IMG/VR virus record: IMGVR_UViG_3300045789_000560
Location: 1 to 42,706 of that record
DNA: 42,706 bases
Strand: one strand, 5' to 3'
Source: a virus
Part shown: positions 1 through 42,706 of the stretch, in pieces
Layout of the letters: every line of letters begins with the position of its first letter
How positions within the stretch are numbered: position 1 is the stretch's first letter
Program-made: the position numbers and the translations under genes
The notes under the pieces: generated by a model
What the model was told of the DNA's origin: nothing
Seen by the model: the letters and a program-made list of their open reading frames with translations, nothing else
The model's database searches: none

Positions 1-416
1 ATTGAGATGTGGCTACTTTGAAACCGACCGCCATCCAGCATGACCCGGTTGCTGATATCGTCCCAGTTGTGTGGCGAAAGTTCATTGTTAGGGCTGCGTG
101 TGATGGATCCTCTTACGCGCGGATCATAGTATATCAGCAGGCGCGTCTCCTGATCGCCTTCTAGCATTTCGTCTGCGAACGCTGAGAGCGCGCCTTGGAG
201 TGTCCCGAGGTTGTCAGAGGTAATGCGCCAGCGCTTCTGGCGATCCTGGTCAATTTCGATCCCTCTCCGAACGCGAGCGAAGGCCCGCAACTCCGCAACG
301 TATCCTTCAATAAGCACAGAAAAAATACCGTCGGAACCTACATAACATGGGAACCGATGGCTAAATTCAGCTCCGCCCTTGCGCGTATAAATGTTAATGT
401 CAGCGAGTTTAGCCAT
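1..416 (-). CDS. Hypothetical protein, cut by window edge
   Basis: An open frame runs leftward from an ATG at 416-414 to the window edge without a stop, giving at least 138 residues. It starts MAKLADINIYTRKG and contains a stretch ending LLIYYDPRVRG. The ribosome site AAAGGATAG lies just before the ATG, inside the end of the preceding small gene. No family is recognised. It is the last visible gene of the leftward integrase operon of the outer element. The C-terminus is outside the window, so length and function are open. Confidence 0.6.
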   Translation of the reverse strand, partial: MAKLADINIYTRKGGAEFSHRFPCYVGSDGIFSVLIEGYVAELRAFARVRRGIEIDQDRQKRWRITSDNLGTLQGALSAFADEMLEGDQETRLLIYYDPRVRGSITRSPNNELSPHNWDDISNRVMLDGGRFQSSHIS

Positions 417-421
417 TCGAT

Positions 422-547
422 CTATCCTTTCTGTGGCCCCGTGCGCACGAAGGTCTGCACCAATGTGTAAGGGGCGAGGTTTCCAAACTTTTCAGCGATT
501 TCAGCAGCGATCTGTTCGCGCAGTTGCTGGATCATTTCAGGCGTCAT
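422..547 (-). CDS. Small hypothetical protein (41 aa)
   Basis: A short frame starts at ATG 547-545 (MTPEMIQQLREQIAAEIAEK...) and ends in TAG at 422-424. It begins six bases after the previous gene stops and ends five bases before the next ATG. Its last codons carry the ribosome site of that next gene. The N-terminal half looks amphipathic and helical. The tight packing between two other frames is the main reason for calling it. No function is suggested. Confidence 0.45.
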   Translation of the reverse strand: MTPEMIQQLREQIAAEIAEKFGNLAPYTLVQTFVRTGPQKG

Positions 548-553
548 CGAGCG

Positions 554-781
554 CTACCGTGCGTCTATCGGCATCTGGTTGGCCCAGCGTTCCAGTTCGG
601 GCGTCAGCTGGGGATCGCCTTGCTCGAAATGCCGGGAGGTCAGGCCGTCGCGTGAGGTGAATTGCTCCGCGCTCAAACGCGTTTCCGCGCGGGCACCATA
701 GGTGGCGACCGCGACGGGCGTGCCGTCAGTGTCATAGCCGATGTAGGTGCCGGACGACTGGCTCATGAATGTGTCGCTCAT
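554..781 (-). CDS. Hypothetical protein downstream of integrase
   Basis: This 75-aa acidic protein begins MSDTFMSQSSGTYIGYDTDG. The ATG at 781-779 overlaps the integrase stop as ATGA, implying translational coupling; the frame stays open upstream, but that extension lies inside the integrase gene. No signal peptide, membrane segment or known motif is visible. Its place after the integrase suggests an accessory gene of the outer element. No function can be assigned. Confidence 0.6.
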   Translation of the reverse strand: MSDTFMSQSSGTYIGYDTDGTPVAVATYGARAETRLSAEQFTSRDGLTSRHFEQGDPQLTPELERWANQMPIDAR

Positions 782-1944
782 GCCTTTTTCCTCTTTTGCT
801 CTGTCGGCCGCTGGATCGATGCCACCGCGCGCGCGGCCGTGTGATAGGATGGTGGCATGTAGGTTTCGCCGAGCTGGGGATCCATCGCGGCCGAGTTGCC
901 CAGGACGTCGCCGACATCTTCGCGGGATCCGCCGCCAGCACGGGCCCAGACACCGAACGTGCGGCGCAGATCCCGAAATTGCAGGGTCTGGATGCCAGGC
1001 GCTGATTTGGCGGCCTCCGTGCGGATTGCAGCCCAACGTTTGCGGAACAGATCGCCGGAGTAGGGCGCGCCGGTTGCTTCATCGATCAGCAGGCGGGTTT
1101 GATCCTCGCCCGCGTCGGCCAGCAGCATCTTGAGGTAAGGCTGCGCTTCGGAATGGATCGGCATCACGCCGTAGTTGTCGCGCTTTGACCGGATCAACTC
1201 CCAGACCAGCACGGGGCGGTCTTCGCCTGGCATTTGCACAGTGCGGAAACTGTCGATCGTCGCGGCGATCAGATCTGTCTGCCGTTGCGCCTGGAGGGTG
1301 GCCAGTGCGATCGCGCAGGCCATGGCGTTGAAGCCAAGTTTCTTGGCGGCATCCATCAGCGCATCATATTCGGCCCACGTGGCCGACCGGTGCCGCTTGC
1401 GGACGGATTTCATCTTGAGCTTGAAGCAGGGGTTGGCGTTTTCATGGCGCCACCCGCGCACCTCCGCGTGGCTCATAAGGATCGAGAACATGCGGATCAG
1501 CGCCTGCGCCTGTGCCGGGCCGGATCCTTTGTACAGGCTTTCGTACCATGTACGCATGATCGGCTTGGTGAATTCGACCACATTGTGCTCGCCCCATTTC
1601 TTGTCGATCGCGTTCAGATTGATGTCGTAGCTGCGCCTGGTGCTGTCTGTCGCTTCGGTGAAGGCGACCGACTTGCGGTAATCGTGGATCAAGGCAGAGA
1701 CTGTCCGGCCGCCTGCACTGCGCGGTGGTGCCGTGTCACCGCGACGCTTGCGATCGACATCATCGTTGAGGCGCTTGGCCTCACGCACGGACCAGGTGGC
1801 GCGATCGGCGTTCAGCTCGATCGGCTCGAAGCCCAAAGCCCGCGCGGAGTGATTGGGTTCCCACCATACCCGCCACGATCCATTGGCCCGACGGCGTTGC
1901 CGCAGGCCGATGATCTTGTCGGAAATGGGGGGGCGGACGGTCAT
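778..1944 (-). CDS. int: Tyrosine-recombinase phage integrase
   Basis: This 388-aa protein has the layout of phage integrases: an N-terminal arm-binding part, a core-binding SAM-like part at about 80-185, and a C-terminal catalytic domain. The first catalytic Arg is probably R221. The second box is RDLRRTF (324-330), where Arg stands in for the usual His of HxxR and R327 is the conserved Arg. Box III has N350 in place of His/Trp. The nucleophile is Y362 in TYMPPS. It would integrate and excise the outer element. The ATG overlaps the stop of the upstream small HTH gene (ATGA), a typical excisionase-integrase arrangement. No att site was identified. Confidence 0.9.
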   Translation of the reverse strand: MTVRPPISDKIIGLRQRRRANGSWRVWWEPNHSARALGFEPIELNADRATWSVREAKRLNDDVDRKRRGDTAPPRSAGGRTVSALIHDYRKSVAFTEATDSTRRSYDINLNAIDKKWGEHNVVEFTKPIMRTWYESLYKGSGPAQAQALIRMFSILMSHAEVRGWRHENANPCFKLKMKSVRKRHRSATWAEYDALMDAAKKLGFNAMACAIALATLQAQRQTDLIAATIDSFRTVQMPGEDRPVLVWELIRSKRDNYGVMPIHSEAQPYLKMLLADAGEDQTRLLIDEATGAPYSGDLFRKRWAAIRTEAAKSAPGIQTLQFRDLRRTFGVWARAGGGSREDVGDVLGNSAAMDPQLGETYMPPSYHTAARAVASIQRPTEQKRKKA

Positions 1945-2192
1945 ACGCTGCGCGCCATTTCCAGCATGACCACGTTGGATCCTTTCGGCACCGGCGTCTT
2001 GGTGTCAGCGCGGCCCTGCAGATCCACCCATGCGGCCACGGCATCCTTGCGCCACTTGAGCGGCCGCAGGCAGGTTGGCATCGGCACGGGGAAATCATTG
2101 TCGCGTTCCAGGCGGGATCTGGCAGCCAGAAACGCGGTTGCGTTTGTGAAGCCGGTCAGTTCGGCCACGGCATCGGCGGTGATAAAGCTCAC
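1941..2192 (-). CDS. Small HTH protein, possible excisionase
   Basis: This 83-aa protein starts at GTG 2192 (SFITADAVAELTGFTNATAF...), eight bases after AAAGGA. The N-terminal sequence resembles the short MerR/AlpA-like helix-turn-helix of phage excisionases and DUF4224 proteins, with an RPLKWRKDAVAAW wing-like stretch. It is coupled directly to the integrase by ATGA. A recombination directionality factor is the natural inference, but it could be another small DNA-binding protein. Confidence 0.6.
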   Translation of the reverse strand: MSFITADAVAELTGFTNATAFLAARSRLERDNDFPVPMPTCLRPLKWRKDAVAAWVDLQGRADTKTPVPKGSNVVMLEMARSV

Positions 2193-2218
2193 TGGTCTGT
2201 CCTTTCAAATGGGAGGGG

Positions 2219-2455
2219 TCAGGCGGACTTGGAAGCGAAAAGCATGATCCGTTCCTCAACGTGTGGGACCGTGCCTTCGTTGAACATCTGCACTGCCTTC
2301 TTTGGGTCGCGGTCCATGGCAACCAGCAGCAAGGTGGCGATGGTGTGGTCGAGCGTAATCAGAACCTGCGCTCGATCCTTCACTGGGTCGCGCCCAGCGA
2401 GGATGACCTTCGCCGCCTTGATCGCGAGCCTGCTGTCGCGGGACGCTTTGCTCAC
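2219..2455 (-). CDS. Hypothetical small protein
   Basis: A 78-aa protein is read from GTG 2455-2453 (SKASRDSRLAIKAAKVILAG...). The GTG overlaps the TGA of the upstream membrane-protein gene as GTGA. The frame stays open upstream, but that extension is a shadow of the neighbouring gene. The protein looks helical, with a VLITLDHTIATLLLVAMD segment. It is probably soluble. No family is recognised. Confidence 0.55.
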   Translation of the reverse strand: MSKASRDSRLAIKAAKVILAGRDPVKDRAQVLITLDHTIATLLLVAMDRDPKKAVQMFNEGTVPHVEERIMLFASKSA

Positions 2456-2640
2456 TGGTCGATCCTTTCCTGAACCTTGCCCCAGCGGGCGATGGAGACG
2501 GTGAAATCGTCCTGGGTCTCGGGATCTGCCGTTAGCTTTTGCAAGCGCACTGCCGCGACCCACGTCATTATAATGCTCACGCCGATGGCTGCGATCGCGC
2601 AGATCCCGGCCAAAACGAATGCTGTTGTAAATAAGCTCAT
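2452..2640 (-). CDS. Single-pass membrane protein
   Basis: This 62-aa protein starts MSLFTTAFVLAGICAIAAIGV. One hydrophobic segment at about residues 5-31 is followed by a charged tail ending KVQERIDQ. It sits in the leftward operon between the repressor and the integrase, where temperate phages often keep exclusion or unknown membrane proteins. Topology is all that can be stated. The gene is short, so the call depends on its coupling to the next gene. Confidence 0.5.
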   Translation of the reverse strand: MSLFTTAFVLAGICAIAAIGVSIIMTWVAAVRLQKLTADPETQDDFTVSIARWGKVQERIDQ

Positions 2641-2659
2641 GTCGTTGCCTGTATGTTTG

Positions 2660-2685
2660 CCCGACAGTGTCGCCTGCCTGTCGGG
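2660..2685. other. Hairpin CCCGACAG/CTGTCGGG
   Basis: Perfect 8-bp arms lie at 2660-2667 and 2678-2685 around a 10-base loop, in the gap between two leftward genes. No T tract follows on either strand, so a classical intrinsic terminator is unlikely. It may be an attenuating or processing hairpin, or a protein site: the left arm and loop also contain CGACAGTGTCG, itself a dyad. Confidence 0.45.
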
Positions 2686-2740
2686 TGGTGGAGTGACGGG
2701 GACGGTCGAGCAGACCCGCAGGCGACCCCCGGCAGCAAAC

Positions 2741-2974
2741 CTATCTTGTGGCCTGACGGCTCAAGGCAGTGGCCAAGCCGACCGTAAAGCGGGCAGAGTT
2801 TTCCATCTGCAGGCTTAAGGGGATGTCGATGTCGGCACCGCGCAGGGCGGGGGCCTTTTCCTCGATCTGGCGCGCCCAGGTGGACATCATTTCGCAGGCG
2901 TACAGAAAGCCGCGGCGTTCGTTCGCATCCAGCGTCTGGATATCCATGGCGCGCAGGGTCAGCTGATCAGCCAT
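2741..2974 (-). CDS. Hypothetical protein
   Basis: This 77-aa protein starts MADQLTLRAMDIQTLDANE, with the ATG at 2974 inside the end of the upstream gene (stop at 2967). It looks mostly helical (GFLYACEMMSTWARQIEEK). It belongs to the leftward operon driven from about 3260. No known domain is recognised. Confidence 0.55.
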   Translation of the reverse strand: MADQLTLRAMDIQTLDANERRGFLYACEMMSTWARQIEEKAPALRGADIDIPLSLQMENSARFTVGLATALSRQATR

Positions 2975-3230
2975 TGTCGCGCGCCGCATCGAGGAAGGTG
3001 ACGTTGTCCAGGTCGGTCATGTCGGCGATGACGCCCATGGCGCGACGGCGGTGCAGCAGTTCCCTGGCCAACTGGGGCAGAACCAGCAGGATCAGCGCGG
3101 CGTCGGCATCGGTCAGATCGTCGTTGTGCTGTGCAGCCATACCGGCGCAGCACACGCGTTCCAGGACGTTGTCGGTGATCGGTCCACCGGTTGCGAGGGG
3201 GATTGTCAGTACAGTTGCGGCTTGTGCCAT
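2967..3230 (-). CDS. Hypothetical protein, first gene of leftward operon
   Basis: This 87-aa protein begins MAQAATVLTIPLATGGPITD and contains two Cys residues in ERVCCAG. It is the first gene after the leftward promoter/operator region at 3250-3320. It overlaps the next gene by eight bases. No family is recognised. Its position suggests tight control by the neighbouring repressor. Confidence 0.55.
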   Translation of the reverse strand: MAQAATVLTIPLATGGPITDNVLERVCCAGMAAQHNDDLTDADAALILLVLPQLARELLHRRRAMGVIADMTDLDNVTFLDAARDNG

Positions 3231-3264
3231 GTCGAGTGCTCCAATGTGATTTGCTTCACACTAG

Positions 3265-3293
3265 AGTTATGGGTGATAACCTATCACTGTCAA
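3265..3293 (-). promoter_or_regulatory. Leftward promoter with operator in spacer
   Basis: On the minus strand a consensus -35 TTGACA (3293-3288) is followed 17 bases later by ATAACT (3270-3265); CATAAC fits with 16. The spacer is occupied by the perfect dyad GTGATA-ACC-TATCAC at 3273-3287. A related ATCAC...GTGAT dyad lies at about 3310-3326. Repressor bound in the spacer would block the integrase-side operon. CAACACT at 3291 recurs upstream of the Cro-like gene at about 4262. Confidence 0.6.
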
Positions 3294-3332
3294 CACTAAA
3301 TAAGTAATAATCACAAAATTAGTGATCTGACT

Positions 3333-3584
3333 TTACTTCACTCTGGATGCGTACCACCTGCCCAAACGGTCTGCTACCTGGTTTGGCAGCCAGAGAAGAA
3401 GGGTTAATTGGGCAAAGACGCACGCCATCGCGGCGATTTCGATGTCGATCGAATATCTGTGAAATGTTCCGACATAAAGCGCAGCCGCCCCGGGCCCGAA
3501 TATCGCCAGCATCTTTCCAATAGTGTCACCAGTGTCAAAGCCGCGGCTATAGGCTTTTTCCTGTTCAGGGGTGAACCGCTCCAT
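3333..3584 (-). CDS. Two-pass membrane protein coupled to repressor
   Basis: This 83-aa protein reads MERFTPEQEKAYSRGFDTGD and then has two hydrophobic segments (about residues 24-44 and 50-70). The ATG at 3584 shares one base with the repressor stop (TGATG), so the two are translationally coupled. A TTG start four codons earlier is possible. Being made with the repressor from the prophage, it is a plausible superinfection-exclusion protein. That role is inferred from context only. Confidence 0.6.
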   Translation of the reverse strand: MERFTPEQEKAYSRGFDTGDTIGKMLAIFGPGAAALYVGTFHRYSIDIEIAAMACVFAQLTLLLWLPNQVADRLGRWYASRVK

Positions 3585-4198
3585 CAGTTGCGCCAACTTG
3601 CTGATACGCGGCCCATTATAAGAACGTTGGTTCCGTCGTGGAACAGCACGCGCTGATCTTCAGGATTGGTATTTGCCGCGATCAAGACGGGCGGCTCGTA
3701 TCGTCTCAGGATAGTAGTGGCTTGGCCCGTTTTGCCGTTGTATTGCTGGGCTATTACGATATCGCCAGCACCGCATCTGCTGGCGGCATGGGTGTCTACG
3801 ACAATATAATCGCCAGGCAAATATCCGTTCAGCACCAAGCTGTCACTCTTCACTTGCCAGACATCCACACCGGGGCGATCTGCGCCGAACACTGTCGCAA
3901 CGCTTCGAACGTTCTCGCCCACATATTCTGCGTGCTTAAACGGCACTACATCATTGTCAGCGAAGCCAGGGCTAACCTGACGGCTAACTTCGGGATCGGC
4001 GATACCAGCCCTTTCTAGGATGATTTCCAGCGGCATTTCTAAGACTTTTGCAAACACGCGGGCTTGATCAAGTGTCATCCTTTGACGGCCGACGTAGATC
4101 CTTGAGACAACCGAGCGATCGCGCCCCAGTTCCTCTGCAATATCTTCAGCTGTAACGCCCGCGCGTTTCTGCTGCCTTTTGAACCACTTGTCATCCAT
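3584..4198 (-). CDS. Phage repressor of the outer element (HTH + S24-like)
   Basis: This 204-aa protein has an N-terminal HTH (residues about 8-60, with AEDIAEELGRDRSVVSRI) and a C-terminal S24/LexA-like fold. The usual GDSM nucleophile box reads SDSL within WQVKSDSLVLNG. The catalytic Lys is not evident: the expected region reads TTILRRYEPP. It may thus be a non-cleaved repressor. ATG 4198 (MDDKWFKRQQ) is preferred over the in-frame GTG at 4216, which lies in the GTGAC..GTCAC dyad. It is divergent from a Cro-like gene. Confidence 0.85.
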   Translation of the reverse strand: MDDKWFKRQQKRAGVTAEDIAEELGRDRSVVSRIYVGRQRMTLDQARVFAKVLEMPLEIILERAGIADPEVSRQVSPGFADNDVVPFKHAEYVGENVRSVATVFGADRPGVDVWQVKSDSLVLNGYLPGDYIVVDTHAASRCGAGDIVIAQQYNGKTGQATTILRRYEPPVLIAANTNPEDQRVLFHDGTNVLIMGRVSASWRN

Positions 4199-4201
4199 CT
4201 G

Positions 4202-4294
4202 GTGACAAGTAGTCACTACGCCTTACCAATAAACGGGTGAATTTTACTTTTTTAGTATTGCCAACACTTAGTTTGGGCGGCTAGATGTTGCGTT
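4202..4294. promoter_or_regulatory. Repressor/Cro intergenic control region
   Basis: This stretch between the divergent repressor and Cro-like genes is AT-rich. It contains the dyad GTGAC-N5-GTCAC (4202-4216) and a CAACACTTAG box similar to CAACACTAAA near 3291. A rightward promoter TTGCCA-N17-CTAGAT is possible, with a weak -10. It probably holds the operators for both proteins. Confidence 0.45.
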
Positions 4295-4582
4295 ATGAGT
4301 GACCACCTAACACCACTAGAAGTATGCGAACGCATGATCGGCAAGCTGCCCGTGATCGAACAGATTACGGGTCGCAAGCCCAAAGGCGCTTATGCATGGA
4401 GGCGTCCCGCCCAAGGGCGGCGTTCCGGTGACATGCCTGCTGATGTCAACCGCACCCTTCTCAAATATGCCAAACGTCACGGGATCCCGTTGACCCCGGC
4501 GCATCTGATCTGGGGCGCAACGCGCGCCGAGATTGATGCGCTGCTGGACAACATGAAAACGCCCACGTTGGCTGCGGAATGA
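4295..4582 (+). CDS. Cro-like regulator, first rightward gene
   Basis: This 95-aa protein, MSDHLTPLEVCERMIGKLPV, is divergent from the repressor and opens the rightward operon. Its size, basic middle (GAYAWRRPAQGRRSG) and place opposite the repressor fit a Cro/CII-type protein, although no textbook HTH stands out. A hairpin terminator or attenuator follows at 4677-4728. Identification as the anti-repressor partner is by position. Confidence 0.55.
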   Translation: MSDHLTPLEVCERMIGKLPVIEQITGRKPKGAYAWRRPAQGRRSGDMPADVNRTLLKYAKRHGIPLTPAHLIWGATRAEIDALLDNMKTPTLAAE

Positions 4583-4676
4583 TCCGGTCGTCCTCATCCC
4601 AGACCCGGGTCCCCCGGATCGCAAGCCGTTCTGACCTTCTGCTAGGGGTCACGGACAAACAGGCGCGGTCCGGTCT

Positions 4677-4728
4677 GGCGCATGTGCACGTTTGCGGGAA
4701 TAGCCGTGTGCACATGCGCCTTCTTTTT
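4677..4728 (+). terminator. Strong intrinsic terminator/attenuator hairpin
   Basis: Perfect 13-bp arms, GGCGCATGTGCAC at 4677-4689 and its complement at 4708-4720, enclose an 18-base loop and are followed by TTCTTTTT. This is a textbook rho-independent terminator on the plus strand. It lies between the Cro-like gene and the replication genes. Either a separate promoter or antitermination must supply transcription beyond it. Confidence 0.75.
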
Positions 4729-4739
4729 CGGGGGGTGTC

Positions 4740-5033
4740 ATGAACGTTAACCCGATCCATGCCCTGCGTCTCAGCACCTTTGCGGTCAGCGGCTTGGCCA
4801 TGACCAACCGGCTGACCCTTGCCGATGTGAAGAACCTGCAGGCCCGGGCGAGACGTCACCTGCCTGAAGACAGCGGCCTTCGTCAGGCGATCCTCACATT
4901 TCACCAGGACTTTCCAACTGTCCGCTTCGATCGGGTGCGCCTGTACGATCTTGGGGCAAATCTTTTGGCGGCACTGCGCCGCGACTGCCTGCCGGATGCG
5001 CCCGACGCGCACAGGGTGGATATCCATGGCTAA
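4740..5033 (+). CDS. Hypothetical protein of replication operon
   Basis: This 97-aa protein starts MNVNPIHALRLSTFAVSGLA directly after the hairpin, behind a GGGGG-rich leader. It is basic and helical, with KNLQARARRHLPEDSG. Its end overlaps the next start by eight bases. No family is recognised. Confidence 0.55.
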   Translation: MNVNPIHALRLSTFAVSGLAMTNRLTLADVKNLQARARRHLPEDSGLRQAILTFHQDFPTVRFDRVRLYDLGANLLAALRRDCLPDAPDAHRVDIHG

Positions 5034-5367
5034 TGAAATCGAAGCCAAGCTGACCGCCGCAGATCAAACGCTGGCCTTCACCCTGTCGTGGTTTGTGGCC
5101 GAGCGGATGCCGGCGAGGGCTGATCAGGAAATGTTCGTCGGCGTCCTGGGCGATGTGCTGCCCTTCGTCAGCGAGGATCATCCCATCATACGCCCGATGA
5201 TCGGCCCGGCGCATGGTTTGATCCAGGCGATCCAGAAGGGCGAGACTGGCGCAGGCTGGGCACATCTCGACGCGTCCGAGGCGATCGCAAAATTCGCGCG
5301 GTGGCGGGCAGGGCGATCCAACGAAGTTTTTCAACAGGAACGAGGTGCAGGCGATGGACATTCTTGA
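5026..5367 (+). CDS. Hypothetical protein of replication operon
   Basis: This 113-aa protein is read from ATG 5026 (MANEIEAKLTAADQTLAFTL), inside the end of the previous gene. The frame remains open upstream, but that extension is the other gene in a different frame. It appears soluble and alpha-helical. It overlaps the next gene by 14 bases. Function unknown. Confidence 0.55.
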   Translation: MANEIEAKLTAADQTLAFTLSWFVAERMPARADQEMFVGVLGDVLPFVSEDHPIIRPMIGPAHGLIQAIQKGETGAGWAHLDASEAIAKFARWRAGRSNEVFQQERGAGDGHS

Positions 5368-6286
5368 AATTCTGGATGGCAAGATGAAGCAACTTGATGA
5401 GCGCCGCAGTGATATCTACGCGCTGCACTACGTCTTTGAGGTGTTTTTGCAGGGCCTGAAAAATCTGCGTGTCGATGTTGCGACCGATGCTGGTCAATGC
5501 GGCGCCATTCATCTGGCGCTTTGTCTACCGGAACATTTGCACGGTGATATTGTGCCCGCTTTGATCGTGGCCCGAGGCGACACAACGGAAGATCCGCACC
5601 CTGAACAGCCAGAACCCGAAGAAACCAATGCACCAGCGTCGGACTTGCCCGATGCGCCGACGCAACCAGATCCGTCAACCATATCCGAAAAATCTGATGA
5701 TGTCAGAGGAACGCCAGAGAGCGTAACCCCGCAGGGGGCGGTAGGTGATGGTGGCGGTACGGCGGGGGCAGAGATGTCCCCGTCAGCAACACCCCGTGAA
5801 CCCCAAGCCTATGATCTGGTGACCGGGCCGTTTTCGGATGAAGAGTTTGCCACGCTGATCGATATGCATCTGCGCGGCGCATCACTTTCTGATATTGCCC
5901 AGGCACTGGGGCGCGCTGAAAAAAGCATCAAGAACAAGCTCAGTAATTCGCGTGCGCAGATCCATGAGGTGAGACAGGCAAGGCAGGCGGCTGCCGAGAA
6001 AACAAAAACTCCGAAGCCAAAAGCGGTGCCCGCGCCTGCACCAACGGCCGAGCTGGAAGCGGTCGGCAGCTGGACGCCCAAGCTTGATCTGAAGTTGGCG
6101 AAGCTCATGGCAAAAGGTACCGGCGAAGGTGGCGCAGCAGCTGTCCTGAAGCTGGGGCGGGAAGACGTCCATGTGCGCTGGAAGCAGATCAAGGCATGGG
6201 TTGGCGAGCCGATCCAAAGCAACGACGACATCGTGCAGCTGTTGGCGGGTCGACTGGCTCACCACGACGGCCATACGTCGACCTGA
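5354..6286 (+). CDS. Putative DNA-binding protein with two C-terminal helical domains
   Basis: This 310-aa protein starts at ATG 5354 (MDILEILDGKMKQLDE) after GAGGTG. A helical N-terminal part (1-80) is followed by an acidic, Pro-rich linker (about 80-145). Two Myb/GcrA-like helical modules come next: FSDEEFATLIDMHLRGASLS around 155-205, and SWTPKLDLKLAKLMAKG around 230-290. A basic Pro/Lys linker joins them. It lies just before the primase gene, so a replication or regulatory role is likely. Domain names are by eye. Confidence 0.6.
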   Translation: MDILEILDGKMKQLDERRSDIYALHYVFEVFLQGLKNLRVDVATDAGQCGAIHLALCLPEHLHGDIVPALIVARGDTTEDPHPEQPEPEETNAPASDLPDAPTQPDPSTISEKSDDVRGTPESVTPQGAVGDGGGTAGAEMSPSATPREPQAYDLVTGPFSDEEFATLIDMHLRGASLSDIAQALGRAEKSIKNKLSNSRAQIHEVRQARQAAAEKTKTPKPKAVPAPAPTAELEAVGSWTPKLDLKLAKLMAKGTGEGGAAAVLKLGREDVHVRWKQIKAWVGEPIQSNDDIVQLLAGRLAHHDGHTST

Positions 6287-6301
6287 TCGGCTGCAGCCCT
6301 C

Positions 6302-7020
6302 ATGTCCCCCCGTCCGACATACTCCCTTGACGAAATCAAGGGCATGCTGGTTGACCAGCTCGACAGCGTGCTGGCGCAATATGCCCCGCCCGCCAACGGG
6401 TCGCATACGACGTTCGGCAAGTATTTCACGCTGAACCCCGGCCGTGCCGATCGGTCTGTCGGCAGCTTCTGCGTAACCGTGTCGGGGCCGGACGCGGGGC
6501 GCTGGAACGATTACGCCGTCGGCAGCGTGCCAGGGCAGGGCTATGGTGACATCCTCGATCTGATCGCGCTTTCGCTGGGCTGCGACATGCAGGGGGCTTT
6601 GCGCGAGGCGCGCGGTTTTCTCGGATTGCAATCCGACAGCCCCGAAGACATCCGTCGGCGCAAAGAGGCAGCACAAGCATCTGCTGAACGGCGCAAACAG
6701 GCCGAAGCATCCGCGAGGGACAAAAAGACCAGGCGCATGAAAGCCGCGCAGGCGATCTTTCTGGGCGGTCAGGAACGCATCGCCAACACTCCGGTCGAAT
6801 TCTATCTGCGCGACCAGCGCGGCATCGATCTGCGCAGTCTCGGGCGGCAGCCTGGTGTGCTGCGCTATGTTCCCCAGCTGAAGTATTACCACGAGGATGA
6901 AAAGACCGGCGAGGTATTCGAAGGTTCGTATCCCGCCATGGTCGCGATGATCACGAACCACAGGGGCGAAAACGTTGCGGTCCATCGCACCTGGTTGGCC
7001 CAGAAAGACAACGGCACCTG
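6302..7020 (+). pseudogene. Toprim primase gene, 5' part, split by the Mu-like phage
   Basis: This is the N-terminal 239 codons of a phage-type toprim primase. After the ACCTG target site the frame runs into phage DNA and stops at 7091-7093 after a 24-residue foreign tail. The retained part contains the N-terminal YFTLNPGRADRSVGSF region and the RYVPQLKYYHE...VHRTWL stretch that precedes toprim domains. The toprim core lies at 42246-42690. Joining the halves with one ACCTG gives an uninterrupted 387-aa protein, so the break is due only to the insertion. As it stands the protein lacks its catalytic core. Confidence 0.9.
7016..7020 (+). repeat. Target-site duplication ACCTG (left copy)
   Basis: Five bases directly abutting the TGT end of the Mu-like prophage, repeated at 42241-42245. 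A 5-bp duplication is the hallmark of Mu-family transposition. Confidence 0.95.
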
Positions 7021-7128
7021 TGTAGCTCGCCAAAATTTTTTTCAGTGTGTGACAGATAAAGTTGCAGCAGCGCGGTTTTCTGTCTCTGAGTGATTTGGCG
7101 AGCGTTAGCGGCCTGTTTAACGCCCCGT
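7021..7128. other. Phage right end (candidate transposase sites)
   Basis: This is 108 bp of non-coding DNA between the terminus and the methylase stop. It contains TGACAGAT at 7050-7057, similar to TGACACAG at the other end, and a T7 run at 7036-7042. A perfect 10-bp inverted repeat GCTCGCCAAA lies at 7025-7034, with its complement at 7094-7103. These are probably transposase-binding and end sequences; the assignment is inferred. Confidence 0.6.
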
Positions 7129-7136
7129 TCAATCCC
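7115..7136 (+). repeat. Dispersed GTTTAA repeat, copy 1
   Basis: GTTTAACGCCCC followed by GTTCAATCCC: two half units 12 bp apart. It is one of at least nine related sequences in the phage and overlaps the methylase stop. Confidence 0.5.
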
Positions 7137-7962
7137 ACTTGAAGTTCGAGATCAAAAGCTCGGCGCGGCTGCCTCGGCTGTCGTTCTGTTTGCCGATCGT
7201 ATAGGTGGTTGCCACCTCTGTCACCCGGAACTCGGCGAAGGTTTCACGGATAGCTGGCACATCATTGATCGACATCAGGAAGCGGCCTTTGATCCGGCCG
7301 AGCTGCTGTGCCATCCGATCGAACTCGTCACGGCCGAACAGCTCCTTGCCGTAGTCGCCCTCGCAGCCCCAGTAGGGCGGGTCCAGGTAGAACAGCGTTT
7401 CCTTTCCATCGTAGCGCGTGATGAAGTCGGCATAGTCCAGACATTCGATCACCACGCCTACCATGCGCGTGTGCAGATCTTCGAGCATCGGCTCGAGCGT
7501 TGTCAGGTTGAACCGGCCGGGCCGATCCTTGGCAACACCGAAGTTGCGGCCGGAGACCTTACCGCCGAAGGCTGTGCGTTGAAGGTAAAGGAACCGCGCT
7601 GCGCGCTCGAGGTCGGTCAAGGTGTTCGGATCGGTATCGACCAGGCGCAGAAACTCGGCACGGGTGGTGAGTTGGAAACGCAGCACCTCAAGGAACTGGG
7701 GATAGTGCCGTTGCAGGATCCGGAACAGGTTGCTGACATCACGGCCGAAGTCGTTGATGACCTCGCAGCGCGGCCGCATCGAGCGGCGCAGAAAGATGCC
7801 GCCCATGCCAACGAATGGCTCTGCGTAGGTCTTGTGCTGGACGCCATCGAGGATGGCGGTAATCCGCTTCGCCAGGTTGCGTTTGCCACCCATCCAAGGG
7901 GCGACCGGATTGATGGGTTCAACGGGGTTTAAAAGGTCTCTTTTCATAGGGTGTAGAATCAT
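7129..7962 (-). CDS. Dam-type (D12 class) DNA adenine-N6 methyltransferase
   Basis: This 277-aa enzyme would transfer a methyl group from SAM to adenine N6. PWMGGKRNLAKRI (22-34) is the D12-class N-terminal box, EPFVGMGGIF (48-57) is SAM motif I, and DPPY (194-197) is the catalytic motif. Length matches the Dam family. The first ATG is 7962; the one at 7947 (MKRDLLNPVEP) is an alternative, and neither has an ideal ribosome site. The gene occupies the right-end position held by mom in Mu, suggesting protection of phage DNA against host restriction. Specificity (GATC or other) cannot be read from the sequence. Confidence 0.88.
   Translation of the reverse strand: MILHPMKRDLLNPVEPINPVAPWMGGKRNLAKRITAILDGVQHKTYAEPFVGMGGIFLRRSMRPRCEVINDFGRDVSNLFRILQRHYPQFLEVLRFQLTTRAEFLRLVDTDPNTLTDLERAARFLYLQRTAFGGKVSGRNFGVAKDRPGRFNLTTLEPMLEDLHTRMVGVVIECLDYADFITRYDGKETLFYLDPPYWGCEGDYGKELFGRDEFDRMAQQLGRIKGRFLMSINDVPAIRETFAEFRVTEVATTYTIGKQNDSRGSRAELLISNFKWD
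7915..7936 (-). repeat. Dispersed GTTTAA repeat, copy 2
   Basis: On the minus strand TTTTAAACCCC is followed by GTTGAACCC. It lies within the first codons of the methylase. Confidence 0.45.
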
Positions 7963-8048
7963 GCCTCAATGCCGGTCCCTTCGAAGGGTGGAGCGGCCAT
8001 AAGCTTTTGCTGGTCGGCGGGGTCGGATGTGAGAGTTTGGCCCCGTGT

Positions 8049-8097
8049 CGAGGGGCGTTAGCGCGCCCCTTGGCCTCCGTTAAACGGAGGTCTTTTT
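8049..8097. terminator. Two tandem hairpins before the methylase gene
   Basis: CCTCCGT-TAA-ACGGAGG (8074-8090) overlaps the DUF1353 gene stop and is followed by TCTTTTT on the plus strand. Next to it AGGGGCG...CGCCCCT (about 8052-8070) forms a second stem. In the direction of late transcription no T tract follows, so true termination on the minus strand is uncertain. They may separate methylase expression from the tail operon, or terminate plus-strand readthrough. Confidence 0.45.
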
Positions 8098-8454
8098 GAA
8101 GGCCCATTGACAAAAGCGGCGAATGAGCATCCCAAAATAAGCAAAGCCGGTGCGGACGGCCGGAGCCTTTTCACTCAGTGCGACGGCGCGCCATTGGCTG
8201 TCGGCTTCAAAGCCCCGTGCGCCTTGTTCCAGCAGAACATCATGGATGAGAGCGGCCTTCAGGAAGAATGGATCGTCGGGTGACCAGAGCCATTGCAGGC
8301 TGCGCGGCACCGAGCTTTCAAACTCGCGGCCGGGCGGGATGTCCAGGACATAGGGCGATCCTTTCCACATCAGGTTCCAGGACACGGTTTGGGTGGTCAC
8401 ATAGCCCCGCGCGCCGCCTTTGCGGCACCAGGACACGTCAGGTGTTGAATTCAA
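8080..8454 (-). CDS. DUF1353-family phage protein
   Basis: This 124-aa protein has the pattern of DUF1353: PPGREFESSVPRSLQWLWSPDD followed by AALIHDVLLEQG. It is common next to tail genes in alphaproteobacterial phages and has no settled function. The best start is TTG at 8454, preceded six bases earlier by GGAGG. It overlaps the end of the small basic gene upstream by 17 bases. A hydrophobic patch near the C-terminus (TGFAYFGMLIRRFCQW) might touch membrane. Confidence 0.7.
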   Translation of the reverse strand: MNSTPDVSWCRKGGARGYVTTQTVSWNLMWKGSPYVLDIPPGREFESSVPRSLQWLWSPDDPFFLKAALIHDVLLEQGARGFEADSQWRAVALSEKAPAVRTGFAYFGMLIRRFCQWAFKKTSV

Positions 8455-8623
8455 TTTCCGCCTCCACCTTGTCAGAATTGAGCATTGCCGCTGCGATCAT
8501 CGAGAGGCGTGCTTGTTGGGTGACTGCATGCACCGGATCGATCATCAAAACCCGTTTCGGTTTTGCTTGGGCTTCCCGTTTTGCGGCTTGGGCGGCTTTA
8601 CGTTTGTTTTTCTTGCGTGGCAT
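8438..8623 (-). CDS. Small Lys/Ala-rich basic protein
   Basis: This 61-aa protein begins MPRKKNKRKAAQAAKREAQA and is very basic in its first 25 residues. ATG 8623 shares a base with the gpD stop (TGATG). Such proteins occur after tail gene D in related prophages. Function is not known; the basic N-terminus suggests nucleic-acid or membrane-surface contact. Confidence 0.55.
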   Translation of the reverse strand: MPRKKNKRKAAQAAKREAQAKPKRVLMIDPVHAVTQQARLSMIAAAMLNSDKVEAEIEFNT

Positions 8624-9600
8624 CACTCTTTCTCCTCGTTGTCGCGCTCAGCATCGAAGCTGGTGGTAAGTGTGTCGGTCAGGCGGTGCTGGACACGGGT
8701 GATCAACCACTCGCCGGTCAGCTCGGGTTTGATGCCCTGGAGATCGACCTTGGCCTCGGCCATCAGATCACCCCAGAAGCCGCCCAGCTCGATACTGATC
8801 TTGCCGCTGGCCCGGCGTGACCGCTCAAGGGCGGCGTCGGCCGCGCTCTGAGCCTCGGCCTCGGTCGGGTAACCATGGCGCAGCGCCAGCTCTGGCTCCT
8901 TGTCCCCGGCCGTCACTTTGTGGGTCGTGGCTGTGGCGCGCTCACCCCACTCGGCTGTCACGCGACCGTATTTGCCGCGCCCGGTGACCTTCCAGGAGCC
9001 GCCCTTCATCTGGGTGCGATGAACCACGAAGACGGGCAGCTCGGAGCCATCAGCCGCCTTGCCTTCGCCGCGCTTGGTGAAGACCAGGTATTCGCCTGCG
9101 GGCTTGGAGACTGCATCGAGGCCCTTGGCGAGCCGGGTCAGGAAGTTGAGATCGCTCTCTGAGGTCTGGGCCTGATAGGCGTAAAAATGCGCCTTCAAGC
9201 TGTCGCTCACCTGCGGTTTAAGCCCATGTTCACCAGCAATCTTTCCGACGATGTCCTCGATAGTCACGTCGCGCCAGCTCCGCGTCTTGCGGGCACGGAT
9301 GCCGCCCAGCATGTCGGCGGCCTTAGCGCTGATCGTCATGGTGTCGGGCGCGATCTCGCCGCTCGTATCGTCGACAACATAGGTGCCAATCTCGACCAGA
9401 GCGCCTTTGAAGCCGAGGGCGATCTGTAGCTTTGCGCCCGTCTCAGGCAGCGCGACCAGGTAATCGCGGTCATCCACCATGATCTCGGCCGTGTCGGACT
9501 TCTGGCCCGCCTCATCGATGATGGTCAGGCTGGTGAGGCGGTCCTGGAAGTTGCCGGTGACATCCGTTCCGTCAGCGATGATTTGATAAGCGACGTGCAT
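8623..9600 (-). CDS. D: P2 gpD-like baseplate hub protein
   Basis: This 325-aa protein (MHVAYQIIADGTDVTGNFQD) belongs to the phage late-control gene D family. Despite that historical name it is a baseplate hub related to T4 gp27. Diagnostic stretches are LTIIDEAGQKSDTAEIMVDD, VGTYVVDD-like strands in the first third, and AYQAQTSESDLNFLTRLAKGLDAV in the middle. It closes the P2-type tail block after U and X and would sit between the tail tube and the gpV spike. Length is typical. Confidence 0.88.
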   Translation of the reverse strand: MHVAYQIIADGTDVTGNFQDRLTSLTIIDEAGQKSDTAEIMVDDRDYLVALPETGAKLQIALGFKGALVEIGTYVVDDTSGEIAPDTMTISAKAADMLGGIRARKTRSWRDVTIEDIVGKIAGEHGLKPQVSDSLKAHFYAYQAQTSESDLNFLTRLAKGLDAVSKPAGEYLVFTKRGEGKAADGSELPVFVVHRTQMKGGSWKVTGRGKYGRVTAEWGERATATTHKVTAGDKEPELALRHGYPTEAEAQSAADAALERSRRASGKISIELGGFWGDLMAEAKVDLQGIKPELTGEWLITRVQHRLTDTLTTSFDAERDNEEKE

Positions 9601-9603
9601 GGA

Positions 9604-9807
9604 TCAGCCCCAGAGCCGGATCGGTTTGCGGACGGTTTGCTCCGGCACAATGGGCAGCTCGATCAGAATGCCCTTCGGCAAAACAGGCCCAAGTGCGGCT
9701 AGACCGGGGTTTGCGTCATAGACGGCGGCCGTCATGTCCTCGCGGCCGTAGTGGGCCTTGCAGATGGCATCGACCATGTCGCCGTCGATCGTGCGGTGGG
9801 TGCTCAT
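9604..9807 (-). CDS. X: P2 gpX-like tail protein (LysM-like)
   Basis: This 67-aa protein has the short LysM-like form of P2 gpX: MVDAICKAHYGREDMTAAVYDANPGLA then VLPKGILIELP. The family is found between U and D and helps baseplate hub or tube assembly. The start overlaps the stop of U (ATGA). Length and order agree with P2. Confidence 0.85.
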   Translation of the reverse strand: MSTHRTIDGDMVDAICKAHYGREDMTAAVYDANPGLAALGPVLPKGILIELPIVPEQTVRKPIRLWG

Positions 9808-10235
9808 AGCAGACCTCCGATATACGAGGCCAAGCCGCCTGCGTCAGGGCCATAGCTCTTGAGCGTGAGCGAGAACTCGATCTTGCGGGGCGCGCCGTCA
9901 CGCAGGAAATAGCTCTTGCGCTCTTCGACCCGCACGATGACCCAGCGTTTCCAAACCCAGCCGAGACCATCGACCATCATCATCGGCAGGCCGGTGCCCG
10001 CCTTCAGACGCATCAGATCGACCTGGCGCAAGCCGCCCTTAAAGTGGGGATAGATCATGCCCTCGATCGTGACCTCCTGCGTGTCGGGACCGAGATACTG
10101 CAAAGCCGGTTCACGGCCGATCCGATCGACCTTGTTCCAACGATAGCCCGCGCTGCGTGAGAATTGCTGGTAAGCCCCATTCGTCATTCCGAACCGGAAG
10201 CTGCCAAGCGCCATCATGACCAGTCCAAGCTGCAT
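9804..10235 (-). CDS. U: P2 gpU-like tail completion protein
   Basis: This 143-aa protein has the gpU signature FGMTNGAYQQFSRSAGYRWN and RIGREPALQYLGPDTQEVTI, ending in a small-residue tail. gpU is a tail terminator/completion factor of P2-type contractile tails. Its ATG shares a base with the tape-measure stop (TGATG). Length is normal for the family. Confidence 0.88.
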   Translation of the reverse strand: MQLGLVMMALGSFRFGMTNGAYQQFSRSAGYRWNKVDRIGREPALQYLGPDTQEVTIEGMIYPHFKGGLRQVDLMRLKAGTGLPMMMVDGLGWVWKRWVIVRVEERKSYFLRDGAPRKIEFSLTLKSYGPDAGGLASYIGGLL

Positions 10236-13200
10236 CAGTAATCCACCCCGTCATGTAGATCCGCGCGCCGGGCATCTTCGCGCCGCGACAGACGCCGCTC
10301 GACCTCGCGGCCGATGTCTTCCACGCTCATGCCCTGCGTTGGATAGATGTTGATCGTGACCGTATCGCCCTCGCGGGTGATCTGAGGAGCGGCGGCCGGG
10401 GCCGACATCACCGGGCGTCGATCGAGCGTCTCGACGATCTCGGCCTGTGACGGCATCGCCGCGACGGGCGCGGCCATCGCCGAGGCAGCCATTGCCGCCT
10501 TCAAAACGCGACCAGGCAGAATGGTGCCTGACACACCGGGCACGAAAATCTCTGGGCTGCGTTCGCCGACCAGGTAAGGCATGCCCGCGCGCACCGGGCC
10601 ACCGCGATCGCGCGCACCGTCTGGGTTGGCCGCAGATGCAGCGGCAACGCCTGAGCTGTTCTGAAGCAAGGCAGACAGGCGGCGCGCCTTGACCAGCGCC
10701 TCGTCGATCGAGGCGGTGTCGATGTCCGGGCGCACATCAGTTTCGTTGATGAACATGAGCGCCTGGGTCAGCGCATCGGCTTCGGCCTTTGCCTGCGCCT
10801 GACGCTCGATGACGGCCGCAAGTTCGGTTTCCAGGCGGGCCAGCTCTTGACCTTGTGTGCCGTTCTCAGTCAGCGAGGCGATCATAGCCTGGCGGTTTGC
10901 AATCAGGGCCTCTAGGGCGCGGGCCTCATCTTCGAGAGTGGCAAGCTCGGTTTGATCGCCAGCGGCGCGAGCAGCCGAGATCAGCTCCTGGGCGGAGGCA
11001 AGATCGGCCTGCGCGTTCTGAAGCTCCTGGACATAGACAAAGGCTTCAGGCGGCGGTGTCATGCTGGCTTGCAGATCCGCGATCTGGCGGCGCAGCTCGT
11101 CTTCGCGCAGTTGTAGCTCGAGCTGATAGCCTTCGGTCGGCAGAACCGGCCCAATGCTCTCGATCGTGCGAACGGCGTCCTGCTGCTCTTGAGGCAAAGC
11201 CGCAAACTCGGCCGTCTCACTCAAGGCGGGCACCGACACCTCGGGTGCATCCTCAGCGCCGGTCACCCAGTTCCAGGCATCCTGCATCCAGTCTGGCACG
11301 ATGCCAGACAGCTTGTCTGAGATGGCGGCAACCATCTGGGGCACAAGGGAAGCCATGCCGTCCCACAGCCCTTGTAACAACTCAACACCGACATCGAAGA
11401 GGCTGATTTCACTGAAGGCTTCAACGATCCTGTCAGGCACTCCAAGCAAGCTCATGATGTAGGTTACAAGGCCCTGCGCACCTTGCATCGCCAGCGTGAA
11501 CGGATTGAACTCGGCCAGGAGTTTAAACACCCCGTTTAACAACCCCTCATCAAAGGCCGCTTTGACCGCATCCACCTTCTCGATGAAGAAGCTGACGATC
11601 TGATCCCAGTTGTCATAGACGACATAGGCAAGCGCGGCGACACCGGCGATGATCAGCCCGATCGGGTTGGTGAGCATCAGAACACCGAGGCGGATGAATG
11701 CCTTGGATAAGAGGCCAACGCCGCTCAGCAGCCATTTGATCGGGCCGGTCGCAACCCACGCCAGAACACGGCCAGCGGTGCGGATCGGAGCCATCGGGAA
11801 CCTCCAGATCAGGCGAAGCGCGAAGTACCAGGCGTAGAGCTTGGCGACGGTGCCGATCAGCCCTTTGTTCTCTTCGATCCAGCGCGCGACGTTACCGACC
11901 ACTTGACCGAGCGCCTCTCCGGCGTTCTGACCCCAGCTCAGCCATTGCTCTTCGGTCGCATCCATTGGACCGAGCAGGTTGGTGAACCACTCCCAAATCC
12001 GGCGCGCATAATCGATGATGCTGTCGAGCATGGGCGCGGCCGGGCCGAGCGCCTCGCGGAAGGTGCGCCAGAACCCGACAAAGAAGGTCTGCAAGCCCTC
12101 CCAGTTGTTGTAGATCCAGATGCCCGCCATCGCGACACCGGCCAGCAATGCACCGATGCCTGTGGCAAGGAACGCAAGGCGGATCGCGATCAGCGCACCG
12201 CGCACCAGTTTCATCGGGTTCAAGAGCGCCAGCAGCGCCCGGCCGAGACGTGGCAGAAGCACCAGGAGCCAGCTTCCGGCACGGATGATCTGCAAGATCG
12301 GCGTCAGCATCGAGAACAGCACCCAACGCAACGCGATCGAGCCAAGGCGGAAGAACAACAGGCCTGCTGTCAGCTTGAAGATCATGCTGATCAACTCTGG
12401 GTGCGCCTCCGCCCAGATGCGAACGCTTTCGATCACCGGAATGATCGCGTCGAGCAGCTCAACAATCTGAGGCAGCAAGATTGACCCCACTGAAATAGCG
12501 AGGCTCTCGGTCATACTCTGAAGCCGCTTGATCGCCCCTGCGGCCGTGTCATTCATACGTGCGGCGATACGCGCGGCTGATCCGGTCTCAGTCAGGGTTT
12601 CCGCATAGGCCTGCAACGCTCCGCTGCCCGCCTGTTCAAGCAGAACTGCCGCTGCGCTGGCAGCTTCCATGCCAAAAATATCGTTGATCAGTTTAGCCTG
12701 TTCACCAGTGCCGAGACGCTGAAGACCTTCATTCACTTCGGCGAGGATTGTCGGCATATCGCGCAGGTTGCCGCTGGCATCGACGGTCTGGACGCCCAGT
12801 TCGGCCATTGCGTCGGCCGCAGGTTTCGGCAGGGCCGCGAGGCGCAGCATCATAGCCCGAAGCGCGGTGCCCGCCTGGCTGCCTTGGATACCAGCATCAC
12901 CAAGCTTGCCTGCCATCGCGGCCGTCTGTTCGAGCGACACACCAAGCGCCTGGGCGTTCGGCGCGACATATTTCATGGTCTCGCCGAGCATGCCCAAATC
13001 GGTGTTCGAACTGGTGAAGGTGTTGGTCAGAACATCACCGAGATACCCCATCTCTCCCGCCTGCATGCCAAAGCCGGTCAGAATGTTGGAAGCGATGTCG
13101 GAGGCACGGGCCAGATCGATTGCGCCAGCACTGGCGAGTTGCAACATACCCGGCATGGCGTCGATGGTTTCACTCGCCTCGAAACCGGCCATTGCCAAGA

Positions 13201-13588
13201 ACTTCATCCCGGCTGCCGCCTCCGATGCCGCCCAGGGCGTTGTTGCACCCAGCTCGCGGGCGGTCTCTGTCAGCCTAGCAAGCTCTTCGTCATCGGCGCG
13301 GGCGACGGCGGCGACCTCGGCCATCGAGCGTTCAAAGTCGATCGCAGGGCGCAGTGAAGCAGCCAGCGATCCGGCCAGGGCGGCGACCCCGAAGGCTTCG
13401 CCCATGAGCGCCGAGCGGCGGGCCTGATTTGCGGCCAGTTGCTCATTGGCCCAGGCGACACCGGCGCGGCCCGTCTCTTCGGTGACCGCGCCGATCTGGC
13501 GGAGGGAGTTCGTGACGGCACGTGCCGGGCCGGTTGCCTGATCCACCAGCTTCAGAATGAGCGCAATGTTCAGGTCGCCAGCGGCCAT
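10235..13588 (-). CDS. T: Tail tape measure protein (TP901 type)
   Basis: This 1117-aa protein would set tail length and occupy the tube lumen. The N-terminus (MAAGDLNIALILKLVDQATG) leads into a TP901-like core, DFERSMAEVAAVARADDEELARLTETARELGAT, typical of tape measures. The middle has several hydrophobic segments (about 400-660). A coiled-coil-rich stretch lies near 820-930 and a Pro/Ala-rich tail follows. It lies between E/E' and U exactly as P2 gene T. The start is ATG 13588. Confidence 0.92.
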   Translation of the reverse strand: MAAGDLNIALILKLVDQATGPARAVTNSLRQIGAVTEETGRAGVAWANEQLAANQARRSALMGEAFGVAALAGSLAASLRPAIDFERSMAEVAAVARADDEELARLTETARELGATTPWAASEAAAGMKFLAMAGFEASETIDAMPGMLQLASAGAIDLARASDIASNILTGFGMQAGEMGYLGDVLTNTFTSSNTDLGMLGETMKYVAPNAQALGVSLEQTAAMAGKLGDAGIQGSQAGTALRAMMLRLAALPKPAADAMAELGVQTVDASGNLRDMPTILAEVNEGLQRLGTGEQAKLINDIFGMEAASAAAVLLEQAGSGALQAYAETLTETGSAARIAARMNDTAAGAIKRLQSMTESLAISVGSILLPQIVELLDAIIPVIESVRIWAEAHPELISMIFKLTAGLLFFRLGSIALRWVLFSMLTPILQIIRAGSWLLVLLPRLGRALLALLNPMKLVRGALIAIRLAFLATGIGALLAGVAMAGIWIYNNWEGLQTFFVGFWRTFREALGPAAPMLDSIIDYARRIWEWFTNLLGPMDATEEQWLSWGQNAGEALGQVVGNVARWIEENKGLIGTVAKLYAWYFALRLIWRFPMAPIRTAGRVLAWVATGPIKWLLSGVGLLSKAFIRLGVLMLTNPIGLIIAGVAALAYVVYDNWDQIVSFFIEKVDAVKAAFDEGLLNGVFKLLAEFNPFTLAMQGAQGLVTYIMSLLGVPDRIVEAFSEISLFDVGVELLQGLWDGMASLVPQMVAAISDKLSGIVPDWMQDAWNWVTGAEDAPEVSVPALSETAEFAALPQEQQDAVRTIESIGPVLPTEGYQLELQLREDELRRQIADLQASMTPPPEAFVYVQELQNAQADLASAQELISAARAAGDQTELATLEDEARALEALIANRQAMIASLTENGTQGQELARLETELAAVIERQAQAKAEADALTQALMFINETDVRPDIDTASIDEALVKARRLSALLQNSSGVAAASAANPDGARDRGGPVRAGMPYLVGERSPEIFVPGVSGTILPGRVLKAAMAASAMAAPVAAMPSQAEIVETLDRRPVMSAPAAAPQITREGDTVTINIYPTQGMSVEDIGREVERRLSRREDARRADLHDGVDY
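11521..11546 (+). repeat. Dispersed GTTTAA repeat, copy 3
   Basis: The clearest copy: GTTTAAACACCCC directly followed by GTTTAACAACCCC, an imperfect 13-bp tandem pair inside the tape-measure gene. Confidence 0.55.
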
Positions 13589-13607
13589 CTCGTTTCCATT
13601 CCTATCG

Positions 13608-13817
13608 TTAGTTCAATGGGGGACGTCCCGTGTTGTTCTGAGCCTCGAAGCGTTCACGCGCTTTTTCGCGCCAGCGGGCCAACTCCTCGATCGACATGCC
13701 GTCCATCGCATCAGGCTGCCAATGGAAGACGGAGGCGATGTCGGCCATCGCATCCTCCACATCGTCGGGCAGCTTCAGGTATTCGCTTCCAACGCCTGAA
13801 GCTCCGACTTCTTCGCG
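13608..13817 (-). CDS. E': E' part of frameshifted tail chaperone E+E'
   Basis: This frame is reached by -1 slippage from gene E and encodes REEVGASGVGS... and then the P2 GpE' signature MADIASVFHWQPDAMDGMSIEELARWREKARER. It continues 69 residues to a stop at 13608, giving an E+E' fusion of about 155 aa. P2 and relatives make the same fusion as a tail-assembly chaperone acting with the tape measure. The frame could also be entered at an internal ATG (13748), but no good ribosome site favours that. Confidence 0.85.
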   Translation of the reverse strand, partial: REEVGASGVGSEYLKLPDDVEDAMADIASVFHWQPDAMDGMSIEELARWREKARERFEAQNNTGRPPLN

Positions 13818-14074
13818 AAAAAAAGCACGGCCTTCCCACAAAGGGCGATGAAGTCTGCCGGATCCAATGCGGCCACCTGCGCCGAGGTCAGGGCGGGCTG
13901 AGTGATACGCGGAAGCAGCTTGATCATGGCGTCCGTATCCATCTGAAGGACGTCGGTCATCTTGAGGCCACGCAGCTCGCCGGTCTGGGGCTTGCGCAGG
14001 TCGATGCCGGTCACGTCTTTGCCATCGATCTTGATGGCGGCGGACAGGGTCACGTCATGTTTCTTCTCGGTCAT
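13775..14074 (-). CDS. E: P2 gpE-like tail assembly chaperone
   Basis: This 99-aa protein starts MTEKKHDVTLSAAIKIDGKD, with LRKPQTGELRGLKMTDVLQMD and a C-terminus in ALEANT. It matches the P2 gpE/TAC family in size and in its place between tube (FII) and tape measure. A canonical slippery heptamer T_TTT_TTC lies in codons 84-86. Most ribosomes stop at 13775 and a fraction continue into E'. The ratio of E to E+E' is important for tail assembly in the relatives. Confidence 0.88.
   Translation of the reverse strand: MTEKKHDVTLSAAIKIDGKDVTGIDLRKPQTGELRGLKMTDVLQMDTDAMIKLLPRITQPALTSAQVAALDPADFIALCGKAVLFFAKKSELQALEANT
13817..13823 (-). promoter_or_regulatory. Programmed -1 frameshift site T_TTT_TTC
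   Basis: The minus strand reads CTT TTT TTC in the E frame. Slippage by -1 on TTT TTC leads straight into CGC GAA GAA of E'. The heptamer fits X_XXY_YYZ and resembles the T-run site used by P2. Confidence 0.85.
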
Positions 14075-14084
14075 AGTTCAATTC

Positions 14085-14107
14085 CTATTTGAAAGGGTGT
14101 TTTAACC
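14085..14107 (-). repeat. Dispersed GTTTAA repeat, copy 4
   Basis: Minus strand GGTTAAAACACCC followed by TTTCAAATAGG. It lies in the short gap between the tube gene and gene E. Confidence 0.45.
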
Positions 14108-14155
14108 GGGCGTGAACGGGGATGCGCTCACGCCCAGAAGTTCAATGCGGGCAGA

Positions 14156-14656
14156 TCAGAAGCCCATCGCGGCGCGCAGCTCGGCGAGCTGGTCCACACC
14201 GCCGATGATCCGCTTGCCTGCCTCGATGTCGATCTCGAACAGCTCGTCGCTGTCCTTCAGCATGCGGAAGTAATCGACCTCGAGCGTCAGCTTGAGCGGC
14301 ACGTCAGAGCCGGACTTCAGATCGCCGAAGTTGGTCACCGACCAGCGGCCACCCAGCGTGCCGACATAGCTGTCGGCCGAGAAGTCATGCTCGCCCATTG
14401 CACCAGGGCGCAGGGTCATGCGCTGGCGAGTGCCGAACATCTTGATCAGCTCGGGCGGCCATTCGGCGAGGGTCAGTTCGGCCTGCATGGCCTCCATGCC
14501 CATATCGACGGCGACAGGGCCATCCATGCCGCCACCACGGTGGCTTGCCGTTTGCATTTTCAGCTCGGGCAATTTGCCTTCGAGGACGCGGCCAGCGTAG
14601 CTGACCCCATCGACGAAAGCGTTGAAGTTGCGGATTGTGCGCGGGTACTGCATCAT
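14156..14656 (-). CDS. FII: P2 FII-like major tail tube protein
   Basis: This 166-aa protein has the tube-protein signature YPRTIRNFNAFVDGVSYAGR and VEVDYFRML-like strands near the end (LKLTLEVDYFRMLKDSDELF). It forms the inner tail tube. It follows the sheath gene as in P2, and length matches the family. The start is ATG 14656 or the next codon 14653. Confidence 0.9.
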   Translation of the reverse strand: MMQYPRTIRNFNAFVDGVSYAGRVLEGKLPELKMQTASHRGGGMDGPVAVDMGMEAMQAELTLAEWPPELIKMFGTRQRMTLRPGAMGEHDFSADSYVGTLGGRWSVTNFGDLKSGSDVPLKLTLEVDYFRMLKDSDELFEIDIEAGKRIIGGVDQLAELRAAMGF

Positions 14657-14668
14657 GACCAGTCCTCC

Positions 14669-15853
14669 TTATGCTGCCGCGCCGACCGAAGAGATCAGCT
14701 CGTCGTAGTAGGTGCCGTTGCGATGCGCGCGGAACACCAGGTGTTCGAGCGGCGCAGGCGGTTCAAAGTCGAAGTCGAGGTAGAGCTTCCCGGCCTTCAG
14801 GGTGGCTTCGGTGTTCAGCTCGGGATCCAGCCAGCAGTTGAAGCCCAGCAGCGCGCCGGTGTTGACCATCTGCTGACCAAACGCCTGGACGCCGTCACGG
14901 ATATCCATGAAGAGCTGCGCCGACATCGGGCGGTCCATCGCCCAGAGATGCGCGCGTTCGATGCTCTCATAGATGATGTCGGCCGTGCGGCGGACAGACA
15001 GGAAGGCCCATTGAGCATCAGGGCTGGTGCCCCGATTGCCCCAGAGGCGGAAGCCATCGCGGCGGATGATCGTCGCAACCTCGGCCTCGTTCATCCGGTT
15101 GGCCTCGGTCTCGGTCGAGCTGAGGTGGAAGCTGACCGGGCGTGCCGTGCCGGAGATCCCGTTGATCACCTGGTTGGACGGCGACCACCAGAAGCCCTTC
15201 TCGATGTCGCGCTTGGCGATCAGGCCAGCAACATAGCCCGAGGACGGCCGGGTCACATAGGAAGCCGACACATTGTCAAAGACCGTCACGGACGGATCGA
15301 CGATGAACAGGCGATCGGAACCCCAGTTCTGGCGTTCAGCCTTGGCGTCGGTCTCATTGGTGTTCGGGCCATCGGCAATCACCACCGCGCGCAGCTTCTC
15401 GGCCACGGCGATCAGGTTGGTGGTGACCGGACTGGCAGGATCACCAGGAGCGGTCTGTGTGAAACCGGGTGCGGCAAGGATGCGCGGCGTCAGGTCCAGC
15501 TTGGAAGCGGATGCCTCAAGCGCCCAGAGGCCGCTACCTTGCGTGGCATCGCCCACCACATTGGCCAGCGTGGCGGCAGCGTCAGCGCCTTCGGCCACTC
15601 GGACCATCACGGCCACGCTGGCTCCTTGCGCATAGATCGCCTCATAGGCGTCCTTAAGGGTGCCCGCGTCGCCGAGCAGCGCCGCCTTGCGCGGCCCCCC
15701 GATGAGAAGCGGGGTGTTTTCAGGGAACTCGGCGGCGTCGGCATCGGGGGCGGTGCCCACCAGGCCGATCACCGAGCTTTTGACGGTGCGAATGGGGCGA
15801 ATGCCGTCATCGATCTGGATGACTTCAACGCCGTGAAGAAACTGCTCGGGCAT
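14669..15853 (-). CDS. FI: P2 FI-like contractile tail sheath protein
   Basis: This 394-aa sheath protein begins MPEQFLHGVEVIQIDDGIRP at ATG 15853. The frame is open upstream as a shadow of the neighbouring gene, so the longer reading is rejected. Typical features are IRTVKSSVIGLVGTAPDADA near the N-terminus, IYAQGASVAVMVRV, and a C-terminal RVNFDFEPPAPLEHL-like stretch (YLDFDFEPPAPLEHLVFRA). Its presence shows a contractile tail. Confidence 0.93.
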   Translation of the reverse strand: MPEQFLHGVEVIQIDDGIRPIRTVKSSVIGLVGTAPDADAAEFPENTPLLIGGPRKAALLGDAGTLKDAYEAIYAQGASVAVMVRVAEGADAAATLANVVGDATQGSGLWALEASASKLDLTPRILAAPGFTQTAPGDPASPVTTNLIAVAEKLRAVVIADGPNTNETDAKAERQNWGSDRLFIVDPSVTVFDNVSASYVTRPSSGYVAGLIAKRDIEKGFWWSPSNQVINGISGTARPVSFHLSSTETEANRMNEAEVATIIRRDGFRLWGNRGTSPDAQWAFLSVRRTADIIYESIERAHLWAMDRPMSAQLFMDIRDGVQAFGQQMVNTGALLGFNCWLDPELNTEATLKAGKLYLDFDFEPPAPLEHLVFRAHRNGTYYDELISSVGAAA

Positions 15854-15857
15854 GGCT

Positions 15858-16241
15858 TTATCCTTTCTGAGCTGCTTGGAGCGCATCCGACACGGCGGTC
15901 GCGCGGGTTTCGATATCGGCCACAGTGTTTTCGAGGCCCTTGAGCATGAATGGGAGTACCACCTCGCCGCTTTCGACCTTGGCGAGGAAGCCCGCTGAGA
16001 GCTGGGCAAATGGCTCGGCCGCCTCGCGAACCTCTGCCAGGGAATTGGCGGTGGCGAGCTTGGCGCAGATTGCCGCAAGGCCGTAGATGGCAAGCTGCGC
16101 GCCATCCGCCGTTGTGCCCAGGAGCGAGGCGGTATCACCGGCTTTCTCGGCGATCTTTTCGCGAACCTTGTGCTTGACAACCGAGGCGGAAGGCACGGCA
16201 TTGCTGTAGTCTTGTTCGGGGATTTCAACCGGATCATTCAT
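15858..16241 (-). CDS. Hypothetical protein between fibre and sheath genes
   Basis: This 127-aa, largely helical protein starts MNDPVEIPEQDYSNAVPSAS and ends ALQAAQKG. It sits after the fibre genes, where a tail-fibre assembly chaperone or small fibre accessory is common. No sequence signature confirms that. It begins 12 bases after the distal fibre gene ends. Confidence 0.6.
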   Translation of the reverse strand: MNDPVEIPEQDYSNAVPSASVVKHKVREKIAEKAGDTASLLGTTADGAQLAIYGLAAICAKLATANSLAEVREAAEPFAQLSAGFLAKVESGEVVLPFMLKGLENTVADIETRATAVSDALQAAQKG

Positions 16242-16253
16242 GGGGGTGTCTCC

Positions 16254-16991
16254 TTATGCCGCCGTATCGCGGTTCTGCGTTCCGTAGGGCGAGGCGTAGT
16301 AGCCCCAGCGTGGGTTGTTGCGGTCGAACTTGACGGCACCATGCACAAGCGCAGGCCAGAAGAACTCGACCGAACCGCTCTCAGTGGTGACGTAGGGATG
16401 CGGGTGTTGGTACATTCCAGGCGTGGTTGCCCAAGACAAACCGCACTCGCCCCAATCCGCTGTTATCCCCTCGAAAACCTGACCGTAGCAATTGCCGCTC
16501 AGGAGGCGTGCATAGCTTCCCACGGAAACATGCATACCGCCTGACCACATCTGATTTGGATACAGCAGCCATTGCGGCGCCCCGGCCAAAGCACCGGACC
16601 AATCGACACGCAAGACGCGGATCGTTGGCATGAAGTGCTGCGCGCCGCTACGTCCCATTGCGTCAAGCACGGCCTGATCTTCAACGGGCCGATCAGCAAA
16701 TGGCGTTCCCGTCGAGACATCCCGAACATGAGAGAATGAAACGTTGAAGGAACCGTTTTTGACCCACCCATCCAGATCGCCGTTTGCATCAAGGTTGCCA
16801 TATTGGTTTGGCGACTGACGCAAAATTGCGTGGTTGTGCAGCGACGTATCGACCTCAGCCATCTTGGCCGCGACTTGGGCATTCACGTCCGCACGGAATT
16901 GATCCCGACTGTTGCGGTCAGCCTCAAAGAAGGCTTTGAGATCGGTATAGCCCCCGATCAGTTGGGTGATTTGTTCAGCACTGGTGCTCAT
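16254..16991 (-). CDS. Probable distal tail fibre / receptor-binding protein
   Basis: This 245-aa protein has a short N-terminal helical part with TSAEQITQLIGGYTDLKAFF, similar to segments that follow tail-collar domains. An aromatic- and Gly-rich body follows (NGDLDGWVKNGSFNVSFSHV, PQWLLYPNQMWSGGMHVSVG, NPRWGYYASPYG), typical of adhesive tip domains. It follows the collar-type fibre gene. Base composition looks slightly lower in GC than its neighbours by eye, as expected for an exchanged host-range module. The receptor is unknown. Confidence 0.6.
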   Translation of the reverse strand: MSTSAEQITQLIGGYTDLKAFFEADRNSRDQFRADVNAQVAAKMAEVDTSLHNHAILRQSPNQYGNLDANGDLDGWVKNGSFNVSFSHVRDVSTGTPFADRPVEDQAVLDAMGRSGAQHFMPTIRVLRVDWSGALAGAPQWLLYPNQMWSGGMHVSVGSYARLLSGNCYGQVFEGITADWGECGLSWATTPGMYQHPHPYVTTESGSVEFFWPALVHGAVKFDRNNPRWGYYASPYGTQNRDTAA

Positions 16992-17002
16992 GTCGGCTCT
17001 CC

Positions 17003-17530
17003 TCAGTAGGCTCCGTGCGCGGCGCGGATCGCATCCGCCTGGCGCAGTTGTTCAAGTTGCAGGTTTGCGAGTGCGATCCCGGTGGTGACGGTCAGATCGA
17101 ACGCCACATCATCAGGCGCATTCACGATCACCACGCCATCTTTGACGCGATCCAGGTTGAGCACCTGGTCGAGCAAGTAATCGATGGCCCCGGTTTGGCG
17201 GGCGTTCACATCCGAACCAGCCCAGAGGAAAATCATGTCCCCTTCGGCGTCGATGAACCCGATCTCTCGCACCCAGAATGTGGGCGTGGTGTCGGCGTCA
17301 AACTCGGCGGTGATGCGCCAGGCGTTGTCGTCGGCAAAATGGCGGCGCTCGATGGGCACGCGGGCCTGTTCACGCTTGAGCGCGACCTGGCCAAAGCCCG
17401 GCTCATAGACCGCTCCATTTCCGTCACCCATTGCGATATGGGTGATCTCGACCTTGGTCTGCGTCACAACCGCTGCATTGAGCTTGGCGTGGCCAATATC
17501 GGTGATGATGATTGTGCCGTCACTTGGCAT
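17003..17530 (-). CDS. Tail fibre N-terminal (P2 gpH/DUF3751-like) protein
   Basis: This 175-aa protein begins MPSDGTIIITDIGHAKLNAA at ATG 17530. It shows the tail-collar/DUF3751 pattern: ITHIAMGDGNGAVYEP, FWVREIGFIDAEGDMIFLWAG and a helical C-terminus. In P2 this domain attaches the fibre to the baseplate and is fused to the distal part. Here the gene stops early and a separate gene (16254-16991) may carry the tip. It overlaps the end of gene I by 11 bases. Confidence 0.82.
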   Translation of the reverse strand: MPSDGTIIITDIGHAKLNAAVVTQTKVEITHIAMGDGNGAVYEPGFGQVALKREQARVPIERRHFADDNAWRITAEFDADTTPTFWVREIGFIDAEGDMIFLWAGSDVNARQTGAIDYLLDQVLNLDRVKDGVVIVNAPDDVAFDLTVTTGIALANLQLEQLRQADAIRAAHGAY

Positions 17531-18272
17531 AGGCGGCTCCTTCTCTCGGTGTGACGTTGAATGTTCCCGCATGGCTCTGGCGCGCGCGCATCCCGGCCTT
17601 GATGGTCAAGGCCGCGCCGAGCGTATGCGGGCGGGGTTGAGGTGAAAGCGTTTGGATGTGACGCGCCCGGCGGCGGATACCAGGTGCAAGGACCGGATCG
17701 CTGACCAGCTCATGGGTGCGCGGCTGGGGTGACAGAGCGCCACCATGCCGCCGACGCTGACGCAAGCCCACTTTGGCGGTGGTGGTGACGTTGAAGCTCT
17801 CACCGATCCGCAAACCGAAATGCGCGCGCACCGGCTTCACGTTCTCGATCAGGCGTGTGACCATCTCGAGCAACTCAGCATCAATCTGGAACCCGGCGGC
17901 AAAGATGTCGTCGCCGAAAGCATCGATGCGGAAAGTGTGTGGATCCCCGCCATGTTCGAACCACTCGGAAATACCGATGCGGAAGCCGATCGTGCTAAGC
18001 GCGCGGCGCACGGCACCAGCTGTGCCCTTGATCCGGTGGATCGCGATCGAGCGTTTAATCACCTCGCGCTTCATCGCCTCCGACCAGGTGGCCTCCCAGA
18101 CATCGACAGAGAACGCCCAGGCCAGCCAGCCCAGTAGATGCGCTGGACAGGTCTCCGGGTTCATGAGCTTTGCGATCTGCGTCAGATCGGGCTTGCCCTT
18201 TAGGATCGCCTGCTCAAGCGCGCGGTCATTTTCGGTGGCGTTCGGCTTCAGGATTGTGGGCAGATCAAACAT
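17520..18272 (-). CDS. I: P2 gpI-like baseplate wedge protein with C-terminal repeats
   Basis: This 250-aa protein starts at ATG 18272 (MFDLPTILKPNATENDRALE). The gpI family core covers about residues 1-165: CPAHLLGWLAWAFSVDVW, KREVIKRSIAIHRIKGTAGA and LIENVKPVRAHFGLRIG. The last about 80 residues form three imperfect units rich in Arg, His and SPQPR (LSPQPRTHEL, LSPQPRPHTL and a weaker third), which are not part of the basic family. gpI is a baseplate wedge component with J and W. It overlaps J by eight bases. Confidence 0.87.
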   Translation of the reverse strand: MFDLPTILKPNATENDRALEQAILKGKPDLTQIAKLMNPETCPAHLLGWLAWAFSVDVWEATWSEAMKREVIKRSIAIHRIKGTAGAVRRALSTIGFRIGISEWFEHGGDPHTFRIDAFGDDIFAAGFQIDAELLEMVTRLIENVKPVRAHFGLRIGESFNVTTTAKVGLRQRRRHGGALSPQPRTHELVSDPVLAPGIRRRARHIQTLSPQPRPHTLGAALTIKAGMRARQSHAGTFNVTPREGAAYAK

Positions 18273-19173
18273 CGCGACCTCCCACAGAAACAGCCAGCGC
18301 GTCGGCCGCACAGAACGCGGCCTCAGCCGGGCCGACCACGATGTCAGCGGCGGGCTGGGTGATCACCACATTCTGGACGCCTGACTGGTGGAGCGCGGCG
18401 TGCAGACCGGAAAGGGTGATGTCGTGGCCCAGGCGGTGATGTGTCTCGAGATAGCTTTCAAGCGCTGCCTCGGCCGCAGCTTCCACCGCGCCAGCATCCG
18501 GCCCTTCATAAAGGATCAGACTGGCCTCGACCTGGTACGGGATAATTGTCGCCGCCCGGACTGTCACCTGATCGGTCAGCGGGCGCACATCCTCGTGGTT
18601 CAAGGCCGCGTCAACGGTGTTCAAAAGGGTGTTTGAAGGGGTGCCATCGCCGTCATGGGACAGCACGGTCACAACCACCTCACCAGGGTTCGGGCTCGCA
18701 ACACTGGCGTCCTTCACTTCGCCGGATGCAGAGCGCGCCCAGAAGATATAAGAGCCGCGCGGCCCCGCCGTGGTATGGCCTTCAAGTGATAGCTGGATGC
18801 GGCTGCGGAATGCCTCATCGCTCTCCTTGATCTCAGCGATCGGCGGCTTGACCGTCGCGTCGGCCTCTTGGACGATCAGGCGCTCGACACCCCAGAAGGC
18901 GGCAAGGCCATCGAGGTTCGTGCCGGTGGACAGCGCCAGCATATTGGCGCGCGCGCCGTCATTGAACTCAAGACGATCGAGCATCCGGTAATAGGCGCAG
19001 ACACGCAGGATCTGAGAGGCTGGCTCGCTCTCAAGCGCCAAATAGGTCTCAAGCTCTGGCATCAGGCGGATGGCCTCGGCCTTCATCTCGGCCAGCAGCA
19101 CCTCATACTCGACGGTCTTGATAACCTCGGGTGCAGGCAGCTTGCTCAGATCGATCGAGGTGAAACCGCTCAT
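18265..19173 (-). CDS. J: Baseplate wedge protein J
   Basis: This 302-aa protein belongs to the baseplate J family: MSGFTSIDLSKLPAPEVIKT, LALSTGTNLDGLAAFWGVER, RIQLSLEGHTTAGPRGSYIF and GHDITLSGLHAALHQSGVQN. It is a structural wedge component of contractile tails (P2 gpJ, Mu gp47-like fold). The start overlaps the W stop (ATGA). Length is normal. Confidence 0.93.
   Translation of the reverse strand: MSGFTSIDLSKLPAPEVIKTVEYEVLLAEMKAEAIRLMPELETYLALESEPASQILRVCAYYRMLDRLEFNDGARANMLALSTGTNLDGLAAFWGVERLIVQEADATVKPPIAEIKESDEAFRSRIQLSLEGHTTAGPRGSYIFWARSASGEVKDASVASPNPGEVVVTVLSHDGDGTPSNTLLNTVDAALNHEDVRPLTDQVTVRAATIIPYQVEASLILYEGPDAGAVEAAAEAALESYLETHHRLGHDITLSGLHAALHQSGVQNVVITQPAADIVVGPAEAAFCAADALAVSVGGRDV
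18615..18641 (-). repeat. Dispersed GTTTAA repeat, copy 5
   Basis: Minus strand CTTCAAACACCCT followed by TTTGAACACCG, inside gene J. Confidence 0.45.
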
Positions 19174-19511
19174 GCTGCCACCTCGGTATTCAGATCAACA
19201 GGCATCGGGATCACGTTGCCCTCGGCGTCATACAGCTCGAACTCGGCATAGCCCGCACGGGTGGCAACCAGCTCGACCCGGGCGAGATCAATACGCGGCT
19301 CCCAAAGGTCCAGCGCCTCGGCCGTTGCCAGATAGGCGTCGATCATCGTCTCGCCATTTAGCGGCTGATCGATCACGTCAGGCAAATCGGAGCCGTAGTC
19401 TCGCAGCATTACCAGCGAGCCTTTGGGCGTTGTCAGAATATCGTGGATCGACTGCGCCAGATGCGCCGCCCCCTCGATCTTCCGACCCGTATGCCTGTTC
19501 ATGCCGATCAT
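19170..19511 (-). CDS. W: P2 gpW / T4 gp25-like baseplate protein
   Basis: This 113-aa protein shows the GPW_gp25 signature: MNRHTGRKIEGAAHLAQSIH, DILTTPKGSLVMLRDYGSDL and ATAEALDLWEPRIDL. It acts as the lysozyme-like connector in the baseplate wedge. It precedes J with an ATGA overlap. The ATG at 19511 or 19502 could serve as start. Confidence 0.9.
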   Translation of the reverse strand: MIGMNRHTGRKIEGAAHLAQSIHDILTTPKGSLVMLRDYGSDLPDVIDQPLNGETMIDAYLATAEALDLWEPRIDLARVELVATRAGYAEFELYDAEGNVIPMPVDLNTEVAA

Positions 19512-19750
19512 TTCTTGGTGCGGCTCCGTTTGGCGGTTTCAGCTTTGGCCTGGTCAGCCAGGCCCGTGGATTTGACAGTCGGGTCATCAAGGGAGCCGGT
19601 CAGCTCGACCTTCGGACCCTCGTCTTTTTTCAGGGCGACGTTCTCGTATTTGGCTTCCGCCTCGGTCAGCGACACGGTGCTGCCACCGGCGCACCATTTG
19701 CCTGCGACCCAGCCATCTGCCTTGACGGTGTAATCCTGCTTTGCGCTCAT
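19508..19750 (-). CDS. Hypothetical protein between V and W
   Basis: This 80-aa protein (MSAKQDYTVKADGWVAGKWC) ends in a Lys/Arg-rich tail and has a small beta-like middle (GGSTVSLTEAEAKYENVALK). The motif of Trp and Gly with LTEAEAKY resembles short head-tail accessory proteins of Mu-like phages. It is coupled at both ends by ATGA-type overlaps. A virion accessory role is likely but unproven. Confidence 0.6.
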   Translation of the reverse strand: MSAKQDYTVKADGWVAGKWCAGGSTVSLTEAEAKYENVALKKDEGPKVELTGSLDDPTVKSTGLADQAKAETAKRSRTKK

Positions 19751-20181
19751 CAGTTCGGTTCCCCTGTGTTGGAAGGTCCAGGCGTGACGCCCTTGTGGGT
19801 GTGGTGAACAAGGCTGACGCCCGCCGCGATCACATCGACGGTGACCTCGAGCGTGCCGTTCACGATCATCTTGCCGCCGCCCAGATTGATCTGGGGCACG
19901 GCCCCGTCCGAGCTAGGCGCGTTGCCGGCATAAAGCGAAGCGACGATCACACCCTGGGCAATGTCGCCCCCTTCGCATGCGACCAGCACCTGCTCTCCGA
20001 CAGACGGCATCCACCAGAACTGGATGGCTCCGGCGCTGAGCTGGCCGACCGGCAAGGGCGGCGACGGGAAACTTCCAAAATCCACGATGGCGGTCGCGCT
20101 GCCGGGATCGACAGAGGCAATCCGGCCCACGCGGACGATGTTTTCTATGCGGCGATCCGCTTCGGCGAGCGCTTCAGACAT
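19750..20181 (-). CDS. V: P2 gpV-like baseplate spike
   Basis: This 143-aa protein starts at ATG 20181 (MSEALAEADRRIENIVRVGR). An OB-fold N-terminus (DPGSATAIVDFGSFPSPPLP, WWMPSVGEQVLVACEGGD) is followed by a short beta-helix part. The HHTHKG motif (H127, H129) near the end is the site where P2 gpV trimers bind an iron ion at the spike tip. It pierces the outer membrane on contraction. The upstream open frame is a shadow. Confidence 0.9.
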   Translation of the reverse strand: MSEALAEADRRIENIVRVGRIASVDPGSATAIVDFGSFPSPPLPVGQLSAGAIQFWWMPSVGEQVLVACEGGDIAQGVIVASLYAGNAPSSDGAVPQINLGGGKMIVNGTLEVTVDVIAAGVSLVHHTHKGVTPGPSNTGEPN

Positions 20182-20726
20182 CAGCCTTGCCCTCCGATTT
20201 CTTCGTAATCGCCTTCGTGACCTGCACCGATCGCCGGTGCCTGGGCGACATACAGTTCGGCACCAAGCGGGTTGTCGGCAGGCTGGAAGAAGCTGATCGG
20301 CTGATCCCATGTCACAGCCCAAAGTGAGACAGCATGGTCCTTGGTTTTACTTGAAACCAAAGTGTGCATCCGGACATTGCGGGCTTCGCCGATCGCATCC
20401 TCGCGCCAGCGCTGGCCGGGGATGAACGACAGAAGAAGCTGGCAAATGTTCGCGGCGCGCACGTCGCGCGGCGCACCTAGCCCATCCTTCACCACGACAT
20501 AGGCTGCCATCTGCAACATGAAGCTGGTGGCGTGCCCGGCGTAGGTGGTGTCTTGCTTCGCGCCCAGCATCGAGACCAGGACCGAGGGTGACGGCAGACC
20601 TTTGCGTTTCAGCTCCTCAAGAGAGAACTTGCCCGCGTGCGGCTTGCACTCTTTCAGGTCGCGCAGGAAGAACGAGACCTCGTCACAGACGGTTTGCGGC
20701 AGATCGGAAAGCAGCGTCTCGCTCAT
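20181..20726 (-). CDS. Mu gp37-like (DUF1834) head-tail protein
   Basis: This 181-aa protein (MSETLLSDLPQTVCDEVSFF) contains GKFSLEELKRKGLPSPSVLV, a pattern of Mu gp37/DUF1834 proteins, and PADNPLGAELYVAQAP near the end. The gene follows the gpG-like morphogenesis gene and couples to V. In Mu gp37 is a tail-terminator or connector component. Similarity is moderate by eye. Confidence 0.7.
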   Translation of the reverse strand: MSETLLSDLPQTVCDEVSFFLRDLKECKPHAGKFSLEELKRKGLPSPSVLVSMLGAKQDTTYAGHATSFMLQMAAYVVVKDGLGAPRDVRAANICQLLLSFIPGQRWREDAIGEARNVRMHTLVSSKTKDHAVSLWAVTWDQPISFFQPADNPLGAELYVAQAPAIGAGHEGDYEEIGGQG

Positions 20727-21172
20727 TGCAAAAGCTCCTCCAGTTTGCCGGTGACCAGGTCAGCCAGGTCGATCTCGTCTTCGTCGGAGATCCCGAGATA
20801 GGGACGCGCGGGGATCCCGCTTCCAATCTCATTGCCACCAAAGTGATGATGCGCGGCGTAGATCAGGTTCGATCCCACATGGACCTCACCACCTGTCGAA
20901 TAGCTGGCGATGCTGTCGCGCAGATCGCCTTCTTCAACGAGGAGTGAGTGGCGGTCTTCGCGGGTGTCGTCATAGGCTTCGGACCACGGCACCCAAGCCG
21001 CGCCATCCGGTGCGATCTTGGTGTCAAAGCGGCCGCGAGTGGAGCTTTCCAGAATGGCCCCGGCCGCGTCAGTCAGCTCGGCCATCTGGAAACCTTCGAG
21101 ACGGCTCAGCCGCTTGATCGCGGCGTCAAGACCCTCGGTGGTCAAGGATGCGGTTACACCAGCCATGCTCAA
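20723..21172 (-). CDS. G: Virion morphogenesis protein (Mu gpG / P2 gpS family)
   Basis: This 149-aa protein has the family pattern: GLDAAIKRLSRLEGF, RGRFDTKIAPDGAAWVPWSE, DLRDSIASY, HVGSNLIYAAHHHFGG and IPARPYLGIS. It joins head and tail completion. Its start overlaps the stop of the gp36-like gene. ATG 21172 or the third-codon ATG 21166 may be used. Confidence 0.9.
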   Translation of the reverse strand: MSMAGVTASLTTEGLDAAIKRLSRLEGFQMAELTDAAGAILESSTRGRFDTKIAPDGAAWVPWSEAYDDTREDRHSLLVEEGDLRDSIASYSTGGEVHVGSNLIYAAHHHFGGNEIGSGIPARPYLGISDEDEIDLADLVTGKLEELLQ

Positions 21173-21609
21173 AGCCCCCGCATTTTCTCGCGGGTGAACT
21201 CGCGCGCAGGGCCACCGGCCACGATCGGGCGCGGTGAGGTTTGGGTGGTTTCGCCGGTGTCGGGATCCACAGGACCAGGCAGGTTCAAAGACGCGGTGCC
21301 CTTGGCGATCTTGTCGAGGTGCTTGATCGTGTCTTCATAGCGACGGCGATGCTCTTCGGAGAGCACATCGCGGGACAGCGCCAGACGGTAGATCGCAATG
21401 TCCACACAGAACTGCTTCAGCAGCTCGGGTGCGGTCTCAAGCGGCAGGCTGTAGCGCACGCCGATGTAGCTGTCGATCTCACCGGAGGCCGAGGTCAAGG
21501 CGCGGGTCACAGCATCGGCATCAACCACGCCGTCACCATCCCGATCCGCGACATAGAGCGCATCCTCGGAATAGAGCGTGATGATATCGTCTTGCGTGGC
21601 GTAGGCCAT
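21169..21609 (-). CDS. Mu gp36-like (DUF1320) head-completion protein
   Basis: This 146-aa protein starts MAYATQDDIITLYSEDALYV at ATG 21609, right after AGAGGACGATC. DUF1320 features are ALTSASGEIDSYIGVRYSLP and LKQFCVDIAIYRLALSRDVL. In Mu gp36 is a neck/connector candidate. The longer upstream reading is not favoured because it lacks family similarity. Confidence 0.85.
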   Translation of the reverse strand: MAYATQDDIITLYSEDALYVADRDGDGVVDADAVTRALTSASGEIDSYIGVRYSLPLETAPELLKQFCVDIAIYRLALSRDVLSEEHRRRYEDTIKHLDKIAKGTASLNLPGPVDPDTGETTQTSPRPIVAGGPAREFTREKMRGL

Positions 21610-21884
21610 GATCGTCCTCTGTTTGGGTTGCCCGGCCAGCAGTGCTGCCACTCCGCCGACCGGGCTGTTCCGACGCGCGCGCCACCTGGGGGGATGTCTG
21701 CTCGCCCGCGTGCCGGGTTTGAATTCAGGTGCCGGTCTCTCCCGGCTGTCACGTCCATGCCTCAGACGTTGCAGTCACAACTCGCGTGTGAACTCGCCTA
21801 CTCAGAACTGCGCCGTGGGGCGGGGTCTCTCTCTTGCCCGTGTATCCCTCTGGCTCGCGATCGTTCCTTTCGCTCAGGAATTGG
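21610..21884. other. 275-bp gap in the head operon
   Basis: An unusual break between the HI1506/gp35-like and gp36-like genes in an otherwise overlapping operon. It holds a GCCGG-tctctc-CCGGC hairpin at about 21731-21747 and a small leftward frame without family likeness. No promoter or convincing gene is seen. It may be the remnant of a lost gene or an inserted regulatory segment. Confidence 0.5.
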
Positions 21885-22265
21885 TCAGCTCGGAGCGGTT
21901 GGCGCTTCGAACCCGTTTTCTGTCATGGCCTCCCAGACACGATCGCGTTCCGCGCCGGAGATCTTGCCCAACTCGTCGCCCAGGAGAGCGTTCAAGCTGT
22001 CGAGCTTGGGCTTGCCATCTCGCTGGAAGTCCTCAGCCGAGAAGGTGGCGACCGCTTCCGCGATCTTCTCAAGCCGTTCTTCGATCGCGGCGGCAGCGTC
22101 GTCCGATGCCTCCTCGATGCGCAGCTTGACCTCGGCCTTCAGGCGCTCCCATTGCTCTTCGGTGAACTCGGCCGCATCGACCACGATCCCGCTTTCGGTG
22201 AAATGCCGACCGCAGCGCCAGAACCCGGCTGCGACAGTGGCGGCGATCAGAAACTTGCCAGTCAT
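21885..22265 (-). CDS. Mu gp35/HI1506-like head protein
   Basis: This 126-aa protein begins MTGKFLIAATVAAGFWRCGR and shows the HI1506-type pattern CGRHFTESGIVVDAAEFTEEQWERLKAE. It continues with an acidic helical extension ending ENGFEAPTAPS, including LLGDELGKISGAERDRVW, that is longer than the short Mu form. It follows the major head gene as in Mu. The role is probably a head accessory or connector. Confidence 0.7.
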   Translation of the reverse strand: MTGKFLIAATVAAGFWRCGRHFTESGIVVDAAEFTEEQWERLKAEVKLRIEEASDDAAAAIEERLEKIAEAVATFSAEDFQRDGKPKLDSLNALLGDELGKISGAERDRVWEAMTENGFEAPTAPS

Positions 22266-22276
22266 AGCTCAGCTCC

Positions 22277-23188
22277 TCACGCGACCCACGGGGTGTCGAG
22301 AACCTCGACCGCCTCGTAGTTGGCATTCGACGCACCGCCTTCGCCCAGCATGACCTTGACGGTCTTGTTGGCGGCGGAGCGCAGCTTGGGACCGACAACC
22401 AGCAGGCTCGGCTTGATGCCCAGCGGGCGGCCGTTGCTGTCGCGCAGCCCGCGCATTTTCTCGATCGCCGCGTCCAGGCTGTCGCCATCGAGCGCCGCAT
22501 TCGAAGCGTAGGCCATCTGCCAGAGACCGAAGCCCACGTTGCAGCGCGCATCCACGCCGTAGAGGAATTCCTTTTTCATGAAGACATGATCGGAGTTCTG
22601 CGGGTCCGTCTTGGACACGAACTGGGGCTTCTTGCGCTCCTGGTAGACCATCGGCTTCAGCGGCCGGGTCACATCGAGCAGATACCACCAGGGGTTTCCG
22701 GCCGCGCCAGAGGCATCGACATTCGCCACGGTGATCGCGCCGCCGTTCTCATCGAACGAGGGGTGATCGGTGTCGAAGAAATACTGCCCGTCATAGCAGG
22801 TCTCGGTCGTGCCCTGGGCCATCAGGCCGAAGGTCAGATCGTCAGGCTGCTGCGCGGCGCTGACACCCATTTCCTGCATCAAGGGACCATAGACACCCAG
22901 ATTGTCGTCCTCGATGTCGTTGCGATCGACACCAACGGTGGCTTCAAAGTCCTTGTTGGTGATCGTGTAGCCTTTGGCTTCCATGTCCTTGATGACACGG
23001 TCACCGACCCATTCCCGCATTTTTGGGAACTTGCCGAGCCAGCCATAGGTCTCCGACTTGGATGTCGAATTGATGACCGTGGCGACACGGGTGAAGTCGG
23101 CGTCGGGCCGGGTCGCGGTAAACGCGTCCTGGAAGTTCTTCTTGAAACCGACCTGAAGGGCGGTGAGGGATGCGGCTGTGACCATCAT
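22277..23188 (-). CDS. T: Mu gpT-like major head protein
   Basis: This 303-aa protein is the major capsid subunit. Diagnostic regions are LTALQVGFKKNFQDAF, GWLGKFPKMREWVGDRVIKD, TVGVDRNDIEDDNLGVYGP, DGQYFFDTDHPS and LLVVGPKLRSAANKTV, all in the order seen in Mu gpT homologues. It directly follows the protease/scaffold gene. Its length, near 300, matches the family. Confidence 0.93.
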   Translation of the reverse strand: MMVTAASLTALQVGFKKNFQDAFTATRPDADFTRVATVINSTSKSETYGWLGKFPKMREWVGDRVIKDMEAKGYTITNKDFEATVGVDRNDIEDDNLGVYGPLMQEMGVSAAQQPDDLTFGLMAQGTTETCYDGQYFFDTDHPSFDENGGAITVANVDASGAAGNPWWYLLDVTRPLKPMVYQERKKPQFVSKTDPQNSDHVFMKKEFLYGVDARCNVGFGLWQMAYASNAALDGDSLDAAIEKMRGLRDSNGRPLGIKPSLLVVGPKLRSAANKTVKVMLGEGGASNANYEAVEVLDTPWVA

Positions 23189-23194
23189 GTCGGG

Positions 23195-24169
23195 TTACTC
23201 CTTGTTCTCGTCAGCCTTGGCCGAGATGAAGTCCTCTTCGGACATCCCCAGGGCACGGCAGGTGGCCCGCTCTTCATCGGTCAGAGCGGTTTTGTTCTGG
23301 GCCTCGGCTTCTTTGCCATCGAGGCCGCTCTTGGCGGCGATCTCGGGGCTGGCCTCCACCATTTTCTGGAAGCGCTCGAGGCCACCTTCATCGCGGCAAG
23401 CGGCGACGTGATAGTCACGGCTGGCCGGAGCGATCTTGCCTGCCTCAATGGCGGCATCGACGGCGGCGTTGATTGCCTCACTTTCGCGTTCGGCCTCGGC
23501 CTCCTCGAAGGTCTTGATCTTGTTCAGCGCCAGATCGTGGTCAGCACGCGGCACGAATTTCGAGGCATCGGGATTGTCGGCGCGGTTGCGCGCGGTGGCC
23601 TCGTCGGATTTCAGCTTGTTGATCGCCGTCAGGGCATCCATCTCGGATGCACCCTCAGACAGGCCAAGGGCCTCAAGGATCGCCTTGTTCATGGCAGGTT
23701 CCTCCTGATCGCCCTCGGTGTTGAGAGCGGCGAGTTGCAAGTTTGGTTGGTTGGTCAGACCGGCAGAGATCATCTTGAGGATGTCGCCAGCGGCCTTTTT
23801 GAATGTGAACACAGGACTGACATAGCGATAGCCTTTTGAGGCGATGGCTTGTTGTCCGACCTCGGTCCATTCAACCTGGCCCCAGATGGCTCCGCCCCGA
23901 ACTTCCAGATCCTTGATCCAGCCGATCGCAGGGGCAGGCTCGCCCTTGGCACCTTTCACCTGGGTGGCATGCTCGAAGTCCACGGGCAGATCGGCAGCGT
24001 TGCGTTTGAACGCGGCGACAACCTCCTCGGGGTTCGGCAAAACCCATTTGCGACCGTCACGCCCTTCGATGTCAGGGCCTGCCGGTGTGAGCTGGATCCA
24101 GTCGGGCACAGCATCACCGGACGCATTCAGCGCCAGCGCGATAGTTTGAATGGAAGTGTTCACAGTCAT
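23195..24169 (-). CDS. I: Mu gpI-like head maturation protease/scaffold
   Basis: This 324-aa protein starts MTVNTSIQTIALALNASGDA at ATG 24169. Its N-terminal protease part includes RKWVLPNPEEVVAAFKRN, LPVDFEHATQ (H in FEH is the likely catalytic His) and SAGLTNQPNLQLAAL (Ser in the GLT region). An Ala/Glu-rich helical C-terminus (about 190-324) fits the scaffold. An internal methionine at PAMNKAILEAL could start a separate scaffold (Mu gpZ-like) protein. A conserved dyad 36 bases upstream marks a probable late promoter. Confidence 0.88.
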   Translation of the reverse strand: MTVNTSIQTIALALNASGDAVPDWIQLTPAGPDIEGRDGRKWVLPNPEEVVAAFKRNAADLPVDFEHATQVKGAKGEPAPAIGWIKDLEVRGGAIWGQVEWTEVGQQAIASKGYRYVSPVFTFKKAAGDILKMISAGLTNQPNLQLAALNTEGDQEEPAMNKAILEALGLSEGASEMDALTAINKLKSDEATARNRADNPDASKFVPRADHDLALNKIKTFEEAEAERESEAINAAVDAAIEAGKIAPASRDYHVAACRDEGGLERFQKMVEASPEIAAKSGLDGKEAEAQNKTALTDEERATCRALGMSEEDFISAKADENKE

Positions 24170-24204
24170 GGGGCGACAATGCCCTGCCCGCACAAGCGAT
24201 TGCG

Positions 24205-24222
24205 CCCCGACAGTTGTCGGGA
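24205..24222 (-). promoter_or_regulatory. Predicted Mor/C-activated late promoter dyad (PI equivalent)
   Basis: On the minus strand CCCGACA-AC-TGTCGGGGCG lies upstream of the protease gene, matching 19 bases of the site at 31761-31778. In Mu the activator C binds dyads just upstream of Plys, PI, PP and Pmom. The same placement here, with a Mor/C-type activator in the genome, supports the call. A clear -10 was not identified. Confidence 0.6.
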
Positions 24223-24336
24223 TCAAGATCATGTGTCTGGACTGTTTTGGGGTGAGGCGCTCAGAGGCCCAGAGAGGGCCGTCTTTGGTCAGACGCTACA
24301 GCGAGCCGGAATTTTTCTCAAGGCCGCTCCTGACCC

Positions 24337-24357
24337 GTTTAAACCCTGTTTAACGGC
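24337..24357 (+). repeat. Dispersed GTTTAA repeat, copy 6
   Basis: GTTTAAACCCT followed by GTTTAACGGC, intergenic and therefore free of coding constraint. Confidence 0.55.
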
Positions 24358-24516
24358 GAAGCTCGCCTGCACCTTCGCTCACGATTGGCACTCCGCCCCA
24401 CCACCTGGTGCGGTTCGGTTGAAAATCCGGGGCAGATCGCCTATCTTTAGGGTGCGTCTGAGCCAAGCGGGCAGCCGGTCTCGAGCCGCGAAGGAGACAC
24501 CGTCCTTCCAGACGCT

Positions 24517-25725
24517 TCATTCCCTCACCAGATCGACGCCGTCGCGCTCAAGAAGCCTGCGCCATTTGGCCAGCGTGGTCCGGTGGAAGGTGCTAAGGAA
24601 TATCTCATCGCCCGCCACCGTCCGCTTCAGGACCAGACGCCAGCGCCGATCGGCACCGCCTTCGACAATCAGGCTTTCGGTGCCCGTTGATGCCACCTCC
24701 CGCGCCACGGAACCGGTCTCCAGGAGATCAGCCACCCGAACGAACTCGTCGGCCGTCGCCTCGCCGTGTTTGCGGCGGGTCTTTTCTGCCGTGTAATCGG
24801 AGAACTGGACGACGCGGGTGCGCGCACCGATCGCCGAGGCCAGATCATCAGGCAGCATCGCCACCGGCACTGCGCCCCTGGCACTGCCCTCATGGATGCG
24901 CCGCAATCGCCAGCTCGCTGCCATGTCGCGCGCAGCTGCTTGCGCAATGGCCGGGTCAGCAGCGTCCAGCTTGCCAGCCATAAAACGCTCCATCTGGCGC
25001 TGACGATAAAGACCGGGGTTCATCTCCCAGCCGGGATCGATGCCAGAGGGGATGCGTTTGATCTCGCCAGTGCGGCGGTTGAGAACTTCGCGCATCGGGA
25101 TCTCGGGGCTGTCCGAGATCCCGCGCCGCTCGGCCTCGCGCCTGGTGATTTGGCGCACATGGCATTTGCAGCCCCAGCCATTGGGCGGATACCAGCTCTG
25201 CCAAAAGGGATCATCGACTGGCAGCACCAGCCCCTCTTTGGCCTCGTGGTGTGGGCGATGGTGTTCACTGGGGCCGAGCAGATAGACCAGGTAAGGAAGC
25301 GCGCCCTTCGTGCGCTGGATGCGATCCCATTGCCCGGCGGCGCGGGCCGAGCGAATGTTCGCCCGGTAGATCGTTTTCAGACGGCGCGGGGTGCCAAGGC
25401 GGACATTGCGCACTTCGCCGGTGATCGGATCAACCTGTTCTTTGACGCCCCACCACCCGAGGCGGCGCAGGCGCGGCTTCAGCTCCTTGGCAAATTGCTC
25501 ATAGGGTATGCCCTCGTCGATGGCCTCTTGCAGTGCGCCCTGGATCGCCTCCAACACATCGACCTGCATTGCCTTGGCCACCGAGAAGGCGACCGCGTGT
25601 TCTTCAGGTTCGACATCCTGCCAGTCAAAGCTCGGCCGCAGCCCCTTGTTGCGGAAAAAGGACGCGACCTCGGGCGGCGCGCCGGGGTTGAATGCGTAGC
25701 CCGGCTTATCCGTGAACTCAGCCAT
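24517..25725 (-). CDS. F: Mu gpF-like head morphogenesis protein with nuclease-like C-terminus
   Basis: This 402-aa protein starts MAEFTDKPGYAFNPGAPPEV at ATG 25725. Its first about 250 residues are the Mu F domain, with IYRANIRSARAAGQWDRIQR and HRPHHEAKEG...WYPPNGWGCKCHVRQI, typical of SPP1 gp7/Mu F minor head proteins. The last about 100 residues (GARTRVVQFSDYTAEKTRRK...GDEIFLSTFHRTTLAKWRRL) look like a separate domain. It resembles the PBECR/barnase-EndoU-like RNase modules known to be fused to such proteins. The domain call is by eye. Confidence 0.85.
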   Translation of the reverse strand: MAEFTDKPGYAFNPGAPPEVASFFRNKGLRPSFDWQDVEPEEHAVAFSVAKAMQVDVLEAIQGALQEAIDEGIPYEQFAKELKPRLRRLGWWGVKEQVDPITGEVRNVRLGTPRRLKTIYRANIRSARAAGQWDRIQRTKGALPYLVYLLGPSEHHRPHHEAKEGLVLPVDDPFWQSWYPPNGWGCKCHVRQITRREAERRGISDSPEIPMREVLNRRTGEIKRIPSGIDPGWEMNPGLYRQRQMERFMAGKLDAADPAIAQAAARDMAASWRLRRIHEGSARGAVPVAMLPDDLASAIGARTRVVQFSDYTAEKTRRKHGEATADEFVRVADLLETGSVAREVASTGTESLIVEGGADRRWRLVLKRTVAGDEIFLSTFHRTTLAKWRRLLERDGVDLVRE

Positions 25726-27244
25726 CCTCGGCCTCGCCAGACGCACGGGATTTAACGGCGGCTTTAACGAGGGCTTCAATCATGGCTTTATCGCCCAGCT
25801 GGGGGAAGGCATCGGCGATGATCTTGCTGGCCTCATCGTAGCTCGATGCGCCTTCCAAAAGCGCCAGCACAGGCTCCAAGACATCGCCCATGACCTCTTC
25901 CCAGTCGGAAAAGAGGTCATCCTCGACCTCGTCAAGGTTGGCATACGGATCATCCGGTTCGGCGCGGTTGCGGGCCTCGGCCGTCTTAGCAGCGGGCTTC
26001 GCGCCGCCGATCACCTCGTCGTCATCATCAGGTTCTGAGAAGCCCAGCTTGGATCGCAGCTCCGATTGTTTGACGCGCAGGCCCTGGCTGATCATGCGGA
26101 AGGCGTTCTTCATGATCATGTCGGTGTCTTCGACTTCCTCGACGACGATCGACAGCCGGGGATAACGTCCCTGGACGCCGTAGTTGAGATCGACATAGGG
26201 CTTGACCAGGTCGCGGTTCAACGTGCCAGAAACCGAGCGCGCATCTGATTGGGCCACGTCATGGCGCACCTCATTATGCACCTGCGCCTGCGCCATCGAA
26301 GAGCCGTTGTCCGAGGTCATGGTCTGGCCCAACACGGCCTTCGATGTTTGCTCATCCACCCAGCGGGCAAGCTTCTCGAAGATGTCGTTACCAGGGCCGC
26401 CAGCAACCTGCTCAAAGTCGATCCGCATACTGTCGGGCAAAACGGCGGCTGCATCGGTACCGATATTGGCGACGGCGGTAAAGAGCGTTTCGACATCATC
26501 AGCCGTGGCGCTGGCCCCATACCGACCGAGGCGAAGCGGCAGACCATAGGTTTCCACGAAGGCGATCCAGTCCTTCAGCGTGTAGCTTTTGCACATCCAG
26601 CCAAAGGCTACGAGCCGGGCCAGACCACCCCGGCCGACCAACCCAGATTTGAGCTTGGCCTTGTGGCTGATCCACTTGAACGGCTCAAGCGCCAGACCGT
26701 TGACCATGTCGCGCTCGTCGATCAGACGAACCTCACGGCCCGTATCCCGATCGAACATGAAGAACCTGGGATCCCGGTAGATGAACTCCTCGATCCACCA
26801 CGTGCGTTTGCCACGCCCCCAGATCAGCTCGATCTGCGAAAAGCCTTTGCCAAGCGCATCAAGCATATCCTCGACCAGGTCTGTGAAGCTGTCATGCTCC
26901 GCCAGATTGGCGCGGACATCATCGGCGATCTTAACGTCTTGAGGATCATCCGAGGCGGGCTTGACAATTGGGGCCACCCCAGAGACCGCGCGCTTACGCA
27001 CACCCAGCACGGAAGCATAGTGGGCATCGCGCTCTTCCATCTCCTCGGCCAGCACCAGGTAGTCATAAAGGCTGCCCTCTGCGGCCGCTGCCAGAATGGA
27101 CGACAGGCGCGACGGGGTCAGACCGGAGGCGACAGAATGCGCCCAGGCAGTGCGGACGGACGTGATGCCAGGCTCGGCAATACGCTCGGTCAGAAGTTGC
27201 TTGCGCACCGGGCGCTCAAATTGGTCCACGAGTTGGTAGGCCAT
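25718..27244 (-). CDS. H: Mu gp29-like portal protein (DUF935)
   Basis: This 508-aa protein starts at ATG 27244 (MAYQLVDQFERPVRKQLLTE), which shares a base with the terminase stop and follows AAGGAG. DUF935 features include LTPSRLSSILAAAAEGSLYD, EEMEERDAHYASVLGVRKRA, WKDW-like YTLKDWIAFVETYGLPLRLG and KAVLGQTMTSDN. It forms the ring through which DNA is packaged. Length is normal. The C-terminus is acidic and helical. Confidence 0.92.
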   Translation of the reverse strand: MAYQLVDQFERPVRKQLLTERIAEPGITSVRTAWAHSVASGLTPSRLSSILAAAAEGSLYDYLVLAEEMEERDAHYASVLGVRKRAVSGVAPIVKPASDDPQDVKIADDVRANLAEHDSFTDLVEDMLDALGKGFSQIELIWGRGKRTWWIEEFIYRDPRFFMFDRDTGREVRLIDERDMVNGLALEPFKWISHKAKLKSGLVGRGGLARLVAFGWMCKSYTLKDWIAFVETYGLPLRLGRYGASATADDVETLFTAVANIGTDAAAVLPDSMRIDFEQVAGGPGNDIFEKLARWVDEQTSKAVLGQTMTSDNGSSMAQAQVHNEVRHDVAQSDARSVSGTLNRDLVKPYVDLNYGVQGRYPRLSIVVEEVEDTDMIMKNAFRMISQGLRVKQSELRSKLGFSEPDDDDEVIGGAKPAAKTAEARNRAEPDDPYANLDEVEDDLFSDWEEVMGDVLEPVLALLEGASSYDEASKIIADAFPQLGDKAMIEALVKAAVKSRASGEAEDG

Positions 27245-28635
27245 CACCACACTCCTTTCTGTGTCCGGAACCCGGCCGTCTGCTTAATGGGGCGACGAAC
27301 ATCTTTGCCTCCACCAGGTGGGACGGGGCGGTAAGCATAAGGTTGATACTCGGTCTCGGCGCTGGAGACGGCCAAGGCACCAGCCCAGAAACGGTCAGCG
27401 TGGCCATCGGTCTCGCCATCGGAGACCAGGCGACGGATGCCGGTCGGCCCCGCCACGGATTTGATAGAGTGAAGATCCGCGCGCAGCTTGGGATCCCCGG
27501 CCGGGACCAAGACGCGCCGATCCTGAAACGCCTCTTTGAACGAGGTCGCCATATCGAGCTTTGCGGCCGAGCTGAAGATCACACCTTCAACTCGGTCTTC
27601 GCCATGACGCCGCTTGGCATCCTCGACCGGCTTTTCGCCCATGCCGGTTTGATCCATGCGCAGACGCACCACGCGGTAGCGCCGGAACACATCATCGAGC
27701 AGCTCGTCCTGGCGAGCAAAGGTGATCCGCTTTTCAGCGATGATCTCACGGGTGACGAGCTGGCCGTCGACCAGCTCAAGCACCCATATGACAAAGAGGT
27801 CGTTGCGGGCCGCGATGTCCACGCCGACAAAGCACATACCACCCCGATACTGAGACGGCTGGCCTGCGTGAGTATCCTCGCAAGATGAGATCAAATCGTA
27901 GTCCAACCAGGCGCTGGCCGCGTCGAGCCATTTCAGCTCATACTCCTGCGCCCAGGCATCCTCATCAGCCATACCAGCGCGCAGCGCATCGATGTCGCGG
28001 GGGCAGCCCTGGGCCACGGCCTCATAGATATCGACGTGATGGCGGGACCAGATGTCATCCTCGCCCGTCATCAACTCGTAGAACTTGTTGCCCTTGCCAT
28101 TGGGGGTCGAGATCACACGCAGCTTCTGATTGCCCTTCGAGATCACCGGAAAGAGCGCCGACCAGATCGCACGGCTGTTCTGGTGGAAGGCGAACTCGTC
28201 CAGGACCACATTGGCAGAAAACCCACGCGCGGTGTCAGGGTTCGCGGGCAGCGCCGTCACCCGGCTGCCGCCTGGGAACTTGACCTCGAGCGCCTTATAT
28301 ACGGCGTCCGCCCCTTTGGCTTGGGGTGCGCGGAATTCGCTCTCGTGGTATTCCGGTTCGCCACCTTTCAACAGGGTGTTATAGGCCCCGTAAAACGCCT
28401 TGGTGATCGGCTTGATCGCCTCCTCCATCGCCTCGGCCGCTTGCCGTTCCCCACGGCTGAGGATCACCCAGCGGGCTTTGCGTCCGTCAATCTCGCCCTG
28501 GATGCAATCATCCACCAGCTCGCCGCAAGTGGTGAAGGTTTTGCCTGTCTGACGAGAGAACATGCCGATCTTGAAGCGGCTATCATCCTTCAGCCAGCGT
28601 TGCTGGTAGGGATAGAACTGGATGACTGGCTTCAT
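27244..28635 (-). CDS. Mu gp28-like terminase large subunit
   Basis: This 463-aa ATPase-nuclease drives headful packaging. Walker A-like SRQTGKT lies at 27-33 and Walker B VVLDEFAF at 143-150 (D146, E147). The nuclease part begins with CFVGVDIAARNDLFVIWVLE around 265-285. The start overlaps the end of the small upstream gene (ATGA). Size and order fit the Mu family. Confidence 0.93.
   Translation of the reverse strand: MKPVIQFYPYQQRWLKDDSRFKIGMFSRQTGKTFTTCGELVDDCIQGEIDGRKARWVILSRGERQAAEAMEEAIKPITKAFYGAYNTLLKGGEPEYHESEFRAPQAKGADAVYKALEVKFPGGSRVTALPANPDTARGFSANVVLDEFAFHQNSRAIWSALFPVISKGNQKLRVISTPNGKGNKFYELMTGEDDIWSRHHVDIYEAVAQGCPRDIDALRAGMADEDAWAQEYELKWLDAASAWLDYDLISSCEDTHAGQPSQYRGGMCFVGVDIAARNDLFVIWVLELVDGQLVTREIIAEKRITFARQDELLDDVFRRYRVVRLRMDQTGMGEKPVEDAKRRHGEDRVEGVIFSSAAKLDMATSFKEAFQDRRVLVPAGDPKLRADLHSIKSVAGPTGIRRLVSDGETDGHADRFWAGALAVSSAETEYQPYAYRPVPPGGGKDVRRPIKQTAGFRTQKGVW
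28364..28385 (-). repeat. Dispersed GTTTAA repeat, copy 7
   Basis: Minus strand TATAACACCCT followed by GTTGAAAGG, within the terminase gene. Weaker than copies 3 and 6. Confidence 0.4.
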
Positions 28636-28850
28636 GCGCGCGCCTTTCGCTGCTTCCGCTCGCGTTCAATGCGCCGTTTTGTTCCTGCGCGGGCGGCAGA
28701 TGTTTCTTTGAAACGATAGGTTCTCTGCCACAAATCAACAGCCGTAACTGGCTGGAAGTTGCGGCCGGGGCGATCAATTCGTGATCGAACAACGCCCTTC
28801 CATCTAAAGCGTCGTGCGATCTTCTTGGCGATGCGCTTCAATAAACTCAT
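28632..28850 (-). CDS. Small basic hypothetical protein
   Basis: This 72-aa protein starts MSLLKRIAKKIARRFRWKGV and ends in an Arg/Lys-rich tail. It overlaps terminase (ATGA) and the gene before it. The high charge suggests nucleic-acid binding. It could assist packaging, but no family is recognised. Confidence 0.55.
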   Translation of the reverse strand: MSLLKRIAKKIARRFRWKGVVRSRIDRPGRNFQPVTAVDLWQRTYRFKETSAARAGTKRRIERERKQRKARA

Positions 28851-29182
28851 GCTCCGGCCTCGCGTGCTTCAGCCCAGGCGCTCATGTAACGCGCGGCAAG
28901 ACTGTCCTGCGCCGGATCATTGCCGAGCAGATCGGGTGCGAAGTCGGTAGGGCCAAGCCGCCAGAGGTGACGGCAGTGCAGTGAATTCACCACATCGCCC
29001 TCGGCGGGATAGACTTCGATCGCGCGGGCATCAAAACCCCAGACCTCATTCTTAATGGCCTGAAGCTGGTCCCAGGTGATCTTGCCGTCATGGATCACCC
29101 AAAGGTGGCCGATCGCATTGTCAACATGGACCTCGTAACCGTGGCGCTCTCCCCACAAGCTCTCGTCGTCATCGGACATCAT
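28847..29182 (-). CDS. Conserved-looking phage protein upstream of terminase
   Basis: This 110-111-aa acidic protein includes GHLWVIHDGKITWDQLQAIK and ARAIEVYPAEGDVVNSLHCR followed by HLWRLG, a pattern found in small phage proteins of the DUF7694 type. It overlaps neighbours at both ends. ATG 29182 and 29179 are adjacent and either may be used. Function unknown. Confidence 0.6.
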   Translation of the reverse strand: MMSDDDESLWGERHGYEVHVDNAIGHLWVIHDGKITWDQLQAIKNEVWGFDARAIEVYPAEGDVVNSLHCRHLWRLGPTDFAPDLLGNDPAQDSLAARYMSAWAEAREAGA

Positions 29183-29715
29183 CCAAACCCCATGATCTCG
29201 CGGGCCTTCTCAGCCGCCGCTCGGTCGATTTCGCCAGAAGCAACAGCCTGGTCGAGACGATCAGATTGCGCGGCGCGCTCAGCTTTCAGGATGCCGTCGC
29301 GCAGGCTGGTCGATCGGATCAGGTTGTTAAGTGCGGTGGTCAGGTCTTTCATGCCGCGCGGGTCAGGAAGCTGATCAGGATTGGCCAGCATCATCTGCAA
29401 GCGCCACTGGATCGTGGTGAGCTGCTGGAAGAGGGCCGAAGTCACATCAACCTCTTCCTTCAGGCTTGCCTCTTCCAGGAAGGCACGGATTTCGTCCTGT
29501 GCCTGCTCCTGCATCGCAGCATATTGCTGGAACTCCTGCCCATAGGCGTGAACGGCCGTCTTGCCGATCCGCAACTCAAGACCCTCGTCGGCAAGACGAA
29601 AGTTCAATGCTTCTGTCAGCTCGTCGTAGCCTGAGAACCCTCGGTCCTTCAGTTCATCCTGAAGCCATTGCCGAAATTCTTTCGGCAGCAAATCAATCTT
29701 GCGACGCGGCGGCAT
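29179..29715 (-). CDS. Mu gp27-like DUF3486 protein (probable small terminase)
   Basis: This 178-aa protein starts MPPRRKIDLLPKEFRQWLQD at 29715 after AAGGAG. DUF3486 features are FSGYDELTEALNFRLADEGL then IGKTAVHAYGQEF, followed by a helical coiled-coil part ending AAAEKAREIMGFG. In Mu-like phages this family is a candidate small terminase or DNA-recognition subunit. The N-terminal 63 residues are repeated in the gene just upstream with about 56 percent identity. Confidence 0.82.
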   Translation of the reverse strand: MPPRRKIDLLPKEFRQWLQDELKDRGFSGYDELTEALNFRLADEGLELRIGKTAVHAYGQEFQQYAAMQEQAQDEIRAFLEEASLKEEVDVTSALFQQLTTIQWRLQMMLANPDQLPDPRGMKDLTTALNNLIRSTSLRDGILKAERAAQSDRLDQAVASGEIDRAAAEKAREIMGFG

Positions 29716-30115
29716 CATCGGCTCCTTTGCGACGGCGGATTTCATCTTCGATGTAGAAGCGCGCCTTTTCGAGATCCTCGATCGCGTTGCCCTTCAGGTC
29801 AGCGCGCCAGATGTATTTGATCGCGTTGCCAAGGTTGAAACCCATATGGCGCACCACTTCGATGCACTCGATCCCGGAGGGATGAGACGTGTAGTGCTGC
29901 GGATGATTTACCGCTTCACCGCCATCGCGCAGTTCTTGCCCAAAGAGGTGAATGGCCGATTTGCCGATGTGTAGGTCCAAGCCTTGATCTGCCAGACGCA
30001 CATTCAGTTCGGCTGCGATCTCTTCATAGCCCGAGAACGCTCGCTTCCGTATCTCGTGCGCTAACCAAGACCGATGCTCTGCGGGGAGACGTGCAATTTT
30101 CTTGGGAGGCGGCAT
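29693..30115 (-). CDS. DUF3486 N-terminus fused to DUF3310-like domain
   Basis: This 140-aa protein has two parts. Residues 1-63 (MPPPKKIARLPAEHRSWLAH ... HIGKSAIHLFGQELR) are a copy of the DUF3486 HTH-like N-terminus of the next gene. Residues 68-130 read VNHPQHYTSHPSGIECIEVV, GFNLGNAIKYIWRADLKGNA and DLEKARFYIEDEI, the classical DUF3310 pattern of small phage proteins linked to nucleotide kinase genes. The start follows GGAGG. The fusion suggests tandem duplication and domain replacement. Function is unproven. Confidence 0.8.
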   Translation of the reverse strand: MPPPKKIARLPAEHRSWLAHEIRKRAFSGYEEIAAELNVRLADQGLDLHIGKSAIHLFGQELRDGGEAVNHPQHYTSHPSGIECIEVVRHMGFNLGNAIKYIWRADLKGNAIEDLEKARFYIEDEIRRRKGADDAAASQD

Positions 30116-30116
30116 G

Positions 30117-30416
30117 TCACGCCTCCGGCCGAGGACGCTGCACTCCGTCATGGCGGGCTTTGCCCTGGGCAATCTCGACACCGCGCGTGGTGGCGGTCAC
30201 GACGATGAAGTCGCCATGATCCTCGAAGGTCGCCATGCCTTGCTCTTTCAGCCAGGCTACTTCACCGGCCACCTGGTCGCGGGTGGAGGTGACGCCGAAG
30301 TTGTTGCAGACCTCGACCAGGATCGAGGCATTCGACGTGTATTCCGGGCTGTCTGAGAGGAACTTCAGGATCGTCAGGCGGCGATGCTTGGAAAGGGTGC
30401 TCACATAGTCGTTCAT
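30117..30416 (-). CDS. Mu gp26-like winged-helix protein
   Basis: This 99-aa protein has an ArsR-like winged-helix pattern: KHRRLTILKFLSDSPEYTSN, ASILVEVCNNFGVTSTRDQV and VAWLKEQGMATFEDHGDFIV. It matches the small proteins that follow the lysis genes in many Mu-like phages (Mu gp26 position). Its ATG overlaps the previous stop (ATGA). Its role is unknown; DNA binding is likely. Confidence 0.75.
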   Translation of the reverse strand: MNDYVSTLSKHRRLTILKFLSDSPEYTSNASILVEVCNNFGVTSTRDQVAGEVAWLKEQGMATFEDHGDFIVVTATTRGVEIAQGKARHDGVQRPRPEA

Positions 30417-30763
30417 TTACCTTTGCCTCCCTCGAGTAGGTGATCTTCGTGGCGGCTCACAATGGCCTCGAGGCGCGCCATGATCTTGGCGTTGCCTTCC
30501 ATCACCGCGCGCATTTCGTTGAGAGAGCCGGTCTGCTTGACCAGCTCGAGCTGAAGGGAGTGCATGTCGTCCTTGCCGGGCATGGTTTGGACGGTTTGCT
30601 CGATCGCGGCGATCCGGTTCTCGTGCCGGTCCATTCGTTTGGAACCATCGCGGAACCGTTCATCAACATCCTTTCGCCGATTGACGAAGAATGCGTAGAC
30701 CATTGCCGCAATAGACAATGCAAAGCTGGCAAGCTTAATGCCTGTATCAATATCGAAATTCAC
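30413..30763 (-). CDS. DUF2730 membrane/coiled-coil protein (Mu gp25-like)
   Basis: This 116-aa protein starts at GTG 30763 (NFDIDTGIKLASFALSIAAM). A single N-terminal membrane helix (8-27) is followed by a long coiled coil. That is the DUF2730 layout found after the holin in Mu-like phages. The topology resembles an inner-membrane spanin, and no other spanin gene is evident, so a lysis role is possible though not shown. Confidence 0.78.
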   Translation of the reverse strand: MNFDIDTGIKLASFALSIAAMVYAFFVNRRKDVDERFRDGSKRMDRHENRIAAIEQTVQTMPGKDDMHSLQLELVKQTGSLNEMRAVMEGNAKIMARLEAIVSRHEDHLLEGGKGK

Positions 30764-30766
30764 TTA

Positions 30767-31291
30767 TCAGCCCCTTTTCAGCTCTGAAATAATCGCGTCC
30801 TTGGATTTGGACCCGGCAGACGAGCCAAAAAAGAAATTGCCGACCTGGCTGGTCATGGTGCCAAGCGCACCGACCATGATGAGCAGAACCTCACTGCCCT
30901 GATCGGGAAGGCCAAAACGGAAGATGTAGGCAAGCACCCCGAAGAAACCGATGATGATGGCCAGGCCAAGAACCGAAGGCGTCCAGTCCTTCATACGCGC
31001 CTGCCGATCCCGCGCGCTGGCTCGGTCGTCAGCGGAGATGCGCTCGAGCTGGATATCGGCATCTTTGAGCTGCGCTTTGAACTCGTATTCAAGCTCCTTC
31101 AGCTTGACGAGATCAGTGCCACTGGCGGCGGCAACCGCTGCCTCGACCTCTTCGACACTGGCGTCGTCACGGCCGAGTATCTTTCCTGCGATGGCCCGCG
31201 TTGCCACACCGGCCAAAGGCCCGCCCAGAGCTGTTGCCACAGTGGGGGCAACCGTCGCCAGGATATCCTTGATCTTGTTCCCCTTGCTCAT
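30767..31291 (-). CDS. Holin-like protein
   Basis: This 174-aa protein has a Gly/Ala-rich N-terminus (ATVAPTVATALGGPLAGVAT), a charged middle, and two C-terminal membrane segments, SVLGLAIIIGFFGVLAYIF and EVLLIMVGALGTMTSQVG, followed by a charged tail. This is the layout of the 3TM-type holin family placed next to endolysins. It overlaps the amidase end by four bases. It would release the endolysin or trigger lysis timing. Confidence 0.78.
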   Translation of the reverse strand: MSKGNKIKDILATVAPTVATALGGPLAGVATRAIAGKILGRDDASVEEVEAAVAAASGTDLVKLKELEYEFKAQLKDADIQLERISADDRASARDRQARMKDWTPSVLGLAIIIGFFGVLAYIFRFGLPDQGSEVLLIMVGALGTMTSQVGNFFFGSSAGSKSKDAIISELKRG

Positions 31292-31707
31292 AGCCCGACC
31301 TCCTCAAGCCAGCTCGAAACCCGGAAGCCGGGACAGGCTTTGGCGGCGAACTCATTATGGCCGTGGATCGTGGCGTGAGGCAGCGCCAGCTTCAGGCCGT
31401 GCAACATGCCGACCAGCATGACCTTCTGGGCTTCGGTGAAATGCTCGTCGAACTGGTCGTCCGCAGAGCTGCCATGACCACCCATCAGGCAGATGCCCAG
31501 GGAGCCGGTGTTGTGGCCGCGTACATGCGCGCCGACGCGCGTTGCCGGTCGCCCGAACTCGATCACGCCGCTGCGGCGGATCACGGCGTGATAGCCAATG
31601 TCGGACCAGCCGCGTGCCTTGTGCCACTGGCGGATTTCTTTGACGCCGACATCCTGACCCGGATGGGTCGCGGCGCAATGGATGATGATCTTGGAAATGG
31701 GTCGCAT
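31288..31707 (-). CDS. Endolysin, N-acetylmuramoyl-L-alanine amidase (T7 lysozyme type)
   Basis: This 139-aa protein cleaves the amide between N-acetylmuramate and L-alanine. Zinc ligands are H10 (IIIHCAAT), H117 (IHGHNEF) and C125 (KACPGF). Y39 in IGYH and K123 match the catalytic helpers of T7 lysozyme. No signal peptide is seen, so export needs the holin. It is the first gene after the predicted late lysis promoter. Confidence 0.92.
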   Translation of the reverse strand: MRPISKIIIHCAATHPGQDVGVKEIRQWHKARGWSDIGYHAVIRRSGVIEFGRPATRVGAHVRGHNTGSLGICLMGGHGSSADDQFDEHFTEAQKVMLVGMLHGLKLALPHATIHGHNEFAAKACPGFRVSSWLEEVGL

Positions 31708-31760
31708 GATTGTCTCCGGGTTTTGTCCGAAAACCTAAGTCATGCCCCGCGACGGATACG

Positions 31761-31778
31761 CCCCGACAGTTGTCGGGG
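31761..31778 (-). promoter_or_regulatory. Predicted Mor/C-activated late promoter dyad (Plys equivalent)
   Basis: Perfect dyad CCCCGACA-GT-TGTCGGGG, 54 bases upstream of the endolysin ATG and just past the activator gene stop. It shares 19 bases with the site before the protease gene. No T tract follows, so a terminator is not the better reading. Confidence 0.65.
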
Positions 31779-31790
31779 TTACACGTCTTT

Positions 31791-31809
31791 GGCGTTAAAA
31801 GGGGAGTTT
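31791..31809 (-). repeat. Dispersed GTTTAA repeat, copy 8
   Basis: Minus strand AAACTCCCCTTTTAACGCC, overlapping the activator gene stop. Only one half unit is good. Confidence 0.35.
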
Positions 31810-32181
31810 GGGTTCACTGTCATCGCGCAGTGATGCGACAACACGTTCCACAGTTCTGGTATGCACGTCAACCTCGGCGGCAATCTGCGCCTGGCTGAGG
31901 CCCTGACGCCAGAGCGCCTCGATGCGGGCGCGGCGTCCACCGGCACCGCCGATATTGCCACAGGGCACCATGAGCGTGCCGTGCCCGAGCAGCTTGGATA
32001 GTTGCTGGGCAGCTTCACGACCAACGATCTGCGACAGCTCGGCATCGGCCTTGGGTGTTTTGGGCACATAGATGGCCCGTCCGCCTCTCGCCTCAGCCAG
32101 TCGCACGGCCACCTCCTCGCCGATCTCCTCGGCGATTATGGCCAGCACACCCGGCAGATATGGCTTGAAGCTCTTGTTCAT
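31795..32181 (-). CDS. mor: Mor/C-family late transcription activator
   Basis: This 128-aa protein starts MNKSFKPYLPGVLAIIAEEI at ATG 32181, overlapping the upstream stop (ATGA). The long upstream reading is a shadow. The N-terminal dimerisation part, IGEEVAVRLAEARGGRAIYVP, is followed by a C-terminal HTH, QGLSQAQIAAEVDVHTRTVERV. In Mu, Mor activates the middle promoter and C the late ones. Only one family member is seen here, so it probably serves the late promoters. It lies directly before the lysis promoter. Confidence 0.88.
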   Translation of the reverse strand: MNKSFKPYLPGVLAIIAEEIGEEVAVRLAEARGGRAIYVPKTPKADAELSQIVGREAAQQLSKLLGHGTLMVPCGNIGGAGGRRARIEALWRQGLSQAQIAAEVDVHTRTVERVVASLRDDSEPKLPF

Positions 32182-32426
32182 TTGCGCCGCCGCTGCCCCC
32201 GGCGGGTGCGCTTCTTGACCGGCACACATGTGGTGACGGCCTTGCCCTGAAGCTTGTAGGTGACGCCATTCACGGTCACACCGCATGGACCCGGCAGCTC
32301 TTCGATCAACCTTGCATCGATCTCGCGGCCGATCCGGCGGCGCAGGCTCTCGACATCGACCAGCAGAACGCGCTCGAGATACCGCACCAGGGCATGATCC
32401 GTGATATGGACAACGGGCTTTTTCAC
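32178..32426 (-). CDS. Hypothetical protein
   Basis: This 82-aa protein (MKKPVVHITDHALVRYLERV) ends in a very basic KKRTRRGQRRRK tail. The HITDHALVRYLERVL stretch recurs in small phage and plasmid proteins of unknown role. It overlaps both neighbours. It might bind nucleic acid. Confidence 0.6.
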   Translation of the reverse strand: MKKPVVHITDHALVRYLERVLLVDVESLRRRIGREIDARLIEELPGPCGVTVNGVTYKLQGKAVTTCVPVKKRTRRGQRRRK

Positions 32427-32875
32427 CGCTTCAGCTCCACGCCTTCACGGGCGCACCAATCTTTCAGCGCGTTGATGATCTGGCTGATCTGGCCATGGTC
32501 GCGCAGGGTGTCCACATCGATCGGGACAGACTTCCACGTCCCTTCAAAGCGGGTGCGAATGAATTTGTTGAGACCAGCGCGGCCGGGTTCGCGCAGGGCA
32601 CCGGCCTCGCCAAGCTTGCGCCAAAGCACATGGACAAGGCGCAGATCGCCGCGTGGAGCGGCCTTGTGACCACGCCGTTTAGCACCCTGTTTAAACCCGC
32701 CTTTCCAGCCGCGATCTTTAAGGTGATTGACCACGAGTTGCAGGTCGGCCTCGGACATGTCGCGCATCGAGGCTTTGCCGCAGGCCGCAATCTGGATGTC
32801 ATGGCGCGCATCGGCATCAAGGCCAAGATCACGGCAAGCGATGTGGATCTGTTGCTGGAGCGATCGGGCGGTCAT
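32423..32875 (-). CDS. gemA: GemA / Mu gp16-like (DUF1018) regulatory protein
   Basis: This 150-aa protein starts MTARSLQQQIHIACRDLGLD at ATG 32875. DUF1018 features are MRDMSEADLQLVVNHLKDRG in the first half and RLVHVLWRKLGEAGALREPG then LNKFIRTRFEGTWKSVPIDV in the second. Mu GemA modulates host gene expression and DNA topology. Its place before the Mor-type gene is as in Mu. Coupled by ATGA overlaps. Confidence 0.85.
   Translation of the reverse strand: MTARSLQQQIHIACRDLGLDADARHDIQIAACGKASMRDMSEADLQLVVNHLKDRGWKGGFKQGAKRRGHKAAPRGDLRLVHVLWRKLGEAGALREPGRAGLNKFIRTRFEGTWKSVPIDVDTLRDHGQISQIINALKDWCAREGVELKR
32677..32699 (+). repeat. Dispersed GTTTAA repeat, copy 9
   Basis: GTTTAGCACCCT followed by GTTTAAACCCGCC, within gemA. 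Confidence 0.5.
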
Positions 32876-33294
32876 TGGAGCTGCACCGCTTCTGGAAACC
32901 ACTTGACGAGGACGCCCTCAAACAGTCCCTCACCGTGGCTTGATAACCAAAAGTCACGCATTGCGTCCGCATCAAAAAAGCCATCTTCCTGCGCGAATTC
33001 ATTGACCTTGGGTAGCTCAAAGCGCGGTTCCGAAAGGCCGAAGTAGATATCCTTGATGCCTGACTTGGCCACTTCGAAACGGATATTGAAAACGTCCTCA
33101 CAAAGCTGATCCGGCACGATCTTCATGCAGTTCTTGGTGCGCATGCCGCTATACAGTTGGAGCATTTCGCCAGCACGGGCATGACGCTTGCGGTGCGCAC
33201 GAATGGTTTGGAGCTTGGCTCCAGCAGCCTTCGGGTCCCGTATTCCCAAGCGGATAGGTTCGATAAATTGGCGTTGAAAGCTATAAGCAACCAT
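32872..33294 (-). CDS. ASCH/PUA-like domain protein
   Basis: This 140-aa protein has the ASCH-like layout: FIEPIRLGIRDPKAAGAKLQ, QTIRAHRKRHARAGEMLQLY, SGMRTKNCMKI and a C-terminal LFEGVLVKWFP. Proteins of this kind in phages bind RNA or modified nucleotides. Its start and the previous stop share a base (TAATG). The substrate is unknown. Confidence 0.65.
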   Translation of the reverse strand: MVAYSFQRQFIEPIRLGIRDPKAAGAKLQTIRAHRKRHARAGEMLQLYSGMRTKNCMKIVPDQLCEDVFNIRFEVAKSGIKDIYFGLSEPRFELPKVNEFAQEDGFFDADAMRDFWLSSHGEGLFEGVLVKWFPEAVQLQ

Positions 33295-33818
33295 TACTCG
33301 GCACTCCCAGATTGGTCGTCTTGCTCGTCCTGGATCATTTGGAGAGGTGTGCGCCCGGCAAGCTTCTTGCGGAATTCCTCTCGGGCTTCGCGGTGCGCTG
33401 TTTCTTCTGCTTCCGCAGATGCGCGTCGATCATGTTCGCTAAGCATCCGTTTGGCGCGGAGACGGACGGCGCGGCGTTTATCGGTCAGCTCCAGCACGGC
33501 CTCTTTGACCTGCGCCTTGTTCGGCGGGAACTTCGCGGTCTCTGCCAGCGACTGGCAGGCTTTGCGGATCAGATCACAGGGCGCATCCTTCAGAGCGTCC
33601 TCGATCAGGGCCAGCCATTCCGGCGTCGGCCGGAAGGTCGGGTAGCACGCAGCGAGCCGCTTGGCCTCTGCCTGGGCAACAGGTTCACCACAAGGTTGCA
33701 GCGCATCCGTCAGCTCGGCGACGATCAGCTCAAGATCATCGCGTCCGATCAACTCCGAATAGGCATTGATCGGGCTGCGATCGGTGAGGGCTGTGATATG
33801 CTGGCGAGTGATTTTCAT
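33294..33818 (-). CDS. Hypothetical early protein
   Basis: This 174-aa protein is read from ATG 33818 (MKITRQHITALTDRSPINAY). Upstream in-frame ATGs at 33860 and 33878 would overlap the previous gene and lack ribosome sites. The middle has LAACYPTFRPTPEWLALIED, a pattern seen in phage proteins near replication genes. The C-terminus is charged and coiled. Function is unknown. Confidence 0.6.
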   Translation of the reverse strand: MKITRQHITALTDRSPINAYSELIGRDDLELIVAELTDALQPCGEPVAQAEAKRLAACYPTFRPTPEWLALIEDALKDAPCDLIRKACQSLAETAKFPPNKAQVKEAVLELTDKRRAVRLRAKRMLSEHDRRASAEAEETAHREAREEFRKKLAGRTPLQMIQDEQDDQSGSAE

Positions 33819-33837
33819 TTTTCTGGTGAAACCTTGG

Positions 33838-34068
33838 TCAAAGCTCTGCGTCTTCTTCATGCGCACGGATTTCTTCATCCATGCATTCGCGGATCGCGGT
33901 CAGGTCACGGTTCAAGTTTTCAAGGGTCAGATCAATCTGACCGGTGACTTGGCCTTCGTCCCAATAGGCCGCGACTTCGAGCAGCAACTTGTGGGCGCGG
34001 TTTTCAATGCTTCGGAGCTTGCGGTTGCTGAGGGCGCGCGCCTCAGGTTTTGATTTTGGGAAATACAT
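33838..34068 (-). CDS. Small helical protein
   Basis: This 76-aa protein starts MYFPKSKPEARALSNRKLRS at ATG 34068, behind GAGG. It is mostly charged helix (ENRAHKLLLEVAAYWDEG ... CMDEEIRAHEED). The longer upstream reading is a shadow of the DUF3164 gene. No family is recognised. Confidence 0.6.
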   Translation of the reverse strand: MYFPKSKPEARALSNRKLRSIENRAHKLLLEVAAYWDEGQVTGQIDLTLENLNRDLTAIRECMDEEIRAHEEDAEL

Positions 34069-34078
34069 GTCGCTTGCC

Positions 34079-34729
34079 TCACACCGCCGCCATGTCGAGG
34101 ACGACTGGCTCCCAGCGGGCGTCGTGACTGGCGCGCTGATAGCAGCGCACATAGGTCTTGGAGCCGACGACGCGCATGGCCTCGCGGATCGCGCGTTGAC
34201 CTTCCTGCCAGCGCGGATCCTCGCTGTCCTGGCGGAGCAGCATGAAGATGCGGGAACGGTTGATGTTGCCGGTCTTGTCTGTCTGAAACGCATTGGTGAC
34301 CAGCGCACGCAGCTCGGCCCGCGCATCTGCCGCCCATTCGTTCAAGCATTCGTCAAAGAGCGCCTTTGCGATCTGAAGTTCTGGGCCGAAGGCGATGTAG
34401 TCTGAGACCTGCACCTGGACCTTGAACAATCCGTCGACGGTCTGAAGTGTCTTGTTGCCTTTGGCTCCACCGACCTTGGTGTTGAACTCTTGCTCGAGAA
34501 TGGCTTCATGGCTGCCGATGTCGTCAAAGGTATGCTCTTTGAACCGGGCCATCTGATCGGACAGCGCAATGCCGTATCCGAGGATCTTCCGAACGGTCTC
34601 GTCCTCGATCAGATGCTGGGGCTTGATGGTCTCGACCGGCTGGTAGCCGCCCTTGCCATCGCCCATGTAAACATTGCCGTTAATCTCGTGTTTGCCGTCA
34701 GGAATTGCGGCTTGGCTGAACTCGCTCAT
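34079..34729 (-). CDS. DUF3164 protein of Mu-like phages
   Basis: This 216-aa protein starts MSEFSQAAIPDGKHEINGNV at ATG 34729. DUF3164 features are YMGDGKGGYQPVETIKPQHL, MARFKEHTFDDIGSHEAILE and YIAFGPELQIAKALFDECLN. The family lies between MuB and GemA in most Mu-like phages and has no assigned function. It is coupled by ATGA. Confidence 0.85.
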   Translation of the reverse strand: MSEFSQAAIPDGKHEINGNVYMGDGKGGYQPVETIKPQHLIEDETVRKILGYGIALSDQMARFKEHTFDDIGSHEAILEQEFNTKVGGAKGNKTLQTVDGLFKVQVQVSDYIAFGPELQIAKALFDECLNEWAADARAELRALVTNAFQTDKTGNINRSRIFMLLRQDSEDPRWQEGQRAIREAMRVVGSKTYVRCYQRASHDARWEPVVLDMAAV

Positions 34730-35097
34730 GATTGGCTCTCCTTCGTATTTCGGGGACAGTGGTTGCAGGCGCGAAACATGCGAACGCGCAGCATATTGGC
34801 GTTGCCGAACTGGCGGGATTTCTTGCGCCAGTCGTGACATTCGTTTGAGGGGATTGATCCAAGCGCGGGGCACTCGATCGTGCCGTTCATGAACACGCCG
34901 CGCACGCAGTCTTCGACAGCGGCCAGATCGCCGTTGTATTTGTTCTTCAGCACCTGGTTGACCAACGCGCCCGAACGATCGAGACGCCCGGCCACCTGGC
35001 GCTGTGAGCTGGCGGCGCATTCTTCAGCCAGGCGGATCACCCAGTCAGGGGCATCCGCGCCCCAGCTTTCCGTCACGGTTTCCAAGGGCGCGCTCAT
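34726..35097 (-). CDS. HTH protein with Cys-rich C-terminus
   Basis: This 123-aa protein begins MSAPLETVTESWGADAPDWV. Residues about 15-60 look like an HTH (SSQRQVAGRLDRSGALVNQV). The rest contains CPALGSIPSNECHDWRK and RACNHCPRN, four Cys that could bind zinc. The combination is common in early regions of Mu-like phages. It probably binds DNA. Confidence 0.65.
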   Translation of the reverse strand: MSAPLETVTESWGADAPDWVIRLAEECAASSQRQVAGRLDRSGALVNQVLKNKYNGDLAAVEDCVRGVFMNGTIECPALGSIPSNECHDWRKKSRQFGNANMLRVRMFRACNHCPRNTKESQS

Positions 35098-35681
35098 TGG
35101 ACCGCTCCGGGGTAGTAAGTGACTTCGCGGAGGTTCGGGTCAAAGACCTGTTTGACGCGTTGGATTTGCGGAGGCAGCGGGCCGGTATTGCGCACGAACT
35201 TATAGGTGGCCTGCCGCTTGCCGGGCACGGCCTTCTGGACAACGCGCAGATACTGGGCCTTGAGCAGCATCGAGCAATAGCTCTTGGCCGTGGCCTCAGT
35301 GACAGACACGGTGTCAGTGGTTGAATGCACCATGATGTCGCGCGGAGTAAACTGCCCGAGCATCCGCATGGAGCGCCACATATTTTCGGTGCCTTTTCCC
35401 TGGGTGACGGGCTGGCCATTGGGACGGATGCGCGGCGGATGAATTCCGGCATCGCGCACCAGGACATAGCGCCCGGTCTCGTCGAAGGAGGCGTGTTCCT
35501 CGATGTAGCCGCCCGCCATGAGGCGCTTCACGTAGTCCGTGATTGTCTTGTTATGGATGTCGGTGTTGTCGTGGATTTCACGCTTGGTGAAAATGTTCAG
35601 GCGGCGGATTTCAGCCCAGACACCATCCATGCCCTGCGGCTTCGGTTCATTGTTCAACTGGTCGATAGGTTTGCGGGTCAT
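35094..35681 (-). CDS. Tandem winged-helix regulator-like protein
   Basis: This 195-aa protein is built of two similar units. Unit 1 (about 18-88) reads GVWAEIRRLNIFTKREIHDN ... RYVLVRDAGIHPPRI. Unit 2 (about 98-173) reads NMWRSMRMLGQFTPRDIMVH ... TYKFVRNTGPLPPQI. Each has a winged-helix form ending in an R-D/N-x-G-x-x-P-P motif. It lies just after MuB. A transposition accessory or regulator is a reasonable guess. Confidence 0.65.
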   Translation of the reverse strand: MTRKPIDQLNNEPKPQGMDGVWAEIRRLNIFTKREIHDNTDIHNKTITDYVKRLMAGGYIEEHASFDETGRYVLVRDAGIHPPRIRPNGQPVTQGKGTENMWRSMRMLGQFTPRDIMVHSTTDTVSVTEATAKSYCSMLLKAQYLRVVQKAVPGKRQATYKFVRNTGPLPPQIQRVKQVFDPNLREVTYYPGAVQ

Positions 35682-35905
35682 TGGGGGTTCACCTCCATTG
35701 GCTGAGCTTCCGTCTGGACAAGCTCGTCCTTGATCAACGCGGCCAGATCAGCCGACACGATGACGCCGGTTTCGTTTTGGACCGTGCTTTCGAGGGTCAG
35801 CGCAAAGCTGCCGTCACTCAGTTCGAATAGGGAAAGACACCCAGCCTCATTTGCGATCGGCAGATACCAATGCTGGGCGCAGGAGATTTGTGCTTGATCG
35901 CTCAT
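35678..35905 (-). CDS. Hypothetical protein
   Basis: This 75-aa acidic protein (MSDQAQISCAQHWYLPIANE) appears beta-rich (LSLFELSDGSFALTLESTVQ). It lies between MuB and the tandem winged-helix gene, with overlaps at both ends. No family is recognised. Confidence 0.55.
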   Translation of the reverse strand: MSDQAQISCAQHWYLPIANEAGCLSLFELSDGSFALTLESTVQNETGVIVSADLAALIKDELVQTEAQPMEVNPQ

Positions 35906-36645
35906 GCCAACTCCCTCCGAGGCTTGGGGGCCGCGCAGGCGAAGAATGCCTGGTCACCCCATGTCGAAAGGTCCACATGCTCCACACCCCGCGTCCGGGC
36001 GAACTCAGCAACGCGGCCGAGGTTCACACAGACGCGACGAATGGAATGCTGCGAGGCTTTGAGCAGGTGATCCTTGAAAGCCGGATCAAGCGCCACGTCC
36101 GCGCAATACAGCCCCGCCAGATGGTCGAGGTCTGCCATGCACGCTGGCAAGGCGGGCACCCAGTCCAACATGCGGCCGTGGATGTTCTCCCAGCGTTGCA
36201 GATCCTGTGGCAGGTTCTCTTCGCCGATTAGGATGATCGTGTTCCCGCTGCTCTCGTAGATGTCGCGCAGGATCCCGATGATGCTCCGCTTGACCAGGTA
36301 TTGCGCGTCATCGACGATCAGCACCTTTTCTGAGAACATCAGCTCCTGGGCAATCTGATCGACCATGTCGGCAATCGTCTTGGCGGGCTGCAAGCTCATC
36401 TCGCCAAGGATTGCCTGGCACAGCTTCTTACCCGTCCAGCTCTCTTTGACCTGGACCTGAAGCGCGTTGAACTTGTTCGCCGCGTAGACCGCTGCCGTGG
36501 TTTTGCCGTATCCCGAATAGCCGTAAAACGTGGCCATGCCGGGCAGCCCCAAGGCGCGCTCGTTGACGCGGTGGATCAGGGTGACCAAGGCGGTCACATT
36601 CCTGAGCGGCGCAACGCTGTTGTAAAGTTGGTTCGTCTCTGACAT
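35902..36645 (-). CDS. B: MuB-like AAA+ ATPase, target capture
   Basis: This 247-aa ATPase starts MSETNQLYNSVAPLRNVTAL after AGGAGG. Walker A is GYSGYGKTT (42-50) and Walker B is VLIVDDAQ (108-115, D112/D113). The C-terminal helical part includes SIRRVCVNLGRVAEFA. MuB-type proteins coat target DNA, recruit the transposase complex and give target immunity. It is shorter than Mu MuB and lacks a clear N-terminal HTH, as in the ExeA/B3-like branch. Confidence 0.92.
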   Translation of the reverse strand: MSETNQLYNSVAPLRNVTALVTLIHRVNERALGLPGMATFYGYSGYGKTTAAVYAANKFNALQVQVKESWTGKKLCQAILGEMSLQPAKTIADMVDQIAQELMFSEKVLIVDDAQYLVKRSIIGILRDIYESSGNTIILIGEENLPQDLQRWENIHGRMLDWVPALPACMADLDHLAGLYCADVALDPAFKDHLLKASQHSIRRVCVNLGRVAEFARTRGVEHVDLSTWGDQAFFACAAPKPRRELA

Positions 36646-36719
36646 CTTTCCTCCTGTCTCTGGGCATCACCGCCCGTTTCATCGCCGTTCGCGCGGGTGG
36701 CACCCCGCGCGGCGGCATC

Positions 36720-38870
36720 TCACTCAAACCACACGAAGTGATCTCCAACGTCCCGGTGCATGTCGCGGTGCGCGAAATACTCCGAGGTTGTCTGGTAGCC
36801 GCGCAGCCAGTTGGCCGCGCTTGCGCCGATGTCCTTCCCGGCTGACAGCTCCTGCTCGAGCGTCACAGCGCGGCGGTAGCGGTCGATCGGCTCTTCTTCT
36901 TTTGCCTTGGCCTTCTTGCGTTCCTGCTCTGCATAGAACTGCTCCTGGAAGGCGATGACTTCGGCTTCCTGTTCGGCCGTCATCTTGTCCTGGTATTCGG
37001 GGCGCGCCACGCGGGCGGCGACCGGCCGGGCATCTCCCTTGGGCATGGCCACGATCTTGTTCTCTGGAACGACCGGATCAGGGGCCGGGATTGCATCGAG
37101 CTGCGCGGCGATCTCTTTCTGACTGAGACGGCGCTCGGCCTTCAGCAGCTTACGATGCGCCCTGCGGAATTGAGCCTTGGCGCGGGCATTCTCTTTCGCG
37201 GCCGTGAGATCGCGGAAGCCCTTGGCAAGCTGGCATGGCGCAAAGCCCATGAACTCGCCGGTCAGCTCGTAGATATAGACGCCCGATTGAAGATCCTCGA
37301 TGTCGAAGCGAACGATCACACGCTTGCCCGCATATTCCGACATCCAGTCCGACCAGAAGTAATTGCCAAAAGCGTGAATGCGGCCGTGGTTCTTCTGCAT
37401 GGTCAACGTCTTCTGACCCATCAGCCAGAGGCGCTTCTGCTCATCGGTGGCCCGGCGGATGGCCGAGCGCTCATAGCTCTCGGCAAAGGTGATATCAAAA
37501 CTGCGGCCGTTGGCAGTTTCGGACATACGTCCGACGCGGGCGTTGTGTTCCTTGATGCGCTCGTCCACCACCCGGATGAAGTCCTTGATCGGGATGGCGC
37601 GGGATTTGTAGTTCTCCGGCTTAGCATCGATGTGGTTGCCTACATAGGCACCGGCAAAGCGGATGTCTTTGGCGATGTCGCTGGCAAAGTCGCGGAAGGT
37701 CCGTTCGACCGGCTTGGCCTGACCATGACCAGGCGTGGCCCAGTGGATTTGAATGCCCAGCAGCGGCAGCACGCCCATCGGATCGTCGTCGCGCACCTTG
37801 CCGCGATAGCGGGTCTTCACGCCCCCGCTCAGCCACTTGGCGGCGAACTCGCGGCCGTTGTCGAAGGTGCAATGTTCGGGGATGCCCCAGGTCTCAACCA
37901 TCTCGCCGAAGGCCGACATCACCGCCGCCTCATTGGGCGTGTGGTCAATGCGCCAGCTCAGAACCTTGCCAGAATAGATGTCCTGGAAGGCAACGATCTG
38001 GCAGCGATCGATATAGCCGTCCTCCCATTCGGTGAAGACATCGAACTTGTGACAGTCGGCATTCACATGCTCCATCGCATGCATGTCGAGCTTGGAGCGG
38101 ATCATTGGCGGGAAGCAGCGCTCAAGCCCGGCGATGCCCTCGCGAGCATAAACCTGGACGACGCGCGGCACCTGCTCATTCAGGCGACGGCGTGCGGTGC
38201 GGTCGCACAGAATAGCCCAGCCGTTATTGCGGGCAATCTTCTTTGCATCCCGATAAGCCTGGGCGAAAGTCGGGCCTTCAAGCTGCAAAAACAGGCCCTT
38301 TAAATGGTCCATAAACTCTGGGCTACATTGCGCTTTTGGCTCTTTGCGCGCACCCGCCTTGTTGCGCGGCGCGAGGAGATACAGCCAGTCAGCTTCGGGA
38401 TAACCCCTGACTAGTTTGAACCAGTTCCAGATCGTGCGATCGCCGATGTCGTGCATGAGCGCCACCTGGCCGACTGCGAAAAATCGGGTCAGGCCAGAGC
38501 GCTCATGTGTCAGAACCTCACACAGCACCTTTTTGCGGTATTGTGCTTTGGCTTTCACGCCTTCTGGCAGGCTCTCATAGTAGGCTTGCAGATCGGCCAA
38601 GTCAGGGGAGGCATCCCGCCATTCTTGATCGGGGAGCTTCGCTTCTTTCAAAAGCTTGCGCCGCGCCGCAATCGGGAAAAGCTGCCAGTTGTATTCCCAG
38701 CCACCACCCTTACCAGAGCGTTGTCGCGACCACTCCGGATGGCTACGCCATTCAAAACGCTTCGCCAGAAGCTCAACACCTTTTCGCGTAGCAGGTACAT
38801 CAGGCAGCCGCGCCTCGGCGACCTCGGCGGCAGTCCACCAAACCTTCTCTGGGCGCAGCGCGGTCAACAT
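36720..38870 (-). CDS. A: MuA-like DDE transposase
   Basis: This 716-aa transposase starts MLTALRPEKVWWTAAEVAEA. The N-terminal winged-helix part (5-75, with WWTAAEVAEARLPDVPATRK) fits the Mu DNA-binding domain. End-binding helical domains follow. The RNase H-like core has D272 (NADCHKF), D337 (FDNGREF) and E389 (KPVERTF) at Mu-like spacing. The Mu C-terminal beta-barrel follows (VIVRFDIEDLQSGVYIYE), then a helical, charged C-terminus. It shares one base with the ParB-like stop (TAATG). It carries out strand transfer and replicative transposition. Confidence 0.96.
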   Translation of the reverse strand: MLTALRPEKVWWTAAEVAEARLPDVPATRKGVELLAKRFEWRSHPEWSRQRSGKGGGWEYNWQLFPIAARRKLLKEAKLPDQEWRDASPDLADLQAYYESLPEGVKAKAQYRKKVLCEVLTHERSGLTRFFAVGQVALMHDIGDRTIWNWFKLVRGYPEADWLYLLAPRNKAGARKEPKAQCSPEFMDHLKGLFLQLEGPTFAQAYRDAKKIARNNGWAILCDRTARRRLNEQVPRVVQVYAREGIAGLERCFPPMIRSKLDMHAMEHVNADCHKFDVFTEWEDGYIDRCQIVAFQDIYSGKVLSWRIDHTPNEAAVMSAFGEMVETWGIPEHCTFDNGREFAAKWLSGGVKTRYRGKVRDDDPMGVLPLLGIQIHWATPGHGQAKPVERTFRDFASDIAKDIRFAGAYVGNHIDAKPENYKSRAIPIKDFIRVVDERIKEHNARVGRMSETANGRSFDITFAESYERSAIRRATDEQKRLWLMGQKTLTMQKNHGRIHAFGNYFWSDWMSEYAGKRVIVRFDIEDLQSGVYIYELTGEFMGFAPCQLAKGFRDLTAAKENARAKAQFRRAHRKLLKAERRLSQKEIAAQLDAIPAPDPVVPENKIVAMPKGDARPVAARVARPEYQDKMTAEQEAEVIAFQEQFYAEQERKKAKAKEEEPIDRYRRAVTLEQELSAGKDIGASAANWLRGYQTTSEYFAHRDMHRDVGDHFVWFE

Positions 38871-39724
38871 TACAGCTCTCCATCCAGGTCTTTGAGGAGG
38901 CTTAACAACTCGGCGCTCTCGTCGGCTACAAAGCGGCGCTTCATCTTCATAGGTGCCCGTTCCCAGGCAGCCTTCAGCTTCTGGAAGGCAACGACATCGG
39001 GATCCTTTGCATTAGGTTTGCCCGGCTGCATTTTGCCAAGGGCATCCGCGACCGATTTAACCTCGCCGCTCGAAAGCCGACCGACGATATCCGAGCGAAC
39101 GATCGGCTCTCCGATCTTTGCCAGGGCCATCAGGTCTTTGAGCTTCAGAGGTTCCTTGGCATCGGCAAGCTCAGCCACTTCGCGCGGGCTGAGCGCGTTG
39201 CCGATCTGGATGAAATTCCGAATGTGTCGCGCGCTTAGTTCGCGCTTTTCGGCCACGCTGTCTGCAAAGGAAATTATTTCCGTTGCAGTGCCATGCTTGG
39301 CACGAGCACCAGCAACACCCGCCTTCGTTTCAGGGTGCAGGCGCTCATACACGCGCTTACGCTCGGCGAGAAATACACTGAGTTCAAGATTACTCAGGTC
39401 GGCACCGGACAGGTTATCGTCGATCTCCATCAGCCGGGCGAAGTCGTCAGTCACATCAGCCCAAACACGCGCCGGAATGGTCTCCCAGCCGAGCCGCTTG
39501 GCAGCCTCCAGACGGTGCCCACCCGCCATCAGGACCAAGGTCTCGCCAGACGCGCGCCGCTTCTTGCGCACATGGACCGCATCCTTGATCACGCCCAACT
39601 CTTCGATTGAGGCGATAAGGCTTTGCACCCCCGCCTCAGAGACGGGGCGAAGCCGGTTCTCGGCGTCCACTTCGATATCGGAAAGGGGCAATCGCTGTAT
39701 CTTCGGTTCAGAGATTTTCGTCAC
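38870..39724 (-). CDS. ParB/Spo0J N-terminal domain protein
   Basis: This 284-aa protein starts at GTG 39724 (TKISEPKIQRLPLSDIEVDA). The ParB-like N-terminal domain shows RPVSEAGVQSLIASIEELGV and MAGGHRLEAAKRLGW (66-80). An HTH-like helical middle contains ELSARHIRNFIQIGNALSPR. Such proteins occur just before MuA in many Mu-like phages. No ParA is present, so it is probably a regulator or DNA-binding factor. Its DNA site is unknown. Confidence 0.85.
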   Translation of the reverse strand: MTKISEPKIQRLPLSDIEVDAENRLRPVSEAGVQSLIASIEELGVIKDAVHVRKKRRASGETLVLMAGGHRLEAAKRLGWETIPARVWADVTDDFARLMEIDDNLSGADLSNLELSVFLAERKRVYERLHPETKAGVAGARAKHGTATEIISFADSVAEKRELSARHIRNFIQIGNALSPREVAELADAKEPLKLKDLMALAKIGEPIVRSDIVGRLSSGEVKSVADALGKMQPGKPNAKDPDVVAFQKLKAAWERAPMKMKRRFVADESAELLSLLKDLDGEL

Positions 39725-39727
39725 GCT

Positions 39728-39964
39728 TTAGTATCCTTTCGGGCTTTTCATCAGCCGGTAGTAAAATCGCCGCTGACCATCTTTGACCACCTGTCGGCAG
39801 GTGATCTCGGCTCCGTTTTCGCGCAGCTCGGCAATGACCGAATTGACTGCGCAAATGTCCGCCGCACGCGACAACTCGTAGGTTGTCATTTCGCCCTGAG
39901 CCTCCTGCAGAACCTTCAGGGTTCGGCGCAGGCGTGGGGAGGTATGCAGGCGGGCGTGATGCAT
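39728..39964 (-). CDS. Small winged-helix-like protein
   Basis: This 78-aa basic protein reads MHHARLHTSPRLRRTLKVLQ then TTYELSRAADICAVNSVIAE and RFYYRLMKSPKGY. The pattern suggests a winged-helix DNA-binding fold. It ends three bases before the ParB-like gene, and its ATG shares a base with the previous stop. It probably acts in early regulation. Confidence 0.65.
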   Translation of the reverse strand: MHHARLHTSPRLRRTLKVLQEAQGEMTTYELSRAADICAVNSVIAELRENGAEITCRQVVKDGQRRFYYRLMKSPKGY

Positions 39965-40206
39965 CAGGACAGCGCCCAGCCAAACAGCAGAAGCAGATAG
40001 AAGATGCCAAACAGGCAGATGGCCCCAATGAGATCACCGACCCAACTGTCGTCGAGCCAGCGTGCCACGCGTTTAAGGTGGCCCCAGCACTGCGCTACAG
40101 GCAAACGCAGGCCGGGGCCGTTCCCACCTTCGGGCGCGTGACCAACCTTGGGCGGGATCTCCGTGAGTGGAGCTGTGAATTCGGTATCGGGCAGGTGCTT
40201 CATCAT
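39964..40206 (-). CDS. Single-pass membrane protein, early region
   Basis: This 80-aa protein is read from ATG 40206, preceded by GAGGAG in the end of the upstream gene. GTG 40212 and ATG 40203 are alternatives. A hydrophilic N-terminus is followed by one C-terminal membrane segment (VGDLIGAICLFGIFYLLLLF). Early expression of a tail-anchored membrane protein hints at an effect on the host envelope or exclusion, which is only inferred. Confidence 0.6.
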   Translation of the reverse strand: MMKHLPDTEFTAPLTEIPPKVGHAPEGGNGPGLRLPVAQCWGHLKRVARWLDDSWVGDLIGAICLFGIFYLLLLFGWALS

Positions 40207-40409
40207 CCGCACTCCTCTTCAAAGGCAGCGCGGCAAAGCATGTGACCATGCTGGCCAATCCGATTAGAAGCCACTGTCAGCGCAGGGCCGCTCAATGGCT
40301 CGGTAACGCCGTGACAGACCTCAACGGCGAACGCGATCTTCTCGTCATCGCTCATGCCGCGCGTTGCTTCGCGGGCCATCTCGACAAGCTGGACTGGTAT
40401 GCCAATCAT
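40203..40409 (-). CDS. Hypothetical early protein
   Basis: This 68-aa protein starts MIGIPVQLVEMAREATRGMS at ATG 40409, which shares a base with the stop of the Ner-like gene. It contains GMSDDEKIAFAVEVCHGVTE and two further Cys. No known family is recognised. Confidence 0.55.
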   Translation of the reverse strand: MIGIPVQLVEMAREATRGMSDDEKIAFAVEVCHGVTEPLSGPALTVASNRIGQHGHMLCRAAFEEECG

Positions 40410-40654
40410 CACGCTGCATCCTTTCTGGATGTGGGGCGTGGGATATCGTGTGGCCAATCGAGTTCGTTATCCGGCCAGTTTTCAGAGAACCATCCGATCA
40501 AGGTGTCCGCCCGCTTGATTGTGCAGCCTGCGCCTTCCTCAAAGCGTTTGAACAGCTTTCCATCATTTGCTGCGTAAGTGGACACTGTCGCCAGCGTCAG
40601 CTTCTTATGGGCGCTGTAGTCTTGTGCCAGCTTTATGATGTGCTCGATACTCAT
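40409..40654 (-). CDS. Ner/Cro-like early regulator
   Basis: This 81-aa protein starts MSIEHIIKLAQDYSAHKKLT after GGAGG. Residues about 5-60 (ATVSTYAANDGKLFKRFEEG) form a plausible HTH. It is the first gene of the early operon and divergent from the repressor, the position of ner in Mu. It would shut down early transcription. The upstream ATG at 40708 falls inside the promoter and is rejected. Confidence 0.72.
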   Translation of the reverse strand: MSIEHIIKLAQDYSAHKKLTLATVSTYAANDGKLFKRFEEGAGCTIKRADTLIGWFSENWPDNELDWPHDIPRPTSRKDAA

Positions 40655-40662
40655 GCCGCCTC

Positions 40663-40735
40663 CGGTAAAGTTACCGGATTTATAAACGGTAACTTTACCG
40701 GTATGCAAGAGTTAAATTTTCCGGTAAATCTACCG
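40663..40735. promoter_or_regulatory. Lysis/lysogeny switch: three operators
   Basis: Three related dyads lie between the divergent genes: CGGTAAAGTTACCG (40663-40676), CGGTAACTTTACCG (40687-40700) and CGGTAAATCTACCG (40722-40735). Centres are 24 and 35 bp apart. O2 fills the spacer of the early promoter, O1 lies at its start and overlaps toward the Ner ribosome site, and O3 abuts the repressor GTG. Repressor and Ner-like protein probably compete here. Confidence 0.85.
40680..40708 (-). promoter_or_regulatory. Early leftward promoter
   Basis: Minus strand -35 TTGCAT (40708-40703), 17-base spacer containing operator 2, and -10 TTATAA (40685-40680). It drives the Ner, ParB-like, transposase and regulator genes. 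Confidence 0.75.
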
Positions 40736-40739
40736 AATC

Positions 40740-41501
40740 GTGAGCACTGATTTTTCAAAATTCTCCGAGGTCGTTTCAAAGCGATTGGAAGAGCTGGGCC
40801 AAAAGGTTGGAACCGTCGAGCGATCGGCGGGCTTGAAGCCCGATACCATTAGAAATATTTTGCGCGCGGACTCCGAGAGCGGACCTCAGCTTTCGACCGC
40901 TCGTGAGGTTTGTGATGCACTAGGTCTCGAGCTTTACATCGCGCCAAAGAAGGCTCATCAGGGGGCGCTTGATGTCGCAGAAGATCAGCTCGGTGAGCTT
41001 CTTGACCCTGGGTCTCCTGTTAGGACGGCTGCAAGATTGACAGAGTTGCACCACAAAGTCGTCGGGCAGGATTTCGACCCCATTCCTCGGTATGATGTGT
41101 TCCTTGCTGCGGGGGACGGTGCCCTTAATGACAACAACACACCTGTCGAGCATCTTGCATTTAGCAAAGCCTGGCTCAAAAGGATGAATGTTGAGCCGGG
41201 CATGGCGGCCCTACTTAGTGTCAGGGGCGAGAGCATGCAGCCAACACTATTCGATGGTGACCTTGTCTTGGTTGATCGAAACCGTTTTACCGTTCAAAGC
41301 GGAAAGATATATGCATTCGTCGACGGTGATGACGGCGCACGGGTTAAGCGTTTGCGTTTGTTTGGCAATGCTGGACTGGTAATTCAGAGCGACAATCACA
41401 GCAGTGAATTTGAGGATGAAGAACGCTCCGGCCAAGAGATGCAGAATGTCCTAGACAATATCATCGGGGAAGTACTCTGGTCTGGGCATACGTGGGACTA
41501 A
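40740..41501 (+). CDS. c: Phage repressor, HTH + S24/LexA peptidase
   Basis: This 253-aa repressor starts at GTG 40740, directly after operator 3; no ribosome site is obvious, so a leaderless or short-leader message is possible. An HTH lies at about 10-65 (VGTVERSAGLKPDTIRNILR). The C-terminal peptidase has a cleavage site A124-G125 (FLAAGDG), nucleophile S165 in RGESMQP and K203 in ARVKRL. All elements of RecA-stimulated self-cleavage are present, suggesting SOS-inducible lysogeny unlike classic Mu. Confidence 0.92.
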   Translation: MSTDFSKFSEVVSKRLEELGQKVGTVERSAGLKPDTIRNILRADSESGPQLSTAREVCDALGLELYIAPKKAHQGALDVAEDQLGELLDPGSPVRTAARLTELHHKVVGQDFDPIPRYDVFLAAGDGALNDNNTPVEHLAFSKAWLKRMNVEPGMAALLSVRGESMQPTLFDGDLVLVDRNRFTVQSGKIYAFVDGDDGARVKRLRLFGNAGLVIQSDNHSSEFEDEERSGQEMQNVLDNIIGEVLWSGHTWD

Positions 41502-41518
41502 CATTTCAGGAGACTTTT

Positions 41519-41839
41519 ATGGTCAAGAACTTTGCCGTTTTTACACTTCTTTTGGCTCCGGCAATAGCTCCAGCACAATCGATGGATAGCATGCAGAAGG
41601 CGCAGCAACTTGGCACAATTTTGGCCGCCGAAGACTTCTGCCAGCTATCCTACGATCAGGACGCTATCGGACAATGGATAGATGAAAACACAGATCCAGC
41701 AGACATGGGGTTCTCCGGTTCGCTGACAATGATGACTGAAGGATCAACCTTCATGCAAGCAGACATGAGCGAAAGCAGCAAGACAGCACACTGCCGCTCG
41801 ATTGAACGCACAGCGCGCCACTTCGGTTTCATCGAATAA
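41519..41839 (+). CDS. Secreted moron protein
   Basis: This 106-aa protein starts MVKNFAVFTLLLAPAIAPAQ at ATG 41519, preceded by CAGGAGA. Residues 1-19 are a signal peptide with a likely cut after APA. The mature part has two Cys (41 and 91) that could form a disulfide, and reads like small periplasmic proteins of Rhodobacterales. It lies on the repressor strand and so is expected to be expressed from the prophage. A lysogenic conversion or exclusion role is inferred. Confidence 0.75.
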   Translation: MVKNFAVFTLLLAPAIAPAQSMDSMQKAQQLGTILAAEDFCQLSYDQDAIGQWIDENTDPADMGFSGSLTMMTEGSTFMQADMSESSKTAHCRSIERTARHFGFIE

Positions 41840-42240
41840 CAAAATCTGTTCCATGTTATGTGGGCGACGATTGGAGGAAGCACTCGGCGGAAAGCCCTTA
41901 TTTTATTGGCTTCATCCGTAACATGGTATTTGAGAACGCAACATGGTAGCGGAGTTCCATGTTCGGAAATTCACCGACGCCGCCATTTCGTGCTCACCGC
42001 CCCCTGAAACCCCTGTAAAATAGGCGTTTAAGCGCAGTCTAAGAACTTCGCCACCAGAGCTTGCAGTAGGCGCTGAGATGCGCAATGGCCTTGATTTTGC
42101 CGGTCACTGCATGACACCCGGTCGCGCTCGTGACACAGGCCGGATTTGTTATTTTTCTTTTTATTTTCAATGAGTATTCGGATTAGTTCGGCTTTGGACG
42201 GGGTAATTCGGGATACTGTAATAATCTGTGTCAACTAACA
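41840..42240. other. Phage left end, about 400 bp without genes
   Basis: This region holds the transposase-binding end and no supported gene. TGACACAG occurs at 42131-42138 and inverted at 42226-42233; TGACACCCG occurs at 42112-42120. Counted from the terminus they begin near 8, 103 and 121 bp, roughly like L1-L3 of Mu. The stretch 42150-42175 is very AT-rich. AACATGG repeats lie at 41851-41963. Confidence 0.6.
41851..41963. repeat. Four AACATGG/CCATGTT repeats
   Basis: CCATGTTA at 41851-41858, TAACATGG at 41919-41926, AACATGG at 41940-41946 and CCATGTT at 41957-41963. They form inverted pairs just beyond the moron gene. They could be a protein-binding array or a transcription end structure. 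Confidence 0.5.
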
Positions 42241-42245
42241 ACCTG
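42241..42245 (+). repeat. Target-site duplication ACCTG (right copy)
   Basis: Matches 7016-7020 and directly follows the ACA terminus of the phage. Confidence 0.95.
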
Positions 42246-42690
42246 GGACAAGGCACCGGTGCCAAAGGCCAAGAAGGTCCTGGGCGATTACTGGACCAGC
42301 AGCATCCACATCTGGAAGGGCATCGGCCCGCGCGGCGGCAAGCCGGGCAGCCTGCGTGATGTAAAGCCCGGTGCGCATGTATTCATTGCTGAAGGCATCG
42401 AGGACGCGCTGTCAGCCGTTGTCCTGAAGCCCGAGGCGCGGGTGCTGGCAGCCATATCGCTTAGCAACCTTGGCCATGTCGTGCTGCCTGAAGCCGTCAG
42501 CAACGTCACGCTGATCGCGGATCTGGACGACAACAAGACCGCGCGCGACGAACTGGACCGCGCGATCGCCAGCCACCAGGCGGCCGGTCGCACAGTGCGG
42601 GTCTTTCAAAACCGCTGGGGCGGCAAGGATCTGAACGACGCCTTGCGCGCGGCATCAACAGAAACCGAAAACGGAAGGGGAGCCGCATGA
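42246..42690 (+). pseudogene. Toprim primase gene, 3' part, split by the Mu-like phage
   Basis: This carries the C-terminal 147 codons of the split primase. Toprim motifs are present: the catalytic Glu in FIAEGIEDALSA and the DxD-type box in LIADLDDNKT, followed by a C-terminal RWGGKDLNDAL typical of phage toprim primases. The fragment is in frame with the 5' part once the phage and one ACCTG are removed. An internal GTG at 42259 could start a shortened protein, but no ribosome site supports it. Confidence 0.9.
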
Positions 42691-42706
42691 CTGATTTTGC
42701 GCGACT
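42687..42706 (+). CDS. Start of next replication-operon gene, cut by window edge
   Basis: ATG 42687 overlaps the primase stop as ATGA and reads MTDFAR before the window ends. The coupling is typical of this operon, where a DnaB-like or VirE-type replication ATPase often follows. Nothing more can be said. Confidence 0.5.

Follow-up and report, generated by a model that had tools for sequence, protein, structure and literature searches.

Do the two identical dyads in this stretch of DNA switch on the late genes of the phage that carries them, and through which protein would they act? We analysed the whole stretch of 42,706 nucleotides (the window), which is the genome of a Mu-like phage of marine Roseobacter-type bacteria and is transcribed mainly on the minus strand. 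We consider it highly probable, from comparison of sequences, that the two dyads are the operators of a single Mor/C-type activator that drives the lysis and head operons, and the message for the head gene I is probably leaderless. The features on which this builds can be read directly: the dyads and their positions, their co-variation with the activator, a -10 element at a fixed distance, and the spacing to the ATG of I.

Two dyads and one activator gene

A 19-mer, CCCGACAACTGTCGGGGCG, occurs in two exact copies in the whole window, both on the minus strand (24203-24221 and 31759-31777), and there is no third copy at up to 3 mismatches. Shuffled sequence gave a mean of 0.01 matches to this 19-mer, and no shuffle contained two. 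A scan with the 16-mer dyad that allowed 3 mismatches returned the same two places only. The first-pass annotation had reported identical minus-strand dyads here; their identity held, but its coordinates were 1-2 bases off. The symmetric core, CCCGACA-AC-TGTCGGG, lies at 24206-24221 and 31762-31777, and at the latter place the symmetry is longer by one further base pair. Both dyads are intergenic, one between the stop of the activator gene and the start of the amidase gene and the other between F and I, and at both sites strand and orientation match those of the downstream genes. The features of this part of the genome are as follows.

38870-39724, ParB-like protein
36720-38870, transposase A
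34079-35020, DUF3164
31795..32181, minus strand, Mor/C-type activator of 128 aa (PHROG 836, Pfam Mor)
31762..31777, minus strand, dyad CCCGACAACTGTCGGG, predicted activator site of Plys, 17 bases past the activator stop codon
31288..31707, minus strand, Amidase_2 endolysin, first gene of the lysis operon (PHROG 822, PF01510)
27244-28635, terminase
25718-27250, portal
24517-25779, F
24206..24221, minus strand, dyad CCCGACAACTGTCGGG, predicted activator site of PI, preceding gene I
23195..24169, minus strand, gene I, Mu-like head maturation protease/scaffold, first gene of the head operon (PHROG 328, PF10123)
22277..23188, minus strand, gene T, major head protein, second in the head operon (PHROG 371, PF10124)
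10235-13588, tape measure gene

The profile matches bear out the proposal that the dyads precede a lysis gene (Amidase_2) and a protease gene (the Mu I-type protease of PF10123). The two places also correspond, as had been suggested, to Plys and PI of Mu, since one lies between activator and amidase and the other before I.

By its sequence, the activator belongs to the Mor/C family. It matches PHROG 836, 'late transcriptional activator' (E 2e-21), and scores 34.5 bits against Pfam Mor PF08765, where the cut-off is 24.9. The activator-family profile had this gene as its sole match in six frames of the window, in agreement with the earlier claim that a single Mor/C-type activator is encoded directly before the lysis-side dyad. 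An AlphaFold2 model of the protein (mean pLDDT 83) has helices at residues 79-92, 97-104 and 108-121, and the last two make up a C-terminal helix-turn-helix in which 108-121 is the recognition helix (HTRTVERV, with Glu112). Residues 79-127 have helix-turn-helix matches in the PDB, which identifies a small protein with a C-terminal helix-turn-helix. Foldseek and VIA-align matched the activator to general helix-turn-helix folds only, the Mor crystal structure being absent among the matches listed, and a Phmmer search of PDB sequences returned no relative.

A 62-bp element with inverted ends, GCGTCTG...CAGACGC, lies between F and I (24454-24515) and is identical in the related L006, L008 and L026. 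A 97% copy stands at L029 12866-12927; the Mu-like element of this host that contains it is unrelated, and there its orientation is reversed and it directly precedes a dyad and an activator gene. The element is not in Rfam, the host genome has these two copies only, and it is possibly a small mobile or recombination element. Rfam matched no RNA family.

Dyads and recognition helices among relatives

We looked for the dyad at the same positions in related phages and found it at both places. The exact dyad occupies both in L006, L007 and L008, the last of which is a prophage of Roseobacter sp. HKCCD6576-2; it is also present at the lysis-side place of L005 and before I in both L019 and L026. In L005, L006 and L008 the lysis dyad is unchanged although the gene behind it is not the amidase of the window (the start of this gene, MKSVRQIAEEIVAREGG, was taken straight from the sequence). 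In L028 (activator 69% identical), the lysis-side place is occupied by CCCCGACACCTGTCGGGG, with a CC centre. Exact dyads in the viral contigs L013, L015, L016, L018 and L020-L024 were set aside as chance or as other elements because none of the tBLASTn queries (activator, amidase, I, T) matched these contigs.

A tBLASTn search of named phages with the activator gave zero matches, and more distant relatives were therefore drawn from genomes and gene position. We searched genomes from the family, order and class of the host with activator profiles and compared, among the distant phages, the stretches that follow the activator gene and those that precede I. Dyads present at both places were GGTAGC-GCGC-GCTACC in G109, GGTAGCG-N-CGCTACC in G302, TTTGGTAGCA-N-TGCTACCAAA in G100, CCATGGTGACAggTGTCACCATG in G1026, TGACA-NN-TGTCA in G544 and also in G854 (second site after F), GGACA-NN-TGTCCGG in G321, CCCGCAAatgcTTGCGGG in G445 and CCCCCGGACctgtGTCCGGGGG in Rhodobacter phage RcapMu.

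For a pair test, the word common to the two regions of one phage was set against words common to regions of different phages. Pairs were scored by ungapped local match; an earlier 18-mer even-centre score had failed on odd-centre palindromes. Own pairs exceeded the 99th percentile of 586 mismatched pairs in 16 of 24 phages, where 0.24 would be expected (Mann-Whitney p 5e-11), and Mu itself reached about the 97th percentile through the word TCCCGCACCT. Additional matched pairs were seen by eye in G659, G770, G792, G854 and G050b (second site of G050b after F). The test detected no word common to both places in G014, G345a, G511 and Vibrio phage martha, and G090 is a poor fit, with a lysis-side dyad ~2.7 kb from its activator gene. 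G308, G344 and G474 were left out; they encode RTVERV activators, and their only dyads carry one or two mismatches and lie ~240-350 bases downstream, before a second Mor-like gene. These comparisons show that, in alphaproteobacterial Mu-like phages, the dyad sequence is particular to each phage and matched between its two places.

Two further arrangements were observed. L060 (G308), L061 (G344) and L164 (G474) each carry two tandem Mor-like genes ~800 bp apart. Imperfect CCCGACA dyads lie in the space that separates the two genes, and the arrangement may be a Mor-to-C cascade like that of Mu. G109 (L085/L070) has a third dyad, GGTAGCGCGCGCTACC, before a tail-sheath-like gene, and this is perhaps the counterpart of Mu PP.

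We also compared the dyads with the helices that would read them. Across 24 activators, recognition-helix distance correlated with dyad distance (Mantel r 0.60, p 2e-4), and a partial r of 0.55 remained once the first two helices of the helix-turn-helix domain were removed; sites for the helix tests were picked by hand, and the p values ignore the kinship of these related phages. Among GACA-core dyads, the base before GACA is C in 9/9 cases where residue 112 is Glu and in 0/6 otherwise, where it is T or G (6/6; Fisher p 2e-4). The AlphaFold2 model places this residue close to the beginning of the recognition helix. On the activator tree the trait of Glu112 with C before GACA requires 4 changes, of which well-supported branches force 2 or more, and so it does not go back to one ancestral event. 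Across about two dozen relatives, the palindrome and the phage's own activator thus change together.

Promoter geometry and the start of the I message

To describe the promoters, we aligned 30 GACA-type dyads on the dyad centre. The only near-invariant columns outside the dyad were A at +34 and T at +38, with 29/30 each. When near copies were removed, each of the two stood at 19/20 (1.71 bits), other columns reached at most 0.56 bits, and in shuffles A-N3-T in one register reached at most 7/20. We read the two columns as the -11A and -7T of a sigma-70 -10 element, and a start placed 7 bases after -7 puts the dyad centre at about -44.5. No sigma-70 hexamer pair was found on the minus strand at either dyad site. 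The Mu promoter to which Mor binds has a -10 but lacks a -35, and its 16-bp dyad spans -51 to -36, with the centre at -43.5 (PMC4287176). The window sites, with a predicted centre near that position, a predicted -10 and no evident -35, have the layout of Mor/C-dependent promoters. The predicted elements are the following.

31732..31737, minus strand, predicted -10 element TAGGTT of Plys, from the +34/+38 columns
31725, minus strand, predicted transcription start of Plys, from the geometry
24176..24181, minus strand, predicted -10 element CATTGT of PI, from the +34/+38 columns
24169, minus strand, predicted transcription start of PI, the A of the gene I ATG, 44.5 bases from the dyad centre

The predicted Plys leader is ~18 nt long and has a Shine-Dalgarno-like CGGAG. 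Around the PI -10, just 5' of the start codon (24170-24190), lies a short inverted repeat, GGGGC-ATTGTC-GCCCC, which is full in L006, L007 and L019, whereas the window copy has one pair fewer.

The -10 spacing is common to both promoters, and a constant ATG is added at I alone. The ATG of I is 44.5-45.5 bases from the dyad centre at 18 of the 20 dyads on the I side, among them several of unrelated sequence, and it is in frame with I wherever the frame was tested; the exceptions are RcapMu (61.5 bases) and G321 (96.5 bases). By contrast, the nearest start codon of the lysis genes is 13 to 89.5 bases from the dyad, mostly 60-90, and a Shine-Dalgarno-like CGGAG is often present. Because the predicted start at 24169 coincides with the ATG and this spacing is kept, we predict that the I mRNA lacks a leader. 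The message probably starts at or within a base of the ATG, unlike the lysis mRNA, and leaderless messages are known in alphaproteobacteria (PMC7566282). The promoters could also be right while the I message has a real leader, through an earlier start or a later initiation codon: start sites can shift several bases, and the RcapMu and G321 distances are longer. We regard this as unlikely, since the ATG keeps its distance and frame behind unrelated dyads whereas the lysis-gene distances vary widely.

The same geometry bears on whether the dyads are promoter elements at all. They might instead end the upstream operons (the activator operon and the portal/F operon), as intrinsic terminators or RNA hairpins. 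A T run does stand behind the palindrome, terminator-like, in RcapMu (GGGGGTTTTGC) and G854 (GGGTCTTTTTTG), and a double use is therefore possible in these two. However, in the window the loop of the stem is only 2 bases long and no T run follows, a terminator scan of the window was negative at both dyads, and a terminator has no need to follow the activator helix or to keep a -10 at a fixed distance, all of which makes this reading very improbable. It is just as hard to credit that the dyads belong to another regulator, a phage repressor or host factor, and flank late genes by chance: the L008 host genome (G001) has one other exact dyad outside the prophage, and no further copy, but this one belongs to another Mu-like element, which is very different, and immediately precedes a Mor-type gene whose product (~32% identity) shares the recognition core RTVERV (HARTVERV vs HTRTVERV in the window), and across phages the dyad varies with the activator.

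A compact Mu-like element at L029 10538-16669 holds A, B, a GemA-like gene, an activator, T and I, with T ahead of I, and has a dyad and a near-dyad 25 bp apart. The position of its dyad, ahead of the activator gene, suggests that the activator turns on its own expression.

The palindrome is very probably the on-switch of the late genes because it tracks the activator and stands at a fixed distance from the promoter core. A dimer of the 128-aa protein would bind the 16-bp palindrome via its C-terminal helix-turn-helix, centred at about -44.5, and would bring in host RNA polymerase at a promoter that has a -10 but no evident -35. This would switch on the lysis operon from 31725 and the head operon from 24169. 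The head start would fall on the I start codon or at most one base from it, and the I mRNA would be translated leaderless. The late promoters that the first-pass annotation had proposed thus gain backing from conservation, matched pairs, helix co-variation, the fixed -10 and the geometry of Mu Mor.

Novelty and comparison with known systems

The variable dyad code, the one-activator two-site regulon, the leaderless head operon and the constant -7T look new, and we found no published report of these dyads in the open-access literature. What is known of late control in Mu comes mostly from a single phage. With some twenty natural activator-operator pairs to compare, the specificity of Mor/C proteins can be tested at the level of single residues, and the set is a source of orthogonal activators for use in alphaproteobacteria. 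It would be unusual, if true, for a late structural operon to be leaderless; to our knowledge, the leaderless phage messages known are those for regulators such as lambda cI.

Most alphaproteobacterial sigma-70 promoters are without -7T and are proposed to need CarD (PMC8407463), in contrast to the phage late promoters, which retain -7T; we infer that the latter are independent of CarD. On a wider proposal we are evenly divided, namely that alphaproteobacterial Mu-like phages have a leaderless head operon with its first codon fixed by the activator site, that a residue-to-base code between helix and dyad has changed several times and insulates phages sharing a cell, and that the kept -7T escapes the need for CarD.

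As in the window, Plys, PI, PP and Pmom of Mu have a dyad upstream of a weak promoter and an activator of the Mor/C family, C, and one site lies after the activator gene before lysis and one before I. The window differs in its GC-rich dyad, in having two sites rather than four and one activator rather than a Mor-to-C cascade, and in the predicted leaderless I. The earlier claim of a binding sequence unlike that of Mu stands, as the lys and I regions of Mu have TCCCGCACCT in common, not the window dyad. The window is without the C binding sequence and the four sites, PP and Pmom included, that make up a strict Mu C late regulon. Pm of Mu, with Mor, likewise has a 16-bp dyad and a -10 without a -35 (PMC4287176), but serves the middle operon, whereas the window sites are predicted to drive the lysis and head operons directly.

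RcapMu (NC_016165) likewise carries CCCCCGGACctgtGTCCGGGGG after its annotated late transcriptional activator gene and before I; it differs in having its own dyad, the recognition helix SQRHVRRL, the T run behind the dyad, and the longer distance to the annotated I start. The roseophages vB_ThpS-P1 and vB_PeaS-P1 also have words common to the two places (CAACTNGTTGCGCATG; CCCCCGAAACTGCNTCCCCGGGCA), with other site sequences. Both have been described as being without a Mor activator (PMC5488378), yet position and alignment point to an activator-like gene before the amidase in each, annotated as hypothetical (L170 26254-26643 and L173 26748-27191). In conclusion, the mechanism predicted for the window is that of Mu Mor/C.
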